Origin: Alphaproteobacteria bacterium
GTDB taxonomy: Bacteria; Pseudomonadota; Alphaproteobacteria; Ferrovibrionales; Ferrovibrionaceae
Direction: 5' to 3'
Length of the DNA: 64,000 nt
Assembly: GCA_017307375.1 (NCBI GenBank)
Contig: JAFKFH010000020.1
Span: 1 to 64,000 of the forward strand
This document shows, piece after piece, positions 1 to 64,000 of this stretch. The position numbers and the translations under genes are program-made. Within the stretch, counting starts at the first letter, position 1. Every line of letters begins with the position of its first letter. Below the pieces are notes generated by a model. That model was not told the origin of the DNA, searched no databases, and was given only the letters and a program-made list of their open reading frames with translations.

Positions 1-2096
1 TCGCGATCGCCCGACAGCGCCTGATAGCGCACGATGTCGCTGAAACCGTTGGCCGAGGCCGGGAAGATGTTCGTCGCCGCCGTCTCGAACACCATCTGCC
101 CGCCATCCCACGACAGCGCCGACCGGCCCGACCGGCCATTGCCGCGCGCGCCGTCCAGGCTCAGCGACACCGCCGACATCGCCACCGGCGAGCGCGGCGC
201 ATAGAAGTTCATCCGGATCGTGGTGGCATAGCTCTGCCCGTCGCCCCGGGCGGTCAGCGTCACCGGCAATTGCGCCACCCGCAGCAGCAGCGGATAGACC
301 GTGTTCGACCACGACGCCCGCGCATCGGCACGGCCAGCCCGGCCGTCGGCATCGGCCAGCGGCTGGATCGGCAGGTCGGACGGAATCGGCACGTTGTAGG
401 CGAACGACACCGTCGCCGGATCGAAAGTCAGCCACGCCGGCAGCGGCGCGCCGCTGTTCTGCGTCGCCGTGAACGTCAGGCTCTGCGGGTTGGCGAACGA
501 CGAGGCCAGCGACAGCGTGCCGCTGCCCGAACCGACCGTCGCCGCGTTCTGCACCACCGTCACCGGCGTCGTCACGAAGGCCGGCGGCGGCGCCGGCGGC
601 GTCACGGCGCCGCCATTGCCGCTGTTGCCATTCCCGCCGCCGGACGCCGCAAAGCTCGCCGTGCAGGTGATATCGGTCGATATCGTGATGGTCAGCGGGC
701 TGGTTCCGCCCGAACAGCCGCCGCCCCAGCCGGCGAAGCCGTATCCCGCGGACGGCGTCGCCGTCAGCGTGACCTGGTCGTCGATCGAGAACAGTGCCGA
801 ACAGGTCGTCCCGCAGGCGAGGCCGCCGGTATCGCTCGTCACCGTACCATTCGCCGGCCGGGTGAACGACAGTTGGCGGAAGCCAGCGTCGAACCGAGCC
901 ACTCTCTGGTAGGGGTCCGACGACGAACCAGCGGTTGTGAACTCACCCCCGACCAGAATCCGGCCGTTCGACTGCAAGGCCAGGGCCCATGCCGTAGAAT
1001 CCAGGTTCGGGTCCCGGAAGCTATTGTCGAGAGCGCCGTCGCCGGTGAGACGGACAAGCCTCAGATACTGAACGAAGGATCCGCCCGTGTTCAGACCGGT
1101 AAAGTTGCCTGCGGCCAGAACCTTGCCGTCGCTCTGAACAGCCAGGCTATAGACATCAGCATCGAGCCGTGGATCGGCAAAACTCGTGTCGAGGGTACCA
1201 TTGGCATTGAGCCGCGCAAGATTGCCTCGATTGGTGCCGGAAACACTCGCGAAGCTGCCGCCAGCCAGAATCCGGCCGTCCCCCTGCACGCGGATCTTAG
1301 AAACCGTCCCGCTGAATGCCGGATTGATGAAAGACGTATCCAAAGTGCCATCGGCGTTGAAGCGGGCAAGACGGCCGTAGTTCGCATTCGAGGGGCCGGC
1401 AGTCGTGAAGGTGCCTGCGGCCAGTATCTTGCCGTCTCCATCAAGAGCGAGTCCTGCCACGAGGCCGTTTAGGTTTGACCTGGTAAAAGTTGTATCTAAG
1501 ACACCGGCACTAGAATAGCGCGCGAGGCTTCCGTAGGAATGGCCTCCAGCATTCAAAAACGTCCCGCCGAACAAGATAGAACCATCTCGATTGATCGCTA
1601 TCGAATAAACAGTACTTTCGAGATTCGGATCGGCAAAGCTGGAGTCGAGAGTGCCGTCGGTATTCAGGCGCGCGGCCATGCGATAGACCGCAGATCCCAC
1701 TCGATTGAAACCGCCGGCAACCACGACCTTGCCGTCGGATTGCAGGGCGATAGCGACTATCCCACCGTCAAAGTCAGGAGACGCGAAGCTGGCGTCCAGC
1801 GACCCGTCGATGTTAAGTCGGGCAAGACGCGCCCTCGCGACTCCGCCAACACTGGAGAATGCGCCGCCGACCAGGATCTTGCCGTCGTCCTGGATCGCCA
1901 GGGAGTAGACAGTGCCATTAACTTGAGGATCCTGGAGCGTCGTATCGAGCGGGTCGATCCAGGCCCAGGCAGGGCTGCTCAGGCCAAGGAAGAAGGCGGC
2001 CACCGTCACGATGAACGCCCCGATCATCCGCTGCCGCCGAGTGCTGCCGGCACAGGCCGCCACGTACCAGCCACGCATTTCCAGGAATGACATCAT
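1..2096 (-). CDS. Secreted delta-60 repeat protein, C-terminus beyond window
   Basis: This reverse-strand reading frame is open from an ATG at 2096 (or 2093, with GGAG just upstream) to the window edge, about 698 codons. The N-terminus carries an RRQR stretch followed by a hydrophobic segment ending in SSPAWA, a plausible signal peptide (an internal ATG at 2027 would also give one). Seven repeats of the type DGKILVGGxF...LARLNxDGTLDxSF follow (delta-60 repeats), then a GFAGWGGGCSG module, a proline-rich linker (PPAPPPAF) and an immunoglobulin-like segment (LTFTATQ...PLPAWLTFDP). It aligns domain for domain with the complete protein at 11409-15086, so roughly 540 C-terminal residues should lie left of the window. 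Its role is unknown; an exported or surface beta-propeller protein is the best inference. Confidence 0.85.
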   Translation of the reverse strand, partial: MMSFLEMRGWYVAACAGSTRRQRMIGAFIVTVAAFFLGLSSPAWAWIDPLDTTLQDPQVNGTVYSLAIQDDGKILVGGAFSSVGGVARARLARLNIDGSLDASFASPDFDGGIVAIALQSDGKVVVAGGFNRVGSAVYRMAARLNTDGTLDSSFADPNLESTVYSIAINRDGSILFGGTFLNAGGHSYGSLARYSSAGVLDTTFTRSNLNGLVAGLALDGDGKILAAGTFTTAGPSNANYGRLARFNADGTLDTSFINPAFSGTVSKIRVQGDGRILAGGSFASVSGTNRGNLARLNANGTLDTSFADPRLDADVYSLAVQSDGKVLAAGNFTGLNTGGSFVQYLRLVRLTGDGALDNSFRDPNLDSTAWALALQSNGRILVGGEFTTAGSSSDPYQRVARFDAGFRQLSFTRPANGTVTSDTGGLACGTTCSALFSIDDQVTLTATPSAGYGFAGWGGGCSGGTSPLTITISTDITCTASFAASGGGNGNSGNGGAVTPPAPPPAFVTTPVTVVQNAATVGSGSGTLSLASSFANPQSLTFTATQNSGAPLPAWLTFDPATVSFAYNVPIPSDLPIQPLADADGRAGRADARASWSNTVYPLLLRVAQLPVTLTARGDGQSYATTIRMNFYAPRSPVAMSAVSLSLDGARGNGRSGRSALSWDGGQMVFETAATNIFPASANGFSDIVRYQALSGDR

Positions 2097-2151
2097 CTCC
2101 GTCCCCCGACGATCAGTCGGCCGGACGATATCGCCGCGGTAATATGCGCCG

Positions 2152-2171
2152 CACCCCATGATCATGGGGTG
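2152..2171. promoter_or_regulatory. Perfect 20-bp palindrome, operator candidate
   Basis: CACCCCATGATCATGGGGTG reads the same on both strands. It lies between the divergent delta-60 gene and the response regulator gene, immediately upstream of a possible -35 box at 2174. Position and perfect symmetry suggest a dimer binding site, perhaps for the LuxR-type response regulator encoded next door; the binding protein is an inference. Confidence 0.6.
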
Positions 2172-2173
2172 TG

Positions 2174-2201
2174 TTGGAAAAAATTCTGCCTAGGCTATCG
2201 T
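2174..2201 (+). promoter_or_regulatory. Possible sigma70-type promoter of the two-component operon
   Basis: TTGGAA (2174-2179) and TATCGT (2196-2201) are separated by 16 bases, directly after the 20-bp palindrome. A transcript starting near 2208 fits the GTG start at 2258 of the response regulator and argues against the longer start at 2171. Confidence 0.4.
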
Positions 2202-2257
2202 CTCGCTGGCGGGTGCCGCTGTTCAAGGCGCCCCGCGACCCTGCCGAAAGCGAGACC

Positions 2258-3328
2258 GTGACGCTGGTTCTGATCATCGAGGACGAAAAGGATCTGCGAT
2301 CGGGACTGGCCCAGGCGCTGAGCCGGGCACAGTTCGATGTCGCCGAGGCCGAGGACGGCGAGGAAGGTTATGCCGCGATCCTGGCGCTGCGCCCGGACCT
2401 GGTGCTGTGCGACATCAGCATGCCGGGGCTGCGCGGCGACCAGCTGCTGCGGCGGCTGCGTCGCGATCATCCCGACCTCGACCGCACGCCATTCCTGTTC
2501 CTGACCGCGCTGGCCGACCGGGACAGCGTGCTGGCCGGCCAGGAATTGGGCGCCGACGACTACCTGACCAAGCCCGTCGACCTCAAGCTGCTGATCGGCT
2601 TGATCCGCCAGCGCCTGGATCAGGCGGAACGCTGGGGGCAAAGCTATCTCGGCGAATTCGAAAGCGAGCGGCGACGCTTTCTCGATACGCTGTCGGCACG
2701 GACCAGGCTTTCCTTCCTCTCCGCCGCCGACGTGCTGAACCGGCTGGGCGACGCGGTGCTGCTGTTCAATGGTTCGGCCGAGCTGGTCTTCGCCAATCGC
2801 GCCGCGCGGCGGCTGCTGGACCAGGATGACGGGATCGTCGTGCAGAACGGCAGGCTGGTCGCGACGCGGGGCGAGGACACCCGTCGGATCCGGGACATGC
2901 TGAAAGCCATCCAGGGCGGCGGGCCGGGCCAGCCCAGCCTGCATCTCAGCATCGAGCGGCCGTCGGGCCGGCGGCCCTACGCCATGCGCATTGCCCGGCT
3001 GGAGGGTGGGCCGGGGCTGGATGACGGCAGCGGGGCGCTGGCCGCCGTCTTCCTGTCGGACCCGGAAGTCCGGCCACGGCCGTCGGAAGCCTCGCTGGTC
3101 GAACTGTACGGCCTGACCCAGGCCGAGGCGCGGACGGTGGCGGACCTCGCGACCGGCCTGTCGGTCGACGAGGCCGCGGAGATGCAGCATATCAGCCGCA
3201 ACACGGTCCACCATTACCTCAAGGCGGCGTTCCGCAAGACCGGCACGACCCGGCAGAGCGAGATGATCGCCGTGGTGCTGTCGAGCGCGACGGTCGAGCC
3301 CGGTGCCGACGACGGCGGGGGCGGATAG
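2258..3328 (+). CDS. Response regulator, REC + PAS-like + LuxR HTH
   Basis: A 356-residue DNA-binding response regulator. The N-terminal receiver domain has the acidic pocket (LIIEDEKD), the phospho-acceptor in LVLCDISMPG, and the conserved lysine in YLTKPVD. A central segment (DAVLLFNGSAELVFANRAA) looks like a PAS-type sensor. The C-terminus is a LuxR/GerE helix-turn-helix (LTQAEARTVADLATGLSVDE, then SRNTVHHYLKAAFRKTG). The GTG at 2258 starts exactly at the receiver; an in-frame GTG at 2171 would add 29 residues but lies inside the promoter region. It sits 6 bases upstream of a histidine kinase gene and the two form a cognate pair. The central PAS-like domain between receiver and HTH is uncommon. 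Confidence 0.85.
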   Translation: MTLVLIIEDEKDLRSGLAQALSRAQFDVAEAEDGEEGYAAILALRPDLVLCDISMPGLRGDQLLRRLRRDHPDLDRTPFLFLTALADRDSVLAGQELGADDYLTKPVDLKLLIGLIRQRLDQAERWGQSYLGEFESERRRFLDTLSARTRLSFLSAADVLNRLGDAVLLFNGSAELVFANRAARRLLDQDDGIVVQNGRLVATRGEDTRRIRDMLKAIQGGGPGQPSLHLSIERPSGRRPYAMRIARLEGGPGLDDGSGALAAVFLSDPEVRPRPSEASLVELYGLTQAEARTVADLATGLSVDEAAEMQHISRNTVHHYLKAAFRKTGTTRQSEMIAVVLSSATVEPGADDGGGG

Positions 3329-3334
3329 CCCGGC

Positions 3335-5071
3335 ATGCTGCACGCCCCGACGCTGTTCGCCGTCCTGTCGCTGGTCACCCTGTTCGTCGCCCTGCTGGTC
3401 GCCCTCGCCTGGCGGGGCGATTCACGCTATGCCGGCATGCGCGCGGTCAAATACGGTCTTTCGTTCATGGCGGCGGGCTTTCTGATCCAGACGCTCCGAT
3501 CGTTTCCCGTGCCCCAATGGGCCGTCACCTCGGCCGTGCTGGTCGCGAACTTCCTGCTGGTCTGCGGCGTGGTCGCCACCCTGAACGGCAGCGTGGCCCT
3601 GGCCGGGGCCAGACCCGGCTGGCGCCGCGACATCGCAGCCTCGAGCTGTGCCTATGCCGTCTTCCTCTACTACCTGCTGGCCGAGCCGATGATGTACATG
3701 CGCATCCTGAGTTTCGGGCTGTGCAACGCCTTCATGTTCTTCGGCGGCTTTCTCGCGCTCCGGCGGCTGCGTCACGATCCGGTCGGCCGCAGAACCCGGA
3801 AGGCCTTTTCCGCCTTCCTGGTGCTGGACGGGATTTCCGAAATCGCGCGCGGCCTGGGTGCGCTCTACCCCCATCCGGTCACCGATTTCTCGACCCCCAG
3901 CCCGGTGCTGACGCTGTTTCCGGTCGGCTTCATCTTCGGCATGCTGGCCTTCACCGTGCTGTCGCTGCAATTGGTCAACGAGCGGCTGCAGCGCGACATG
4001 CGCCGGTCGGAAGACCGCATCGCCAGGGCGTTCGACGTGGCCAGCGATGCCTTCTTCGTCGTCGACAGCGATGGCGATCTGGTCAGCGCCAACGCCCGCT
4101 TCGGCGACCTGTTCCCGGCCGCTGCAGGGCGTGCGCTGCCGGGTGCCGCCATCGACCAGGTCTTCGGCGATCCGGCAAGGTTCGGCATCGCGGCCGAGTG
4201 GCTGACCCGCGACGAGACCGGCTTCCTGCTGGCCGAAGCCAGGCATGACGTCTTCTGCCCATCCGGCGACCGCTGGGTCCATGTCAGCGCCGCACGGACC
4301 GACGACGGCGGCCTCGTGCTGTGCTGGGCCGACATCACCGACTTCAAGCAGGCCGAGGCGGTGCTGGCCAACGAACTGGCCCATCAGAAGGAACTGGCCG
4401 CCATGCAGCGGTCGTTCGTCGCCATGGCGTCGCACCAGTTTCGTACACCGCTGTCGATCATCGATCTCGACGCGCAGCTGATGGAGGACGAATTTTCGTT
4501 CGACGGCCGCCCCGGCACGGTCAGCGGCGCCGCGCGCATCCGCCTGACCGTCCAACGCCTGATCAGGCTGATCGAGCTGATGCTGGGCGCGGCCAGCGCC
4601 GAGGAAGGCAGGATCGAGCCGAACCGGAGTCCGACCGATCTGGCACTGGTCGTGCAAGAGAGCTGCGCGCGCATGCAGGAAACCATGCCGTCCCGCCTGA
4701 TCGAGGTCGATACCGCGGGGCTGCCGCCGTCGGTGATCTGCGACGCCAACGTGATCGAGCATGTGATCAACAATCTGCTGTCCAATGCGATCAAGTATTC
4801 GAGCAAGACGCAGAAGGTGATCGTGCGGGGCTATGTCGAGGACAAGATGGCCGTGGTCGCCATCACCGATTTCGGCGTCGGCATCGCGCCGGAGGACCAG
4901 CCCCAGATCTTCGAGCGGTTCTTCCGGGCCAGCAACGCGCGCAGCATCGCGGGCACCGGCATCGGCCTAACCCTGGCACGTTACATCGTCGACCTGCATG
5001 GCGGCGAGATCACCGTCCAATCGGCTCTCGGGGCAGGGTCGACGTTCATGGTGCGCCTGCCGATGGCATGA
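3335..5071 (+). CDS. Membrane histidine kinase with seven-TM input and PAS
   Basis: A 578-residue sensor kinase. The first ~220 residues hold about seven hydrophobic segments (from LFAVLSLVTLFVALLVALAW to VGFIFGMLAFTVLSLQLV), suggesting an integral membrane sensor. A PAS domain follows (FDVASDAFFVVDSDGDLVSA), then the dimerisation/phospho-acceptor domain (ASHQFRTPLSI, His near residue 367) and an HATPase domain with N-box (NNLLSNAIKYSS), DFGVGI and GTGIGLTLARYIV. All catalytic motifs are intact. It should phosphorylate the response regulator encoded just upstream; the ligand is unknown. The gene ends just before a strong hairpin terminator. Confidence 0.9.
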   Translation: MLHAPTLFAVLSLVTLFVALLVALAWRGDSRYAGMRAVKYGLSFMAAGFLIQTLRSFPVPQWAVTSAVLVANFLLVCGVVATLNGSVALAGARPGWRRDIAASSCAYAVFLYYLLAEPMMYMRILSFGLCNAFMFFGGFLALRRLRHDPVGRRTRKAFSAFLVLDGISEIARGLGALYPHPVTDFSTPSPVLTLFPVGFIFGMLAFTVLSLQLVNERLQRDMRRSEDRIARAFDVASDAFFVVDSDGDLVSANARFGDLFPAAAGRALPGAAIDQVFGDPARFGIAAEWLTRDETGFLLAEARHDVFCPSGDRWVHVSAARTDDGGLVLCWADITDFKQAEAVLANELAHQKELAAMQRSFVAMASHQFRTPLSIIDLDAQLMEDEFSFDGRPGTVSGAARIRLTVQRLIRLIELMLGAASAEEGRIEPNRSPTDLALVVQESCARMQETMPSRLIEVDTAGLPPSVICDANVIEHVINNLLSNAIKYSSKTQKVIVRGYVEDKMAVVAITDFGVGIAPEDQPQIFERFFRASNARSIAGTGIGLTLARYIVDLHGGEITVQSALGAGSTFMVRLPMA

Positions 5072-5075
5072 AGAA

Positions 5076-5107
5076 GGCCGCCGGACGGCGCGGTCCGGCG
5101 GCCCTTT
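5076..5107. terminator. Bidirectional hairpin terminator
   Basis: A 10-bp perfect stem (GGCCGCCGGA at 5076-5085 with TCCGGCGGCC at 5094-5103) and 8-base loop is followed by CTTT on the plus strand and by TTCTTC on the minus strand. It lies between the convergent histidine kinase and csbD-like genes and can serve both. Confidence 0.75.
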
Positions 5108-5120
5108 CCGATCCGGCGGA

Positions 5121-5294
5121 TCAGCTCTTGCGGATCGCGTCCTTGACGTCGCCGACGGCCTTGCGGGCCTCGCCCTTCGCCTTGTCGAACTGGCCCTCGG
5201 CCTGCATCTGCTTGTCGCCGGTCATCTTGCCCACGGTCTCCTTGACCGCACCCTTGGCCTTGTCGACCGTACCCTTGACATGTTCCTTGTCCAT
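5121..5294 (-). CDS. CsbD family stress-response protein
   Basis: A 57-residue, highly charged, lysine/alanine-rich protein beginning MDKEHVKGTVDKAKGAVKET and containing the family's TGDKQMQAEGQFDKAKGEA-type segment. CsbD proteins are small cytoplasmic proteins induced by general stress; their biochemical role is not established. The start is supported by AGGAGA six bases upstream of the ATG. A GGAAC-N17-CGTT motif sits about 40 bases upstream, as expected for a gene controlled by the alphaproteobacterial general stress sigma factor EcfG. It is downstream of the kynurenine operon on the same strand, but its own promoter suggests independent expression. Confidence 0.92.
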   Translation of the reverse strand: MDKEHVKGTVDKAKGAVKETVGKMTGDKQMQAEGQFDKAKGEARKAVGDVKDAIRKS

Positions 5295-5334
5295 CGCGGC
5301 TCTCCTTTGGTTTCACAGAAGCCAGTGGCGAGAG

Positions 5335-5360
5335 AACGCGGGCGATCAGGGCGGGGTTCC
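5335..5360 (-). promoter_or_regulatory. EcfG-type general stress promoter of the CsbD gene
   Basis: On the minus strand GGAAC (complement of 5356-5360) and CGTT (complement of 5335-5338) are separated by exactly 17 bases, matching the EcfG consensus GGAAC-N16/17-CGTT of alphaproteobacteria. The predicted start of transcription leaves a leader of about 35 bases before the CsbD start codon. Confidence 0.8.
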
Positions 5361-5366
5361 CGGATT

Positions 5367-6566
5367 TCAGGTGACGGCTTGGCGCTGACGGAAGCGCGGA
5401 TCGCGATAGCGCCCGCTGTCGACGATATCGGCCAGCCGGGCCGCCGCGGCGGCAACGTCGGCGCCAGAGACGTAGAGCGGCGCCAAGCCGAACCGCAGCA
5501 CATCGGGCGCGCGGAAATCACCGACGACCCCGTCGGCGATCAGCGCCTGGACGATGGCATAACCCTCCGCATGGGTCAGCGAGACCTGGGCGCCGCGCTC
5601 GCCCGCCGCCCTGGGTGTCACCAGGCCGAAGCCGCGCCCGGCCAGATCGCGATCGTAGAGATCGATGAACAGCCCGGTGAGCTGGCCGGCCCGACGCTCA
5701 AGCGCGGCGACATCGATGCCGTCGAAGGCGGCCAGCGCCGCCTCCAGCGCGATCAGCGACAGCTGAGGGGCAGTGCCGCACAGGAAGCGCGCGATGCCCG
5801 GGGCCGGGCTGTAGTCCGGCGAGAACGCGAACGACGCGGCATGGCCGTGCCAGCCGGTCAGCGGCTGGTCGATCGCGTCGTGGTGGCGGCGCGCGGCAAA
5901 TACATAGGCCGGGGCCCCGGGCCCGCCGTTCAGATACTTGTAGCCGCAGCCCACCGCAAAATCGGCGTTGGCGGCGTTGAGATCGACGGCGATCGCCCCG
6001 GTGGAATGACACAGATCCCACAGCATCAGCGCGCCCATGGCCTGGACCCGGGCGGTCACCGCGGCGATATCCCGCCGCCGGCCGGTGCGGTAGTTCACCT
6101 GGCTCAGCGCGACGATCGCGACATCGTCGGCCAAGGCGGCGTCGAGACCGTCGGGTGCGATGCGGCGGACCTCGGCACCCAGCGTCCGGGCGACGCCGTC
6201 GGCGATGTAGACATCGGTCGGAAAGTCGCTTTCCTCGACCACGATCACCCGCCGGCCCGGCCGCAGGCGCAGGCCCACCGTCAGCAGCTTGAACAGGTTG
6301 ACCGAGGTGGAATCGGCCACGATCACCTCGCCTGCCCCCGCGCCGATCAGCCGGGCCAGCCGGTCGCCGACGCGGGCTGGCGCCGCATGCCAGCCGGCCT
6401 CGTTCCAGGCGCGCACGATCTTGCCCTGCCAGTCGACCTCGACGGCCTGGCGCATCGCCGCGGCGACGCCCTCGGCCAGCGGCCCCAGCGAATTGCCGCA
6501 GAGATAGACGGTATCGGCCGGCAGTCGCACGCGATCGCGCGCCAGCGCCGGCATGTCGGAAGGCAT
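5367..6566 (-). CDS. kynU: Kynureninase
   Basis: A 399-residue PLP enzyme that cleaves L-kynurenine to anthranilate and alanine. It has VYLCGNSLGPL at the N-terminus, FPTDVYIADG, the PLP-contacting LWDLCHSTGA, and the Schiff-base lysine motif GCGYKYLNGGPGAP. Length matches bacterial kynureninases. The ATG at 6566 is 2 bases after the stop of the tryptophan dioxygenase gene; upstream in-frame extension would overlap that gene and is not supported. It is the last gene of a three-gene operon making anthranilate from tryptophan. Confidence 0.96.
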   Translation of the reverse strand: MPSDMPALARDRVRLPADTVYLCGNSLGPLAEGVAAAMRQAVEVDWQGKIVRAWNEAGWHAAPARVGDRLARLIGAGAGEVIVADSTSVNLFKLLTVGLRLRPGRRVIVVEESDFPTDVYIADGVARTLGAEVRRIAPDGLDAALADDVAIVALSQVNYRTGRRRDIAAVTARVQAMGALMLWDLCHSTGAIAVDLNAANADFAVGCGYKYLNGGPGAPAYVFAARRHHDAIDQPLTGWHGHAASFAFSPDYSPAPGIARFLCGTAPQLSLIALEAALAAFDGIDVAALERRAGQLTGLFIDLYDRDLAGRGFGLVTPRAAGERGAQVSLTHAEGYAIVQALIADGVVGDFRAPDVLRFGLAPLYVSGADVAAAAARLADIVDSGRYRDPRFRQRQAVT

Positions 6567-6568
6567 GA

Positions 6569-7504
6569 TCACAGCTCGGTCCTCAAGGTCCAGAGTTCGG
6601 GAAAGAAGCGATGCGACACGACCGCACGCAGCCAGCCCACCCCGGCCGAACCGCCGGTGCCGGGCTTCAGCCCGATGATGCGCTCGACGGCGTTGAAGTG
6701 GCGGTAGCGGTATTGCGACAGCGCATCCGACAGGGCGATCAGGCTTTCGGCGAGGCGGTAGAGATCGTTCTCCGGCACCGGGTCGCGATAGACCGCCAGC
6801 CAGGCCGCCGCGACCGAGGCATCCGGCCGATAGGGTTCCGACCAGTCGCGGTCGAGCGCCCGCGGATCGATGCGATGGCCGCGCCGGGCCAGCAGCGCGA
6901 TCGCCCGGTCCCACAGGCTCGGTCCGTTCAGCGCCGCCTCCAGCGCCGGCCAGACATGGGGCAGGTTGCGATGGGCGGCGGCCAGTTCGGCACTCTTGTT
7001 GCCGAGGATGAACTCGACATGGCGGTACATGAAGGAAAGCTGGCCCGAAGCGGTGCCGAGATAGTCGCGGAACTCGGCAAAGCCCTGCGGCAGGATCGTC
7101 GACAGCACATCCCACGACCGCCCGATATAGACAGCGATCTCGCGCGCGCGGTCCAGCAGCGGCAAGGCGCCCTCGACATCGTCGCGGTCGAGGCGCAGCC
7201 GGGCGTTGTGCAATTCGTGGTGCAGTGCCTTGAACAGCAGTTCCTTGACCTGTCCCATGACGATGAAGCACATCTCGTCATGCCCCGGGCTGCGCGGATG
7301 CTGCAACGACAGCAGCAGGTCGATGCTCTCATAGTCGACATAGGGGTTGCTGCGCCCGGCGAACTCGGTCATCGGCCGGCCGCCGGTCTCGGCCACGGCC
7401 TGCACGCGCTCGGCTTCCGATCCCATCGGCATCGGCCGCGCATAGGCGCTGGCCTCGACCCCCGCCGGATCGATCAGCCGGGGAATGTCGGTCGCGCGGT
7501 TCAC
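6569..7504 (-). CDS. kynA: Tryptophan 2,3-dioxygenase
   Basis: A 311-residue heme dioxygenase converting L-tryptophan to N-formylkynurenine. Recognisable family segments are YVDYESIDLLLSLQ, DEMCFIVMGQVKELLFK, SGQLSFMYRHVEFILGNK and the C-terminal FNAVERIIGLKPGTGGSAG with FFPELW. Its start overlaps the stop of the upstream formamidase gene by 4 bases (ATGA), so the two are translationally coupled. First enzyme of the kynurenine pathway; the formyl product is the substrate of the upstream-encoded hydrolase. Confidence 0.96.
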   Translation of the reverse strand: MNRATDIPRLIDPAGVEASAYARPMPMGSEAERVQAVAETGGRPMTEFAGRSNPYVDYESIDLLLSLQHPRSPGHDEMCFIVMGQVKELLFKALHHELHNARLRLDRDDVEGALPLLDRAREIAVYIGRSWDVLSTILPQGFAEFRDYLGTASGQLSFMYRHVEFILGNKSAELAAAHRNLPHVWPALEAALNGPSLWDRAIALLARRGHRIDPRALDRDWSEPYRPDASVAAAWLAVYRDPVPENDLYRLAESLIALSDALSQYRYRHFNAVERIIGLKPGTGGSAGVGWLRAVVSHRFFPELWTLRTEL

Positions 7505-8355
7505 GGCCTCCCCCCTTGGACCTGATCCATCACCGCCCGGCCCAGGCGGGTCGCCGGATCGCCGAGGCCGAAGACGATATCGAAATGGTTCACCACCGGA
7601 ATTTCGTCCTCGCCGACGGTGAAGCCGGCCCGGCGCAGATGCGCGGCATAGTCGCGGCTCTGCCGCTTGAATTCGCCGGTCTCGTTCTCGCCCCAGGCGA
7701 CCAGCACCGGCAGCGGCGCACCGGGATCGAGGCGCTGCGGGCTCAGGGTCGCGATCTCGTGGTCGTCCAGCCGCAGTGCCTCATCGATATAGGTGCCGGC
7801 CAGCGGTTCCAGGTCGAACACCCCCGACAGCAGCACGAGGCCCGCCAGCGGCACCGGCCGTGGCGTCAGCATCATCGTCGCCAGATGCGCACCCGCCGAA
7901 CTGCCGGCGACGTGGATGCGGCGCGGGTCGAAACCGAGCCGGCCGGCCTCGCCCTGCAGCCAGGCCAGGGCGCGCCGGCACTGGTCGACGATCCTGCCCA
8001 GGCGAACCGCCGGGGCGAGGCTGTAGTTGATCGCGGCGAAGGCCACGCCGTTGGCCGCGCAATCGGCGCCGGCGAACAGCGACTCCTCCTTGCTCAATTC
8101 CTGCCAGTAGCCGCCATGGATGAAGACCAGCAGCGGCGCATCCGGTGCCGCGGCGGGAAAGAAATCGAGCGTCTCGTCCGGCCGCTCGCCCCAGGCCAGG
8201 TCCTTGAGCACGCGCGCCCGCGCCTCGGCCGCGCGGCTGCGGGCGCCATAGGCGGCAATAAAGGGGCCGATGTCGTCGATCCGGCTGCTGGGGGAATATT
8301 CGCGTTCACGTTCGGCCAGCGGCCAGGCGCGCCAGTCGCCCTGCAACGATGCCAT
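7501..8355 (-). CDS. Alpha/beta-hydrolase kynurenine formamidase (AFMID-like)
   Basis: A 284-residue hydrolase that should hydrolyse N-formylkynurenine to kynurenine. It has the oxyanion motif FIHGGYWQE, the nucleophile elbow GSSAGAH, an acidic residue near LVAWGENETGEF and a late histidine in VNHFDIVFG. The HGGYW motif is typical of the animal-type arylformamidase family, not of the metal-dependent cyclase-fold KynB of many bacteria. The ATG at 8355 is preceded by GAGGAGGAGG, a strong ribosome-binding site, so the upstream in-frame extension is rejected. First gene of the kyn operon and divergent from an Lrp regulator. Confidence 0.9.
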   Translation of the reverse strand: MASLQGDWRAWPLAEREREYSPSSRIDDIGPFIAAYGARSRAAEARARVLKDLAWGERPDETLDFFPAAAPDAPLLVFIHGGYWQELSKEESLFAGADCAANGVAFAAINYSLAPAVRLGRIVDQCRRALAWLQGEAGRLGFDPRRIHVAGSSAGAHLATMMLTPRPVPLAGLVLLSGVFDLEPLAGTYIDEALRLDDHEIATLSPQRLDPGAPLPVLVAWGENETGEFKRQSRDYAAHLRRAGFTVGEDEIPVVNHFDIVFGLGDPATRLGRAVMDQVQGGRP

Positions 8356-8477
8356 GATGCCTCCTCCTCTGTCGGTGCAAAGTGTACCGGTCCGCGCCGA
8401 AAATTCTTGCCGGTTTGCAGCCCTCAGCCGCAATATCCGGAAAACAATTCCACCAGATCGTCCATCCACGGAGAATC
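8356..8477. promoter_or_regulatory. Divergent kyn operon / Lrp regulator control region
   Basis: The 122-base interval must contain both divergent promoters. On the plus strand TTGCCG (8407-8412) and CAATAT (8431-8436) with an 18-base spacer are a possible promoter for the Lrp gene. By analogy with KynR in Pseudomonas, the regulator probably binds here; no operator can be defined from this sequence alone. Confidence 0.45.
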
Positions 8478-8945
8478 ATGCCGCCCCTGAGCGCAAGCGA
8501 CGTGAAGCTTCTGACCGCCCTGCAGCAGGATGCCCGGCTGACCACGGCCGAGCTTGCCGAGCGCGCCGGGCTGTCGTCGTCGGCCTGCTGGCGACGGCTC
8601 AAGGCGCTGGAAGAGGAAGGCTACATCACCGGCTATCACGCCCGGGTCGATCCGCATCGGCTGGGCTATGCCGTGACGGGCTTCGTGATGATTACCGTCG
8701 CCTCGCACCAGGACGAGGATGCGACCGCTTTCGAGGCGGCGATCCGGCTGATGCCGGAGATCACGGCCTGCCATGCCGTTTCCGGTACCCCCGACTTTAT
8801 CGTCCAGATCGTCGCCGAGGGCCTGGACAGCTATGCCGACGGCGTGCTGATGCGCCTGCGGCGACTGCCGGGCGTGCGCGAGATCAAGACCAGCTTCATC
8901 CTGAAGGAGCTGAAGGGCGTGCCGGTCATTGTGCCGCCGAGATGA
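8478..8945 (+). CDS. Lrp/AsnC regulator, probable kynurenine-pathway activator
   Basis: A 155-residue Lrp-family regulator. The N-terminal winged HTH reads LTALQQDARLTTAELAERAG then SSSACWRRLKALEEEG; the C-terminal RAM ligand-binding domain includes YAVTGFVMITVA, MPEITACHAVSGTPDFIVQI and VREIKTSFILKELK. The ATG at 8478 has GGAG at a suitable distance. It is divergent from the kyn operon, the arrangement seen for KynR, which responds to kynurenine in Pseudomonas; that function is inferred from context. Its last codons touch the next gene. Confidence 0.9.
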   Translation: MPPLSASDVKLLTALQQDARLTTAELAERAGLSSSACWRRLKALEEEGYITGYHARVDPHRLGYAVTGFVMITVASHQDEDATAFEAAIRLMPEITACHAVSGTPDFIVQIVAEGLDSYADGVLMRLRRLPGVREIKTSFILKELKGVPVIVPPR

Positions 8946-8989
8946 TGCCGCTGGACGACGGGCAGCCGGACGTGCCAAGCAGGCTCTTG

Positions 8990-10087
8990 ATGACACCGGA
9001 TCTTTCCCGCGCCTATAAGCGCTTCGATCGCTGGATGCTGGACCAGGCCCTGCCGTTCTGGTCGACGGTGGGGCATGACGGCCCCGGCCGCCCGTTCACC
9101 GAGCACCTGACCCTCGATGCCAAGCCCGCCGACGTGCCGTTCCGCCGCGTGCGCGTGCAGGCGCGCCAGATCTATGTCTTCTCGCACGCCGAGATACTGG
9201 GCTGGCCGCACGGACGGCGCGCCGCCGACGACGCCTATCGGTTCCTGATCAGTCACGGGCGCCTGGGCGACGGCTGGGTGCGCCGGATCGGCCGCGACGG
9301 CGGCGTAATCGATGCGGCCGCCGATCTCTATGACATCGCCTTCGTGCTGTTCGCCCTGGCCTGGCGCCACCGGGCCACCGGCAACGCCGAGCCGATCGCC
9401 CTGGCCCGCCGGACCGTGGCCTGGCTCGATGGCCTGCGCATCGCCGGCCAACCCGGCTTCGAGAACGTGAAGCCGGTCGAGGCCGGGCCGCGCCAGCAGA
9501 ACCCCCACATGCACCTGCTGGAAGCGGCGCTGGCGCTGTTCGAGGCGTCGGGCGATGAGGTCTTTCGCGACCTGGCGCTCGAACTGGTCGCCTTGTTCCA
9601 GACGAAACTCTTCGATGCCGCCAACGGCACGCTGGCCGAATTCTTCGCCGACGATTGGCAGCGCCGGCGCCCGGCGGCGATCGAGCCGGGCCACCAGTTC
9701 GAATGGGCGTGGCTGCTGCACCAGGCCGGGCGGCTGCTCGGCATCGAGGTCGCGGCCGAGGCACGACGCCTATACGCGTTTGCCGCCCGCCATGGCGGCA
9801 TGCCGGTCGTCGACGCGGTGACCGAGCAAGGCGCGATCCGCGACGCATCGACCCGCCTGTGGCCGCAGACCGAGGCGATCAAGGCGCATCTCGTGTTCGG
9901 CGACATGCCGGCCGCCGCGCGGCTGACCGAGACCCTCTGCACCCGATTCCTCGCCCCCGCCCCCGCCGGCACCTGGATCGACCACTTCGCGGCCGATGGG
10001 CGGGCCCTGCCGGACAAGATTCCAGCCTCCTCGCTCTACCATCTGTTCATGGCCTACGCCGAATTGCACCGGGTCTCGGCCGGCTGA
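8990..10087 (+). CDS. AGE-family sugar epimerase/isomerase
   Basis: A 365-residue alpha/alpha-barrel enzyme of the N-acylglucosamine 2-epimerase / mannose-6-phosphate isomerase family. Family hallmarks are RVQARQIYVFSHAE, PRQQNPHMHLLEAALAL and EPGHQFEWAWLL, with STRLWPQTEAIKAH near the C-terminus; the histidines in these motifs form the active site in characterised members. The start at 8990 has AGG 7 bases upstream; an alternative ATG at 8942 overlaps the Lrp stop codon and would add 16 poorly conserved-looking residues. Substrate cannot be assigned. It follows the Lrp gene directly, with no evident link to tryptophan metabolism. Confidence 0.87.
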   Translation: MTPDLSRAYKRFDRWMLDQALPFWSTVGHDGPGRPFTEHLTLDAKPADVPFRRVRVQARQIYVFSHAEILGWPHGRRAADDAYRFLISHGRLGDGWVRRIGRDGGVIDAAADLYDIAFVLFALAWRHRATGNAEPIALARRTVAWLDGLRIAGQPGFENVKPVEAGPRQQNPHMHLLEAALALFEASGDEVFRDLALELVALFQTKLFDAANGTLAEFFADDWQRRRPAAIEPGHQFEWAWLLHQAGRLLGIEVAAEARRLYAFAARHGGMPVVDAVTEQGAIRDASTRLWPQTEAIKAHLVFGDMPAAARLTETLCTRFLAPAPAGTWIDHFAADGRALPDKIPASSLYHLFMAYAELHRVSAG

Positions 10088-10174
10088 ACGGCGGCTGCGG
10101 CGAGCCTGCCCGATGGTCCAATCCGCGCCGAATCTCGCCACGCGCGGGCGGATCTGGTATCAATTCCGGCAGAT

Positions 10175-11401
10175 ATGACCGACCTGCCCGCCCCCCTTGC
10201 GCCGCAAACCCGGCGCTACAACCTGAAGCGCGATGCAATCCTCGATGCCGCGGCCGTCCTGTTCAATCAGAAGGGGCTGAAAGGCACGACGCTGGCGGCC
10301 GTGGCCGACAGCGTCGGGCTGATGACCAACTCGGTCACTTACTATTATCGCAAGAAGGAAGAACTGGCGACGGCGGGGCTGTTGCGCTCGATCGCCAGCC
10401 TCCAGGGGCTCGCCGATACGGCGGCTGCCGAGGCGACACCCGAAGCACGGATACGCCGGCTGTTCCAGCTGTTCTACGAACGCGCGGCGGCAATCCTGCG
10501 CGGCACCAGCCCGCCGCAGATGAACTTCAGCGACGTGCGTGCCCTGACCAGCCCGCATGTCGAGACCGTGTTCGGCGCCTATACCGGGATGTTCCGGCGG
10601 ATCCGCACCTTGCTGGCCGAAGACGAAACCCATCGCCCGCCGCGGGTCGACGCCAATGCCCGTGCCCATCTGGTGCTGTCGGCGCTGAACTGGACCCGGG
10701 TCTTCATCGACCGCTACGATCCGGATTCATATCCGCGCGTGGCCGAGCGCATCGCCGACATGCTGATCGAGGGCCTGGCGGCGCCGGGATCGACATGGCG
10801 CGACCGCCGCCTGCCCGGCCTCGCCTGGTCGTTCACCGACGATCCCGCCCGCGAAGCCTTCCTGCGCTCGGCCACCCGGCTGATCAACGAACAGGGCTAT
10901 CGCGGCGCCTCGGTCGAGAAGATTTCGGCGCAGCTGAACGTCACCAAGGGATCGTTCTACCACCATAACGAAACCAAGGACGACCTGGTCGCCCAGTGCT
11001 TCGCCCGCTCCTATGCGGTGGTGCGCCGCGTCCAGGGCCTGGCCGAGCAGGCGGGCGCGACGGGGTGGGAACGCACCTGCCTCGCCTCGGCCGAACTGGT
11101 CCGCTACCAACTGTCCGAGGCCGGGCCGTTGCTGCGCCATTCCGCCTTCGCGGCGCTGCCGGAAAACCTCCATGACCAGGTCAGGCAGACGATGGACTGG
11201 CTGGCCGAAGGCTTCGCCGGCATGGTGGTCGACGGCATGATGGACGGCTCGATCCGCCCGCTCGATTCCGCGATCGCCGCCCAGCTGATCAACAACATGG
11301 TCAACGCGGCGGCCGAGCTGCCCTGGTGGATTCCCGGGGTGACCGTCGAGAACGCGGCCGAGGCCTACGCCCGGCCGCTGTTCGTCGGACTGTTCCGCTG
11401 A
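10175..11401 (+). CDS. Tandem TetR-TetR transcriptional regulator
   Basis: A 408-residue protein made of two complete TetR-like halves. The first HTH spans about residues 16-65 (RDAILDAAAVLFNQKGLKGT, then MTNSVTYYYRKKEEL); the second starts near residue 225 (LRSATRLINEQGYRGASVEK, then VTKGSFYHHNETKDDLV). Each is followed by its own helical ligand/dimer domain. Ordinary TetR proteins are about 200 residues, so this is an internal fusion that could act as a pseudo-dimer. The ligand is unknown. It ends 7 bases from the convergent delta-60 repeat gene. Confidence 0.9.
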   Translation: MTDLPAPLAPQTRRYNLKRDAILDAAAVLFNQKGLKGTTLAAVADSVGLMTNSVTYYYRKKEELATAGLLRSIASLQGLADTAAAEATPEARIRRLFQLFYERAAAILRGTSPPQMNFSDVRALTSPHVETVFGAYTGMFRRIRTLLAEDETHRPPRVDANARAHLVLSALNWTRVFIDRYDPDSYPRVAERIADMLIEGLAAPGSTWRDRRLPGLAWSFTDDPAREAFLRSATRLINEQGYRGASVEKISAQLNVTKGSFYHHNETKDDLVAQCFARSYAVVRRVQGLAEQAGATGWERTCLASAELVRYQLSEAGPLLRHSAFAALPENLHDQVRQTMDWLAEGFAGMVVDGMMDGSIRPLDSAIAAQLINNMVNAAAELPWWIPGVTVENAAEAYARPLFVGLFR

Positions 11402-11408
11402 CCCGCCT

Positions 11409-14400
11409 TCAGAACCGGAACCGGGCGAGGCCGGCGGTCCGCCCGTCGGGTAGCCGGATGAGCGCGCGGTCGGTGCCCTCGAACGTCATCCGCACCGGCC
11501 CCACGACGCTGCCCGATGCCGGCAGCGCCGCGGCGACGGCACCGAACGGTGCGCCACCGGCGTAGTGGACCAGCGTGCCGGAGAGGCTGAGGTCGGCGGC
11601 CAGCGTCGCCTGCGCCGTCTGCCAGACCTGACGGCCCGCCGCATCGTAACCCAGCACGGCGAGATAGCCGACCTGGGCAACCGAACCGTCCGGTTGCGGC
11701 TGGGTATCGATATCCAGAAAATAGCCAATGCCATTGCCCGCTTCCGGCTCGTACCACCAGCCGGCCTGCGGCAAACCGGCATAGCCGGCCGTCCGGTTGC
11801 CCCCGATCGGGAACGGAGCCAGGGTTTGCCCGGCCATCCCGCCGACGACCAGCGTGGCGCTGGTGCCGCTCTCGGCAGTGGTCATGCTGAAGGCGGGGCC
11901 GCCGGTCAGCATGCCGCCGCAGGTCAGGCCCGACAGCGTGCAGAACCCGGCCAGCCATTGGCTGCGCCCCAGGGCGTCATAGGCCAGACCGCCGACATAA
12001 GCCTGGTTGCCCCAGCGCTCCATTACCCACCCCTGGCCGCCGCCGATCCCGATCATAGTCCAGTACCCGGTCTTCCCCGGCAGGGGCAGCGGGTTGGCCG
12101 ACAGATAAGCCTGGCCCGCAGCCGGATTGCCGTTGACCAGGTCACGAGCGTCCGAGGCGAAGGAGATCGTGCCGCCGTCGCCCGACAGCGTCGGATTCCA
12201 GCTGGCGCCGGAAGCGGGTCCGCCAGCTGCGGTCCGCGTCACCAGCATCGTGACCCCGCGCTCGATATCGCGGACGAAGATCTGGGCGAGGCCATTGCCG
12301 GCGTAGCCCGGTACGAGGTCGGTGGCGCCGGAACGAAAGACGACGAAGCGGCCATCGGCCGAGATTGCCGGCTGGTCGCTGGGACCGTTGCCGGAGGTCA
12401 CTGCCCGCACCGCGCCGCCGGCGAGATCGACGACCATGATCTGGGCGATGCCGCCGACTGCGGCGACGTAGGCGACACGGTCGGCGCGGGCGGTCAATCG
12501 CGGCTGCGTGCCGGCCACCAGCGGGACGACCGTGCCCGACACCATGTCGCGCAGATGGATCAGCCCGTTACGCTCGAAGGCGATATGGTGCCCGTCCCAC
12601 GAGACCGATGCGTTGCGGCCCGGTCCGTTCGAAACCGCATCCAGCGCGCCGGTCTGGAGATCCTTGCGCCACACCTGAGTGGCGCCGTCGAGGCCGGTGG
12701 CGAAGTTCGTCGCGGTGCTCTCGAACACGACATATCGCCCGTCCTGCGACAGGCCCGGATTGTCGGAATGGCCGTTGCCGACCATGCCGGCGGCGGTAGC
12801 CGACACCAGCTCCGGCGCCGGCGTCGCCTGCTCGTTCAACGGGATCCGCGGATACCGCAGCGCGGTGCGATAGACCTGTCGCACCCCGCCGGTCGGGATC
12901 AGCGTGATGCCCGGCGCGTCGGCGGCGAAGGCAGCGTAGCGGCCGTCCGACGACACCGCGGGGCTGGAAGCGGGGCCGGCGGCCGCATTGGCGACGCCGC
13001 CGCCGGGGATCGCCGTCTGGCTCAGGCGGTCGCGATCACCCGACAGCGCCTGATAGCGCACGATGGTGCCGTGGCTGTTCGGCGCGGCCGGGAACAGGTT
13101 GGTCGCGGCGGTCTCGAACACCATCTGCCCGGCGTCCCACGACAGGGCCGAGCGGCCCGACCGGCCGTTGCCGGCGGCACCGTCCAGGCTGAACGACACG
13201 CCCGACATGGCGACCGGCAGTCGCGGGGCGTGGAAGTCGACCCGGATCGTCGGAGCGTAGCTCTGGCCGTTGCCGGTCGCGGTCAGGGTGATCGGCACCT
13301 GCGTCACCCGCAGCAGCGGCGGATAGATCGTATTTGCCCATGAAGTCCGCTCATCGGCCCGCCCGGCCTGTCGATCGGCAGCGCCTAGCGACTGGAACGG
13401 CAGGTCGGCGGGGATCGGCAGGTCGTAGGCGAACGACACGCTCCCCGGCGTGAAGGTCAGCCACGACGGCAGCGGCACGCCATTGCCCTGCGTCGCCGTG
13501 AAGGTCAGGCCGGACGGGTTGGCGAACGACGAGGCAAACGAAAAACTGCCCGACGCCGATCCCGCCGTCGACGCAATCAGGGCCGGCGGCAGCGGCGTCG
13601 TGACGAAGGCCGGCGGCGGCGCCGGCGGCGTAGCCGGCACCGGGCCATCGGCCGAGAAGATCGCCGTGCAGGCGGTGTCGGCCGCAAGCGTCAGCGTCAG
13701 CGGATTGACCGAACCCGAGCAACCGCCGCCCCAACCCGCAAAGCGGTAGCCGGAGGCTGGCGTCGCGGTCAGCGTGAGCTGAGTGCCGCCGCCGATGTCG
13801 ACGGCCGAACAAGTTGCCCCGCAGGCGATCCCCGCCGGGCTGCTGGTGACGGAACCGTTCGTCGGCGGCGTCAGGGACAGGGTATAGCGGCCACTGAAGA
13901 AGCGGGCGAGGCGCGCTCGCCCGAGGTTGTCTGCGGTCGTGAAGTCACCGCCGACCACGATCTTGCCATCGCCCTGAACCTCCATCGCTCTAGCCCAGCC
14001 GTCAAGACCGGGATTGAAGGACGCGTCCAACGTGCCGTCGTTTCCGAATCGGGCCAGTCTCTGGCGGCCCGTGCCGTTCGCCGACGTAAAGCCACCGGCA
14101 GCCAGGATCTTGCCATTGCCCTGCACGGCAATCTTCATGACGGTGTAGTTTAGATTGGGGCTGAAGGCCGCCTCCAGCGTGCCATCATTTCCGAGTCGAG
14201 CCAGACGTGTGCCCCCCGCGCTGCCCCCCAATGTGAAGGCACCGCCGATCAGCAGCTTGCCGTCGGTCTGCATTGCGATGGCAAAGACACCGTTGTCGAG
14301 ACTGGGATTGAAGGCGGCGTCCAGCACGCCGTCGCTCTCGAACCGGGCGAGATATGTACGTCCCGAGCCACCCGCCGACGTGAAGGTACCGCCGGCCAGG

Positions 14401-15086
14401 ATCTTGCCATCGCTCTGTACCGCAATGGCACGGACATCGCCGTTCATGGAGGCGTTGAAGGCCGGATCCAGCGTGCCGTCACTGGCGAGCCGGACCAGAT
14501 ATCTGCGTCCCGAGCCAGCCACCAGGAAGTCGCCACCGACCAGGATCTTGCCATCGTTCTGCACAGCAATGGCAAAGACGTTGTTGACGTAACCGCCGAA
14601 GGTCTCGAGGCTAGGGTCGAAGGTAGCATCCAGCGTACCGTCGCTCGCAAACCGCGCGAGGCCGCGCCGCCCGGCGCCACCCGCCGTCGAAAAATCGCCG
14701 CCGACCAGGATCTTGCCGTCGCTCTGCACCGCAATCGTATAGACCTTGCTACTCAGACCGGGACTGAAAGCCGTATCCAGCGTGCCGTCGCTATTGAAGC
14801 GCGCCAGATACGTGCGCCCAGATCCGCCCGCCGACGTGAAGTCACCGCCAACCAGGATCTTGCCGTCTGTCTGCAGCGCAATAGCGAAGATCGCGTCGTT
14901 CGCGGCGGGATCGGCAAACCCGGTATCGAGCAACCTGGTGTCGGCGTGGGCAGGATCCACGATTGCAAAGATGAAAAATGCAACTATCATTAACAATATG
15001 GCAAATATAACTCCGATTATTCCAGATAAATTTAGTTTATTATTTTGAGTTTTTGTGTAGTTTCTCTCTGAATTTCGAATATTCAT
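11409..15086 (-). CDS. Secreted delta-60 repeat / beta-propeller protein
   Basis: A 1225-residue exported protein. After an N-terminal hydrophobic segment ending AIVDPAHA come seven delta-60 repeats (pattern VQSDGKILVGGDF...LARFxSDGTLDxxF, about residues 55-395), a beta-rich module with FAGWGGGCSG, a proline-rich linker (PATPPAPPPAF), an Ig-like segment, a TolB/WD-like region with SxDGRYVVFES-type repeats (about 700-1000), and two C-terminal copies of a W-rich domain (GYWTMIG...GLAYDALGRSQW and AGWWYEPEAGNGIGY...YDAAGRQVW). It is a clear paralog of the left-edge protein. The first ~50 codons are AT-rich and lysine/asparagine-rich, unlike the rest. No Shine-Dalgarno sequence is obvious at the ATG. 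Function unknown; an extracellular or surface role is inferred. Confidence 0.9.
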   Translation of the reverse strand: MNIRNSERNYTKTQNNKLNLSGIIGVIFAILLMIVAFFIFAIVDPAHADTRLLDTGFADPAANDAIFAIALQTDGKILVGGDFTSAGGSGRTYLARFNSDGTLDTAFSPGLSSKVYTIAVQSDGKILVGGDFSTAGGAGRRGLARFASDGTLDATFDPSLETFGGYVNNVFAIAVQNDGKILVGGDFLVAGSGRRYLVRLASDGTLDPAFNASMNGDVRAIAVQSDGKILAGGTFTSAGGSGRTYLARFESDGVLDAAFNPSLDNGVFAIAMQTDGKLLIGGAFTLGGSAGGTRLARLGNDGTLEAAFSPNLNYTVMKIAVQGNGKILAAGGFTSANGTGRQRLARFGNDGTLDASFNPGLDGWARAMEVQGDGKIVVGGDFTTADNLGRARLARFFSGRYTLSLTPPTNGSVTSSPAGIACGATCSAVDIGGGTQLTLTATPASGYRFAGWGGGCSGSVNPLTLTLAADTACTAIFSADGPVPATPPAPPPAFVTTPLPPALIASTAGSASGSFSFASSFANPSGLTFTATQGNGVPLPSWLTFTPGSVSFAYDLPIPADLPFQSLGAADRQAGRADERTSWANTIYPPLLRVTQVPITLTATGNGQSYAPTIRVDFHAPRLPVAMSGVSFSLDGAAGNGRSGRSALSWDAGQMVFETAATNLFPAAPNSHGTIVRYQALSGDRDRLSQTAIPGGGVANAAAGPASSPAVSSDGRYAAFAADAPGITLIPTGGVRQVYRTALRYPRIPLNEQATPAPELVSATAAGMVGNGHSDNPGLSQDGRYVVFESTATNFATGLDGATQVWRKDLQTGALDAVSNGPGRNASVSWDGHHIAFERNGLIHLRDMVSGTVVPLVAGTQPRLTARADRVAYVAAVGGIAQIMVVDLAGGAVRAVTSGNGPSDQPAISADGRFVVFRSGATDLVPGYAGNGLAQIFVRDIERGVTMLVTRTAAGGPASGASWNPTLSGDGGTISFASDARDLVNGNPAAGQAYLSANPLPLPGKTGYWTMIGIGGGQGWVMERWGNQAYVGGLAYDALGRSQWLAGFCTLSGLTCGGMLTGGPAFSMTTAESGTSATLVVGGMAGQTLAPFPIGGNRTAGYAGLPQAGWWYEPEAGNGIGYFLDIDTQPQPDGSVAQVGYLAVLGYDAAGRQVWQTAQATLAADLSLSGTLVHYAGGAPFGAVAAALPASGSVVGPVRMTFEGTDRALIRLPDGRTAGLARFRF

Positions 15087-15130
15087 TTCAGATTTTTCAG
15101 ACTAAAGGTTGATAGTATTTAATTTCAGCC
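14960..15130. other. AT-rich island spanning a gene 5' end and its upstream region
   Basis: This stretch, covering the first codons of the delta-60 repeat gene and about 45 bases upstream, is rich in A/T (for example ATTATTCCAGATAAATTTAG) inside a GC-rich genome. It includes the signal-peptide region and probably the promoter (TACTAT on the minus strand is a possible -10). The paralog at the left edge lacks such a patch. Confidence 0.6.
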
Positions 15131-15165
15131 CGCTTAAGTTATCGGCCAGCCCGGCCTGCCTCAAT

Positions 15166-15181
15166 TGGGGGAAATCCCCCA
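15166..15181. promoter_or_regulatory. Inverted repeat TGGGGG-AAAT-CCCCCA
   Basis: Two perfect 6-base arms around a 4-base centre lie between the divergent delta-60 and MFS transporter genes. It is an operator candidate; no T-run follows, so a terminator is unlikely. Confidence 0.45.
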
Positions 15182-15208
15182 TCCTCTCGCTCCCAACGCT
15201 CTGCCCGC

Positions 15209-15220
15209 GGGTTGCAACCC
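15209..15220. promoter_or_regulatory. 12-bp perfect palindrome GGGTTGCAACCC
   Basis: The palindrome lies 5 bases upstream of CATAAT (15225-15230), a good -10 candidate for the MFS-luxR operon. It would sit between the -35 and -10 elements, a position that suits a repressor or an autoregulating LuxR-type protein. The binder is inferred. Confidence 0.5.
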
Positions 15221-15280
15221 ATCGCATAATTCGGCATTCCTTGGACGCGAGTCACAGTGCGGAGGGGAAAACTCCTGGCC

Positions 15281-16468
15281 ATGGTGTCCAAGCCGGAAAC
15301 GACAGCATCACCGCAACAGCGGGCCCTGAACCTGCCGTTGCTTGCGGGGGTCACGGTCTTGCTGTCGGCGGCGATCGGCGCCTCCTATGTCTTCATCGAC
15401 CTGTCGCTGAACCGGATGGGCGCCTCGGCGACATCGATCGGCATGAATGCCGCGATGCCGGCGCTGGGCTGGCTGCTGGCCACCCCCTTCCTGCCGTGGC
15501 TGGTGCGCCGCGCGAATACCCGGGGTGTCTTGCTGGCGCTGCTCGTCACCGCCGCCCTCGCCGCGACCGGCTTCGCGGCCCTCACCGACCAGCGGGCCTG
15601 GCTCACCCTCCGCTTTCTCTTCGGCTCAGGCTTGGGCGTCGCTTTCCGGCTGATCGAATACTGGATCAGCGCGGCATCGCCGGCCGCCCGGCGCGGACGC
15701 AATGCCGGCATCTACGCTGCCGTGTTCTGTGCGGGAGCCGCGGGCGGCGCCGGCATCCTGCCCCTGGCGGGAGCCGAGGGGTGGCCCGCCGTGTCGCTGA
15801 TCGTGGGCCTGATCTGCGGCGCGATGCTGCTGCTGGCCTGCCAGCGCTCCGGGCCGCCGGCAATCCTGGCGGCGCCGCAGCGGGCAGTGCCGCGTCTGGG
15901 TGGGCCGGCCATGGTCGCGATCGTCACCGCCGGGATCATCGGCCTGCTCGAGGCAGTGCCCTACACCATGATGCCGGTCTATGCCGTGCGCATGGGGATT
16001 GCCGAGGATTGGGCCGCCTGGACGACGAGCGCGTTTCTGGCGGGCCAGATGCTGCTGGTCGTGCCGATGGGCATGCTCGCCGACCGGCTGGGCAAGCTGG
16101 GGCTGCTGGCGGTCGGCGCGCTGGCAGGCCTGCTGGTGGCGCTGGGCCTGCCGGCACTCGACAACCGGGCCGAAGCGCTGCTCTTTGCAATGCTGGCCTG
16201 GGGCGGCTCGGCCGGCTGTCTCTATGCCCTGGCCCTTGCCATGCTGGCCGATCATTTCGCCGGCGCCGAACTTGCCGCGATCAATGCCGTCTTCGGCACC
16301 GTATACGCCGCAGGCGCCCTGTTCGGACCGCTGCTGCATGGGATGGCCATGGACTGGCACGGCCCCAGGGGGCTGATCGAGAGCAGCGCCCTGCTCTTCC
16401 TGATCCTGCTGGCCGCGATAGCCTGGCGTGGTCTCGGCGCGCGGCGCCTCGATGGATGGGCGACATGA
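15281..16468 (+). CDS. MFS transporter, YcaD-like
   Basis: A 395-residue polytopic inner-membrane protein with about twelve hydrophobic segments, beginning LPLLAGVTVLLSAAIGASYVF. The inter-helix segment PWLVRRANTRG and RFLFGSGLGVAFRLIEYWIS resemble the YcaD/YbfB group of major facilitator transporters; the second half has MGMLADRLGKLGLLAVGALA. Substrate is unknown. The ATG at 15281 is preferred over GTG 15257, although the GGAGGGG upstream is further away than usual. Its stop overlaps the start of the LuxR gene (ATGA), so the two are coupled and the regulator may control this transporter. Confidence 0.88.
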   Translation: MVSKPETTASPQQRALNLPLLAGVTVLLSAAIGASYVFIDLSLNRMGASATSIGMNAAMPALGWLLATPFLPWLVRRANTRGVLLALLVTAALAATGFAALTDQRAWLTLRFLFGSGLGVAFRLIEYWISAASPAARRGRNAGIYAAVFCAGAAGGAGILPLAGAEGWPAVSLIVGLICGAMLLLACQRSGPPAILAAPQRAVPRLGGPAMVAIVTAGIIGLLEAVPYTMMPVYAVRMGIAEDWAAWTTSAFLAGQMLLVVPMGMLADRLGKLGLLAVGALAGLLVALGLPALDNRAEALLFAMLAWGGSAGCLYALALAMLADHFAGAELAAINAVFGTVYAAGALFGPLLHGMAMDWHGPRGLIESSALLFLILLAAIAWRGLGARRLDGWAT

Positions 16469-17211
16469 ACGACCTGGGAAACGCCGGCTGCCTGCCGGCC
16501 GCCGATATGGTCTCCCAGTTTCGGCAGGCGGCCAGCCGGGATGAGCTCTGGGCGATGCTGCATCGCCATATGGACAGTATCGGCGTCACCGGCATCATGT
16601 ACGGGAGCGAGGCGCGCCCGAGCAGCGAGGGCGCCCACGACATCTTCCTCACCTCCTACGATCCGGCCTTCGTCGAGGCAAAACTGTCGAACCGCCTGTT
16701 TCAGTGCGATGAATACGTCCGGGCGGCAAGGGTCGAAACGTCGCCGGTGCTGTGGAGCGAGACCGAGCGCCTGGAAAATCTGAGCCGCGAGGCGCAACGC
16801 TCCCTGGAACTCGACTGGGATTACGGCGTCCTGGCCGGTGTGACCTTGCCCATGCGCTTTCACCACGGGATCGGCCGCAGCGGCATGGGCCTGCACGCCG
16901 CCGGCATGAAGTGGACCGAGTTCGACCGGCTATGGGCGTCGAACCGCAACAGGATCTGCATTGTCGCCAACGCCTTCGACGTCTGCCTGCGCGAGCAGCA
17001 TGCCGGCGAATACTTCAACCTGTCGCGGCGCGAACGGGAATGCCTGCTGTGGCTGATCTGCGGTCTGCGGCGCGAGCAGATCGCCCACCGCCTCGACATC
17101 CACCTGAAGACCGTCGAGAAGCAGATCGAATCCGCACGCCGGAAATTGAAAGCCGCGACGGTCGCCCAGGCAGTGGCGACCGCGCTGGTCTACAATCTGG
17201 TCAGCCCCTGA
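16465..17211 (+). CDS. LuxR-type regulator with autoinducer-binding-like domain
   Basis: A 248-residue LuxR solo: an N-terminal domain resembling the autoinducer-binding fold and a C-terminal GerE HTH (LSRRERECLLWLICGLRREQ, then HLKTVEKQIESARRKLKA). In the ligand domain the acidic residue of the LuxR family appears kept (FQCDEYVRAA) but the neighbouring proline is glutamate and the pocket tryptophan position in TSYDPAFVE is phenylalanine, so a classical acyl-homoserine lactone may not be the ligand. No luxI gene is present in the window. Start chosen from the 4-base overlap with the MFS gene. Confidence 0.87.
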   Translation: MNDLGNAGCLPAADMVSQFRQAASRDELWAMLHRHMDSIGVTGIMYGSEARPSSEGAHDIFLTSYDPAFVEAKLSNRLFQCDEYVRAARVETSPVLWSETERLENLSREAQRSLELDWDYGVLAGVTLPMRFHHGIGRSGMGLHAAGMKWTEFDRLWASNRNRICIVANAFDVCLREQHAGEYFNLSRRERECLLWLICGLRREQIAHRLDIHLKTVEKQIESARRKLKAATVAQAVATALVYNLVSP

Positions 17212-17233
17212 CCGGATATGCCGGCATGCCGTT

Positions 17234-17998
17234 CTAACCGATCGTCACCCCGCCATCGGCGACGATAACCTGGCCGGTGATGAAACTCGCTGCCGGTCCG
17301 GCCAGGAACGCCACCACCCCGCCGATCTCGTCGGGCTGGCCGATGCGGCGCAGCGGCGTGGTCGCGTTGCGGCGATCGAGCGTCTCGGGATCCTCCCACA
17401 GCGCCTTGGCGAAATCGGTCTGCACCAGGCCCGGGGCGACGCAGTTGACGCGGATATTGCGGTGGCCCCATTCGACGGCGAGGTTGCGGGCCAGGGCGAA
17501 ATCGGCCGCCTTGGAAATGCCGTAGCCGCCGATGACAGGCGTGCCGCGGATGCCGGCGATCGAGGAGACGATGACGATCGCCCCGCCGCCGCGCTCGGCC
17601 ATGCCGGGAATGACGAGGTTGCAGAGCCACAGGTTGCTCTTGACGTTGGCGCCCATGATCTTGTCGAAGGCTTCGTCCGACAACTGGTCCAGCGGGCCAT
17701 AGACCGGGTTGATCGCGGCGTTGCAGACCAGGATGTCGACCCGGCCGAAGGCTTCGACGGTACCGGCGACCAGCGCCTCGACCTCGGCCTTGCGCGAAAT
17801 GTTGCAGGCGATCACCCGGGCGGTGCCGCCGGCCTGGCGGATCTCCTCGGCCACCGGTTCGCAGGCCTCCGCCTTGCGGCTGGAGACCACGACCCTGGCG
17901 CCGAGCCGGGCCAGGGTGACGGCGATCGAACGCCCGATGCCGCGGCTGGAGCCGGTGACGATCGCGACCTTGTCGGTCAGGTCGAAGGGTGTGGTCAT
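17234..17998 (-). CDS. SDR family oxidoreductase
   Basis: A 254-residue short-chain dehydrogenase. It has the Rossmann motif TGSSRGIG, NAAINP, the catalytic serine in VSSIAG, the YGISK active-site Tyr/Lys pair and the C-terminal FITGQVIVADGG segment. It follows the APH kinase and acyl-CoA dehydrogenase genes on the same strand with a 16-base gap, as the last gene of that operon. A role in oxidising a hydroxyacyl or alcohol intermediate of the same catabolic route is inferred; the substrate is not readable from the sequence. Confidence 0.9.
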   Translation of the reverse strand: MTTPFDLTDKVAIVTGSSRGIGRSIAVTLARLGARVVVSSRKAEACEPVAEEIRQAGGTARVIACNISRKAEVEALVAGTVEAFGRVDILVCNAAINPVYGPLDQLSDEAFDKIMGANVKSNLWLCNLVIPGMAERGGGAIVIVSSIAGIRGTPVIGGYGISKAADFALARNLAVEWGHRNIRVNCVAPGLVQTDFAKALWEDPETLDRRNATTPLRRIGQPDEIGGVVAFLAGPAASFITGQVIVADGGVTIG

Positions 17999-18014
17999 CG
18001 TGGTTCTTTTCCTG

Positions 18015-19043
18015 TCAGTTCACCAGTTCCCAGGCGCGGTCGGCCAGGGCGCGCCCACGGGCGCCGACGGTCTCGGCCTCGGCGCTGGATGCATTGCCGG
18101 CCTTGGCGCGGGCCAGCACGCCTTCGAGGATCACCGCCAGACGGAACAGCGAGAAGGCGAAGTGGAACGGTTCGAGGGCGGCATCGCGGCCCGATGCCGC
18201 AGCATAGGCCCGCACATAGGCCGCCCGGTCGGGAATTCCCAGTTCGGCGAGGTCGCAGCCGACCAGGCCCTTGTAGATCGACGGCGCGGTCACATAGCAG
18301 ATGCAGTTATAGGCGAGATCGGCCAGCGGATGGCCCAGCGTCGCCAGTTCCCAGTCGAGGATGCCGATCACCCGCGGTTCGGTCGGGTGGAACATCATGT
18401 TGTCCAGCCGGAAATCGCCGTGGCAGATCGTCGTCTCGTCGCCGGCGGGGATGTTGGCCGGCAGCCAGGCGGCCAGCCGGTCGATCGCCGGATTGTCGCG
18501 GGTGCGCGACTTCTCCCACTGGCCGGACCAGCGCGCGATCTGGCGCTGGAAATAATTCCCGGGCTTGCCGTAATCGGCCAGCCCGATGCCCTGCCAGTCG
18601 ACGGCGTGGAGACGGGCCAGCGTCTCGTTCATCGCCAGGTAGATCGGCGTCCGCTCGGTCCGATCGACTTCCGGCAGCGTCGGCTGCCAGAAGATGCGGC
18701 CGACCAGCCGCTGCATCACGTAGAACGGCGTACCGATGACGTCGCGGTCGTCGCAGAAGACCAGCGGCCGCGGCACCGGCACGTCGGTGCCCGACAGCGC
18801 CTTCAGCACGCGGAATTCGCGGTCGACGGCATGGGCGGAGGGCAGGATCGGCCCCGGCGGCTGCTTGCGCAGCACGTAGTCGCCCCGGTCGGTGACCAGC
18901 AGGAAGGTCGGGTTCGACTGGCCGCCGCGCATCTGGCGGACCTCGACCAGCCGGGCGCCGAGCGCGTCGCCGATCAGGGTCGCTAGTCGCCCGGTCGGGA
19001 ACCGGTGCGCCTCGCGCACCGGTATGGTCTCGGCTTCGGTCAT
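18015..19043 (-). CDS. APH-family phosphotransferase, ACAD10/11 kinase-like
   Basis: A 342-residue aminoglycoside-phosphotransferase-fold kinase. It has [13 protein letters not shown] (nucleotide loop), YVLRKQPPG (ATP lysine), the catalytic loop [15 protein letters not shown] and the metal-binding [18 protein letters not shown]. This subgroup corresponds to the N-terminal kinase domain of ACAD10/ACAD11 and to LvaA of the Pseudomonas putida levulinate pathway, where 4-hydroxyacyl-CoA is phosphorylated. The start overlaps the stop of the acyl-CoA dehydrogenase gene by 4 bases, supporting a joint function. Antibiotic resistance is unlikely. Confidence 0.9.
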
Positions 19044-20236
19044 CCGGCGTACTTGGCCAGTTCGAGCTTGGCGACGGTCTCGCGGTGCACCTCGTCCGGC
19101 CCGTCGGCAAAGCGCAGGGTGCGGCTGCGGGCATAGGCATAGGCCAGGTGGAAATCCTGGCTGACCCCGGCCCCGCCGCAGACCTGGATGGCCCGGTCGA
19201 TCACCTTCTGGGTGACATTCGGGGCCACCACCTTGATCATTGCGATCTCGGCGCGTGCGGCCTTGTTCCCGACCTCGTCCATCATCCGCGCGGCATGCAG
19301 CGTCAGCAGGCGCGCCTGATCGATCTCCATCCGCGATTCGGCGATCCAGTGCCGCGTCACCCCGTGATCGGCGATGGTCTTGCCGAAGGTGGTGCGCTGC
19401 ATCGCCCGCCGGCACAGGGTTTCCAGCGCACGCTCGGCCACGCCGATCTGGCGCATGCAGTGGTGGATGCGCCCCGGCCCCAATCGCCCCTGGGCGATCT
19501 CGAAGCCGCGCCCCTCGCCCAGCAGGATGTTGCCGGCGGGCACGCGGACATTCTCGAACACCACCTCGGCATGGCCATGCGGCGCATCGTCATAGCCAAA
19601 GACGGTCAGCGGCCGGACGATGGTGATGCCCGGGGTGTCCATCGGCACCAGGATCATCGACTGGCGCTTGTGCTTCGGACCCTCCGGATCGGTCTGGCCC
19701 ATCAGGATGGCGATCTTGCAGCGCGGATCCATCGCGCCCGAGGTCCACCACTTGCGGCCGTTGATCACGTAGTCATCGCCGTCGCGGCGGATCTCGGTGC
19801 GGATGTTGGTGGCATCCGACGAGGCGACGCCCGGCTCGGTCATCGCAAAGCACGAGCGGATCTCGCCGGCCATCAACGGTTCCAGCCACTGCTTCTTCTG
19901 GGCGGCATTGCCGTAGAGGGCGATGGTCTCCATGTTGCCGGTATCGGGCGCCGAACAGTTGAACGGTTCCGCCCCGATCGGCGACCGCCCCATGATCTCG
20001 CACAGCGAGGCATACTCGTAGTTGGTCAGCGCGTCGGGAAACTCGCGCTTGGGCAGGAACAGGTTCCACAGCCCCTCGGCCTTCGCCTTGGCCTTCAGGT
20101 CCTCCATGATCGGCGAGACCGACCAGCGTGTCGGCAGGCGGTTCAACTCCTCCTCGAAGGCGGCCTCGGCCGGATAGACATGGCGGTCCATGAACGCCTT
20201 GACCTGCAGGCGCAGGTCGTCGATACGCGCGCCCAT
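19040..20236 (-). CDS. Acyl-CoA dehydrogenase, ACAD10/11-like
   Basis: A 398-residue flavoprotein. Family signatures include [30 protein letters not shown] and the C-terminal [18 protein letters not shown]. It resembles the dehydrogenase part of ACAD10/11 and is translationally coupled to the APH kinase gene, forming a split version of that fusion. ATG 20236 is preferred to TTG 20242 because GGGGGA lies at the right distance; its upstream neighbour ends 2 bases before it. Likely acts on a phosphorylated 4-hydroxyacyl-CoA or related acyl-CoA (inference). Confidence 0.9.
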
Positions 20237-20238
20237 GC

Positions 20239-21381
20239 TCAATCCCCCATCAGCCCGCCGGCATCGGCCAGCCGCTCCAGGTGGTGGTCGGCATCACCGA
20301 ACATCAGGTCGATCATCGTCAGCCGCTTGAAATAATGGCCTGCCGCATATTCCATCGTCATGCCGATCCCGCCATGCAGCTGCACCGCCTGCTGGCCGAT
20401 GAACCGGGCCGAGCGGCCGATCTGGATCTTGGCGCCGGCAATCGCCCGGCAGCGTTCGTCGGCATCGTCCGCGGCCGCCATCATCGTCGCCAGCATCGCC
20501 ATCGACCGGGCCTGTTCCAGCGCGATGAACATCTCGGCCCCGCGATGCTGCAGCACCTGGAACGAACCGATCGGCACGCCGAACTGCTTGCGCGTCTTCA
20601 GGTAGTCGATGGTGAGCGCATGCAGCGCGGCCATCGCCCCGACCGCCTCAGCCGACAATGCGGCAATGGCCTCGCCGACCACCCGTTCGATCAGCGGCAG
20701 CGCATCCTCGCCGAACACGGCGTCCGCAGCCACGCGGACCCCGGCCAGGCTCACCTCGGCCGCGCGCAGGCCGTCCTGGGTCGGGTAGCCGCGGCGGGTC
20801 AGCCCGGTCGCGTCACCATCTACCAGGAACAGCCCGATCCCGCCGCGGTCACGCGGCCCGCCGGCGATCCGGGCCGAGACGAACAGCTTGCCGGCGCTGT
20901 CGCCATGCAGCACCACGCCCTTCTCGCCGTTCAGCACCCAGCCATCGCCATCGCGCTTCGCGGTGGTCTCGACCGCGTTGAGGTCGTAGCGCGACTGCCG
21001 CTCGGTGTGGGCGAAGGCGAGCGTCAGGTTGCCGGCCGCGATCTCGGGGATCAGCGCGGCTTTCTGCGCCTCGCTGCCGCCATGGCGGATGAAGCCGCCG
21101 CCCATCACCACCGTGGCCAGATAGGGTTCCAGCACCAGGCCGCGACCGAAGGCTTCCATCAGGATCATCGTCTCGACCGGCCCGCCGCCGAAGCCGCCAT
21201 GGTCCTCGGCAAACGGCAAGCCGAGAAAGCCGAGTTCGGCGAACTTGGCCCACATCGCAGCCGAATAGCCGTGCTCGGCCCGGCCCAGGGCCTTGCGCTG
21301 TTCGAAGCCGTATTCGTCGGCGATGAGGCGCTCGACGCTGTCCTGCAGCAGGCGCTGCTCTTCACTCAGATCGAAATCCAT
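20239..21381 (-). CDS. Acyl-CoA dehydrogenase family protein
   Basis: A 380-residue acyl-CoA dehydrogenase beginning [19 protein letters not shown]. It has [12 protein letters not shown] in the flavin-binding sheet, [31 protein letters not shown] and [20 protein letters not shown] at the C-terminus. The usual FAxTExxxGSD segment is altered (serine/aspartate pattern replaced by RQSRYDL), as in the less-characterised homologs that form heteromeric pairs with a neighbouring dehydrogenase. It lies 3 bases downstream of another acyl-CoA dehydrogenase gene; a hetero-oligomer of the two is plausible (inference). Confidence 0.9.
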
Positions 21382-21384
21382 CTC

Positions 21385-22584
21385 TCACAACCCCAGGATC
21401 GCCTTGGCGATGATGTTCTTCTGGATCTCGTTCGAACCGCCGTAGATCGAGACCTTGCGATAGTTGAAGTAGGCCGGCGCGATCGAGCCGGACGCCTCCG
21501 GGCCGATGGTCGGTTCGTTCCAGCCGTCCGGCGTTTCCGGCTGATACGGCATGCCGTAAGGCCCGATGACCTCGAGCAGCAGCTCGGTCGTCGCCTGCTG
21601 CAGTTCCGAACCCTTGATCTTGAGGATCGACGAGGCCGGGTCGGGCTTGCCCTTCTGCCGCCGGCTTTCGGCGGCGACGACACGCAGCTGCGTCATCTCC
21701 AGCGCCTTCAGCTCGACCTCGACCGCCGTCAGCTTTTCCATGAAGCGGCGGTTGCGGATCAGCGGCTCGCCGCCGTCATGCTGCACCGCCGCCAGCTCCC
21801 GCACCCGGCGCAACCGTTCCTTCGAGGCGCCGATGCGGGCGATGCCGGTGCGCTCGTTGCCCAGCAGGAACTTGGCGTAGTCCCAGCCCTTGCCTTCCTG
21901 GCCGACCAGGTTCCCATAGGGCACGCGCACGTCGTCGAAGAACACCTCGTTGACCTCGTGGCCGCCGTCGATCGTCTGGATCGGGCGCACGGTGATGCCC
22001 GGCGTCTTCATGTCGACCAGGATGAACGAAATGCCTTCCTGTTTCTTCACCGTCGAATCGGTGCGGCAGAGGCAGAAGATCCAATCGGCGTGCTGGGCCA
22101 GCGTCGTCCAGGTCTTCTGGCCGTTGATCACCCATTCGTCGCCCTCGCGCTTCGCCGTGGTCTTCAGCGAGGCAAGGTCCGAACCCGATCCGGGCTCCGA
22201 GAAGCCCTGGCACCACCAATCGTCGAGATTGGCGATGCGCGGCAGGAAGCGCTTCTTCTGCTCCTCGCTGCCGAACTGGATGATCACCGGACCGACCATC
22301 GAGGTGCCGAAGGCCAGCATCTGCGGCGCCGGGGCCTGCTGCAATTCGTCCTGGAAGATGTACTGCTGCACCGGGCTCCAGCCGGTGCCGCCCCATTCCG
22401 GCGCCCAATGCGGCACCGCCCAGCCCCGGGCATTCAGGATCCGGGTCCACTGGACCAGGTCCTCCTTCGACGGGTGGCGGCCTTCCTGCATCTTGCGCCG
22501 CAACCCCTCGGGCAGCGCCGTCTTGAAGAATGCCCTGACCTCGTCGCGGAAAGCGATTTCCGCCTCGGTAAAGCGCAGATCCAT
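21385..22584 (-). CDS. Acyl-CoA dehydrogenase
   Basis: A 399-residue acyl-CoA dehydrogenase with the full signature QGFSEPGSGSDLASL, WVINGQKTWTTLAQHADW and a C-terminal YGGSNEIQKNIIAKAILGL. N-terminal MDLRFTEAEIAFRDEVRAFF is typical. The ATG at 22584 has GGAGAGG upstream; the GTG one codon earlier is less likely. It is in an operon after the acyl-CoA ligase gene (13-base gap) and before a second dehydrogenase, consistent with the first oxidation of an acyl-CoA made by the ligase. Confidence 0.93.
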   Translation of the reverse strand: MDLRFTEAEIAFRDEVRAFFKTALPEGLRRKMQEGRHPSKEDLVQWTRILNARGWAVPHWAPEWGGTGWSPVQQYIFQDELQQAPAPQMLAFGTSMVGPVIIQFGSEEQKKRFLPRIANLDDWWCQGFSEPGSGSDLASLKTTAKREGDEWVINGQKTWTTLAQHADWIFCLCRTDSTVKKQEGISFILVDMKTPGITVRPIQTIDGGHEVNEVFFDDVRVPYGNLVGQEGKGWDYAKFLLGNERTGIARIGASKERLRRVRELAAVQHDGGEPLIRNRRFMEKLTAVEVELKALEMTQLRVVAAESRRQKGKPDPASSILKIKGSELQQATTELLLEVIGPYGMPYQPETPDGWNEPTIGPEASGSIAPAYFNYRKVSIYGGSNEIQKNIIAKAILGL

Positions 22585-22597
22585 CACATCCTCTCCT

Positions 22598-24241
22598 TCA
22601 GTGTTGCCGGCGCTGCCGTTCCTCGGCGCGCAATTCTACCTTGGAAAGCTTGCCGACCGGGGTACGGGGCAGCGTATCGCGGAATTCGAGCGCGGCGGGC
22701 ATCTCGTGCCGCCCGACCTTGTCGGCCAGGAACGCCCTGAGCTGGTCGAGGGTGAAGGCCGCGGCACCCTGGCGCAGCTTGACGAAGGCCTTGGCCGCCT
22801 CGCCGCGATAGTCGTCGGCAATGCCGACGACGAGGGCTTCCTCGACCGCCGGATGTTCATAGATCGCCTGTTCGATCACCTGCGGATAGACGTTGAAGCC
22901 GCCGGAGATGATCATGTCCTTCTTGCGATCGACGATGAAGAACCAGCCGTCCTCGTCCATGTAGCCGATATCGCCGGTGAGCAGCCAGCCGTCGACGAAG
23001 GCGACCTGGTCGTCCTCCGGCCGGTTCCAGTAACCGCGGGTGATGTTGGGCCCCTTGATGCGCAGCTCGCCGGTCTCGCCCGGCGCCAGCACCCGCCGCG
23101 GATCTTCGATCGCCACCACCTCGATCACCAGCCCTGGCAGCGGCACACCGATCGAACCCGGCTTGATCACGCCGTCGCGCGGCAGGTTGGTGCCGGCCGA
23201 ACAGGTCTCGGTCATGCCCCAGCCCCCGCCCAGGCGATGGCCGGTCAGGCGCTGGAAGCGGGCCGCCACCTCGACCGGCAGCGGCGCACCGCCCGACGAA
23301 CAATAGAGCAGCGACGAGAAGTCGCGGCTTTCCAGCCCCGGATGGTTGGCCAGCGCGATCCACATCGTCGGCACACCGGGAAAGGCGGTGGCCCTCCGCT
23401 TCTCGATATCGTCCAGCGTGGTCTCGACATCGAAGCGCTGGCGCAGCAAGATCTCGTTGCCGTTCTGCAGCTGGCGCAACAGGATCGTGATCAGGGCGTA
23501 GATGTGGAACAGCGGCAGCACGCAGATCACCCGCCCGCCCCCGTCCGCCGGGGGGTGGATCGCGGCAAACCAGCTGTCGTAGATATTGACGCCGGCGGTC
23601 AGGTTGCCGTGGCGCAGCATCGCCCCTTTCGGCAGGCCGGTGGTGCCGCCGGTATATTGCAGCAGCATGACGTCGTCCGGTGTCACGTCCGGCCATCGGG
23701 CCGGCAGCGGCACGTCGGCGACAAAGGCGGCATAGGACACGACATCGGGACGATCCGGGATCGGGGCCAGCGGGCCGCCGGGTCCCCAGGCCTCGTCCTC
23801 GCCCACCACCACCAGGTCGAGCAGACCGGCATCGAGCAGCCGGATCGCCATCGGCAGCATGCCGGCCAGATTGGTCGTCACCAGCAGGCGTGCCCCTGAA
23901 TCCTTCAGTTTGTGGGCCAGCTCGCGCTCGGCATCGAGGGGGCTCAGATGCGTCAGCCGGGCGCCGGCCCTGGCGCCGCCGAAGAAGGCAAAGGGATGAT
24001 AAGGCGAATTCGGCAGGTACAGCGCAGCGACCGCGATGCCGCGCGCCAGCAGCGCGGCGCCGAAACGATGCGCATGGCGGCCCAGTTCATCATACGTGAC
24101 GAACCGCCCGCGAAACTCGAGCGCAGTGCGCGGGCCATGGGTTGCGACCGCACGATCGAGCAGTGCCGGAATGGTCGAGATCGCGATCGGCGCCGTGGCG
24201 CTGAGGCCCGGCGGATAGGCCTTTTCCCAGGGATAGCTCAT
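22598..24241 (-). CDS. Long-chain/medium-chain acyl-CoA ligase
   Basis: A 547-residue AMP-forming acyl-CoA synthetase. Motifs are YTGGTTGLPKGAMLRHGNL (P-loop A3), GWGMTETCSAG (A5), TGDIGYMDEDGWFFIVDRKK (A7/A8) and the catalytic lysine in TPVGKLSKVEL (A10). N-terminal MSYPWEKAYPPG is typical of FadD-like enzymes. ATG 24241 is preceded by GGGACGGG and chosen over the ATG at 24253. First gene of a six-gene minus-strand operon (ligase, three dehydrogenases, kinase, SDR) and therefore the entry step for a free carboxylic acid. Confidence 0.93.
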   Translation of the reverse strand: MSYPWEKAYPPGLSATAPIAISTIPALLDRAVATHGPRTALEFRGRFVTYDELGRHAHRFGAALLARGIAVAALYLPNSPYHPFAFFGGARAGARLTHLSPLDAERELAHKLKDSGARLLVTTNLAGMLPMAIRLLDAGLLDLVVVGEDEAWGPGGPLAPIPDRPDVVSYAAFVADVPLPARWPDVTPDDVMLLQYTGGTTGLPKGAMLRHGNLTAGVNIYDSWFAAIHPPADGGGRVICVLPLFHIYALITILLRQLQNGNEILLRQRFDVETTLDDIEKRRATAFPGVPTMWIALANHPGLESRDFSSLLYCSSGGAPLPVEVAARFQRLTGHRLGGGWGMTETCSAGTNLPRDGVIKPGSIGVPLPGLVIEVVAIEDPRRVLAPGETGELRIKGPNITRGYWNRPEDDQVAFVDGWLLTGDIGYMDEDGWFFIVDRKKDMIISGGFNVYPQVIEQAIYEHPAVEEALVVGIADDYRGEAAKAFVKLRQGAAAFTLDQLRAFLADKVGRHEMPAALEFRDTLPRTPVGKLSKVELRAEERQRRQH

Positions 24242-24321
24242 GACCCGTCCCATGCTGGATTGACGACGGCGGCATTAGATGCTGAACTAGGAATATATAC
24301 AGAAAAAGTCAGGAAAGCTCC
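24242..24321. promoter_or_regulatory. Divergent promoter region, ligase operon / SDR
   Basis: Eighty bases separate the two divergent starts. TATATA at 24294-24299 is a possible -10 for the plus-strand SDR gene; no convincing -35 is seen. On the minus strand the same A/T-rich block could serve the ligase operon. Confidence 0.35.
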
Positions 24322-25110
24322 ATGCCACGCCTTCAGGGCAAGTCCGCCATCGTCACCGGGGCCGCGTCGGGCATCGGCCGGGCCAGCGCCACACTGTTCG
24401 CGGCCGAGGGGGCCGCCGTGATGGCGGTCGACCGCGACGCCGATGCAGTGGCACAGGTCGCCGCCGATATCATCGCCGCCGGCGGCAATGCGGCAGCCTT
24501 CGCCGCCGATGCCGGCGACGAGCCCCAGGTGCAGGCATTCATTGCCGCAGCGGTCGCCGAGTTCGGCGGCCTCGACATCGTCTACGCCAATGCCGGCATC
24601 TCCGGCGGGCTGGTGCCGCTGTTCGAACAGACGGTCGAACAATGGCAGGAAACCCTGCGCGTCAACCTGATCGGCCCGTTCCTCGCCATCAAGCATGCCG
24701 CACCGCTGATGGTCGCGAAGGGCCGCGGCGCCATCGTCTGCACGGCATCGGTCGCCGGACTGCGCGCCAATGCCGCGGGCAGCCCCTACAGCGCCAGCAA
24801 GGCAGGCGTCATCAGCCTCGTCCAGACCACGGCCAACGCGCTCTCCGGCACCGGGGTGCGCGTCAACGCCGTCTGCCCCGGCCTGATCGAGACCGGCATG
24901 ACCAAACCCCTGTTCGATCATGCCCGGGCCCGCGGCACCGAAGACCGCATCGGCCAGCTGAACCCGACCGAGCGGGCCGGCGCGCCGGAGGAAATCGCGA
25001 CGATGGCCCTGTTCCTGGCCAGCGACGAGGCAAGCTACGTCAACGGTCAGGCGATCGCGGTCGACGGCGGCCTGTCGTCGACCCTGCCCTTCAGGCAGCA
25101 ACGGCGCTGA
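24322..25110 (+). CDS. SDR family oxidoreductase
   Basis: A 262-residue short-chain dehydrogenase with TGAASGIGRA, NAGISGG, the catalytic serine in CTASVAG, the YSASKAG Tyr/Lys motif and YVNGQAIAVDGG. AGGAAAG precedes the ATG at a good distance. Divergent from the acyl-CoA ligase operon and convergent with the quinone oxidoreductase gene. It probably oxidises a hydroxyl group in the same catabolic pathway, by context only. Confidence 0.9.
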   Translation: MPRLQGKSAIVTGAASGIGRASATLFAAEGAAVMAVDRDADAVAQVAADIIAAGGNAAAFAADAGDEPQVQAFIAAAVAEFGGLDIVYANAGISGGLVPLFEQTVEQWQETLRVNLIGPFLAIKHAAPLMVAKGRGAIVCTASVAGLRANAAGSPYSASKAGVISLVQTTANALSGTGVRVNAVCPGLIETGMTKPLFDHARARGTEDRIGQLNPTERAGAPEEIATMALFLASDEASYVNGQAIAVDGGLSSTLPFRQQRR

Positions 25111-25121
25111 CCGCGCCATGA

Positions 25122-26129
25122 TCAGGCAGGGTCGCCGATGGTGACGACGACCTTGCCCATCGCCTTGCGGCCGGCCAGCCAGGAGATGGCTTCCGGCCCC
25201 TTCTCCAGCGGAAACCGCTCGGAGATCACCGGCTTGATCTCCCCCTTCAGGTAGAGATCGAGCAATGCCCGGGTATTGGCGGCATTGGCCTTCGGGTCGC
25301 GCCGGGCGAAGGCACCCCAGAACACGCCGACGATCTGGCACGACTTGAGCAGCGGCAGGTTCAGCGCGATCTTGGGCATGCCGGCCGGAAAGCCGACCAC
25401 GAGGAAGCGCCCCTCCCAGCCGATCGAGCGCAACGCCGCCTCGGCATAGTCGCCGCCGACCGGGTCGTAGATGACGTCCGGTCCATCAGGGCCGCAGGCA
25501 TCCTTGAACAGCTGCGCCAGCTGCTTCTGGCCATCCTTGTCGAATGGCCCGGCCGGGTAGACCACCCCGCTTTCCGCACCGTGCCGCCTTGCCAGTTCGA
25601 CCTTCTCGGCCGAGGACGCCGCGGCGACGACATGGGCGCCCATCGCGCGGCCGAGCTCGACGGCGGCAAGGCCGACCCCGCCGGCGGCACCAAGGACCAG
25701 CAGCTTTTCGCCGGCCTTCAGCACCGCCCGGTCCTTCAGCGCGTGATAGGACGTGCCGTAGGTCATGATGAAGGCCGCCGCCTCGTCGAACGGCATTGCA
25801 TCGGGGATGGGGATGCAACGCCCTGCCGGCAGCACCAGCTTCTCCGCCATGCCGCCCCAGCCGCTCGACCCGATGACGCGGTCGCCGGGCTTAAGCGTAG
25901 CGACCCCTTCGCCGACCGCCTCGACGATCCCCGATACTTCGCTGCCCGGGGCGAACGGCCGCTCCGGCTTGAACTGGTACATGTCCTGGATGATCAGCAC
26001 GTCGGGAAAGTTCACCCCGCAGGCCCGCACTGCCAGCCGAACCTCGCCGGCCCCCGGCACCGGATCCGGCAGTTCGGACAGGGTCAGGGTTTCCGGCCCG
26101 CCGGGGGCCGTGCTGAGCAATGCTTTCAT
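25122..26129 (-). CDS. NADPH:quinone oxidoreductase family (zinc-free MDR)
   Basis: A 335-residue medium-chain dehydrogenase/reductase. It has the GroES-like N-terminal domain (VRLAVRACGVNFPDVLIIQD), the nucleotide-binding LVLGAAGGVGLAAVELGRAMG and VIYDPVGGDYAEAALRSIGW typical of quinone oxidoreductase/QorB-like proteins; the zinc ligands of alcohol dehydrogenases are absent. GGAGGAAA precedes the ATG. Divergent from the thiolase-FadJ operon; may act as an enoyl or quinone reductase, substrate unknown. Confidence 0.9.
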   Translation of the reverse strand: MKALLSTAPGGPETLTLSELPDPVPGAGEVRLAVRACGVNFPDVLIIQDMYQFKPERPFAPGSEVSGIVEAVGEGVATLKPGDRVIGSSGWGGMAEKLVLPAGRCIPIPDAMPFDEAAAFIMTYGTSYHALKDRAVLKAGEKLLVLGAAGGVGLAAVELGRAMGAHVVAAASSAEKVELARRHGAESGVVYPAGPFDKDGQKQLAQLFKDACGPDGPDVIYDPVGGDYAEAALRSIGWEGRFLVVGFPAGMPKIALNLPLLKSCQIVGVFWGAFARRDPKANAANTRALLDLYLKGEIKPVISERFPLEKGPEAISWLAGRKAMGKVVVTIGDPA

Positions 26130-26282
26130 GAGCCGTTTCCTCCAACAGAACGCCAACCCCATTTTTCTAATTTTTTCGACTGTATCAAGAAGCTTCTTTG
26201 ATTTAAGGGTTTATCCCACGTTTTTGAGCATACCGAATTTCCAATTTTGTGATGTCCGATAACAACAGGAGGAAGCGACCCG
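26130..26282. promoter_or_regulatory. AT-rich divergent control region with palindrome AAGAAGCTTCTT
   Basis: The 153-base divergent spacer between the quinone oxidoreductase and thiolase genes is AT-rich and contains the perfect 12-bp palindrome AAGAAGCTTCTT at 26187-26198. It is a candidate operator for a fatty-acid-responsive repressor. AACAGGAGGAAG just before the thiolase start is a strong ribosome-binding site. Confidence 0.5.
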
Positions 26283-27485
26283 ATGCGTGAAGCCGTCATC
26301 GTCTCGACCGCCCGCACCCCGATCGGCAAGGCCCATCGCGGCGCCTTCAACAATACCCAGGCCCAGGCGCTGGGCGGCCATGCGATCGCCGCGGCGGTCC
26401 AGCGGGCCGGTATCGATCCGGCCGAGGTCGGCGACGTCGTCATGGGGACTGCGGTTCAACAGGGCACTTCGGGCGGCAACATCGCCCGCCAGGCGGCGAT
26501 GCGCGCCGGCCTGCCCGCCAGCGTGGCGGGAATGAGCCTCGATCGTCAATGCGCCTCCGGCCTGATGGCGATCGCCACCGCGGCCAAGGAGATCATCGTC
26601 GACGGCCTCGACGTTGCCGTCGGCGGCGGGGTCGAATCGATCTCGCTGACCCAGAACGAGCATATCAACCGCCATCGCGCCCGCGATCCCTGGCTGGGCG
26701 AACACCTGCCCGCCCTCTACATGACGATGCTGGAAACCGCCGAGATCGTCGCCGAGCGCTACGGCGTCAGCCGCGAGGCGCAGGACGAATTCTCGCTACG
26801 CTCGCAGATGCGTACGGCCGAGGCCCAGGCCGCCGGCCGCTATGCCGCCGAAATCGTGCCGATGACGGCGACGATGCTGGTGACCGACAAGGCGACCGGC
26901 GCGACCAGCGAGCGCGACATCACGCTGTCGCAGGATGAAGGCAACCGGCCGCAGACGACACTGGCCGATCTCGCCGGCTTGAAGCCGGTGTTCAAGGATG
27001 GCCAGCGCGTCGCCCAGGGCCGCTTCATCACCGCCGGCAACGCCAGCCAGCTTTCGGACGGCGCCTCGGCAGTGGTGCTGATGGAAGCGAAGCTCGCCGA
27101 ACGCCGCGGCCTGCAGCCGCTCGGCGCCTATCGCGGCATCGCCGTCGCCGGCTGCGATCCCGACGAGATGGGCATCGGTCCGGTCTTTGCAGTGCCCAAG
27201 CTGCTGGCCCAGCACGGGCTGAAGATCGACGACATCGGCATCTGGGAATTGAACGAGGCCTTTGCCAGCCAGGCGCTCTATTGCCGGGACCGGCTGGGCA
27301 TTCCCGACGAGCGGCTGAACGTCTCGGGCGGTGCGATCTCGATCGGCCATCCCTACGGCATGTCGGGGGCGCGCATGACCGGCCATGTGCTGATCGAAGG
27401 CAAGCGCCGCGGCGCGAAATACGGCATTGTGACGATGTGCGTCGGCGGCGGCATGGGCGCTGCCGGGCTGTTCGAGATCTATTGA
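26283..27485 (+). CDS. Acetyl-CoA C-acyltransferase (thiolase)
   Basis: A 400-residue thiolase completing beta-oxidation by cleaving 3-ketoacyl-CoA. The nucleophilic cysteine is in [14 protein letters not shown], the catalytic histidine in [17 protein letters not shown] and the second cysteine in [25 protein letters not shown] precedes the ATG. It is 16 bases upstream of the FadJ-type gene, giving a fadA-fadB-like operon. A second thiolase with very similar sequence is at 58515-59699. Confidence 0.95.
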
Positions 27486-27501
27486 GGTGGGATTGGCTGA
27501 A

Positions 27502-29580
<2,079 letters not shown>

Positions 29581-29584
29581 CGAC

Positions 29585-31363
29585 CTAGGATCTGGCGCGC
29601 AGGGTCAGGGCTTCCCTGATCTTGCGCGCCAGTGCCTCCAGCCGGTAGGGCTTGGACAACAGCCCCGCCGACTGTTCCAGCGCCGCATTGTTGCGCAGCG
29701 ACACCTCGGTAAAGCCCGAGGTGAACAGGACTCCCAGATCGGGCCGCCTTGCCCGCGCCTGCTCGGCCAGATCGAAGCCGCTGACCCCGCCGGGCATCAC
29801 CACGTCGGTGAACATCACGTCGACCCGGGCGTCGCCGTCGATCACCCGCATCGCCTCGGCCGCGGTTTCCGCCTCGATCACGCGATAGCCGAGAATGCCG
29901 AGCTGGCGCGCCGTCACCGACCGGACATCCTCGTTGTCCTCCACGACCAGCACGACTTCGTCGTTGCCCTGCATCGAGCCGCCATCGCCGGGATCCTCGA
30001 TCGGCTCGGCCACGCGCTGCTCCCTCGCCTTGGGCAGGTAGAGCCGCACGGTCGTGCCGTGCCCCGGCTCGGAATAGATCTTCACATGGCCGCCCGACTG
30101 CTTGGCGAAGCCATAGACCATCGACAGACCGAGGCCGGTGCCCTGCCCGATCGGCTTGGTCGTGAAGAAGGGCTCGAACACGCGGCGGACCACATCGGGC
30201 GGCATGCCGGTCCCGGTATCGGTGACGGCGAGCATGACGTAGTCGCCGGCCGTCGCATCCGGGTTGTCGGCGACATAGGCATCGTCGAGGGTGACGTTCG
30301 CCGTCTCGATGGTCAGCGCCCCGCCGCCGGGCATCGCGTCCCGCGCATTGATCGACAGATTGACCAGGGCAGATTCGACCTGCGAGGGATCGGCGTCCGC
30401 CGTCCAGATCTGCCGGCCGAAGGCGGTCCTGATGGCTATAGCCTCGCCCAGCGTCCGCCGCAGCAGCTCGGCGGTGGCAGAGACCAGCTGGTTCAGATCG
30501 ACGGGTTGCGGCTGCAATTGCTGACGGCGCGAGAAGGCCAGCAGCTGCTTGGTCAGCTCGGCCCCCCGCAACGAGGCCCCGACGGCGGCGTTGACCAGCT
30601 TCTGCGCCGCCGGCTGTCCCTTCAGCATCGTCTCGAGCAGATCGAGATTGGCGATGATGATCATCAGCAGGTTGTTGAAGTCGTGGGCGAGGCCGCCGGT
30701 CAGCTGGCCGACCGCCTCCATCTTCTGCGCCTGGTGCAACTGCTCCTGCTGTGCCACCAGTTCGGCGGTGCGTTCCTGCACGCGCCGCTCCAGCTCATGG
30801 GCGTAGGTCTCCAGCTCCAGCTTGGCGGCGGCCAGCTGCGCCTTGCTGGCCTGCAGGCCCAGATTGGTCCGCACGATATCCTCGAAGGTCGCGATCAGCA
30901 GGTCGAGGATCTGTTCCTTCTCGGAATTGATCAGGAACTTCTTGCCGAGAAAGACGATCTCGACGCCGAAGGTCAGCTTGCCCGACGACCGCATCGCCCG
31001 GTTGGCCAGCACGGTACGGACCCGCGCGACCAGCTGGTCGGCCTCGTAGGGCTTGGTGATGAAGTTGTCGGCCTCGCATTCCAGCCCGCGGATGATGTCC
31101 ATCGGATCGGACAAGGTCGACAGCAGGATCACCGGCGTGTCACGGCCGCCCTCATGATGCTTGATCCGATGGCACAGGTCGTAGCCCGACATGCCCGGCA
31201 TCATGATGTCGGAGATGACCATGTCGTACTGGCGGCTCTCGAATTTGGCCATGCCGCTTTCGGCATCGCCGGCGATGTCGGCCTCGATGTTCTCGGCTTC
31301 CAGGATGAACTGGAGCTGTGCGGCCTGGGTCGGGCTGTCCTCGACGATCAGTACCCGGGTCAT
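29585..31363 (-). CDS. Hybrid histidine kinase, REC-HisKA-HATPase-REC (CheS-like)
   Basis: A 592-residue soluble hybrid kinase. N-terminal receiver (VLIVEDSPTQ, phospho-Asp in MVISDIMMPG, lysine in FITKPYEAD), a helical linker with coiled-coil character, a DHp domain (GLAHDFNNLLMII, intact His), an HATPase (LVNLSINARDAMPGGG, VTDTGTGMP, GTGLGLSMVYGF) and a C-terminal receiver (VVLVVEDNEDVR, DVMFTDVVMPGG, LLSKPYRLEA). All phosphorylation residues are present. It is the last gene of the chemosensory operon, overlapping cheB by 4 bases, where Wsp systems carry a diguanylate cyclase; it therefore probably takes phosphate from the CheA and relays it, as CheS3 does in Rhodospirillum centenum. GAGGGAGGGCAG precedes the ATG. 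Confidence 0.92.
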   Translation of the reverse strand: MTRVLIVEDSPTQAAQLQFILEAENIEADIAGDAESGMAKFESRQYDMVISDIMMPGMSGYDLCHRIKHHEGGRDTPVILLSTLSDPMDIIRGLECEADNFITKPYEADQLVARVRTVLANRAMRSSGKLTFGVEIVFLGKKFLINSEKEQILDLLIATFEDIVRTNLGLQASKAQLAAAKLELETYAHELERRVQERTAELVAQQEQLHQAQKMEAVGQLTGGLAHDFNNLLMIIIANLDLLETMLKGQPAAQKLVNAAVGASLRGAELTKQLLAFSRRQQLQPQPVDLNQLVSATAELLRRTLGEAIAIRTAFGRQIWTADADPSQVESALVNLSINARDAMPGGGALTIETANVTLDDAYVADNPDATAGDYVMLAVTDTGTGMPPDVVRRVFEPFFTTKPIGQGTGLGLSMVYGFAKQSGGHVKIYSEPGHGTTVRLYLPKAREQRVAEPIEDPGDGGSMQGNDEVVLVVEDNEDVRSVTARQLGILGYRVIEAETAAEAMRVIDGDARVDVMFTDVVMPGGVSGFDLAEQARARRPDLGVLFTSGFTEVSLRNNAALEQSAGLLSKPYRLEALARKIREALTLRARS

Positions 31364-32415
31364 CTGCCCTCCCTCGCATTCTGGATAATCTGGAGAAGTT
31401 CGCCGCCGATGGCGGCCAGCGGCAAGACCTGGTCGACGACACCGGCCGCGACGGCGGCCCCGGGCATGCCGTAGACGATCGAGCTGGCCTCGTCCTGCGC
31501 GATCACCCGGCCGCCGGTCCCGGCGGCGACCTTGAGGCCGGCAACGCCGTCCTGCCCCATGCCGGTGAGGATCACATGCGTCGCCGCAGCGCCGTACACC
31601 CGCCCCACCTGTTCGAAGAGGAACGTCGCCGACGGACGAAACCCGCCGATCGGCGCGGACCTGGACAAGGCGATGCGTCCCCGATCCAGCACACCGAGAT
31701 GGGCGTCGTCGGGCGCGACATAGACGGTATGGGACAGGATCGGTTCGCCCGCCACCGCCACCCTTACCTTCAGCGACGAGACCGTGTTGAGCCAGGTGAC
31801 CAAGCCGTCGACGAACCCCTTGCCGATATGCTGCACCACCAGGATCGGCGTCGGGAACGTCGCGGGAAGCCCCGACAGCAGCACCTGCAGCGCCGCGGGA
31901 CCGCCGGTCGAAGCCGCGATGGCGACGATCCGCTGATGCGGGCTGACGCCCGCCGCCGGCACCGCGGGCCGCGCCGGCAGTGCCGCCGCCGGCCAGTGCC
32001 GTACCACCTTGACCCCTGCCATCGCCCGCACGGTTGCCATCAGCCGGGCAGCGGCCGACTGCCTTTCGGGCGGCATCAGCCCGGCCAACCGCGGCACGAC
32101 GGCCAAGGCCCCGGCACGCAGCGCCAGGATCGACTGCTCGACCTGCCGCGGATCGCCTTCGTCGGAGACGATCACGACCGGCGTCGGCATCTCGCTCATG
32201 ATCGCCTTCGTGGTCTCGAAGCCACCGGCCGTCGGCAGATCGACGCCCACCACCAGGATGTCGGGGTTGAGCCGACGGGCCAGCCCCAGGACCTCGGTCG
32301 AACGCGTCGCCTCGCCGACCACTGCCAGGCCGGGATCGCCGCGCAGCGTCGCCACCAGCCCGTCGCGGTCGCGCAGCGAACTTTCGGCAACGACGATACG
32401 GATCACGCCGGTCAC
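31360..32415 (-). CDS. cheB: CheB methylesterase with degenerate receiver domain
   Basis: A 351-residue CheB. The C-terminal methylesterase is intact: Ser169 in AIAASTGGPAA, His196 in VVQHIGKG and Asp289 in LTGMGQDGVAGL. The N-terminal receiver is degenerate: the phospho-acceptor position is Gly57 (PDILVVGVDLP), the metal-binding acidic pair near AESS is reduced, and the lysine is Arg109 (VVPRLAG). Start is GTG, overlapping the cheA stop by 4 bases. The esterase would demethylate or deamidate the receptor of this operon, but without phosphorylation control by CheA. Confidence 0.93.
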   Translation of the reverse strand: MTGVIRIVVAESSLRDRDGLVATLRGDPGLAVVGEATRSTEVLGLARRLNPDILVVGVDLPTAGGFETTKAIMSEMPTPVVIVSDEGDPRQVEQSILALRAGALAVVPRLAGLMPPERQSAAARLMATVRAMAGVKVVRHWPAAALPARPAVPAAGVSPHQRIVAIAASTGGPAALQVLLSGLPATFPTPILVVQHIGKGFVDGLVTWLNTVSSLKVRVAVAGEPILSHTVYVAPDDAHLGVLDRGRIALSRSAPIGGFRPSATFLFEQVGRVYGAAATHVILTGMGQDGVAGLKVAAGTGGRVIAQDEASSIVYGMPGAAVAAGVVDQVLPLAAIGGELLQIIQNAREGR

Positions 32416-34652
32416 AGCAACTGCCCGATGGTCGACAGCAGCGCCGACTGGTCGAAGCCGCTCTTGACCTGATAGGCATCGGCGCCGGCCGCCAGTCCCC
32501 GCGCCTTGTCGGACTCGCTTTCCATCGCCGTGACCAGGATGACCGGGAGCTTGCGGAAGCGGGGGGAGGCGCGGATGGTCTCGGTCAGGGTAAAGCCGTC
32601 CATGCGCGGCATCTCGACATCGGAAACGACGAGGTCGGCCCCCTTCTCCAGCAGCATGGCCCAGGCTTCGGCGCCATCGGGCGCGGCCATGACCTCGTAC
32701 CCCGCCCCTTCGAGGATGCTCTTGACCAGAGTGCGGATGGTGACGGAATCATCGACCACCAGCAGGCGTCTGGCCGCCGCTTCGGTCGCGGGCGCCGCGC
32801 CGGCGGCGGCGAACCGGCCACCGGTGGCGACCTCCATCGCGCGATCGACCAGTTCGGCTGCGTTCAGCACCAGCCCGACACGCCCGTCCGGCAGGATCGT
32901 GCCACCGCCGACATGGGCGATACGGCGCAACCGCCGCCCGAGGCTGCGGATGACGATCTCGCGTTCGGCCCGGACCTCGTCGACGACCACGGCGACCCGG
33001 CGGCCGCGGACGTCGAGGACGATGGCGATGAACCTGGCACCAATGGCGGCGGCCGGTTCGGCCGACCCCAGCAGGTCGGCCAACCGCACCACCGGGACCG
33101 GCCGCGCGTCGACCACCAGCATGTCGCGGCCTTCGACGGCGACCAGATCGGCCAGCGCCGGTCGTATCACGCGCAGCACCTGTTCGGCCTCGATCGCGAA
33201 AACCCTGCCACCCGCGGCCGCCAGCACGGCCCGGACAGAGGTCAGGGTCAGGGGCACGCCCAGCATGAAGCGGGTACCGCGCCCCGGGGTGAATTCCACG
33301 TCGACCGTACCGCGCATCGCCTCGACCGCGGTCTTGACCACGTCAAGGCCGACGCCGCGCCCGGACAGCGCGGTGACCGCGCTCGCGGTCGACAAACCGG
33401 GGGCGAAGATCGCGCGTGCCAGCGCCGCCGTTTCGGCCGGAACCGGCAGGCCGGCCTGGACCAGCCGCGACCGGATCGCCTCGATATCGAGGCCGCGACC
33501 GTCGTCGGCGACCTGCACCTCGACCCTGGCGCCGTTACGCCGCGCCGACACGACGATGCGTGCAACGGACGGCTTGCCCGCTGCCGCACGCTGCTCGGCC
33601 GGCTCGATACCGTGATCGACGGCGTTGCGCACAAGGTGCAGCAGGCTGTCCTTCAGACCATCGAGGACCGACCGGTCGAGCTCGATGTCGTGGCCCTCGA
33701 CCACGAAGTCGGCGGTGCGCCCCCCCGCCGCCGCGAGATCGCGGACGACACGGTCGAGCCCCTCGCAGGCTTCCGCGAAGGGCAGCATGCGGGCGCGGCG
33801 GATTTCCTGATCGATCGGGACCGCCACCTGGTCCAGCAGGCGGCGGTCGCGCTGCAGTTCGGCCGACAGGCGCTGCATGCCGCGCTCGATACGCCAGAAG
33901 GCGTCGCGATGGCGGCCGATCGCCTGGTCGAGCTGCGCCCGCAATGCCGTGGCGCCGCCCTGGCCGTCGCGCTTGGTCAGTATCGCCAGGCCGGATTCGA
34001 GCCGGCGCCATTCCCGCTGCCAGGCGCCGATCTGGTCTAGCAGCGCCTGGGCATCCTGCTGGCGCGCCTCGGCGCGATGGCGGACCAGCAGCAGTTCGCT
34101 GCCCTGTGCCATCAGCGCATCGAGCTTCTCGGCCGGGACGCGCACCATGCCGGCCCATTCCCGGGCCGCGGGACCGGGCGCCGGCGTCTCGGATACGGGT
34201 GGCGCGGCCGGCGGCCGAGGTGGTGGCGGCGCGGGCGGCTGCACGCTGCGATCGCCCACCAGCACCGCCAATCCGCGCAGGGCGGCGTCCAGCGGGCCGC
34301 CGGCAAGCGCCCGGTTGTCGCGCAGCCGGCGGCCCGCATCTCCGATGGCGTCGACGACCGGCAGCAGCCGGGCGAAGAATGCCGCATCGGTCGGCAGGCG
34401 GCCGTCGCGCGCGCCGCTCAGCACCTCCTCGGTCAAATGGGCGGCGGCCTCGACGGGTGCAACCCCGACCGAACCGGCGGCGCCCTTGAGACTGTGGGCG
34501 GTGCGGAACAGGACTTCGAACAGCTTGCGCCGGGTCTCGCCTTCGGCTCCCTTCTCCAGCGCCAGCAGATCGCGTTCCAGCGCGCGGACATGCTCCTCCA
34601 ACTCGGCCACGAAGGTGGCCATCAGGCGCTGGATCAGCCGCGCCTTGTCCAT
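32412..34652 (-). CDS. cheA: CheA hybrid histidine kinase with C-terminal receiver
   Basis: A 746-residue CheA-REC protein. The Hpt domain carries His53 in RTAHSLKGAAGSVG; a proline-rich linker follows (~135-165); dimerisation and HATPase domains contain LVRNAVDHGIE, VADDGRGLD and GRGVGLDVVKTAVEAM; a CheW-like domain spans about 460-600; the C-terminal receiver (LLVVDDSVTIR, LVVSDVEMPRMDG, YQVKSGF) is intact. The Hpt-kinase-CheW-REC layout is that of WspE and CheA3. The P2 docking domain of enteric CheA is absent. Starts 2 bases after the receptor gene. Confidence 0.95.
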   Translation of the reverse strand: MDKARLIQRLMATFVAELEEHVRALERDLLALEKGAEGETRRKLFEVLFRTAHSLKGAAGSVGVAPVEAAAHLTEEVLSGARDGRLPTDAAFFARLLPVVDAIGDAGRRLRDNRALAGGPLDAALRGLAVLVGDRSVQPPAPPPPRPPAAPPVSETPAPGPAAREWAGMVRVPAEKLDALMAQGSELLLVRHRAEARQQDAQALLDQIGAWQREWRRLESGLAILTKRDGQGGATALRAQLDQAIGRHRDAFWRIERGMQRLSAELQRDRRLLDQVAVPIDQEIRRARMLPFAEACEGLDRVVRDLAAAGGRTADFVVEGHDIELDRSVLDGLKDSLLHLVRNAVDHGIEPAEQRAAAGKPSVARIVVSARRNGARVEVQVADDGRGLDIEAIRSRLVQAGLPVPAETAALARAIFAPGLSTASAVTALSGRGVGLDVVKTAVEAMRGTVDVEFTPGRGTRFMLGVPLTLTSVRAVLAAAGGRVFAIEAEQVLRVIRPALADLVAVEGRDMLVVDARPVPVVRLADLLGSAEPAAAIGARFIAIVLDVRGRRVAVVVDEVRAEREIVIRSLGRRLRRIAHVGGGTILPDGRVGLVLNAAELVDRAMEVATGGRFAAAGAAPATEAAARRLLVVDDSVTIRTLVKSILEGAGYEVMAAPDGAEAWAMLLEKGADLVVSDVEMPRMDGFTLTETIRASPRFRKLPVILVTAMESESDKARGLAAGADAYQVKSGFDQSALLSTIGQLL

Positions 34653-34654
34653 GG

Positions 34655-36115
34655 TCAGCCGGCGACCAGCCTCTTGAGCGTCGTGCCGACGCTACTGAGG
34701 TGGCGGGCAGCCTGCTCGGCCTGGGCCGTCGCGGCCAGATGCTGGCTGGAGACCTGGCTGATGTTCTGCATCGCCTGGTGGATCTGGCGCATGCCGGTCG
34801 CCTGCTGGTTCGACGAGGCTGCGATCTGGGCGGCGGCCTGGGTGGCCTGGGCGATCACCTCGGCCAGCTGGCGGATGGTGATGCCCGCCTCATTCACGGT
34901 CTTGATCGCCTCGTTGACACTCTTGCCGCCCTGCTCGGTCACGATGACCGCGGCATTCGTCGCTTTCTGGATTTCGCCGAGAATCGTGCGGATCTGGGCC
35001 GTGGCCTTCTTGGACTGCTCGGACAGCGCCTTGACCTCGGCGGCGACGACGCTGAAGCCGCGGCCGTGTTCGCCCGCCCGCGCCGCCTCGATCGCGGCGT
35101 TGAGCGACAACAGGTTGATCTGCTCGCCGATATCGTTGACCGCCGCGATGATCTCCCCGATGGCCTGGGCCTGCTCGGCCAGGGTCAGGATGCTCTCGGC
35201 GATCGACGAGGTCTGCTCCTTCACCACCCCCATGGCCGCTACCGAATCGTCCACGGCCCGGCGTCCGGCCATGCCGACTTCGGCGGCACGCTGGGCCGAT
35301 TCCGAAACCGCCACGGCACGCTGGGCCGCCTGTTCGGAAGTCTGCAGCACCTCGTCGACGGTCGAGACGGTCTGGGTCACCGCCGCCGAATGTTCGCGCA
35401 TGCCGGCGGCTTGCTGGGTCGTACCCGCAAGGATCTCGGACGAGGATGAAGCCAACGCCTCGACCGCACGGCCGACCGGCAGCGTGATCGAGCGCATGAT
35501 GAAGAAGCCCGCCACCGCCAGCAGCAGGAACGAAAAGGCCGTGCCGCCCAGGATGGTCTCGAACGTGATGGCGGCCAGCCGGTCGGCCTCCAGGATGCGC
35601 TGACGCAACGTCTCGTTTTCGTCGGCGATCATCTGGTCGAGCGCGACGCGGATGTCGTCCATGAACTTCTTGCCGCGGTCGGTCCTGATGACCGCCAGCG
35701 CGGCATCGAATCCCTGCGACCGGCGCAGCGCGATGGTTTCGGCAAGTTCGGCCAGCTTGAGCCGGACCGCCTCGCGCAGGGCCACCAGCCGCGCCTGCTG
35801 CCGCGGCGTGTCGACGGTCAGTTCGGCCAACCGGGTCAGCGCCACGTTCAAGCCGGATTCGGCCGCCGCATAGGGCGCCAGATAGGCATCCTCGCCGGTC
35901 AGCACGAAACCGCGCTGCCCGGTTTCGGCGTCGACCAGCAGGCGCGACAGCAGCGCCGTCTGCTGCAAGACCAGATAGGACTGCTGCAGCTGATTGCGCC
36001 GCTCGACCAATCCCTCGGTGGAGGTATAGACGATCCAGCCGACGATCAGCAGCACGACGGGTCCCAGCGCGAACCCCGCCGCGAGCTTGCCCTGGATGGT
36101 GCGGACGTTGAACAT
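34655..36115 (-). CDS. Methyl-accepting chemotaxis receptor with CHASE3 domain
   Basis: A 486-residue receptor. TM1 (LGPVVLLIVGWIVYTS, ~16-31) and TM2 (FSFLLLAVAGFFIMRS, ~200-216) flank a CHASE3 sensor domain (VDAETGQRGFVLTGEDAYL). The cytoplasmic part goes directly into the signalling coiled coil; no clear HAMP domain is seen. The hairpin tip reads INLLSLNAAIEAARAGEHGR. No C-terminal CheR/CheB-binding pentapeptide is present. Coupled to the upstream cheW by a TGATG junction. It is the dedicated input of this operon; its ligand is unknown. Confidence 0.95.
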   Translation of the reverse strand: MFNVRTIQGKLAAGFALGPVVLLIVGWIVYTSTEGLVERRNQLQQSYLVLQQTALLSRLLVDAETGQRGFVLTGEDAYLAPYAAAESGLNVALTRLAELTVDTPRQQARLVALREAVRLKLAELAETIALRRSQGFDAALAVIRTDRGKKFMDDIRVALDQMIADENETLRQRILEADRLAAITFETILGGTAFSFLLLAVAGFFIMRSITLPVGRAVEALASSSSEILAGTTQQAAGMREHSAAVTQTVSTVDEVLQTSEQAAQRAVAVSESAQRAAEVGMAGRRAVDDSVAAMGVVKEQTSSIAESILTLAEQAQAIGEIIAAVNDIGEQINLLSLNAAIEAARAGEHGRGFSVVAAEVKALSEQSKKATAQIRTILGEIQKATNAAVIVTEQGGKSVNEAIKTVNEAGITIRQLAEVIAQATQAAAQIAASSNQQATGMRQIHQAMQNISQVSSQHLAATAQAEQAARHLSSVGTTLKRLVAG

Positions 36116-36651
36116 CAGGCCTCCCCTTCTGTCGATGCGGCCGTTCCCTCGACGAACAGCCGCCGATCGCGCAGCAGCGCCGCGCCATCTAGGACAATGA
36201 TGGCATCGCCGGTGATGCCGCGCACGCAGGGCTGGCGCTCGGCCCCGAACAGCGTGGCTTCCGGCAGAAGGCGGGAAACGGGCAGCGCCGATACGTCCTG
36301 GGTGGAATCGGCGACGATCCCGAATTCCGGGTCATCGGCGCCGCAGACGATCAGCCGCGTGCGATCGGTTAGGCCACGGTCGGGCAGGCCGAACAGCAGG
36401 CGCAGATCGAACACGGCCAGTATCTCGCCGCGCAGGTTCGTCACGCCGACGACATGAGGCGGTACGCCCGGCAGGGCGGTATAGTCGGTGAAGGGAAGCA
36501 CCTCGCGAACTACCGCGGCATCGAGCGCATAGCGCTCACCCCCCAGGCGGAAGCCGACCACGTCGATCGTCTGCTCCTCGGCTGCGGGCGCCGCCAGCTT
36601 GCGGGCCAGCAGGCGGGCCCGTTCGGCGAGGATGGCGTCCGTCCCGGTCAT
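36115..36651 (-). CDS. CheW coupling protein (second copy)
   Basis: A 178-residue CheW-domain protein linking receptor and CheA. Core segments are VDVVGFRLGGERYALDAAVV, PHVVGVTNLRGEILAVFDLR and VCGADDPEFGIVADS. It has an N-terminal helical extension of about 25 residues and a C-terminal tail. ATGA overlap with cheR upstream and TGATG with the receptor downstream show tight coupling. Two CheW proteins per operon is characteristic of Wsp and Che3 systems. Confidence 0.93.
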   Translation of the reverse strand: MTGTDAILAERARLLARKLAAPAAEEQTIDVVGFRLGGERYALDAAVVREVLPFTDYTALPGVPPHVVGVTNLRGEILAVFDLRLLFGLPDRGLTDRTRLIVCGADDPEFGIVADSTQDVSALPVSRLLPEATLFGAERQPCVRGITGDAIIVLDGAALLRDRRLFVEGTAASTEGEA

Positions 36652-38003
36652 TGCGATGCCTCCGTCCCGGCAAGCTGCGCCGCGGCGGCGGCGGCGAGGC
36701 GCGCCGCCGGTTCGCCCTCGGCCAGGGCGACGGGGGTATCGTCCGGCAACGCAGCACAGAGGGCCAGGGCATTGCGAAACGCACGCCGCGCGTCGTCGGC
36801 GGCACCAAGGCGCCGCAGCACGGTACCGAGCGTCAGATGGGCAACCGCGAGCGTACTGTCGAGATAGAGAACGCGGCGCAGGCTCGCAGCCGCGTCATCC
36901 AGCCGCCCGAGATCGATCTGGAGCACGGCGGCAAGGTAATGCAGCCCGGTGTCCAGCGGGAACCGGTCGATCGCCTGGCCGAGTGCCGCCAGCGCCGCCT
37001 GGGGCTGGCCACCGTCGGCCAGCGCCCGGATGCCCGGCCGGGGATCGGGCGGCATCACAGGCGGCGCCGGTTCCGGCCGCGGCAGCTTGGCGACGTCCTC
37101 GCACCCGGCAGGGCTTGCGCCGGGGAACGTCATGTCGACGGCAGGGTCGGGTACCGCCGAGGGGTACGAGGGTCTGCCGACGGCACGTCGCCGATAGACC
37201 ACGCCGCCCGCCGTCACCACGGTCTCGAACGGAGCAAACGTCCACAGCGGCGGATCGGAGGGGCCGGTCAGCAGCCAACCGCCCGGCGCCAGCAGGTCGT
37301 GCAGCCGTGCCGCAATAGCCTCGACCGCTTCGGCCGCGAAGTAGATCAGGACGTTGCGGCAGAGGATCAGGTCCATCTGGTCCAGGACCGGCATGACGGC
37401 GCGATAGTCGGGTGCGGCCAGGTTCAGCGTGCCGAAGGTGACCTGGCGGCGCAGACGGTCGGCGAGCAGGTAGCGGTCGCCCTGGCGGCGGAAGGCACTG
37501 ACGATCACGTCCTGCGGCACGCCGCGCAGCGACCAGGCACCGTATTCCGCGCGCCCGGCCCGCGCCAGCGCCACCGCGGATATGTCGGTGCCGACGATCG
37601 TCGCCATGTTCCCGATACCCTCCTGCTCCAGCAGGATGGCCAGCGAGTAGGCCTCTTCCCCGGTGGCGCATCCCGCGCTCCAAAATCTCAGCGGCGCGAC
37701 GCCGCGCCGGCGGACCAGATCGGGCAGTACCAGCCGGCGCAGCACCTCGATCTGCGCGGCCTCGCGCAGGAAATAGGTCTCGCCGACAGTAAGGTCGGCG
37801 ACCAGGGCGGCAAACGCCGCTTCGTCGCCGATCAGCCACTGCAGCAGTTGGGCAGGATCGGCCAGCCGGCCCCGCGTCATCGCCGACGATATCGCGGCCT
37901 CGACATCGCGGCGACGCGCCGCTGGGAACACCAGCCCGGCTCGCCGCCGCACCAGGGCGAGCACGGCGTCGACCGCAGGTCCGGGCAGCCGGTCAGCGCC
38001 CAC
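36648..38003 (-). CDS. cheR: CheR methyltransferase with C-terminal TPR region
   Basis: A 451-residue CheR. N-terminal helical domain with LTVGETYFLRE, SAM-binding FWSAGCATGEEAYSLAILL and LILCRNVLIYF; the last ~130 residues (after VMPPDPRPGIRAL) form TPR-like helices (LGQAIDRFPLDTGLHYLAAV, LRRVLYLDSTLAVAHLTLG). The TPR extension is typical of WspC. A GTG start at 38003 overlapping the upstream cheW stop by 11 bases fits the domain boundary; the longer frame to 38066 lies inside cheW. Methylates the receptor glutamates. Confidence 0.92.
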   Translation of the reverse strand: MGADRLPGPAVDAVLALVRRRAGLVFPAARRRDVEAAISSAMTRGRLADPAQLLQWLIGDEAAFAALVADLTVGETYFLREAAQIEVLRRLVLPDLVRRRGVAPLRFWSAGCATGEEAYSLAILLEQEGIGNMATIVGTDISAVALARAGRAEYGAWSLRGVPQDVIVSAFRRQGDRYLLADRLRRQVTFGTLNLAAPDYRAVMPVLDQMDLILCRNVLIYFAAEAVEAIAARLHDLLAPGGWLLTGPSDPPLWTFAPFETVVTAGGVVYRRRAVGRPSYPSAVPDPAVDMTFPGASPAGCEDVAKLPRPEPAPPVMPPDPRPGIRALADGGQPQAALAALGQAIDRFPLDTGLHYLAAVLQIDLGRLDDAAASLRRVLYLDSTLAVAHLTLGTVLRRLGAADDARRAFRNALALCAALPDDTPVALAEGEPAARLAAAAAAQLAGTEASQ

Positions 38004-38457
38004 GATCGGCGGCCACGAGCGCGGTGTCGAGGGCCTGCGCCTCGCTCGCCGACAGGAAGGTTGCAAGATCGTGGATCAAGGCGAGACCGTCGGCGAGCTT
38101 GGCCACCCCGGCCAGCGCATTGCCCGACGTGACCGGACGGTCGATGTCCCGCGGATCGACCTCGACCAGGGCGCGAGCGCAATCGACGCGGATGGCGACG
38201 GTGCGCGGCCCGGCCCGGGCGATCAGCAGGTGATCGGAGAGTTCCACGGCCTTCGGAGCAAGGCCGAAGCGGGCACGAAGATCGAAGACGGGAACGACCT
38301 CGCCCCGCAGGTTGACGATGCCCTCGACCAGCGGCGGGGCGTCGGGCAGATGGGCCATGGCCACCACCCGCACGACCTCGACGACATCGGCCAGAACCAG
38401 GGCGCAACGCTGGCTGCCGAGATCGAAGGTCAGCAGATCGCCCCGACCGTCTCGCAC
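37993..38457 (-). CDS. CheW coupling protein (first copy)
   Basis: A 154-residue CheW-domain protein with LTFDLGSQRCALVLADVVEV, VEGIVNLRGEVVPVFDLRAR and DHLLIARAGPRTVAIRVD. It begins with GTG at 38457, preceded by GGAGGGGAC. First gene of the seven-gene chemosensory operon; a candidate promoter lies about 60 bases upstream. Confidence 0.92.
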   Translation of the reverse strand: MRDGRGDLLTFDLGSQRCALVLADVVEVVRVVAMAHLPDAPPLVEGIVNLRGEVVPVFDLRARFGLAPKAVELSDHLLIARAGPRTVAIRVDCARALVEVDPRDIDRPVTSGNALAGVAKLADGLALIHDLATFLSASEAQALDTALVAADRGR

Positions 38458-38515
38458 GTCCCCTCCGCCACAGCCGCTACCGTCCGCACAGATCCTGCCA
38501 GGGACCGCGCCGTAA

Positions 38516-38545
38516 ATTTAATCATCCACCATCGACGACACGCAA
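38516..38545 (-). promoter_or_regulatory. Candidate promoter of the chemosensory operon
   Basis: On the minus strand TTGCGT (complement of 38540-38545) and TTAAAT (complement of 38516-38521) are separated by 18 bases, in the only AT-rich patch of the 106-base gap between the TerC gene and the first cheW. Confidence 0.4.
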
Positions 38546-38563
38546 GCGGCGTATCGACCGTCG

Positions 38564-39265
38564 TCAGTCGGCGATCTCGCGCTGGCGGGCGGCCGACAGG
38601 CGCAACATGGCCCAGGCGACAACGACGACGAGGACAGCCGCGCCGGCATCGACGGCAATCTCGGGAAGGTTCGGCGGCAGCCACGGCAGGATGGCCTGAT
38701 CGGCCACCAGCATGCTGCCGGCGATCCAGCCCAGGAAGGCGGCGCCGGCCCAGACCAGCAACGGCACCCGGTCGATCACGGCCATCAGCAGGCTCGACCC
38801 CGCGACGACCAGCGGCACCGAGATGATCAGCCCGATCGCCATCAGAACATGCGAGCCATGGGCGGCTGCGGCTATGGCGATGACGTTGTCGAGGCTCATC
38901 ACCGCATCGGCGACAACCACGGTGACGACCGCGCGCAGCAGCGTGTCGGGGGCGGCGACTTCCTGCTCCTCGTCATCCTTCGCGGCCGCGAGCTTGACGG
39001 CGACGATCACGAGCAGGATGGCGCCGATCGCCTTCAGGTAGGGCACCTCCAGCAGATAGCCCAGCGCGCCGGTAAAGATGATGCGCAATGCCACCGCCGC
39101 ACCGGCGCCGCAGATGATGCCCCAGCGCCGCTGCCGCTCGGGCAGCGACCGGCAGGCCATGGCGATGACCATGGCGTTGTCGCCCGACAGCAGGATGTTG
39201 ACCCAGATGATTTCAAGCAGCGACAGGCCCCACGACCAGGCGTCGGCGCTGATGGCATCGGTCAT
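38564..39265 (-). CDS. TerC family integral membrane protein (YjbE-like)
   Basis: A 233-residue membrane protein with about seven hydrophobic segments. Conserved acidic membrane motifs are VNILLSGDNAMVIAMA and VVVADAVMSLDNVIAIAAAA; the paired aspartates in SGDN and SLDN mark the TerC/Alx family, members of which export manganese or assist metal insertion. A charged cytoplasmic loop (AAAKDDEEQE) separates the halves. An inverted repeat abuts the start codon. Substrate is inferred from family only. Confidence 0.92.
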   Translation of the reverse strand: MTDAISADAWSWGLSLLEIIWVNILLSGDNAMVIAMACRSLPERQRRWGIICGAGAAVALRIIFTGALGYLLEVPYLKAIGAILLVIVAVKLAAAKDDEEQEVAAPDTLLRAVVTVVVADAVMSLDNVIAIAAAAHGSHVLMAIGLIISVPLVVAGSSLLMAVIDRVPLLVWAGAAFLGWIAGSMLVADQAILPWLPPNLPEIAVDAGAAVLVVVVAWAMLRLSAARQREIAD

Positions 39266-39298
39266 GGCTGATGGCTCCGGCCTTGCTGTCGATCAGCC
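39266..39298 (-). promoter_or_regulatory. Leader hairpin abutting the TerC start codon
   Basis: Arms GGCTGAT (39266-39272) and ATCAGCC (39292-39298) enclose a 19-base loop; in the mRNA the 3' arm touches the ATG and the only Shine-Dalgarno-like GGAG lies in the loop. It could modulate translation. It does not match the yybP-ykoY manganese riboswitch. Confidence 0.35.
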
Positions 39299-39332
39299 CT
39301 AATTTACCCGGGAACGACCGATGTCCAAGCCG

Positions 39333-40190
39333 CTATTGCAGCGACAGGTCCCAGCCGCCCGGGGCACCATCCCGCCGGCATCCGGACAGTTGCCGGCTCA
39401 TCACGATCGCGCCGGGCTGGAAGTAGCCGGCCACGTCGCGGGTACGATAGGCCAGCAATTCGGCGGCGATGCAGCCGATGCCCTGCGAACCGTGCCGCGC
39501 CGGCTCGATGACGATGCCGAGCGTGCAGGCCATGTTGCCGCCCGGCCGCGAATAGAGCAGTTGCCGCTTCGGCTGGGCCAGGCGGGTGGCGCTGTCGGCA
39601 TAGCGATAGACACCGCGCGCCAGCCTTTCGAAACATTCCGGCCCGATCAGCGGCTGGACGTCCGACAGCAGGGTACGGATGCTGGCCATCGCCTGGTCGA
39701 CCCCGGCCGGCGGCGGGTTCCACGGCGCGACGACGCCGGGATCGGTCGTCATCACCGCCGCCGTGCCGGGGCGCGGCTCGGCCAGCAGCAGGGTTGCGGT
39801 CGGACCGGCGGTGTAGCGGTAGAAGTAGATCAGCCCGCCATCGATCGCCCGGCAGGCGTCGCCGACATCCTCGCCGCCCTTGCCCGAGCAGAACGTCGAC
39901 AAGGTCCGGGCCGGCGCGTCGCTGCGCTGGGTCGCGGCCGTCATCGTCAGCTTGACGGTATAGATATGGAAATCGCCCTCGTCGCGCTCCTCGATCGGCT
40001 GCGGCTGGATATAGGCCGAACGCGACGTGTCATAGCGATGCTGGAATTCCTGGGCCAGGTTCTTGACCGTCAGTCGCCGCCCGGCCGGTTCGCCGGGCCG
40101 CGGCGGCGAGGTCGGCAGCGGTTCGGGGTCACCGCCGCAGGCGCCAAGCAGAAGAGCCAGGATCAGGACGAAGTTGCGCGGACGAAACAT
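39333..40190 (-). CDS. Hypothetical lipoprotein
   Basis: A 285-residue protein with a lipoprotein signal: MFRPRNFVLILALLLGACGG, lipobox LGAC with the acylated cysteine near residue 18, then a proline-rich linker (PLPTSPPRPGEP). The mature part has several cysteines (TFCSGKGGEDVGDACRAIDG, GPECFE, ACTLGIV, GCIAAE, GCRRDG), which may form disulfides. I do not recognise the family. ATG 40190 gives a proper signal peptide; upstream in-frame GTG codons would add a non-signal extension. Periplasmic, membrane-anchored location is inferred. Confidence 0.8.
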   Translation of the reverse strand: MFRPRNFVLILALLLGACGGDPEPLPTSPPRPGEPAGRRLTVKNLAQEFQHRYDTSRSAYIQPQPIEERDEGDFHIYTVKLTMTAATQRSDAPARTLSTFCSGKGGEDVGDACRAIDGGLIYFYRYTAGPTATLLLAEPRPGTAAVMTTDPGVVAPWNPPPAGVDQAMASIRTLLSDVQPLIGPECFERLARGVYRYADSATRLAQPKRQLLYSRPGGNMACTLGIVIEPARHGSQGIGCIAAELLAYRTRDVAGYFQPGAIVMSRQLSGCRRDGAPGGWDLSLQ

Positions 40191-40336
40191 CAGGAAATCC
40201 CGTGCGGGAAGTTTCACAACGGTTGAGAACTGCACGTTCCAGCGATGATAGCGGATCGATGGCAAGGAAAGCCAAGCATCACGCAACCGGATGCGTTCCG
40301 AAGAGTATCGCTTATTCCGTATCGAGAAGGGGAAAG

Positions 40337-40412
40337 TGGTGCCCGGGGACGGATTTGAACCGCCGACACACGGATTTTCAATCCGTTGCTCTACCAACTG
40401 AGCTACCCGGGC
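40337..40412 (-). tRNA. tRNA-Phe (GAA), CCA encoded
   Basis: On the minus strand the acceptor stem GCCCGGG pairs with CCCGGGC, the D arm reads GCTCAGTTGGTAGAGC, the anticodon arm ACGGA-TTGAAAA-TCCGT gives anticodon GAA, and the T arm has GGTTCAAATCC. Discriminator A is followed by a genome-encoded CCA (40337-40339). Confidence 0.98.
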
Positions 40413-40459
40413 GCCCTGCGGCCGGGCCATCGGGCCGGACCGTCTCGGTTGCGGGCGCC

Positions 40460-40488
40460 TAGATACGGGATTTGATCGGGGCTGTCCA
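40460..40488 (-). promoter_or_regulatory. Promoter of tRNA-Phe
   Basis: TGGACA (complement of 40483-40488) and TATCTA (complement of 40460-40465) are spaced by exactly 17 bases, placing transcription start about 40 bases before the tRNA 5' end. Confidence 0.65.
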
Positions 40489-40624
40489 GCGCCTTTCTGC
40501 GGTCAATTTCATCCACCTGTCATCGATGGTGCGGTGCGGCGCAAGTCGCCTTGGCAAGCTGGCGGACCACCGATACCCTGACGCCTCACGGTTGTTTGAT
40601 CATCAGCCCGTCATCCGAGGTGCC

Positions 40625-41269
40625 ATGCCCGCCCGTATCGTCACCATCGCTCAGCAAAAGGGCGGCGCCGGCAAGACCTCGCTCACCGCGCATCTTGCCG
40701 CCGCCTTCGCAGGACAAGGGCATCGCGTGGCCTTGATCGACATCGACCCCCAGGGCAGCCTGACCGCCTGGGCCGGCTTGCGGCCGGCCGGGTTCGACCC
40801 GCACCTGAACCTGTCGACGGTTTCGGGCTGGCGTACCGGCCCCGAGGTCGAACGCCAGGCGCGCGAGCACGACCTCGTCCTGATCGACTGCCCGCCGCAT
40901 GGCGAGACCGCGGCGAAGCTCGCCGTCCGCGCGGCTGATCTGATCGTCGTGCCGATGCAGCCTTCCCCGCTCGATCTTTGGGCCACGCGCGCGACCATCG
41001 ACCTGATCGCCGCCGAGAAACGGCCATTGCGTCTCGTCCTCAACCGGGTGCCGGCGCGCGGCTCGCTGTCGGAAGCGATGGCACGCGAACTGGCGGAAAC
41101 CGGCGCGCCGATCGCCGACGCGACGCTCGGCAACCGACAGGCCTTCGCCGCGGCGCTGGTCGAAGGCCTCGGGGTCACGGAATACGAACCCCGCGGCCAG
41201 GCCGCGGCCGAGATGAACGCCCTGGCCGCGGAATTGCTCGGCGTGCTCGCCCCGGCGCGAAAGCGCTGA
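40625..41269 (+). CDS. ParA family ATPase, orphan
   Basis: A 214-residue deviant-Walker ATPase. It has QQKGGAGKTSLTAHLAAA with both signature lysines, VALIDIDPQGSLTAWA and LVLIDCPPHGET. The short form without an N-terminal HTH and without a parB neighbour resembles chromosomal ParA-like proteins that position cellular cargo rather than plasmids. GAGGT precedes the ATG. The adenylate cyclase gene follows after 7 bases, suggesting co-transcription. Confidence 0.92.
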   Translation: MPARIVTIAQQKGGAGKTSLTAHLAAAFAGQGHRVALIDIDPQGSLTAWAGLRPAGFDPHLNLSTVSGWRTGPEVERQAREHDLVLIDCPPHGETAAKLAVRAADLIVVPMQPSPLDLWATRATIDLIAAEKRPLRLVLNRVPARGSLSEAMARELAETGAPIADATLGNRQAFAAALVEGLGVTEYEPRGQAAAEMNALAAELLGVLAPARKR

Positions 41270-41276
41270 CGGGGGC

Positions 41277-43079
41277 ATGCGGCGCACCCGCTCCTGGCAT
41301 GTCGACGCCCCGCCCGACCGGCTTTGGCGGGTGCTGGCCGACACGGCGCGTTTCAACGAGGCTTCGGGCCTCGGCAAATACCAGCTCGAGGAACTGCCGC
41401 AGGCCGATGGCAGCGTGCTGCGCATCGGACGATCCAGGATCATGGGTTTTGGCCTGGAATGGAACGAGCGTCCCTACGAATGGCTGGAAGGGTCGCATTT
41501 CCGGCAGACCCGCCTGTTCCGCAAGGGCCCGTTCAGCCGGTTCGGCATATCGGCCGAGCTGACCCCGGAGGCATCGGGCCGGACGCGCATCGACTATGTC
41601 CTGCATGGCGAACCGGCCAACATCTTCGGCCATGCGCTGGTCGCGCTGCGCCAGATCGACCGGGCGTTTCGCCACATGGGCATGCTGGTCGAAACCGCAT
41701 CCCGCCATGCCGAGGCGGGCGAACCGGGCCCGGCCCCGTTCGAGATGCCGACAGTCGAACTCGCGCCCGGGGGGCGCGAACGGCTGGAAGCTGCGCGCGG
41801 CCGCCTGGCCGCCGGTCCCTACGGCCATGGCCTCGCCGACCGCCTCGCGACGCTCATCGCCGGCGCACCGGATGTCGATGTCGAGCAGATCCGGCCGCTC
41901 AAGCTCGCCCGCGAGTGGGGTGTGTCGCGGCTGGCAGCGGTTGAACTGGCGCTTGCCGCAACCCGTGAAGGCATGCTGCGCCTGTCCTGGGATCTGCTGT
42001 GTCCGCGTTGCCGCGGCGCCAAACGATCGGTCGCCGCACTGGACCAGTTGCCGCGCGGCGCCCATTGTCCGTCGTGCAACATCGACTACGGCGCCGATTT
42101 CACCGAGAACGTCGAGCTGTCCTTCCGGCCGGCACCCTCGATCCGGCCGGTTCTGGCCGGCGGCTTCTGCATCGCCGGCCCGATGTCTACTCCGCATGTG
42201 GTGATGCAGCAGATCCTCGCCCCCGGCGAGACCCGCGAACTTGCGGCACCACTGCCCCCCGGCCGCTACCGGCTGCGCACCATCGATCCCGGCGAGACGG
42301 CGGAATTCGAACATGATGGCGGCGCCCTGCCCGCCTTCGTCGCCGACGCGTCCGGTGCCCGGCTGGACGCCGTGGGCCCGGCCATCCGTCTCGCCAATCG
42401 CGACGCGCGCGAACGCGTGCTGGTGCTGGAGCGGCGCGACTGGCGATCGGACGCGCTGACCGCCAAGGCGGCGACCGCGCTGCAGGCATTCCGCGACCTG
42501 TTCGCCGACCAGGTCCTGCGCCCCGACGAAGACGTGGCTATCGACAGCGTCGCGCTGATGTTCACCGACCTCGAGGGTTCGACCGCCCTCTACCAGCGCA
42601 TCGGCGACGGCGCGGCCTACAATCTGGTACGCGATCATTTCGCATATCTCGGGGAGGCGGTCAGGCGCCACGAGGGCACGTTGGTCAAGACCATCGGCGA
42701 TGCCGTGATGGCCGCCTTCGCCGATCCCGCCCAGGCGGTCGCCGCCGCCCTGTCGGTGCAACGCCATGTCGGCGAATTCAACGCCCGCCAGCAGGATGCG
42801 GCGATCCGCATCAAGACGGGCCTGCATGTCGGGCCCTGCATCGCCGTGACGATGAACGGCCGGCTCGACTATTTCGGCTCGGCGGTCAATCTCGCCGCCC
42901 GGCTGCAGGGCGAGAGCGGCGGCGGCGACGTCGTCATCAGCGAAGCGCTGGCCGCCGATCCGGCGGTGCGGCCGCTGCTGGCGCCGTTCAGGCTCAGCGA
43001 CGAACGCGCGCGGCTCAAAGGCTTCGCCGAACCGGTGCCCTTCCACCGGCTGACGCAGGATGCGCTGCTGGCCAATTGA
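41277..43079 (+). CDS. Class III adenylate cyclase with SRPBCC-like and DUF5939-type N-terminus
   Basis: A 600-residue multidomain protein. Residues ~1-140 resemble a START/SRPBCC lipid-binding fold (RSWHVDAPPDRLWRVLADTA); ~150-400 form a DUF5939-type region with a zinc-ribbon-like pair CPRC...CPSC (near 241 and 264); ~420-600 is a class III cyclase catalytic domain with VALMFTDLEGSTALYQRIGD, LVKTIGDAVMAAF and DYFGSAVNLAARLQ. Both metal aspartates and the transition-state Asn/Arg are present, so activity is likely. No transmembrane segment is seen. The N-terminal part may sense a lipid or small hydrophobic ligand (inference). Confidence 0.9.
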   Translation: MRRTRSWHVDAPPDRLWRVLADTARFNEASGLGKYQLEELPQADGSVLRIGRSRIMGFGLEWNERPYEWLEGSHFRQTRLFRKGPFSRFGISAELTPEASGRTRIDYVLHGEPANIFGHALVALRQIDRAFRHMGMLVETASRHAEAGEPGPAPFEMPTVELAPGGRERLEAARGRLAAGPYGHGLADRLATLIAGAPDVDVEQIRPLKLAREWGVSRLAAVELALAATREGMLRLSWDLLCPRCRGAKRSVAALDQLPRGAHCPSCNIDYGADFTENVELSFRPAPSIRPVLAGGFCIAGPMSTPHVVMQQILAPGETRELAAPLPPGRYRLRTIDPGETAEFEHDGGALPAFVADASGARLDAVGPAIRLANRDARERVLVLERRDWRSDALTAKAATALQAFRDLFADQVLRPDEDVAIDSVALMFTDLEGSTALYQRIGDGAAYNLVRDHFAYLGEAVRRHEGTLVKTIGDAVMAAFADPAQAVAAALSVQRHVGEFNARQQDAAIRIKTGLHVGPCIAVTMNGRLDYFGSAVNLAARLQGESGGGDVVISEALAADPAVRPLLAPFRLSDERARLKGFAEPVPFHRLTQDALLAN

Positions 43080-43113
43080 CCGGGCGTTCACGAACCAACT
43101 AGCCTCTGGCCCC

Positions 43114-44124
43114 ATGACGATTCGCAGCGGCCCGTTCAATCTTCTCACCGACGTCCCCGGCATCAAGGTCGGCCATGCCGTCGACACCGACGTGCGTTCG
43201 GGCGTCACCGTCATCCTGCCCGACGACCCGGCGCTCGCCGGCGTCGACGTGCGTGGCGGCGGGCCCGGCACGCGCGAGACCGAATTGCTGCGCCCGACCT
43301 GCGCAGTCGATCGGATCGACGCGATCGTGCTGTCCGGCGGCTCGGCCTTCGGCCTCGACGCCGCATCGGGTGTTGCCAATTACCTCGCCTCGACCGGCCG
43401 CGGCTGGCCGGTGGTCGGCGGCATGCGGGTACCGATCGTGCCCTCAGCCATCCTGTTCGACCTGGCCAATGGGGGCGACAAGAACTGGGGCGAGGAACCG
43501 CCCTATCGCCGGCTCGGCCGCGAAGCGGTGATCGCGGCGGCCCATGGTGCCTTCCCGCTGGGCAATGTCGGGGCGGGCTACGGCGCGGCGGCCGGGCGGA
43601 TCAAGGGCGGGCTGGGCTCGGCCTCGGTGATCGACGACCAGACCGGCCTGGTGGTCGCGGCCCTCGTCGCCGCCAATCCGGTGGGCAGCGTCACACGGCC
43701 CGGCACCGGCCGATTCTGGGCGGCCGACCTCGAGCAGGACGGCGAGTTCGGCGGTTATCGCGAAGAAACGCCGCCCGGCGACATCGATCTCGACCTGCCC
43801 GCCGAGGGCCGCATCGGCGGCCATACCTCGATCGGCGTCGTCGTCACCAACCTCGCCATCGACAAGGCTTCGGCCGAACGTATCGCGATCATGGCCCAGG
43901 ACGGCTACGCCCGGGCGATTCGACCTGTTCATACGCCGATGGATGGCGATACGATCTTCGCCATGTCCACCGGACGGCTGAAACCGACCGTGCCGCTGCC
44001 GCTGGCCGTGGCCCGGGTCGGCAGCCTTGCCGCGGATTGCGTCGCCCGGGCGGTGGCGCGGGCCGTGCATGCAGCCGACAGCCTCGGCGGCCTGCCGAGC
44101 TGGCGATCACTGCACGCCGGGTGA
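43114..44124 (+). CDS. P1 family (S58/DmpA-like) peptidase
   Basis: A 336-residue enzyme of the DmpA/BapA Ntn-hydrolase-like family, which are self-cleaving aminopeptidases acting on small peptides including beta-peptides. Typical segments are DVPGIKVGHA, VVLSGGSAFGLDAASGV-type (IVLSGGSAFGLDAASG), GNVGAGYGAAAG and IGGHTSIGVVVTNLAID, which should contain the autoproteolysis site and nucleophile. ATG 43114 coincides with the family's usual N-terminus. Followed 58 bases later by an oligopeptide-type binding protein, suggesting linked peptide use. Confidence 0.93.
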   Translation: MTIRSGPFNLLTDVPGIKVGHAVDTDVRSGVTVILPDDPALAGVDVRGGGPGTRETELLRPTCAVDRIDAIVLSGGSAFGLDAASGVANYLASTGRGWPVVGGMRVPIVPSAILFDLANGGDKNWGEEPPYRRLGREAVIAAAHGAFPLGNVGAGYGAAAGRIKGGLGSASVIDDQTGLVVAALVAANPVGSVTRPGTGRFWAADLEQDGEFGGYREETPPGDIDLDLPAEGRIGGHTSIGVVVTNLAIDKASAERIAIMAQDGYARAIRPVHTPMDGDTIFAMSTGRLKPTVPLPLAVARVGSLAADCVARAVARAVHAADSLGGLPSWRSLHAG

Positions 44125-44182
44125 AACTCTCGGGGACTTCGCTCTGAACATCAGGACTTTTGGGGGAAAAGGAAAACACGTC

Positions 44183-45676
44183 ATGCGGAAATTCTGGTAT
44201 GCGGCACTCGCCGTGGCGGCACTTGCCGGCACGCCGCTGGCCGCCGATGCGCAGGCCAAGAAGGATGCGGTCGCACTCGGCATCGTGCTCGAGCCGCCGG
44301 TGCTCGACCCGACCGTCAATCCCGCCGCCGCGATCGGCGAGGTCGTTCACTACAACCTGTTCGAGACGCTGACCCGGATCCACGAGAACGGCACGGTCGG
44401 CCCGCTGCTGGCCGACAGCTGGACGCCCTCGGCCGACGGCAAGACCTGGACCTTCAAGCTGAAGTCCGGCGTCAAGTTCCACGATGGCTCGGCCTTCTCG
44501 TCGGCCGACGTCAAGTCGTCGTTCACCCGCTACGGCGCCGACGGCTCGACCAACAAGAACAAGGCCACCTTCTCCAACATGGAGAAGATCGAGACACCGG
44601 ACGCGCAAACCGTCGTCATCACCCTGAAGGCGACCGACGCCTATTTCCCGTTCCGCATCGGCGAGAACACCGCGGTCATCACCTCGGATAAGACCGCGGC
44701 CGACAATTCGACCAAGCCGGTCGGCACCGGCCCGTTCAAGTTCGACAGCTGGACCAAGGGCTCGTCGATCACGCTGGTCAAGGCCGACACCTATCGCGAC
44801 CCTGCGGCGATCAAGCTGAACAAGCTGACCTTCAAGGTCATCGCCGACCCGGCCGCGGCGGTTGCCGCGCTGCTGGCTGGCGACGTTGACGCTTTCCCGA
44901 CCATGGGCGCCTACGAGACCGTCGACCAGTTCAAGAAGGATGGCCGCTTCACCGTCACCGTCGGCTCGACCGAAGGCGAGACGCTGCTGTCGATCAACAA
45001 CAAGCGCAAGCCGTTCGACGACGTCCGCGTCCGCCGCGCGGTCTCCTACGCGCTTGATCGCCAGGGCATCATCGACGGCGCGATGTCGGGCTTCGGCATC
45101 CCGATCGGCAGCCACTTCCCGCCGCACAACCCGGCCTATGTCGACCTGACCAAGGTCTATGAATACAATCCCGACAAGGCCAAGGCCCTGCTGAAGGAAG
45201 CCGGCGCGGTCGGCACCGAAATCACCCTGCGCCTGCCGCCGCCGCCCTATGCCCGCCGCTCGGGCGAGATCATCGCGACGCTGCTGACCGATGTCGGGTT
45301 CAAGGTCAAGATCGAGAATCTGGAATGGGCCGCCTGGCTCGACCAGGTGTTCAAGAACCGCAATTTCGACATGACCATCATCAGCCATGTCGAACCCAAC
45401 GACATCAACATCTACTCGACCAAGGTCAAGCCGGGTTACTACTTCAACTACGAGAACCCGAAGTTCGAGGACCTGATCGCCAAGGCCGAGGCGACCGTCG
45501 ATCCGGAGGCGCGCAAGCCGCTGCTGCAGGATGCCCAGAAGATACTGGCCGAGGACGCGGTGAACGGCTTCCTGTTCGTGCTGCCGAAGGTCTCGATCTA
45601 CAAGAAGGGCCTGAAGGGCCTGTGGCAGAACGCGCCGATCTTCGTCAACGACATGACCGCGGTCTACTGGGAATAA
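44183..45676 (+). CDS. ABC transporter substrate-binding protein, family 5
   Basis: A 497-residue periplasmic protein with Sec signal peptide (MRKFWYAALAVAALAGTPLA, cleavage after ADA). Family SBP_bac_5 hallmarks are YNLFETLTRI, LADSWTPSADGKTWTFKLK, GVKFHDGSAFSSADV, VGTGPFKFDSW and VRRAVSYALDRQGII. Binds peptides, nickel or other small solutes in the Dpp/Opp class. No permease or ATPase genes accompany it. AAAAGGAAAA precedes the ATG. A strong terminator follows. Confidence 0.94.
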   Translation: MRKFWYAALAVAALAGTPLAADAQAKKDAVALGIVLEPPVLDPTVNPAAAIGEVVHYNLFETLTRIHENGTVGPLLADSWTPSADGKTWTFKLKSGVKFHDGSAFSSADVKSSFTRYGADGSTNKNKATFSNMEKIETPDAQTVVITLKATDAYFPFRIGENTAVITSDKTAADNSTKPVGTGPFKFDSWTKGSSITLVKADTYRDPAAIKLNKLTFKVIADPAAAVAALLAGDVDAFPTMGAYETVDQFKKDGRFTVTVGSTEGETLLSINNKRKPFDDVRVRRAVSYALDRQGIIDGAMSGFGIPIGSHFPPHNPAYVDLTKVYEYNPDKAKALLKEAGAVGTEITLRLPPPPYARRSGEIIATLLTDVGFKVKIENLEWAAWLDQVFKNRNFDMTIISHVEPNDINIYSTKVKPGYYFNYENPKFEDLIAKAEATVDPEARKPLLQDAQKILAEDAVNGFLFVLPKVSIYKKGLKGLWQNAPIFVNDMTAVYWE

Positions 45677-45701
45677 CCGGTCCCCGCGATCGGAACGATC
45701 G

Positions 45702-45731
45702 AAGGCCGGCGGTGTCCCCGCCGGCCTTTTT
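45702..45731 (+). terminator. Rho-independent terminator
   Basis: Perfect 11-bp stem AAGGCCGGCGG (45702-45712) with CCGCCGGCCTT (45718-45728), 5-base loop, then a T-run. It ends the solute-binding protein transcript; on the other strand its A-run/T-run symmetry could also serve dabA. Confidence 0.9.
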
Positions 45732-45734
45732 CGT

Positions 45735-48125
45735 TCAGGCCGCTTCCAGGACGGGCGGCGTCGTGGAGCCGTCGATCGCCTCCCATTCACTGCCGCGACG
45801 CCGTGCCATCCGCCCTTCGTCGTCGATGGCGACGAGGTGCATCCACCCGTTGTCGAACAGGTCGCGCAGCATCGTGTTGCGCAGGACGATGCCTGCAAGC
45901 GCCTCGCGCGGGGCTTCGACCAGCACGGTGAGCCGCAACGGCTGGTGCACCAGCCGCTCGCCGTCATGCACGGACTGCCGCGGCAGTCCGCCGCGCAACA
46001 CCCCGGCGTTGCCTTCGACGACACCGACGCCGCCGGTGACGTTGTGGATCAGCTTGTTGCCGGCCCCGAACATCGCCGGCGCCACCGACGAACCGTAGTA
46101 TTGCAGGCTGATCCAGCTTGCCACCACGACCGGGCCGGCCATCAACCCTTCCAGCCCGGCGAAGCCTTCGTCCTGGCGCCAGTCGTAGTCGTGAAGGAAG
46201 GCACGCCCGGCGAGGTTGCGCCCGGCGGTGCGCCGCCGCGGTGCGGCGATGAACAGCTGGCAGCCGGCCAGCCCCCATTCCGGCCGTACTTCGGCCCAGT
46301 CGCGCGCCCGCCGCGCCGCCTCGGCACCGCGCCGCGTGCCGGGCAGTCGGGCCTGCCGCTCGCCGCGCGCCAGGACGCCGGCCGCGTCGAGCCAGGCTTG
46401 CGCCTGCCGCAGATCGTCCTGATGGGCGGCCACATCGTGATCGCCGGCAAAGACCGTCACGACGTCGGTCACCGTGTCGTGCAGCGCGGCCAGGAACAGC
46501 GTATCTTCCGGGATCGCGATACCAAGCGCCGCAAGGCCGTGGCGCACCTGCCGGTCATTGAGCAGCCCCGCCAGCAGCCGGGCATTGACGTCGCCCGAAT
46601 AGCCGCCGCAGGCGCCACATTGCAGACCGCCGGCATGGGCGTTGTTGACCATGGCGGCGCCATGGCCGGCGACCACCACCAGCCGGGCGAAGCCGTCGGT
46701 CAGGGCCATCGACCGCAATGCGCCGGCGGCCAGCCCGACCCTGGCCCCGATCCCGCAGGCGGGATCGAGCCGCGGCGCCGGTTCGACGACACGCTTTCTG
46801 GCCGCGAGGCCGACGCCATCGCGCAGCAGGGCCACGGCATGCAGCGGCCCGCTGGCCTCGACGAAGGCGAAGGACGAGATCGCGGCAACCTTGAACCGGC
46901 CCCAGGCCCGCTTGGCCCGCGCGACGATCCGCGCGGTGCGGTCGGCCGTCTCGTCGCCCCGCCCGCCGGCCTGCGACGCCAGCGGCGGTGCCAGCAGCAC
47001 CGGCAGGCGTGGCTCGACCAGGTCGGAGGCAAAGCGCCGATGGCCGACCCCCAGGCCGAAGAAACCTGCGGTGCCGTGCGTCCTGATACCGGGATCGAGG
47101 CTTTCCAGTCCCCGCCGGAACACTTCCGACCGCACGTCGATGCAGAACGCGACCTGCAGCCGGGGCCGGGCGGCATCGGCCCGCCCGTCGTTACCGGTCG
47201 CCACCGGCGCAAGCCGGCGCAGCGCCGCGCGTTCGGCGGCATCCTGCAGGATCGCATCGACGAGGTCGTCCGGCGACGGCACCACGGGCCGGGCATAGGC
47301 AGCCAGCGCGATCCGCCAGTCCTCGGCGATACGCGGCGCAAACTGCCGCAGCAGCGCGCATTCCCAGGTCAGCCGGATCGCCAGCAGGTCCAGCGGGGTC
47401 CGGTCGGCGCCACCGGCAAGCCCGGCCTGCCAGTCGCGCCAGCGGGCCAGCTGGGCCCAGCCGCCCAGCGTCGCCATCAGTCGATGGAAGTACGCCTCCA
47501 GCCCGGCTTCCTCGACCGCGAGTTCGGCGACCGCTTCCGCCAGCGCCTCTTCGGCCCGGGCCGGCGCATGGCCGACCAGCCGTGCGAAGCCGGCCAGTCC
47601 CGCGATCTCCGGCGTCAGGTCCTGGGCCGCGGCCATCCGCCAGGCGGCATAGGCCCCGGTCTCCGTGCCCGCCGCCCACAGCGCCTGGCCGTCGTCGAAA
47701 TAGCTCGCCGCCCAATGGCCGATCCGTTCGGCGATCAGGCCGGGCCAGTCGATGCCCGAGGCCGCGGCGGCCAGATCGGCGATCGTCGGCAGCGGCCTGA
47801 TCTCGGGCCGCGCCGTGCGCATCGCCGCCTTCAGTTCGGCAAGCGATGCGGCCGGCCGGCCGGCCGGTGCGGCATCCAGCGCCGCCTGCAGATCGGCGTC
47901 GGTGATCTCTCCGGCCCGGTGGCGCTCGGCATACCAGTCGCGCGGCATCGTCAGCGGGATGCCGGCGGCCTGGCCGAGCCGGGCGGCGGCGGTGGCGAGG
48001 TCGTCGCCCGACTGGCCGAGGAAAGGGTTGACCGCGACGCTCGCGGCCAGCGGCCACAGCGGCGGGACGGCCTGGGCCGCGCCGGCGGCGGCGGCCAGGA
48101 TCGGTGCGTGATGGTCGAGTTGCAT
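45735..48125 (-). CDS. dabA: DabA, inorganic carbon transporter catalytic subunit
   Basis: A 796-residue DUF2309 protein. The beta-carbonic-anhydrase-like zinc site is recognisable: VAFCIDVRSEVF (Cys and Asp ligand pair) and GHGAAMVNNAHAGGLQCGAC (His and Cys). With the membrane subunit DabB it couples cation flow to hydration of CO2, accumulating bicarbonate in the cytoplasm, as shown for Halothiobacillus DAB complexes. ATG 48125 follows AAGGGAGTGACGATC. Located 22 bases after dabB. Confidence 0.95.
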   Translation of the reverse strand: MQLDHHAPILAAAAGAAQAVPPLWPLAASVAVNPFLGQSGDDLATAAARLGQAAGIPLTMPRDWYAERHRAGEITDADLQAALDAAPAGRPAASLAELKAAMRTARPEIRPLPTIADLAAAASGIDWPGLIAERIGHWAASYFDDGQALWAAGTETGAYAAWRMAAAQDLTPEIAGLAGFARLVGHAPARAEEALAEAVAELAVEEAGLEAYFHRLMATLGGWAQLARWRDWQAGLAGGADRTPLDLLAIRLTWECALLRQFAPRIAEDWRIALAAYARPVVPSPDDLVDAILQDAAERAALRRLAPVATGNDGRADAARPRLQVAFCIDVRSEVFRRGLESLDPGIRTHGTAGFFGLGVGHRRFASDLVEPRLPVLLAPPLASQAGGRGDETADRTARIVARAKRAWGRFKVAAISSFAFVEASGPLHAVALLRDGVGLAARKRVVEPAPRLDPACGIGARVGLAAGALRSMALTDGFARLVVVAGHGAAMVNNAHAGGLQCGACGGYSGDVNARLLAGLLNDRQVRHGLAALGIAIPEDTLFLAALHDTVTDVVTVFAGDHDVAAHQDDLRQAQAWLDAAGVLARGERQARLPGTRRGAEAARRARDWAEVRPEWGLAGCQLFIAAPRRRTAGRNLAGRAFLHDYDWRQDEGFAGLEGLMAGPVVVASWISLQYYGSSVAPAMFGAGNKLIHNVTGGVGVVEGNAGVLRGGLPRQSVHDGERLVHQPLRLTVLVEAPREALAGIVLRNTMLRDLFDNGWMHLVAIDDEGRMARRRGSEWEAIDGSTTPPVLEAA

Positions 48126-48147
48126 GATCGTCACTCCCTTGTCGCTT

Positions 48148-49716
48148 TCAGGCCTTCGAGGTCGACCAGTTGCCGAGCAGCCGGTCGATGGCGGCATTGA
48201 CGTAAAAACCGTTGGCCACGTGAACGCGGAGTGCCGCGGCCGCCGGATGCGACGCCCAGAGCGGCAGCAGCGCCTGGGTGACCGCGACGAAACCGAAGCT
48301 CGCCACCGCCAGCAGCATCAGGGTCCATTCCAGCCGGCCGGGGGCGGGCGTCGCCGGCAAGGTGCCGGCCGTCAGCCACTCGGCGATCGTCTGCAGGGCG
48401 AAGTAGCCGATCGTGGCCGCGATCGAGCGCATCGCGGTCCGGACGGTCAGCGCGCGCGGCGCGGCGTCGGCAAGACCCTGGGCCAGCAGATAGGCGACGC
48501 CGAAGACCAGGATCGCGCCGAGGGCGAGCGCCTGGGGCGACTTGTGGCCGAAGCCGAAGGCCAGGCCGAAGGCGGTGCCGATCGCCGCATAGATCGCCAG
48601 TGCGGCGACGAAGGCCCGACCGACCGCCGCCCCGTCCGGGATCGCCACCGGCCCCGGCCGCCGGATCGCCGCCACCTGTTCGACGGCCTGGCCCGAACCG
48701 AGGAAGGCGTGGGCCTTGTAGAGCGAATGGGCAACGATATGCAGCAGCGCCAGCGGGAAGAGCGCGAGGCCGCATTGCAGGATCATGAAACCCATCTGCG
48801 CCACGGTCGACCAGGCCAGGGCCGTCTTGATTGCCGGCTGGGTGAGCATGACGACGGCACCGAACAGTGCGGTCAGGCCGCCGATCATCGCCAGCACGGC
48901 AAGGATGCCGGGCGCGGCCAGCATCAGGTCGGCACAGCGGATCAGCAGGAAGCCGCCGGCATTGATCACACCGGCATGCAGCAGTGCCGAAACCGGCGTC
49001 GGCGCCTCCATCACCTCGGTCAGCCAGCCATGGGTCGGAAACTGCGCCGACTTAAGCAGGGCCGCGACCGCCAGCAGCCCGGCGGCGACGAGGGCCGTCG
49101 CCGGCACGTCGCCGGCCCGGGCCGCCGCATTGATCGCGGCGATGTCGGTGGTGCCGAAGACGATGGCAAGCAAGCCCGTCGCCGCCAGCAGCGCGACGGC
49201 GGCCATGGTCGAGAACAGCCGTTTCTTGCGGGCGGCCCGCCGCGCGGCGGGCCGCTCGGCATAGAAGACCAGCAGCCGGTCGAGGCACAGGCTCGCCGCG
49301 ATCCAGGCGGCGGCGAGCTGGACCAGATTGCCCGCCTGGACCACCAGCAGGATCGCGGCGATCACCGCACAGAGCCAAGCGGTGAACGCGCCCTGCCGCG
49401 GCTCGCCGTCCAGATAGCGCCGAGTATAGCGCACGACGATCCAGCCGACGAAGGTGACCAGCAGCAGCATCGTCACGCTGACGGCATCGATCCGCGCGGA
49501 CAGGCCGACGCCCGCCAGGCCGACCAGGCTGCTGGTCGACGGCCCCCTGGCGATCAGCAGCGCCAGGGTGCCAAGCGCGACGACCAGCGCCGCGAGGGCC
49601 GCGGCCTCGGCCACCTGCGGCACCAAGCGCGGCCGGCTGCCGCGTCGCAGGGCCCCGAAGGCAGCGGCGAGGAGAAGCGGCAGCGGTGCGGCAAGCGGCA
49701 ACAGATCTGACGGCAT
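48148..49716 (-). CDS. dabB: DabB, NuoL-like membrane subunit of the DAB complex
   Basis: A 522-residue membrane protein with about 13-14 hydrophobic segments, related to complex I/Mrp antiporter subunits. Conserved channel residues lie in LLKSAQFPTHGWLTEVMEAP and LLHAGVINAGGFLLIR, HIVAHSLYKAHAFL. Its immediate partner is dabA and no other nuo or mrp gene is nearby, so a DabAB assignment is firm. ATG 49716 chosen after CCGGGGGCCATC. Confidence 0.95.
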   Translation of the reverse strand: MPSDLLPLAAPLPLLLAAAFGALRRGSRPRLVPQVAEAAALAALVVALGTLALLIARGPSTSSLVGLAGVGLSARIDAVSVTMLLLVTFVGWIVVRYTRRYLDGEPRQGAFTAWLCAVIAAILLVVQAGNLVQLAAAWIAASLCLDRLLVFYAERPAARRAARKKRLFSTMAAVALLAATGLLAIVFGTTDIAAINAAARAGDVPATALVAAGLLAVAALLKSAQFPTHGWLTEVMEAPTPVSALLHAGVINAGGFLLIRCADLMLAAPGILAVLAMIGGLTALFGAVVMLTQPAIKTALAWSTVAQMGFMILQCGLALFPLALLHIVAHSLYKAHAFLGSGQAVEQVAAIRRPGPVAIPDGAAVGRAFVAALAIYAAIGTAFGLAFGFGHKSPQALALGAILVFGVAYLLAQGLADAAPRALTVRTAMRSIAATIGYFALQTIAEWLTAGTLPATPAPGRLEWTLMLLAVASFGFVAVTQALLPLWASHPAAAALRVHVANGFYVNAAIDRLLGNWSTSKA

Positions 49717-49773
49717 GATGGCCCCCGGTCGGGTTGAAATCGAACACGCCCCGGAGATAGCCCGCCCGCTGCC

Positions 49774-49815
49774 AGGATAAAAATTCATTGTTCTCGTCAA
49801 AACGTTTTATAAAAT
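49774..49815. promoter_or_regulatory. Overlapping divergent promoters dabBA / lysR
   Basis: Plus strand: TTGTTC (49788-49793) and TAAAAT (49810-49815), 16-base spacer, only 8 bases before the lysR ATG, so the transcript would be almost leaderless. Minus strand: TTGACG (complement of 49795-49800) and TATCCT (complement of 49774-49779), 15-base spacer, for dabBA. The palindrome AAAACGTTTT (49799-49808) lies between them. LysR binding here would control both directions. Confidence 0.5.
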
Positions 49816-49823
49816 CGAACGAT

Positions 49824-50705
49824 ATGAGCGCACTGAACTACAACCATCTCCGCTACTTCTGGGCCGTCGCCCACGACGGCAACCTGACGCGCGCGGCGGC
49901 ACAGCTGAACCTGACCCAGTCGGCCCTGTCGGTGCAGATCCGCAAGCTGGAGGAGCGGCTGGGCCATGCCCTGTTCGAGCGCCGCGGCCGCCAGTTGCAC
50001 CTGACCGAGGCCGGGCGCATCGCGCTCGATCATGCCGATGCCATCTTCGCCCTGGGCAGCGAACTCCTCGGCACGCTCGGCAATACCGGCGCGGCGCGGC
50101 GCATTCTCAGGGTCGGATCGCTCGCCACGCTGTCGCGCAATTTCCAGATGGCGTTCCTGCGGCCGCTGCTGGGCCGGGCGGATATCGAACTGGTGCTGCG
50201 CTCGGGCAGCACGGCCGAGCTGCTGCGCGCGCTCGAAACCCTCGGCCTCGATGTGGTGCTGCTGAACCAGGCGCCCTTGCGCGACACGGGCAGCGCCTTT
50301 GTCGCCCATCGCCTCGCCGAACAGCCGGTCAGCCTGGTCGGCACGCGCGCGCGGCTGAAGGGGCGCAAGCGCGACCTTGCCGACTGCCTGCGCGACCATC
50401 CGGTCATCCTGCCGACCGCCGACACCAGCGTCCGCACCGGCTTCGACGCGCTGGCCGACCGCCTGGGGATCCGCCCGCAGATCGCCGCCGAGGTCGAGGA
50501 CATGGCGATGATGCGTCTGCTGGCGCGCGAGGATGTCGGGCTTGCCGTGCTGCCGCCGATCGTGGTGCGTGACGAGATCGCGGCGGGCACGCTGGTCGAA
50601 GCCCACCAGTTGCCCGGCATTGCCGAGATGTTCTACGCCGTGACGATGGCGCGGCGCTTTCCCAATCCATTGCTGCGCCCGCTGCTGCATCCCGGCGTCG
50701 CTTGA
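49824..50705 (+). CDS. LysR-type regulator, probable regulator of dabBA
   Basis: A 293-residue LTTR. N-terminal HTH: LNYNHLRYFWAVAHDGNLTR and LNLTQSALSVQIRKLEERLG; C-terminal effector domain with LRVGSLATLSRNF and VGLAVLPPIVVRDEIAAG. The N-terminus resembles NhaR-type regulators. Divergent from dabBA with overlapping promoters; control of bicarbonate uptake is inferred from position. ATG 49824 is chosen; the in-frame TTG at 49788 lies inside the promoter. Confidence 0.92.
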   Translation: MSALNYNHLRYFWAVAHDGNLTRAAAQLNLTQSALSVQIRKLEERLGHALFERRGRQLHLTEAGRIALDHADAIFALGSELLGTLGNTGAARRILRVGSLATLSRNFQMAFLRPLLGRADIELVLRSGSTAELLRALETLGLDVVLLNQAPLRDTGSAFVAHRLAEQPVSLVGTRARLKGRKRDLADCLRDHPVILPTADTSVRTGFDALADRLGIRPQIAAEVEDMAMMRLLAREDVGLAVLPPIVVRDEIAAGTLVEAHQLPGIAEMFYAVTMARRFPNPLLRPLLHPGVA

Positions 50706-50769
50706 CCCTTGCCGCCGCGGCGGGCCATCCTGCCGGCCGCCCAGCGGTCAATTGCCCCGGAACCGGACG

Positions 50770-51615
50770 ATGTCGGATACAGCCTCGCTGCACCAGCGCC
50801 AGATCGACTACTGGAACGGCGAAGGTGCCAGCCATTGGGTGGAACGCCAGGCGCAGACCGACGCGATGCTGCAGCCGGTCACCGCGGCACTGCTGACCCG
50901 GGCCTCGGCCATGCCCGGCAACCACGTCCTCGATGTCGGCTGCGGCTGCGGCGATACGACATTGCGGCTGGCAGAGGCAGTCGGCCCGGCCGGCCGCGTC
51001 ACCGGCATCGACATCTCGGCACCGATGCTGGCGGTTGCCGCCGATCGGCTAAGGGGGTTCCCACAGGCTGGAACCTTGCTCGCCGATGCCGCGGCGCAGC
51101 CGCTGCCGGCAGCCGATCTCATCGTGTCGCGTTTCGGCGTGATGTTCTTCGGCGATCCCAAGGCCGCGTTCGCGAACTTGCGCAGGGCGCTGCGGCCGGG
51201 CGGTCGCATCGTCTTCGCCTGCTGGCGCCGCTTCGACGAGAATGTCTGGGCCAGGCTTGCGCTGATGGCGGCCTATGGCCATGTCCCCCGCCTGCCCAGA
51301 ATGGACCCGCGCGATCCCGGCCCGTTCGCTTTTGCCGATCCCGGCCATGTCGGCGAAATTCTCGACGCGGCCGGCTTCACCGGCGCGGCCGTCGATCCGG
51401 TCGACCTCGCGATCGCGCCGCTGGCCGGCGGCACGTTGGCCGAGACGGCGACGCAACTGCTGGAAATCGGCCCGGCAAGCCGGGCCGTCGCAGGCCAGCC
51501 GCCGGAGACGGTCGCAGCTGTCGCCCGCGACATCGAAAAGGCGCTGGAACCCTATCAGGGTGTCGACGGCATCAAGCTGCCGGCAGCCATCTGGATTGTC
51601 GAAGCCCGCGCCTGA
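50770..51615 (+). CDS. Class I SAM-dependent methyltransferase
   Basis: A 281-residue methyltransferase. Motif I is HVLDVGCGCGDTTLRLAEAV, motif II region RVTGIDIS, and motif III-like LRRALRPGGRIVFACW. N-terminal RQIDYWNGEGASHWV is common in small-molecule methyltransferases of the type 11/25 group. Substrate unknown. The stop codon is immediately adjacent (no gap) to the stop of the convergent TetR gene. Confidence 0.9.
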   Translation: MSDTASLHQRQIDYWNGEGASHWVERQAQTDAMLQPVTAALLTRASAMPGNHVLDVGCGCGDTTLRLAEAVGPAGRVTGIDISAPMLAVAADRLRGFPQAGTLLADAAAQPLPAADLIVSRFGVMFFGDPKAAFANLRRALRPGGRIVFACWRRFDENVWARLALMAAYGHVPRLPRMDPRDPGPFAFADPGHVGEILDAAGFTGAAVDPVDLAIAPLAGGTLAETATQLLEIGPASRAVAGQPPETVAAVARDIEKALEPYQGVDGIKLPAAIWIVEARA

Positions 51616-52170
51616 TCAGCCGATCAGCGCCGCGCGCGCATCCGCGAGAATCCGGTCCGACCGGGTCGGGTCCTCGACGATCCGCGCCAAGGTCAGCGCA
51701 CCGACCATCGTCGACAGCGCCGATTGCGCCGCCGCCTCGCCCTTGCCCTGCGCCGCCTCGATCAGCTTGACCATCCGGTCCATCCGGGTTGCCGCCGCCT
51801 GCCGGACGGTCGCGGGCTGACGGGCAAGATCGGCGCCCAGCGCGGCATAGCAACAGCCCTGCTCGCGCGCATCGCGATGCTGGCGGCTGAGATAGCTGCG
51901 CACCAAGGTGGGGAAACGCTGTTCGGCCGGCACGGCCATCACCTGGTCGCGCAATCGCTCGAACGTCTGGTCGAGCGCGGACGCCATCGCTTCCTCGACC
52001 AGTGCGTCCTTGGACTTGAAATGGGCGTAGAACCCGCCATGGGTCAGGCCGACGCCCTTCATGATGTCGACAAGCCCGATCCCGTCGACGCCATGGCCGC
52101 GAAAGGCGGTCGCCGCCTCGTCGACGATGCGGCGATGGGTCTGCTGCTTGTGTTCCGCGGTATAGCGCAT
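51616..52170 (-). CDS. TetR family repressor
   Basis: A 184-residue TetR protein. HTH: RRIVDEAATAFRGHGVDGIG, then GLTHGGFYAHFKSKDALVEE; the C-terminal domain has a Cys pair (REQGCCYAALGADLAR) often seen in redox- or electrophile-sensing relatives. ATG 52170 is used; GTG 52173 is one codon upstream. An ATGAT-N4-ATCAT operator-like repeat lies just upstream, suggesting autorepression. The gene it regulates besides itself is not evident. Confidence 0.92.
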   Translation of the reverse strand: MRYTAEHKQQTHRRIVDEAATAFRGHGVDGIGLVDIMKGVGLTHGGFYAHFKSKDALVEEAMASALDQTFERLRDQVMAVPAEQRFPTLVRSYLSRQHRDAREQGCCYAALGADLARQPATVRQAAATRMDRMVKLIEAAQGKGEAAAQSALSTMVGALTLARIVEDPTRSDRILADARAALIG

Positions 52171-52190
52171 CACCGACCCCTGGAATTCAC

Positions 52191-52204
52191 ATGATAAACA
52201 TCAT
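52191..52204. promoter_or_regulatory. TetR operator candidate ATGATAAACATCAT
   Basis: Perfect 5-base arms (ATGAT/ATCAT) around 4 bases, 21 bases upstream of the TetR start codon and downstream of TTGACG on the minus strand. Size and place fit autoregulatory TetR operators. Confidence 0.6.
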
Positions 52205-52242
52205 TTAAATAGGTCGCCGCGTCAAGTCCACAAGCTTGGGCT

Positions 52243-55200
52243 TCAGACCACGCCCTCCATCGCAGCACAGAAGGCGTGCACCGCCTCGGTGACGCCCGAC
52301 AGCCGCTCCTGGCCCAAATCGACGTCGCCCTGCGCCAGCGCCGCCTCGACCGCGGCGGCGGCATCGCCGACCGCCGTCGCCCCGACGGCGCGCGCCGCGG
52401 CAACCAGCGACCGGGCCTGTTCCTGGGCGCCACCAAAGTCGGCGGCCCCGAACGACATTTCCAGCATTTCCAGCTGATCGGGCAAGGCTGCGGCAAACTC
52501 CGCCAGGAACGCGCGCGCCGCCGCGGTAAAGCCACCGAAGCTCTCGGTCAGGCGACCGGTATCGAACAACTCGGGCTGGAACGCCGGCAGCGGTGCCGGC
52601 GGCGCGGTTTCCCTATCGGCCTCCGAGACGACCGGGCTTCGGCGCAAGCCATCGGCCGCAGGCAGCAAACGAGCGACCAGCGCGGCAAGTCGCACGGCAT
52701 CGAGCGGCTTGGCCAGCCAGTCGTCCAAGCCGGCGGCAAGACAGGCCGCACGCGTCGCGGGCGTCACGTCGGTCGTCAGCCCGATCACCGGCAGGTGGCG
52801 GCCTGCGGTTTCCTGGGCGTGGATCGCCGTGGCCAATGCCAGGCCATCGATCGCCGGCATGTGCAGGTCGGCCAGCACGAGCCCGAAACCCGGCTCGGCC
52901 AGCGCGGCCAGCGCCGCCCTGCCGCCATCGGCCAGGACATGGGCATAGCCGAGACGGCCAAGCATCCGGCCGATCAGCTGTCGATTGACCGGATTGTCGT
53001 CGGCCACCAGGATCGCCGCGTCGGCGGCCCGGGCTTCGTCGAGCGGCGGCGGGGCAAAGCCGCCCGGCCCGCCGCCGGCCGGCGCACGGCCGAGCGCTGC
53101 GGCGATGGTCGACCATAGGCGGCTGCGACGGATCGGATAGTCGAGGGTGGCCGCCAGCCGTTGCCGCACCGACGGCTTCAGCAAGGCAAGCTGCCCCTGC
53201 GCGCCCGCGACGATGATCGGCCTGCCGGCCAGCTTGTCGTCGCGCGCCAGCTTTTCCAGCAGCGCCTCGACCTCGCCCGGCGCCGGACCGAGACAGACCA
53301 GGACGAGATCGAGTTCGGCCGAGGCCAGAACCTTTGGCGCATAGCGATCGGCGGTCAGCCACAGCGGCTCCTCGATCCCGGCGGCGTAGAGCTGACCGAC
53401 CAGCGCGTCGCGCCGCCAGCCATCGGCACCGAGGATGGCCAGCCGGACATCGGCGATCTCGGGCACGGGGGGCGATGCGACGGCGGTGCCCGGCAGCACC
53501 AGTTCGACGGTGAAGGTCGCCCCTTCACCCGGCACCGATTCGCATGCGATCGTGCCGCCCATCAGTTCGACCAGCCGGCGGGCCAGCGTCAGGCCGAGGC
53601 CGCCGTCGACGGGCGCGGTACCCGGTCCGTCCAATGGCCGGAACAACCGTTCGATCTGATCCTCGGTCAGGCCGACGCCGCTGTCCGATACGTCGAGGCG
53701 CAGGGTTGCCGCCCCATCGCGCCGACGGGCACCGGACAACTTGACCAGCACGCCGCCTTCGTCGGTGAACTTCACCGCGTTGCCGGCGAGGGCGAGCACG
53801 ATCTGCCGCAGCCTTGCCGGATCGCCGATGACCGTTTCGGGCAGACGCGGATCGAGATCCACGACAAGCTCGATGCCGCGATCGTCGGCCAGCGGCGCCA
53901 GCGCGGCACCCGCGGCCTCGGCAATGGCGGGCAAGGAAACCGGCCGGGCATCGAGGCTGAGTTCGCCGGCCTCGATCCGGGCGATATCGAGCACGTTGTC
54001 GACGGTGCCGAGCAGTGCATCGGCGGTCTGGCGGATGACGACGGCCTGGGCGCGCCCGTCATCGTCGAGATCGGCTTCGGCAAGCACCTCGGCGATGCCG
54101 GCCAAACTCGCCAGCGACGGACGCAGGCCACGATCGATGACCGCGAGGATGTCCGAACGCCCCTCGCCGGCCGCTTCGACCTGGTTCCGGGCAGCAGCGA
54201 GCGCCGCATTGGCTGCCGCGAGATCGGCCAGGGCCTGCGCCGCCTCGCGCCGGGCGGCAGCGAGAGCAGTCGCCTGCTGATGGCGCTCGGCCGCATCGAG
54301 CCAGACACCCGACAGCAACGTCGCCCCGTCGCCGAGGCGCCGCGGCGTCGCCCGCAGGCCGATCCAGCGCTCGCCGTCCGGATGGCGGTCGCGGAATTCG
54401 AGATCGAGCGGCTTCAGCGCCGCCGCCGCCTCGGCGATGGCCGCATCGAGACCGGCACGATCGGCGGGATGGATCGGTTCCATGGCCTGGCCCGAGGTCA
54501 GCGCGGCCGGATCGATGCCGCGCAGCGCCCGTGCCGCGCCGGCGACGAACTGGTAGCGGCGCCGGCCGTCGGCCTCGATGCGCATTTGGAAGACGGCACC
54601 GGGGACGGCCTCGGTCAGGTCGGCGAGCTGATTGTAGAGCCGGTCGGTCTCGGCATGGGCCTGCGCCACCGCTGCCTCGGCGTCCTTGCGCAACGAGATG
54701 TCGCGCATGACGAAGGCGACCCGCTCCAGGCTGCCGAAGCGCAGGAAGCGCGCGACCGCCTCCACCGCCACCGCCGAGCCATCCTTCCGGGTCACGCGCC
54801 CTTCATAAGGTTGCGGATCGGCAATGCCGGCGATGGCCTGCCATTGGGCCCGCCACCCATCGGGGTCGAGGCCGGCGATGTCATGCACGGTCATCTGGGC
54901 CAGTTCGTCGGCCTGATAACCCATCAGCCGGCGATAAGCCTGGTTGGCATAGGCAATGGTGCCGTCCTCGGCGACCCAGAGGATCGCCTCGACCGCCTGG
55001 TCCAGCGCAAACTGGCTCATCGCCAGCCGATCGGCCTGCTCCTGGACCAGGGCGCCCTGCGCCTTGAACCGCGCCAGGGCCTGAGCCAGTTCGCCGACCT
55101 CGTCCTGCCGATCCTGGTCGGGTACGGCCATGTCGCGGCCAGCCGCCACCCCGCGGGTCGCCGCGGCCAGCCGGGCCAGCGGCGCCACAACCTGACGGCG

Positions 55201-55809
55201 AACGATCCACAATGCCGCCATCAGCGCGACCAGCGCCGCGCCGCCGACGGCAACCAGCCGCACCGCCGCCTGGCGGATTTCCTCGTTGGCGGCGACGAGG
55301 CCGGCCGCCGCCGCGCGGCGCTCGGCGGCGCCGAGCCCGGCGAGATCCTGCGCCAGCGGCGCCAAAGCCTGGGTCAGGCGGTCGTCCACCATCGCCGTGA
55401 GCGCGTCGCGATCATTGGTCCCCAGCGCGGCCAGCAGGCCCTGCGCCACCTCGTCCGCTGTCGCCAGCCGTGCCGCGACGGCGTCGATCAATGCCGCGTC
55501 GGTCACCCCCTGTCGCTCGGCCCGGTAGCGCAACCACAGCGGCTTGGCCTGGTCGAGCGCCCCCTGGACGCGGCTTGCGCCTTCGGCCACGCCGAGCCGG
55601 CCATCCCGGACCGCCCGGGCGGTCTCGCCCACGGCCAGCGTGTAGATGTCGCCGAGCGCCGCCAGTTGCAGCGGCGCGGCGGCATCGCGCTCGATCCCGG
55701 CGAGGCGCTGGCGAAGGTCGAGGAAACCATGGGCGGCGATCCCCGCCAGCGCGAACAGCGCCAGCGCGATCAGGCCGAACAGGAGGGAAAGGCGGCGGTT
55801 GATGGTCAT
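52243..55809 (-). CDS. Large hybrid sensor kinase lacking both phospho-histidines
   Basis: An 1188-residue inner-membrane protein. TM1 ~9-28, periplasmic helical sensor, TM2 ~183-203, HAMP-like segment (APLARLAAATRGVAAGRD), PAS (~260-385), second PAS-like fold (~400-515), coiled coil, DHp (~550-615), HATPase (~640-775), receiver-like domain (~790-900), receiver (~920-1040) and Hpt-like domain (~1075-1170). In the DHp the expected His is Arg560 (ILAVIDRGLRPSLASLAG); in the Hpt it is Arg1133 (QARSLVAAARAVG); the first receiver has Cys839 at the Asp position. The HATPase (GNAVKFTDEGG, DSGVGLTEDQ, GGLGLTLARRLVELMGG) and second receiver (LVADDNPVNR, Asp981 in LVLADLHMP, LAKPLD) look intact. It probably cannot autophosphorylate in the usual way. 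Confidence 0.9.
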   Translation of the reverse strand: MTINRRLSLLFGLIALALFALAGIAAHGFLDLRQRLAGIERDAAAPLQLAALGDIYTLAVGETARAVRDGRLGVAEGASRVQGALDQAKPLWLRYRAERQGVTDAALIDAVAARLATADEVAQGLLAALGTNDRDALTAMVDDRLTQALAPLAQDLAGLGAAERRAAAAGLVAANEEIRQAAVRLVAVGGAALVALMAALWIVRRQVVAPLARLAAATRGVAAGRDMAVPDQDRQDEVGELAQALARFKAQGALVQEQADRLAMSQFALDQAVEAILWVAEDGTIAYANQAYRRLMGYQADELAQMTVHDIAGLDPDGWRAQWQAIAGIADPQPYEGRVTRKDGSAVAVEAVARFLRFGSLERVAFVMRDISLRKDAEAAVAQAHAETDRLYNQLADLTEAVPGAVFQMRIEADGRRRYQFVAGAARALRGIDPAALTSGQAMEPIHPADRAGLDAAIAEAAAALKPLDLEFRDRHPDGERWIGLRATPRRLGDGATLLSGVWLDAAERHQQATALAAARREAAQALADLAAANAALAAARNQVEAAGEGRSDILAVIDRGLRPSLASLAGIAEVLAEADLDDDGRAQAVVIRQTADALLGTVDNVLDIARIEAGELSLDARPVSLPAIAEAAGAALAPLADDRGIELVVDLDPRLPETVIGDPARLRQIVLALAGNAVKFTDEGGVLVKLSGARRRDGAATLRLDVSDSGVGLTEDQIERLFRPLDGPGTAPVDGGLGLTLARRLVELMGGTIACESVPGEGATFTVELVLPGTAVASPPVPEIADVRLAILGADGWRRDALVGQLYAAGIEEPLWLTADRYAPKVLASAELDLVLVCLGPAPGEVEALLEKLARDDKLAGRPIIVAGAQGQLALLKPSVRQRLAATLDYPIRRSRLWSTIAAALGRAPAGGGPGGFAPPPLDEARAADAAILVADDNPVNRQLIGRMLGRLGYAHVLADGGRAALAALAEPGFGLVLADLHMPAIDGLALATAIHAQETAGRHLPVIGLTTDVTPATRAACLAAGLDDWLAKPLDAVRLAALVARLLPAADGLRRSPVVSEADRETAPPAPLPAFQPELFDTGRLTESFGGFTAAARAFLAEFAAALPDQLEMLEMSFGAADFGGAQEQARSLVAAARAVGATAVGDAAAAVEAALAQGDVDLGQERLSGVTEAVHAFCAAMEGVV

Positions 55810-55857
55810 GAGGAAATTACGAACTTTCGTCTGCTACTGGGAGAGCGTGAAACGCGT

Positions 55858-55903
55858 CGCGGCCGCGGCCGGGCCCCCGAATCGAGGGACGGCCGCGGCC
55901 GCG
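55858..55903. repeat. GC-rich 14-bp inverted repeat
   Basis: CGCGGCCGCGGCCG (55858-55871) and its exact complement CGGCCGCGGCCGCG (55890-55903) flank an 18-base loop. It lies between the OmpA-type lipoprotein and hybrid kinase genes, both on the minus strand. It may end the first transcript or structure the leader of the second; no T-run follows. Confidence 0.6.
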
Positions 55904-55960
55904 ATGATAGCGACGGCGGATGAAGGCGTCAGTGCAAACGGCAGAAAACCGCCGCCTGCG

Positions 55961-57157
55961 TCACCGAACGTAGAGATGGACCTCGTTCGAGGCGACACGC
56001 GGGTTGTTGGTGGCCGACACCGTCACCCGATTGGCGGGCAGGCCCATGTCGGTCAGGCTGCGCAGCACGCGTTCGGCATTGCGCCGCGAGGCGCTGGTGT
56101 TCAGCGCGGTCTGCGTCTGGCTGCCCTGAACGGCGGTGACCGAGACGAGATCGAAACGGGCGTCGGGCTTGCGCTCGAGCGCGCGCGACACCGCGTTGTA
56201 CAGCGCCTGCTGATAGGCGACGTCGGCACGATCGAAGCGGATGACCACGAGCGGCTGACGCCCCTCGACCGAAACCGGGGTTTGCGGCGCAGCGACCGCC
56301 ATCGGCGAGTTCGCACCGGCAAGGCCGGCAAAGGCCCGCCCCGTCGACAGGTTCGGGCCGTAAAGCTGGCCCGAATTCACCGCAGCGGCCAGCACGGTCA
56401 GGTTGGCACGCTCGGAGCCGATATAGTCGGTCTGGCGGGCGACGTCGGCCGACAGCTCGGTCAGCAGGCGGTCGATGTTCACCACCGTGCGGTTGGTTTC
56501 ATCCTCCAGCACGCGCAGCTGGCGGTGATCCTCGTCGATCGCGCCCGGCAACACGTAGGTCGCCCGGGCCGAGTCGAGGATGAAGCTGGCCGTCGCCGAA
56601 TCCTGCGCGGTCTGGTTGGCGAGCGCGTTGAGGCTGTTGATGTCCTGGGCCAGCTGGTCGAGCGACCCCTGGATGCCGCGCCACTGTTCCACCAGCACCG
56701 GATTGGCCGGCGTCGTCCCGATCTGCAGCCGGGTGGCGATCGCCGCCACGGTGCCGTGGTAGCGCTGCGAGGTCTGCGAAATGCTCTGGCGCAGCGCGGT
56801 CAGCTGGGAGTTGCGCTGGCTGATATTGCCCTGCAGGCTCGACAGGTCGGCGCGCATCTGCTCGACCTTCTGGCCGACGGCGGTACCGGTCGAGCGCGAG
56901 GCGGTGACGCCAGGCGAAACGAAGGTCGAACTACCCATCGCCGGCTGGTTGGGATCCAGCGTCGGTTGCGGGTTCGCTTCGGCCGCCGAGGGGGCGATCG
57001 GCGTGGCGGACGACGAAGACCCCGACGAGACACCGAGCGACGGGGCCAAAGCGTCGTTGGTGAAGGAGCAGCCGGCCAGGGCCAGCATCGCCAGCACGGC
57101 AAGGCCGGCACCGGCGTTGCGGCGAGCCCGAGGATCTGGACGAACGTGGACCGACAT
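55961..57157 (-). CDS. OmpA-family lipoprotein
   Basis: A 398-residue envelope protein. Lipoprotein signal with lipobox LAGC (AVLAMLALAGCSF, acylated Cys near residue 32), a Ser/Pro-rich linker, a long helical/coiled-coil middle (~90-270, e.g. QMRADLSSLQGNISQRNSQL) and a C-terminal OmpA-like domain (~290-398) with TSASRRNAERVLRSLTDMGL, which in relatives binds peptidoglycan. The ATG at 57157 gives the signal an arginine-rich n-region; the upstream in-frame extension is unlikely. Probably outer-membrane anchored and spanning to the cell wall; upstream of the hybrid kinase but with a hairpin between them. Confidence 0.88.
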   Translation of the reverse strand: MSVHVRPDPRARRNAGAGLAVLAMLALAGCSFTNDALAPSLGVSSGSSSSATPIAPSAAEANPQPTLDPNQPAMGSSTFVSPGVTASRSTGTAVGQKVEQMRADLSSLQGNISQRNSQLTALRQSISQTSQRYHGTVAAIATRLQIGTTPANPVLVEQWRGIQGSLDQLAQDINSLNALANQTAQDSATASFILDSARATYVLPGAIDEDHRQLRVLEDETNRTVVNIDRLLTELSADVARQTDYIGSERANLTVLAAAVNSGQLYGPNLSTGRAFAGLAGANSPMAVAAPQTPVSVEGRQPLVVIRFDRADVAYQQALYNAVSRALERKPDARFDLVSVTAVQGSQTQTALNTSASRRNAERVLRSLTDMGLPANRVTVSATNNPRVASNEVHLYVR

Positions 57158-57534
57158 CGGGCTGATCGCTGCCTGATCGTCAGATAGTATTGCCGTCTCG
57201 ATCGTCACGAGCACCCGTTTTCCCGTTCCAAACACACCCGCAGCACGTCGTCACCAGGAGCCGTGCGCGCGTCGCGTCGAGCCGAAGCACATCTAGCCGT
57301 AGACGGGCGCATTCGCATCATCGCCAGGAGCGAACCGACCGTGTCGCTGAAAGGATTCCCGCCGCGGCAATGGCCCATGCCGCCTGGAGCCCCCCTCCGG
57401 CGCCATCTTGGTTTACCCCTCTACACCCAAGCGCGGCAAGCATTTTTCGACGTTGGCGGGTGCGGCGACCCGTCCCTTTGTGGCTTCGGGGCAACTGTGG
57501 CATAGTGTGACGGTGGATGCAGAAGGCTCCCTCG
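57158..57534. other. 377-base intergenic region, no gene seen
   Basis: Divergent spacer between the lipoprotein and oxygenase-like genes. I see no RNA gene, repeat or credible short reading frame. TACTAT on the minus strand (around 57185) and CATAGT on the plus strand (around 57501) are weak -10 candidates for the two genes. Confidence 0.4.
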
Positions 57535-58479
57535 ATGCTCAATGAACTCGGCCTGACCAAGCGCGGCCCGGTCTGGCAACTGCCCGGCGGTCTGGCTGCC
57601 CGGATCCGCGAACAACCTTTTGGCGAACGCCACCACGCCTTTCAGGCGCTCTGCCGGGAAGTCTTCAGGAACAGCGCAGGCGCAAAAGCGACTGCCTGCA
57701 CCTCCGAACTTGCGACACTCGGGGTCGAGATGATCCCGGGTGTGCTGGCGCCGGAAACCTGCGATGACCTGTCGGGCCGCATCGGCACATGGCTCGACCA
57801 AGCCGTGGCGACGATGGATGCGGCGACCGGGGGCTTCGATTTCCGGACCGACAGGACCAATCGCGTCGTGCCGCTGACGCCGGAAATCGTGCGGGCCGCG
57901 CTGCCGATCGTTCGCCGGGTACTGGCGCGGCCGACGACGGCGCTGGCCGAAAGCTACCTGGAAAGCCACTTCAAACTCGATTCGATCAGGCTTTTCCGCT
58001 CGGTACCCAATCCCGACCCGCTGGTCTCGTTCCGTTGGCATTGGGATTCGGCGCCGCTGGGCCAGTTGCACGTCATGGTCTATCTGACCGATTCCGGCGC
58101 CGACGGATCCGGCGGGGCCACCGAATTTCTCGCCAGGCCCGTGTCGGAGCAGTTGCGGCGCACCGAATACTTCGCGCGCGGCATCGACGACCGGGTGCTC
58201 GAGATCGAGGAATTGCCCGACGGGGCCAAGCTCAGGAATTTCGTGTTCAAGGCGACCCCGTCCCGCGGCGACGGACTCATCTTCGCCCCCGGCCTGATCT
58301 GCCATCGCGGCGTCCCGCCCAAGCAGGGTTTCCGGGATGCGCTGCTGCTGGTGCTGCTGCCGTCGCTCGATCCCTGGGCGGTAAGTCTCGCGGCGGAAGG
58401 CAACGACGCGATGGTCAAGCGCATGATCGACCGGTGCTTCGGTTACCTTCCGATCACCGGCGACCCCCTGGAGCCGTGA
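57535..58479 (+). CDS. Fe(II)/2-oxoglutarate dioxygenase-like protein (PhyH-type fold)
   Basis: A 314-residue protein whose second half carries a facial-triad pattern: His and Asp in SFRWHWDSAPLGQLHVM, a GGATEFL strand, and a late His followed by Arg in GLICHRGVPPKQGFRDALLL, as in phytanoyl-CoA dioxygenase-type enzymes. The N-terminal ~70 residues are unassigned. ATG 57535 follows AGAAGG; an ATG at 57517 is in frame. Substrate is unknown and no pathway genes adjoin it. Catalytic role is inferred from the motif only. Confidence 0.75.
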   Translation: MLNELGLTKRGPVWQLPGGLAARIREQPFGERHHAFQALCREVFRNSAGAKATACTSELATLGVEMIPGVLAPETCDDLSGRIGTWLDQAVATMDAATGGFDFRTDRTNRVVPLTPEIVRAALPIVRRVLARPTTALAESYLESHFKLDSIRLFRSVPNPDPLVSFRWHWDSAPLGQLHVMVYLTDSGADGSGGATEFLARPVSEQLRRTEYFARGIDDRVLEIEELPDGAKLRNFVFKATPSRGDGLIFAPGLICHRGVPPKQGFRDALLLVLLPSLDPWAVSLAAEGNDAMVKRMIDRCFGYLPITGDPLEP

Positions 58480-58480
58480 G

Positions 58481-58504
58481 CGGGGGCCGGTTGCCCGGCC
58501 CCCG
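58481..58504. terminator. GC hairpin between convergent genes
   Basis: Perfect 10-bp stem CGGGGGCCGG (58481-58490) with CCGGCCCCCG (58495-58504) and a 4-base loop, in the 35-base gap between two convergent stop codons. It lacks a T-run on either side, so intrinsic termination would be weak. Confidence 0.5.
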
Positions 58505-58514
58505 AAGCCGTACT

Positions 58515-59699
58515 TCAGACGATCTCGAACAGCCCGGCCGCCCCCATGCCGCCGCCGATGCACATGGTCACGACGACGTGCTTGACGCCGCGGCGCTTGC
58601 CCTCGATCAGCGCATGGCCGGTCAGGCGCGCGCCAGACATGCCGTAGGGGTGGCCGACCGCGATGGCGCCGCCGTCGACGTTCAGCCGGTCGTTGGGAAT
58701 GCCGAGCTTGTCGCGGCAGTAGAGGACCTGGACGGCAAAGGCCTCGTTCAATTCCCACAGGCCGATATCGTCGACCTTCAGGCCATGCCGCTTGAGCAGC
58801 TTGGGCACGGCATAGACCGGCCCGATCCCCATCTCGTCGGGCTCGCAGCCGGCGATGGCGAAACCGCGGAAGATGCCGAGCGGCTGCAGGCCGCGCTGTT
58901 CAGCCAGCTTGGCGCTCATCACCACCGCGGCCGAGGCGCCGTCCGAAAGCTGGCTGGCATTGCCCGCGGTGATGCACTTGTCCGGCCCGCGCACCGGCTT
59001 GAGCGCGGCCAGGCCCTCGAGCGTCGTGTCGGCGCGGTTGCCCTCGTCGCGGCGCAGGGTGACGGTTTCCTCCAGCGTCTCGCCGGTCTCCTTGTTGACC
59101 AGCAGCTTGACGGTGGTCAGCGGCACGATCTCCTGGTCGAACCGGCCGGCGGCCTGGGCCGCCGCAGTGCGCTGCTGGCTCTGCAGGCCGAATTCGTCCT
59201 GGACCTCGCGGCTGATCTTGTAGCGCGCGGCCACGACTTCGGCCGTGTCGAGCATCGGCAGATAGATTTCCGGCTTGTGCTGGTCGAGCCCTTCGTCACG
59301 CAGCCGGAAGCTGTTCTTGTGCTCGTTCTGCACCAGGCTGATCGATTCGAGGCCGCCGGCGACCATCACGTCGCCCTCGCCGCTCATGATGCGCTGGGCA
59401 GCCATCGCGATGGTCTGCAGCCCGGACGAGCAGAAGCGGTTGACGGTGACGCCGGAGACGGAAACCGGCATGCCGGCGCGCAGGGCGATCTGGCGGGCGA
59501 TGTTCTCGCCGGTCGCGCCCTCGGGCATCGCGGTGCCCATCAGCACGTCCTCGATCTCGCCCAGTTCGACACCGGCGCGTTCGACCGCGTGCTTGACGAC
59601 GTGGGCGCCCAGCGTCGCGCCATGGGTGTTGTTGAAGGCGCCGCGATAGGCTTTGCCGATCGGCGTGCGCGCGGTCGAGACGATGACGGCCTCGGTCAT
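58515..59699 (-). CDS. Acetyl-CoA C-acyltransferase (thiolase), second copy
   Basis: A 394-residue thiolase with the nucleophilic Cys in [14 protein letters not shown], His in [18 protein letters not shown] and the second Cys in [16 protein letters not shown]. It is closely similar in sequence to the thiolase at 26283-27485 but is not next to a hydratase/dehydrogenase gene. Could act in beta-oxidation or acetoacetyl-CoA metabolism. It lies downstream of the MeaB-like gene on the same strand (83-base gap). Confidence 0.95.
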
Positions 59700-59782
59700 G
59701 ATGGCGTTCGCTCCCTAAGTTACCAACGAGTAGAATGCGGGCGACAGCTTAAGCCGCGCCATGGTGCATTGCAACGTGCCGC

Positions 59783-60706
59783 TCAGTAGCGCCCGGCGGC
59801 GAGCAGCGGCACCAGATCGGCCACCAGCGCCGCGGCCGCTTCGTCGAGATCCGGATGACCGGCCACCACCCGACCGGCGTCGAGGCCGTCGAGCGCGCGG
59901 CGCAGCCGGTCGAGCGCCAGGCCGCGCACCAGCCGCGCCAGCCGCCGGGTCCGGCGCGCTGCGGCATCCTCGCCCCCGCGGGCCGCGGCGCCCAGCACCG
60001 CGTCGGCCAGCCGGTCGATGCCCTGTTCGGACACCGCGACGGTCTTGACCACCGGCACGTCGCGGATGCCGGCGGAATGGCCGAGCTGGCGGGCGGTGCG
60101 GTCGGCCAGCGGATTGTCCGCCTTGTTCACCACCAGCACGTCGGCGATCTCGAGGATGCCGGCCTTGATCGCCTGGATCTCGTCGCCGAGTCCGGGCGCG
60201 GTGACGACGACGCAGCAATCGGCGATGTCGGCGATCTCGACCTCGGACTGGCCGGTGCCGACCGTTTCGACCAGCACGACATCCTTGCCGGCGGCATCCA
60301 GCACGTCGACGACGCGCTGTGCGGTGCGCGAAAGCCCGCCGAGATGGCCGCGCGAGGCCAGCGAACGGACGAAGACGCCGTCATCCCCGGCATGACGGGT
60401 CATGCGGATCCGGTCCCCCAGGATCGCGCCGCCGGTCAGCGGGCTGGACGGATCCACCGCGACGATGCCGACGGTGAGACCACGGGCACGCAGCTCGGCG
60501 CAGAAGGCACCGACCAGCGTCGACTTGCCGGCCCCGGGCGCGCCGGTGAAACCGACAACCCTGGCACGGCCGAGACGGCCTGCGATCAGCGCCAGGATGG
60601 CAGCGGCATCGCGCGTCTCATTTTCGACGGCGGTGATCGCGCGGGCGAGCGCCAGCCGATCGCCGGTCAGCAGCGCGCCGGCCCAGTCGGGTTGGGGTGA
60701 AGTCAT
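59783..60706 (-). CDS. MeaB/ArgK-like G3E GTPase
   Basis: A 307-residue P-loop GTPase. G1: GFTGAPGAGKSTLVGAF; then VDPSSPLTGGAILGDRIRM, VLVETVGTGQSEVEIAD and the base-specificity motif NKAD. These are the hallmarks of MeaB, which guards coenzyme-B12 acyl-CoA mutases such as methylmalonyl-CoA mutase. No mutase gene is in the window. ATG 60706 is preferred to GTG 60709. Linkage to the thiolase suggests a role in propionyl/branched acyl-CoA use. Confidence 0.93.
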   Translation of the reverse strand: MTSPQPDWAGALLTGDRLALARAITAVENETRDAAAILALIAGRLGRARVVGFTGAPGAGKSTLVGAFCAELRARGLTVGIVAVDPSSPLTGGAILGDRIRMTRHAGDDGVFVRSLASRGHLGGLSRTAQRVVDVLDAAGKDVVLVETVGTGQSEVEIADIADCCVVVTAPGLGDEIQAIKAGILEIADVLVVNKADNPLADRTARQLGHSAGIRDVPVVKTVAVSEQGIDRLADAVLGAAARGGEDAAARRTRRLARLVRGLALDRLRRALDGLDAGRVVAGHPDLDEAAAALVADLVPLLAAGRY

Positions 60707-60749
60707 CACCCGGCGAAACTAGGATCAGGCGAGCGCCGGCGCAACCGCC

Positions 60750-61418
60750 TCAGCCGGTCGCGACGGGCAGCAGCAATTCGTCCGGCGCCTTGCGGGCCGG
60801 CCGGAAGCCGTTCACCCGGTCGTCGGCCGGATAGCCGAGCGACAGGCCGCAGAGCAGCTTGTAGCCCTCCGGGACGTCGAAACACCGGCGGATCGGCCCG
60901 GGATACATGGCCAGCGCGCCTTCGGCGCAGGTGCCGAGGCCTTCATCGACCGCGGCGAGCATCAGCGATTGCAGGAATACCCCGGCATCGAGCGCCGCGT
61001 ACTGGCCGAGCGCCTCGTGCGCGAAGAGGAACAGGACGACCGGCGCATCGAAGAACGTGAAGTTGCGCCGCATCTGGGCATGGCGGGCCGCATGATCCTG
61101 CCGCGCGATTCCCAGCGTCTCGTAGAGGCCGTATCCCGTGGCCTGGCGGCGGCGCTGCAGTTCCGGCGGATAACTGAGCGGCAGCGGAATCTCGGGTGCC
61201 AGGTCGACCGATCCGCGGTCGAAGGCCGCGGTCAATTCGTCCGCCAGCCGATCGCGAAGGGCCCCATGGGCCAGGCCGAGGCGGTAGGGCTGGGTATTGC
61301 TCCAGCTCGGCGCCTCCTGGGCTGCCGCCAGGAGGCGGTCAAGGACATCGGCGGGTACCGGATCCGGGCGAAACGCACGAATCGAGCGGCGGCGGGCGAG
61401 CAGATCTGCAGCGGTCAT
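60750..61418 (-). CDS. Nitroreductase family protein
   Basis: A 222-residue FMN-dependent oxidoreductase. N-terminal RRSIRAFRPDPVPADVLDRL and SWSNTQPYRL contact the flavin; AAVDEGLGTCAEGA and LLCGLSLGYPADD are typical of the C-terminal half. Acts on quinones or nitroaromatics in relatives. Divergent from a LysR gene (73-base gap), the usual arrangement for a LysR-controlled reductase. Confidence 0.92.
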   Translation of the reverse strand: MTAADLLARRRSIRAFRPDPVPADVLDRLLAAAQEAPSWSNTQPYRLGLAHGALRDRLADELTAAFDRGSVDLAPEIPLPLSYPPELQRRRQATGYGLYETLGIARQDHAARHAQMRRNFTFFDAPVVLFLFAHEALGQYAALDAGVFLQSLMLAAVDEGLGTCAEGALAMYPGPIRRCFDVPEGYKLLCGLSLGYPADDRVNGFRPARKAPDELLLPVATG

Positions 61419-61491
61419 CGAGGCAGCGTAATTGATGGCCGCATCGGATAGAATAGCCGTTGCTGGATAAACTCATGCATGAAACGCATAA

Positions 61492-62382
61492 ATGTCTCGC
61501 CTCGCCGAAATCGAACTGTTCGTCGCCCTGGCCGAGGAGGATGGCTTTTCCGCCGCCGCCCGCCGCCTGGGCCTGTCGCAGTCGGCGGTCAGCCGGGGCC
61601 TCAAACGGCTGGAGGACCGGATCGGAACCCGGCTGATCGCACGGACCACCCGGCGAATGAACCTGACCGATTCCGGCCTCGCCTTCCTCGGCCGGTGCCG
61701 CCAGATCCTGGCCGACCTGGCCGAGGCCGAGGATGCGCTGGCCGCGGCCGCCGACCTGCCGCGCGGCCGGCTGCGTGTCTCCTGCGCCTCGGCCTTCGGC
61801 CGCCGCCATGTCGTGCCGTTGCTGCCCGGCTTCCGCCGGCTCTACCCCGGCATCGAGGTCGACCTGGAGTTGAACGACCGCTATGTCGATTTTGTCGGCG
61901 ATGCCGTCGACCTGGCCATCCGCCTCGGCCCGCCCGACGGACAGGACCTGGCGGTCCGCCGCCTCGGCGAGGCGCGGCGGATCCTCTGCGCCGCGCCGGG
62001 TTATCTCGACGGACGTCCGGTCCCGACGGCGCCGCGCGATCTCGCCCGGCACGAATGCCTGATCCTCAGCGTCTATGGCGGGCGCGATCGCTGGCGGTTC
62101 ACCGCGGCCGACGGCGCGATCGCCACGACCCGGGTCGGCGGCGCGATCAGGTTGAACGATGCCGAGGCGCTGCGCATCGCGGCCCTCGCGGGCGGCGGCA
62201 TCACCATCCTGCCCGACTATATCGCCGGGGAGGATCTGGCGGCCGGCCGCCTGGTCGAGGTCATGCCGGGCTGGCGCTTGCCGGCAGTGCCGATCTTCGT
62301 CGTGCTGCCCGAGCGCCGGCTGCAAAGCCGGCGCGTCCGCTGCTTCGTCGACCATCTCGCCGCGACGCTTCGCTTGCGCTAA
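61492..62382 (+). CDS. LysR-type regulator
   Basis: A 296-residue LTTR with HTH LFVALAEEDGFSAAARRLGL and SQSAVSRGLKRLEDRIGTRL, and effector domain LRVSCASAFGRRHVVPLLPGF, LNDRYVDFVGDAVDLAIRLG. This is the CrgA/AaeR-like group. Divergent from the nitroreductase, which it probably regulates; the gap contains CTCATGCATGA, a possible part of the binding site. Confidence 0.92.
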   Translation: MSRLAEIELFVALAEEDGFSAAARRLGLSQSAVSRGLKRLEDRIGTRLIARTTRRMNLTDSGLAFLGRCRQILADLAEAEDALAAAADLPRGRLRVSCASAFGRRHVVPLLPGFRRLYPGIEVDLELNDRYVDFVGDAVDLAIRLGPPDGQDLAVRRLGEARRILCAAPGYLDGRPVPTAPRDLARHECLILSVYGGRDRWRFTAADGAIATTRVGGAIRLNDAEALRIAALAGGGITILPDYIAGEDLAAGRLVEVMPGWRLPAVPIFVVLPERRLQSRRVRCFVDHLAATLRLR

Positions 62383-62412
62383 CCTCGCGCCGACCGACTT
62401 TGGGGGAACGCC

Positions 62413-63249
62413 GTGGACGAACTGAACTACCGCGAATACAAGATCATCCTGACTGCCGACCGCTTCGAAGAAGGCAAGCACACCTTTGCCCGCTTCCGCG
62501 ACATCGTCTTCGGTACCGCAAAGACGCTGAAAATCGGCCTGCTGAAGCCGCCTTCGGTCGATTTCCGGGTGCGCGAGGTCCGCTTCTTCGACACGCCGGA
62601 CGGCGAGCTCTACCGCAATCACTTCATCCTGCGGTTCCGGCGCGGATTCACCAACTATTGGCCCGACGATGCGACCGAACTGGCGCTGAAATACCGCCAC
62701 CCGGATTTCGCGACGGCGCAGACGGTCGATCCCCGCGCCTTCCCGCAGGGGCCGCTCGACCGCATCAAGTTCAAGGAGGAGTTGCTGCCGCCCAAGGATG
62801 GCGGGGCGGGGATCCGCTCGATCTACTCCCACAACCTGATCAGCCCGACCCTGCAGATCCCGGACGACCGGTCGTTCAAGTCGATGTCCCATTTCCTGCC
62901 GGCGCTGGCAGCGATCAAGCTGCCGGCCAAGGCAGAGATCCTGCAGGTCGGCACGGTGGTCGAGGAAGTGTTGATGGAACTGGGCGAACTCGATTTCGGC
63001 GGCGGCATCAAGGCCAAGACCAACGTCGCGATCTGGCGCGACCGGGGCACGCACGAGATTCTGTGCGGCGAATATGCCTACCAGATCAAGTTCAAGAAAG
63101 GCTTCCCCGGCAATGCCCCCGGCCTGAAGCTGTCGGAAAAGTTCCTCCAGCACCTGCAGATCGAGGCGCCCGAATGGATGCTGCGCGGGGTGACCAAGAC
63201 CGCGCTGGTCTATGCCCGCACCGGCGTCGGGGGCAAGGCCCATGAGTGA
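62413..63249 (+). CDS. Uncharacterised protein, possible CYTH-like fold
   Basis: A 278-residue soluble protein starting with GTG 62413 after TTTGGGGGAACGCC. Alternating charged strands such as VRFFDTPDGELYRNHFILRF, TELALKYRHPDF and YAYQIKFKKGF resemble CYTH/triphosphate-tunnel proteins, where strand-borne Lys, Arg and Glu bind triphosphate and metal. The canonical N-terminal ExExK is not evident (REYKIIL is the nearest), so the assignment is tentative. It overlaps the chromate transporter gene by 8 bases and is probably co-transcribed with it. Confidence 0.7.
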   Translation: MDELNYREYKIILTADRFEEGKHTFARFRDIVFGTAKTLKIGLLKPPSVDFRVREVRFFDTPDGELYRNHFILRFRRGFTNYWPDDATELALKYRHPDFATAQTVDPRAFPQGPLDRIKFKEELLPPKDGGAGIRSIYSHNLISPTLQIPDDRSFKSMSHFLPALAAIKLPAKAEILQVGTVVEEVLMELGELDFGGGIKAKTNVAIWRDRGTHEILCGEYAYQIKFKKGFPGNAPGLKLSEKFLQHLQIEAPEWMLRGVTKTALVYARTGVGGKAHE

Positions 63250-63823
63250 GCGGCCGGCGCAGCGACCGCACGTCACGCTGTGGCGGATCTTCGCCGTATT
63301 CGGGCTGATCGGCGCGACCTCGTTCGGCGGCGGTGTCGTGGCCTATCTGCGCGCCCAGCTGGTCACGGCCACGGCCTGGCTCGACGACGGCGAATTCCTC
63401 GAACTGCTCGAGGTCAGCCAGACCCTGCCCGGGCTGAACGCGACGAACATGGCGGTGCTGGTCGGCGACAAACTGCGCGGCGTGCCCGGCGCGATCGCCG
63501 GCCTGATCGGCATGATGCTGCCGGGCAGCCTGTTCATCGCGATGCTGGGGGCCGCCTATGCGACCTACGGCGGGACGCATGTGGTGACCGCGGTCCTGGG
63601 TGGCGTCGCCGCCGCGGCGGTGGGCGTGATGACGGCGGTGACCGTGCAACTCGGGCGCAAGCAGCTCGATCGCTGGAGCGACCTGGTGCTGGTCGCGCTG
63701 ACGCTGATCGCGGTGTCGGGCTTCAAGCTGTCGCTGCTGACCGTGCTCGGCACCCTCGGTCCCGTGGCGGTGCTGCTGCACTGGCCGCACAAGGCCCGCG
63801 CCACCGGGGAAACCCGGCCGTGA
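63242..63823 (+). CDS. Chromate transporter, first CHR-domain subunit
   Basis: A 193-residue membrane protein with the CHR signature FGLIGATSFGGGVVAYLRAQ, EFLELLEVSQTLPGLNATNM and about six hydrophobic segments. Short-chain CHR proteins work as pairs encoded by adjacent genes; the second half follows with a 4-base GTGA overlap. The proline-glycine motif LPGLN replaces the usual PGP, so the substrate may differ from chromate. Confidence 0.9.
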   Translation: MSERPAQRPHVTLWRIFAVFGLIGATSFGGGVVAYLRAQLVTATAWLDDGEFLELLEVSQTLPGLNATNMAVLVGDKLRGVPGAIAGLIGMMLPGSLFIAMLGAAYATYGGTHVVTAVLGGVAAAAVGVMTAVTVQLGRKQLDRWSDLVLVALTLIAVSGFKLSLLTVLGTLGPVAVLLHWPHKARATGETRP

Positions 63824-64000
63824 ACGACCTTTCCCTGTTGATCCGCGCCTTCGCCGTCCTGTCGCTGCTTGCCGTGGGTGGCGGTTCGGCGATCCTGCCG
63901 GAAATGAAGCATGTCGTCGTCGACCAGTATCACTGGATCACGGCCGACGATTTCGACGACATCTACAGCCTGGGCCAGATGGCGCCGGGGCCCAACATGC
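63820..64000 (+). CDS. Chromate transporter, second CHR-domain subunit (partial)
   Basis: Begins with GTG 63820 overlapping the upstream stop and runs off the right edge after about 60 codons. It shows a hydrophobic helix (LIRAFAVLSLLAVGGGSAIL), then FDDIYSLGQMAPGPNM containing the CHR-family APGPN motif. Partner of the preceding short CHR protein. Confidence 0.88.
   Translation, partial: MNDLSLLIRAFAVLSLLAVGGGSAILPEMKHVVVDQYHWITADDFDDIYSLGQMAPGPNM

Follow-up and report, generated by a model that had tools for sequence, protein, structure and literature searches.

Gene and domain architecture

The window, by which we mean the whole stretch of 64,000 nucleotides analyzed, carries on its reverse strand an open reading frame, free of internal stops, for a protein with the domains of a hybrid histidine kinase. 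The features of the locus are as follows:

51616..52173, (-): TetR-type regulator, directly downstream of the kinase gene
52243..55809, (-): pseudo-hybrid histidine kinase gene, 1188 aa, with the order TM1 - periplasmic part - TM2 - HAMP - PAS - PAS - DHp - CA - pseudo-REC1 - REC2 - Hpt
55066..55788, (-): membrane sensor, from hydropathy peaks (TM1, residues ~8-30; periplasmic part; TM2, residues ~185-203; HAMP, residues 203-248)
54325..55011, (-): two PAS domains, residues 267-375 and 422-495
53965..54168, (-): DHp domain, with the H-box IDRGLRPSL
54130..54132, (-): Arg560 codon CGT, at the phospho-histidine position
53485..53964, (-): CA (HATPase) domain
53080..53457, (-): REC1 pseudo-receiver, with Cys839 at the Asp position
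52675..53019, (-): REC2 receiver, Response_reg at 74.1 bits
52246..52542, (-): Hpt domain, a helical bundle in the model

Pfam domains were found in the order HAMP, PAS, PAS, HisKA, HATPase_c, Response_reg, and Hpt. HAMP scored 25.9 bits and HATPase_c 75.2 bits, HisKA fell just below its cutoff (24.5 versus 26.9 bits; 29.1 bits in the genome-wide search), and Hpt reached 19.8 bits against a cutoff of 24.6. The histidine kinase fold (DHp-CA) was recognizable from the HATPase_c and HisKA scores and from fold matches to RetS, DivL, HK853, and GacS. The predicted structure had a mean pLDDT of 82.8, with a confidence of only 55 to 82 in the DHp domain, and placed R1133 within a helix of the Hpt bundle.

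Loss of both phospho-histidines and their neighbors

Homologs were compared in an alignment of the best 70 of 148 nonredundant ORFs, from which 30 relatives covering the full DHp-to-Hpt stretch were picked by hand, leaving out near-duplicates (e.g., L014 and L016) and rows without an aligned Hpt (e.g., L123). The first-pass annotation had reported arginine at both phospho-histidine sites (560 and 1133) and cysteine at the Asp position of REC1 (839), with Asp981 kept in REC2, and all these residues were located where it had placed them. Histidine was aligned at sites 560 and 1133 in all 30 relatives. In the wider set, it occupied site 560 in 70 of 70 rows and site 1133 in all 42 rows with a residue there, the remaining 28 having a gap. 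Since both histidines are present in the 30 relatives, both losses belong to the lineage of the window kinase. The annotation had taken histidine at these sites in orthologs as a sign of recent decay; it was indeed found in the 30 homologs, an observation that applies to homologs only, as no ortholog was found (see below).

The changes extended to the surrounding motifs. In the H-box, D559, R560, G561, and P564 replace the S, H, E, and T of all 30 relatives, and in the Hpt domain R1133, V1136, and A1137 replace H (30/30 relatives), K (27/30), and G (30/30), the HxLKG motif reading RSLVA. Altogether, the relay residues H560, E561, T564, N673, F726, H1133, and G1137 were identical in the 30 relatives and absent from the window kinase. 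A phospho-histidine at a shifted DHp position, which the annotation had listed as evidence that would count against its proposal, was ruled out by the lack of any histidine at residues 511 to 956. The sole histidine remaining in the Hpt domain, H1178, lies outside the motif, in the final helix of the predicted structure. Compared with a canonical tripartite hybrid histidine kinase, the window kinase lacks the DHp and Hpt histidines and has the acid pair, Asp, Thr, and Lys of the receiver; the loss of catalytic and phosphoacceptor residues that defines a pseudo-histidine kinase by sequence is seen in R560, G561, P564, A673, L726, and a short lid.

Among the HisKA stretches of the source genome, 93 of 95 have the histidine, one has Tyr, and one, that of the window kinase, has Arg. 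The Tyr-type stretch, with a YELRTPL box, belongs to a separate kinase on contig C13, which we take to be DivL-like. For bacteria in general, the histidine is reported to be missing from 0.9% of HisKA domains (722/76,471) and 0.9% of Hpt domains (90/10,312) (PMC12632262). In CpxA, the H+1 Glu and the first N-box Asn are described as acting as a pair (E249-N356), with N356Y being kinase deficient, and H+4 as serving phosphatase activity (PMC3904827, PMC8292422). Given these paired roles and the phosphatase role of H+4, the joint loss of the H+1 Glu, H+4, and the N-box Asn matches an abandoned His chemistry.

CA domain and receivers

The HATPase domain and the second receiver had been described as keeping all their motifs. 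This was correct for REC2, with its acceptor residues D937, D938, D981, T1012, and K1034 in place (D938, D981, and K1034 being identical in all 30 relatives), but not for the HATPase, which has lost motif residues. A673 stands in place of the first N-box Asn and L726 in place of the F-box Phe, Asn and Phe being found in 30/30 relatives, and the ATP-lid stretch from F723 to G739 comprises 17 residues versus 21 in all 30, i.e., four fewer. The nucleotide-fold anchors N677, K680, D709, G711, G713, G736, and G739 were retained, in keeping with an active ATPase or a kinase in trans, whose CA domain would phosphorylate the histidine of a partner in a heterodimer or another protein. However, the lost Asn and Phe and the shortened lid set the domain apart from all 30 relatives, and in CpxA, replacing the corresponding Asn reportedly yields a kinase-deficient phenotype (PMC3904827). 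Such an activity is very improbable, and the loss of the catalytic N-box Asn, of the H+1 base, and of part of the lid weighs against the annotation's suggestion of a kinase acting on another protein.

REC1 was degenerate in all 30 relatives, none of which combines the acid pair, Asp, and Lys; position 839 holds Asp in 10 of them and nine other residues in the remaining 20. Cys839 was accordingly rejected as a member of the coordinated loss and is not an event of its own. Judged by its residues and as predicted by the model, the cytoplasmic fold is retained together with REC2.

Homologs, neighborhood, and paralogs

Searches of 17 further genomes of the family and order (both covering an identical set of 18 genomes), 384 further genomes of the class sample, and 199 of the phylum sample yielded no ortholog. 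The class (385 genomes) and phylum (200 genomes) samples were searched at E 1e-90 or better, and the class, phylum, and family samples overlap. Only homologs of at most 43% identity were obtained from the class and phylum samples and, among the matches listed, from a wider contig scan, and in a plasmid search the best place matched 46% of the query at 36.8% identity. A kinase match in L291 (41% over 179 aa), lying ~4.7 kb from an OmpA-like gene, was left out of the positional orthologs. A tree was built from the first 59 relatives minus 18 Mesorhizobium-type rows (24 ids named), that is, from 41 relatives plus the window protein. The end branch of the latter measured 2.88 changes per site versus a median of 0.31; no starred set of the tree contains it, its residue makeup deviates, and C28 and C41 are not separable as its closest relative.

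Of the 30 relatives, 26 have a CheY-like response regulator gene downstream, at a distance of no more than 1.5 kb. No such gene was found around the window kinase, up to 6 kb in both directions. In the source genome, the four best matches to this gene sit at the four other family members, the C28, C41, C38, and C9 paralogs, all of which carry both histidines. Three relatives have lost K1136, and they are three of the four without a regulator directly downstream (30 relatives, P = 0.001, post hoc). The window kinase lies in a block of ~10 kb that was absent between two flanking genes in three of the eight relatives examined. Its origin is best explained as an alphaproteobacterial ShkA-like hybrid kinase of a type normally encoded beside a CheY-like regulator. 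Its His-phosphate relay is dismantled, having lost the DHp His, the base Glu, the phosphatase Thr, the base-positioning CA Asn, the His/Lys/Gly patch of the Hpt domain, and the neighboring partner gene.

Decay versus maintenance

An assembly or sequencing error, as might occur in a draft genome of 41 contigs, is extremely unlikely, since the losses are spread over more than 10 positions of DHp, CA, and Hpt, in frame and with ordinary codon-position GC. The annotation had favored a selected change over decay, a preference supported by the open frame on a long branch, the codon-position GC, the hydrophobic core, and the DHp bias of the active-site loss. Codon-position GC was ordinary in every domain. 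When drift was simulated to 60% DHp change, 0/60 and 1/60 runs remained stop free, and to 20% change, 3/60 and 8/60. Changed positions of the hydrophobic core were still hydrophobic in 44 of 52 cases, against a neutral expectation of 35 to 45%, and none of 400 neutral runs in each of six settings reached that retention. Non-hydrophobic near-invariant sites were retained in 9/25 cases in DHp, compared with 28/39 in CA and 25/32 in REC2 (Fisher P values of 0.009 and 0.002, respectively); hydrophobic positions had changed in DHp (13/22) not more often than in CA (14/40; P = 0.11) or REC2 (12/27; P = 0.39). For its part, the Hpt domain kept 7 of 13 sites, a share matched by the relative with the lowest retention (0.54).

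Some of the divergence that separates the window kinase from the paralog had arisen before the loss, at a time when a working kinase, too, would have kept its core. Present selection is inferred, because no ortholog was found for calculating dN/dS since the loss.

In the case of decay, the gene would have lost its partner or use and be drifting toward a pseudogene, a stop not yet having been hit. The confinement of the loss to one lineage, with no ortholog in the searched samples, would fit this course, as would the excess loss in DHp, the missing CheY-like gene, and the location within a block absent from some relatives; a short, recent decay would also be compatible with the simulations, in which slight unselected drift left the frame open in a few runs. 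Nevertheless, plain decay looks unlikely. The frame is still free of stops although it has changed far more than drift alone would allow, the core changes are conservative, codon-position GC is ordinary throughout, the REC2 acceptor residues persist, and CGG, the codon of Arg1133, differs by two changes from any His codon.

Proposed function

The window protein is probably a retired enzyme retained as a regulatory part, not a working kinase. We lean toward a selectively kept pseudo-histidine kinase that would serve as a sensor and dimer scaffold, the relay having been dismantled and Asp981 left as the single phosphorylatable site. The membrane/PAS sensor would set the conformation of the dead DHp-CA bundle, which would act through binding, either forming a pair with a working paralog or response regulator or docking onto it. 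Phosphorylation of Asp981 by another Hpt or kinase would switch that binding, and ATP, if bound at all, would have a structural role. An ATP-driven conformational switch, one of the annotation's suggestions, would be a further candidate.

More tentatively, the protein may be an inverted hybrid kinase. With both histidine ends of the relay dead, the receiver between them would be its sole surviving chemical site, phosphorylated at Asp981 by a foreign Hpt or kinase; the output would be the inactive sensor-DHp-CA-Hpt body, gating or reporting another pathway by binding. Asp981 might also act, as the annotation had suggested, as a phosphate sink or reservoir, to which a working paralog (C28, C41, C38, or C9) would pass phosphate via its Hpt for hydrolysis, lowering the output of that pathway, with the sensor being irrelevant or tuning the rate. 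The intact REC2 residues and the four paralogs with both histidines are consistent with a sink, and for a hybrid kinase of Caulobacter that lacks the DHp His, Hpt-to-Asp phosphorylation, or a heterodimer, is proposed (PMC11481889). However, a sink leaves unexplained why the changes in the cores of DHp, CA, and Hpt were so conservative, and we consider it rather improbable.

Comparison with known systems

Of the solved structures, that of ShkA, a Caulobacter hybrid kinase (PDB 6QRJ), gave the best match over a single stretch from DHp to REC2, both by sequence (E 2.6e-40, query residues 26-512) and by fold (Z 26.5, 419 residues, rmsd 11.0). The window kinase has the DHp-CA-pseudoREC1-REC2 order of ShkA-type kinases. 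ShkA likewise has a pseudo-receiver between CA and the true receiver, described as binding c-di-GMP (PMC7010744); the pairwise alignment was gapped at the region of this site (Y338) and at the DDR linker motif of ShkA. Unlike the window protein, ShkA is an active kinase, and its described architecture ends at REC2, without an Hpt (PMC7010744).

Regulation by a histidine kinase through its DHp is described for RetS of Pseudomonas aeruginosa (PDB 6DK7, 7N0E). This hybrid kinase prevents the autophosphorylation of GacS via a DHp heterodimer, and its own relay residues are reported in some work as dispensable and in other work as not fully required (PMC4866733). RetS matched the window model with a Z of 22.4 over 218 residues. 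Its partner GacS is known, whereas the candidates for the window protein are the four paralogs with both histidines. The ChrS pseudokinase of Corynebacterium glutamicum, a catalytically dead histidine kinase, is reported to heterodimerize with a working paralog; it arose in the laboratory via a CA-domain frameshift, and the available account mentions neither a receiver nor an Hpt (PMC9491836). CCNA_03265/CC3162 of Caulobacter, identified through insertions in mutants screened for hyperadhesion, is described as a hybrid kinase that lacks the DHp His and retains the receiver Asp; nearby H151 was considered a substitute, and loss of an Hpt His goes unmentioned in the account available (PMC11481889). 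In literature searches around pseudo-histidine kinases and His-less kinases, no hybrid kinase lacking both histidines was recognized from titles and abstracts, which does not prove its absence from print.

The alphaproteobacterial pseudokinase DivL (PDB 4Q20; Z 21.9 over 224 residues) also has its DHp His replaced, by Tyr or, in one species, Ala, with the fold kept; it is described as consisting of PAS domains plus a DHp-CA module and as binding DivK~P and controlling CckA (PMC4211667). Apart from the His, DivL is reported to keep the H, N, G1, F, and G2 motifs (PMC4211667), whereas the window kinase has Arg at this site and has lost the H-box neighbors, the first N-box Asn, and the F-box Phe. 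DivL is described as lacking the phospho-histidine only (PMC4211667), while the window protein is without the whole His-phosphate path, comprising two acceptor sites, their catalytic neighbors, and, as judged against the relatives, the neighboring regulator gene, and its receiver and fold are kept. With four paralogs carrying both histidines in the same genome, it offers a natural test of a hybrid kinase without its chemistry.

Architecture and host genome kinases

The window kinase comprises, in order, two hydrophobic membrane segments, a HAMP domain, two PAS domains, the DHp (HisKA) and CA (HATPase) domains, a first (REC1) and a second (REC2) receiver and a C-terminal Hpt domain. REC1 had no Pfam match, and REC2 was recognised.

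52243-55809, minus strand: pseudo-hybrid histidine kinase, 1188 amino acids

A profile search (E value of 0.001 or better) of the host genome (7.5 Mb, 41 contigs) returned 95 HisKA stretches, with the phospho-His position occupied by His in 93, Tyr in one and Arg in one, the last being the window kinase. The Tyr-bearing stretch, on contig C13, has a YELRTPL box, and we take that kinase to be DivL-like. The closest homologues of the window kinase include two kinases of the same genome, on contigs C28 (40% identity over residues 371-1172) and C41 (41% over residues 499-1174), and further homologues were found in other alphaproteobacteria.

Loss of relay residues

The first-pass annotation had placed R560, C839, D981 and R1133 at the relay positions, and all four were borne out on the translated ORF. 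Columns were counted in an alignment of 30 relatives spanning DHp to Hpt. Positions 559, 560, 561 and 564 of DHp are S, H, E and T in all 30 relatives and D, R, G and P in the window kinase. In the Hpt domain, positions 1133, 1136 and 1137 are H (30/30), K (27/30) and G (30/30) in the relatives and R, V and A here. In a wider alignment (the best 70 of 148 ORFs), His was present at 560 in all 70 rows and at 1133 in all 42 rows having a residue there.

The losses exceed the annotated ones, which were part of the change. The HATPase, said to keep all motifs, has A673 for the first N-box Asn and L726 for the F-box Phe (N and F in 30/30 relatives), and its lid stretch is shortened to 17 residues versus 21 in every relative. 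The claim that the second receiver is intact held, with D937, D938, D981, T1012 and K1034 in place. Residues N677, K680, D709, G711, G713, G736, G739, D938, D981 and K1034 are common to the window kinase and all 30 relatives, T1012 is shared by 29, and D937 stands where the relatives have Glu. A phospho-His at a shifted position of DHp was also looked for, and no His occurs anywhere at residues 511-956. Judged from these residues, the Hpt phosphotransfer motif is void and the phosphorylation residues of REC2 are present.

The REC1 Asp was ruled out as a family feature, since only 10 of the 30 relatives have it; nine other residues share the position in the remaining 20, and the acid pair, Asp and Lys occur together in none.

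The Glu that follows the phospho-His of CpxA is reported to touch both this His and the first Asn of the N-box, and replacement of that Asn by Tyr to yield a kinase-deficient protein (PMC3904827). H+1 is assigned to the kinase reaction of HisKA kinases and H+4 to the phosphatase reaction (PMC8292422). The window kinase has lost the phospho-His, the H+1 Glu, the H+4 Thr and the first N-box Asn together; published base rates put domains lacking the His at 0.9% of HisKA and 0.9% of Hpt domains (PMC12632262). The protein is very probably no longer a histidine kinase. It is a genuine pseudo-hybrid histidine kinase, specific to its lineage and unusually complete.

Decay or maintenance

In a tree of 42 rows, the terminal branch leading to the window kinase measured 2.88 changes per column, compared with a median of 0.31. 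Near-invariant sites were retained at 16/42 in DHp, 40/56 in CA, 37/50 in REC2, 7/13 in Hpt and 5/6 in REC1, the lowest of the 30 relatives (leave-one-out) reaching 0.90, 0.90, 0.80, 0.54 and 0.60, respectively, so that retention in Hpt and REC1 alone is not outside the family. Among non-hydrophobic near-invariant sites, DHp retained 9/25, versus 28/39 in CA (p 0.009) and 25/32 in REC2 (p 0.002). No such difference was seen for hydrophobic positions that depart from the majority residue (13/22 in DHp versus 14/40 in CA, p 0.11, and 12/27 in REC2, p 0.39).

Unselected drift would leave 35-45% of changed core columns hydrophobic. Compared with the C28 copy, the window kinase differs at 52 of 110 hydrophobic-core columns and still has I, L, V, M or F at 44 of the 52; this share was reached in 0 of 400 runs under each of six settings, in a test that also spans the time before the His loss. 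For the DHp core alone, 11 of 14 changed columns remain hydrophobic, and 5 and 7 of 400 drift runs were as high. With indels excluded, simulated drift starting from the present gene to 60% DHp change left 0/60 (GC 70%) and 1/60 (GC 80%) runs stop-free, and drift to 20% change 3/60 and 8/60. No domain is unusual in its codon-position GC. The R560 codon (CGT) lies one step from a His codon, and that of R1133 (CGG) two.

Taken together, these results indicate that selection preserved the fold while constraint on the active surfaces was relaxed. No orthologue was found in 17 other genomes of the family or order, 384 others of a class sample and 199 others of a phylum sample (overlapping sets), and for this reason present selection is something we infer; that the kinase is kept by selection is probable.

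An AlphaFold2 model of residues 530-1188 (31 input sequences) had a mean pLDDT of 82.8 and a pTM of 0.58. The Hpt is predicted to fold as a helical bundle, most of which is covered by blocks at 89-95, and R1133 falls inside a helix; the DHp blocks reached 55-82.

Partner regulator gene

In 26 of the 30 relatives, the kinase is followed within 1.5 kb by a gene for a CheY-like response regulator, whose match starts within 50 bases of the kinase in 23 of them. This pairing of the kinase, with its pseudo-REC1, and a single-domain regulator is a predicted two-gene relay conserved among alphaproteobacteria.

L127 3456-3878: CheY-like single-domain regulator
L128 3664-4062: CheY-like single-domain regulator (24 further relatives alike)

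No such gene was found within 1.5 kb downstream in relatives L015, L019, L129 and L166, or in the 6 kb flanking the window kinase on each side; its downstream gene is a TetR-type regulator. In the host genome, the top four matches to the regulator sit at the C28, C41, C38 and C9 kinases (at C38 separated by a neighbouring gene), all four of which have both His, and the matches fall from 89 to 73 bits after the fourth.

K1136 is lost in three relatives:

L129 2960-4954: relative without K1136
L015 1429-3468: relative without K1136
L019 1513-3528: relative without K1136

An adjacent regulator was missing in 3/3 of these versus 1/27 of the others (p 0.001, post hoc), which fits erosion of the Hpt after loss of the neighbour. 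Their Hpt boxes (AHAAAGAA, AHSAAGAA and SHSLAGAA, respectively) retain the His.

Locus

The OmpA-like gene upstream of the window kinase was matched in all 18 family genomes, its own included. Of eight relatives examined, three have it ~80 bp (between match ends) from the orthologue of a solute-binding-protein gene; the stretch inspected in the remaining five showed no such neighbour.

44027-45676: solute-binding-protein gene
45677-55960: block of ~10 kb, between the solute-binding-protein and OmpA-like genes

The block holds DabA, a proton-antiporter-type gene (presumably DabB-like), LysR, a methyltransferase, TetR and the window kinase. In none of 11 relatives does this kinase lie within ~1.5 kb of the OmpA-like gene. 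The arrangement suggests that the block was either inserted in the lineage of the window kinase or lost in the genus of the compared relatives.

Elsewhere in the window, translations read by eye suggested a chemotaxis-like signalling cluster at 29585-34652. Its members are a CheA-like kinase, in which an Hpt (AHSLKGAA) is joined by a fused receiver, a CheB-like protein, and a hybrid kinase whose box reads AHDFNN. An adenylate/guanylate cyclase domain protein with DUF5939 lies at 41277-43079.

Comparison with known systems

The window kinase would act by binding; a specific binding mechanism with Asp981 as the input is a tentative proposal. Three proteins set a precedent for such action: DivL acts as a sensor of DivK~P (PMC4211667); RetS silences GacS through a DHp heterodimer, its own relay residues being described as dispensable or not fully required (PMC4866733); and the pseudokinase ChrS forms a pair with its paralogue (PMC9491836). 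CCNA_03265 of Caulobacter is likewise a hybrid kinase without the DHp His, for which the authors propose that an Hpt phosphorylates its Asp, that it works in a heterodimer or that another His stands in (PMC11481889).

Fold matches of the model were ShkA, RetS, DivL, HK853 and GacS. ShkA (6QRJ) was the best solved match covering DHp through REC2 in one stretch (sequence E value of 2.6e-40; fold comparison Z of 26.5 over 419 residues), and, as in the window kinase, it carries between CA and receiver a pseudo-receiver, which in ShkA is reported to bind c-di-GMP (PMC7010744).
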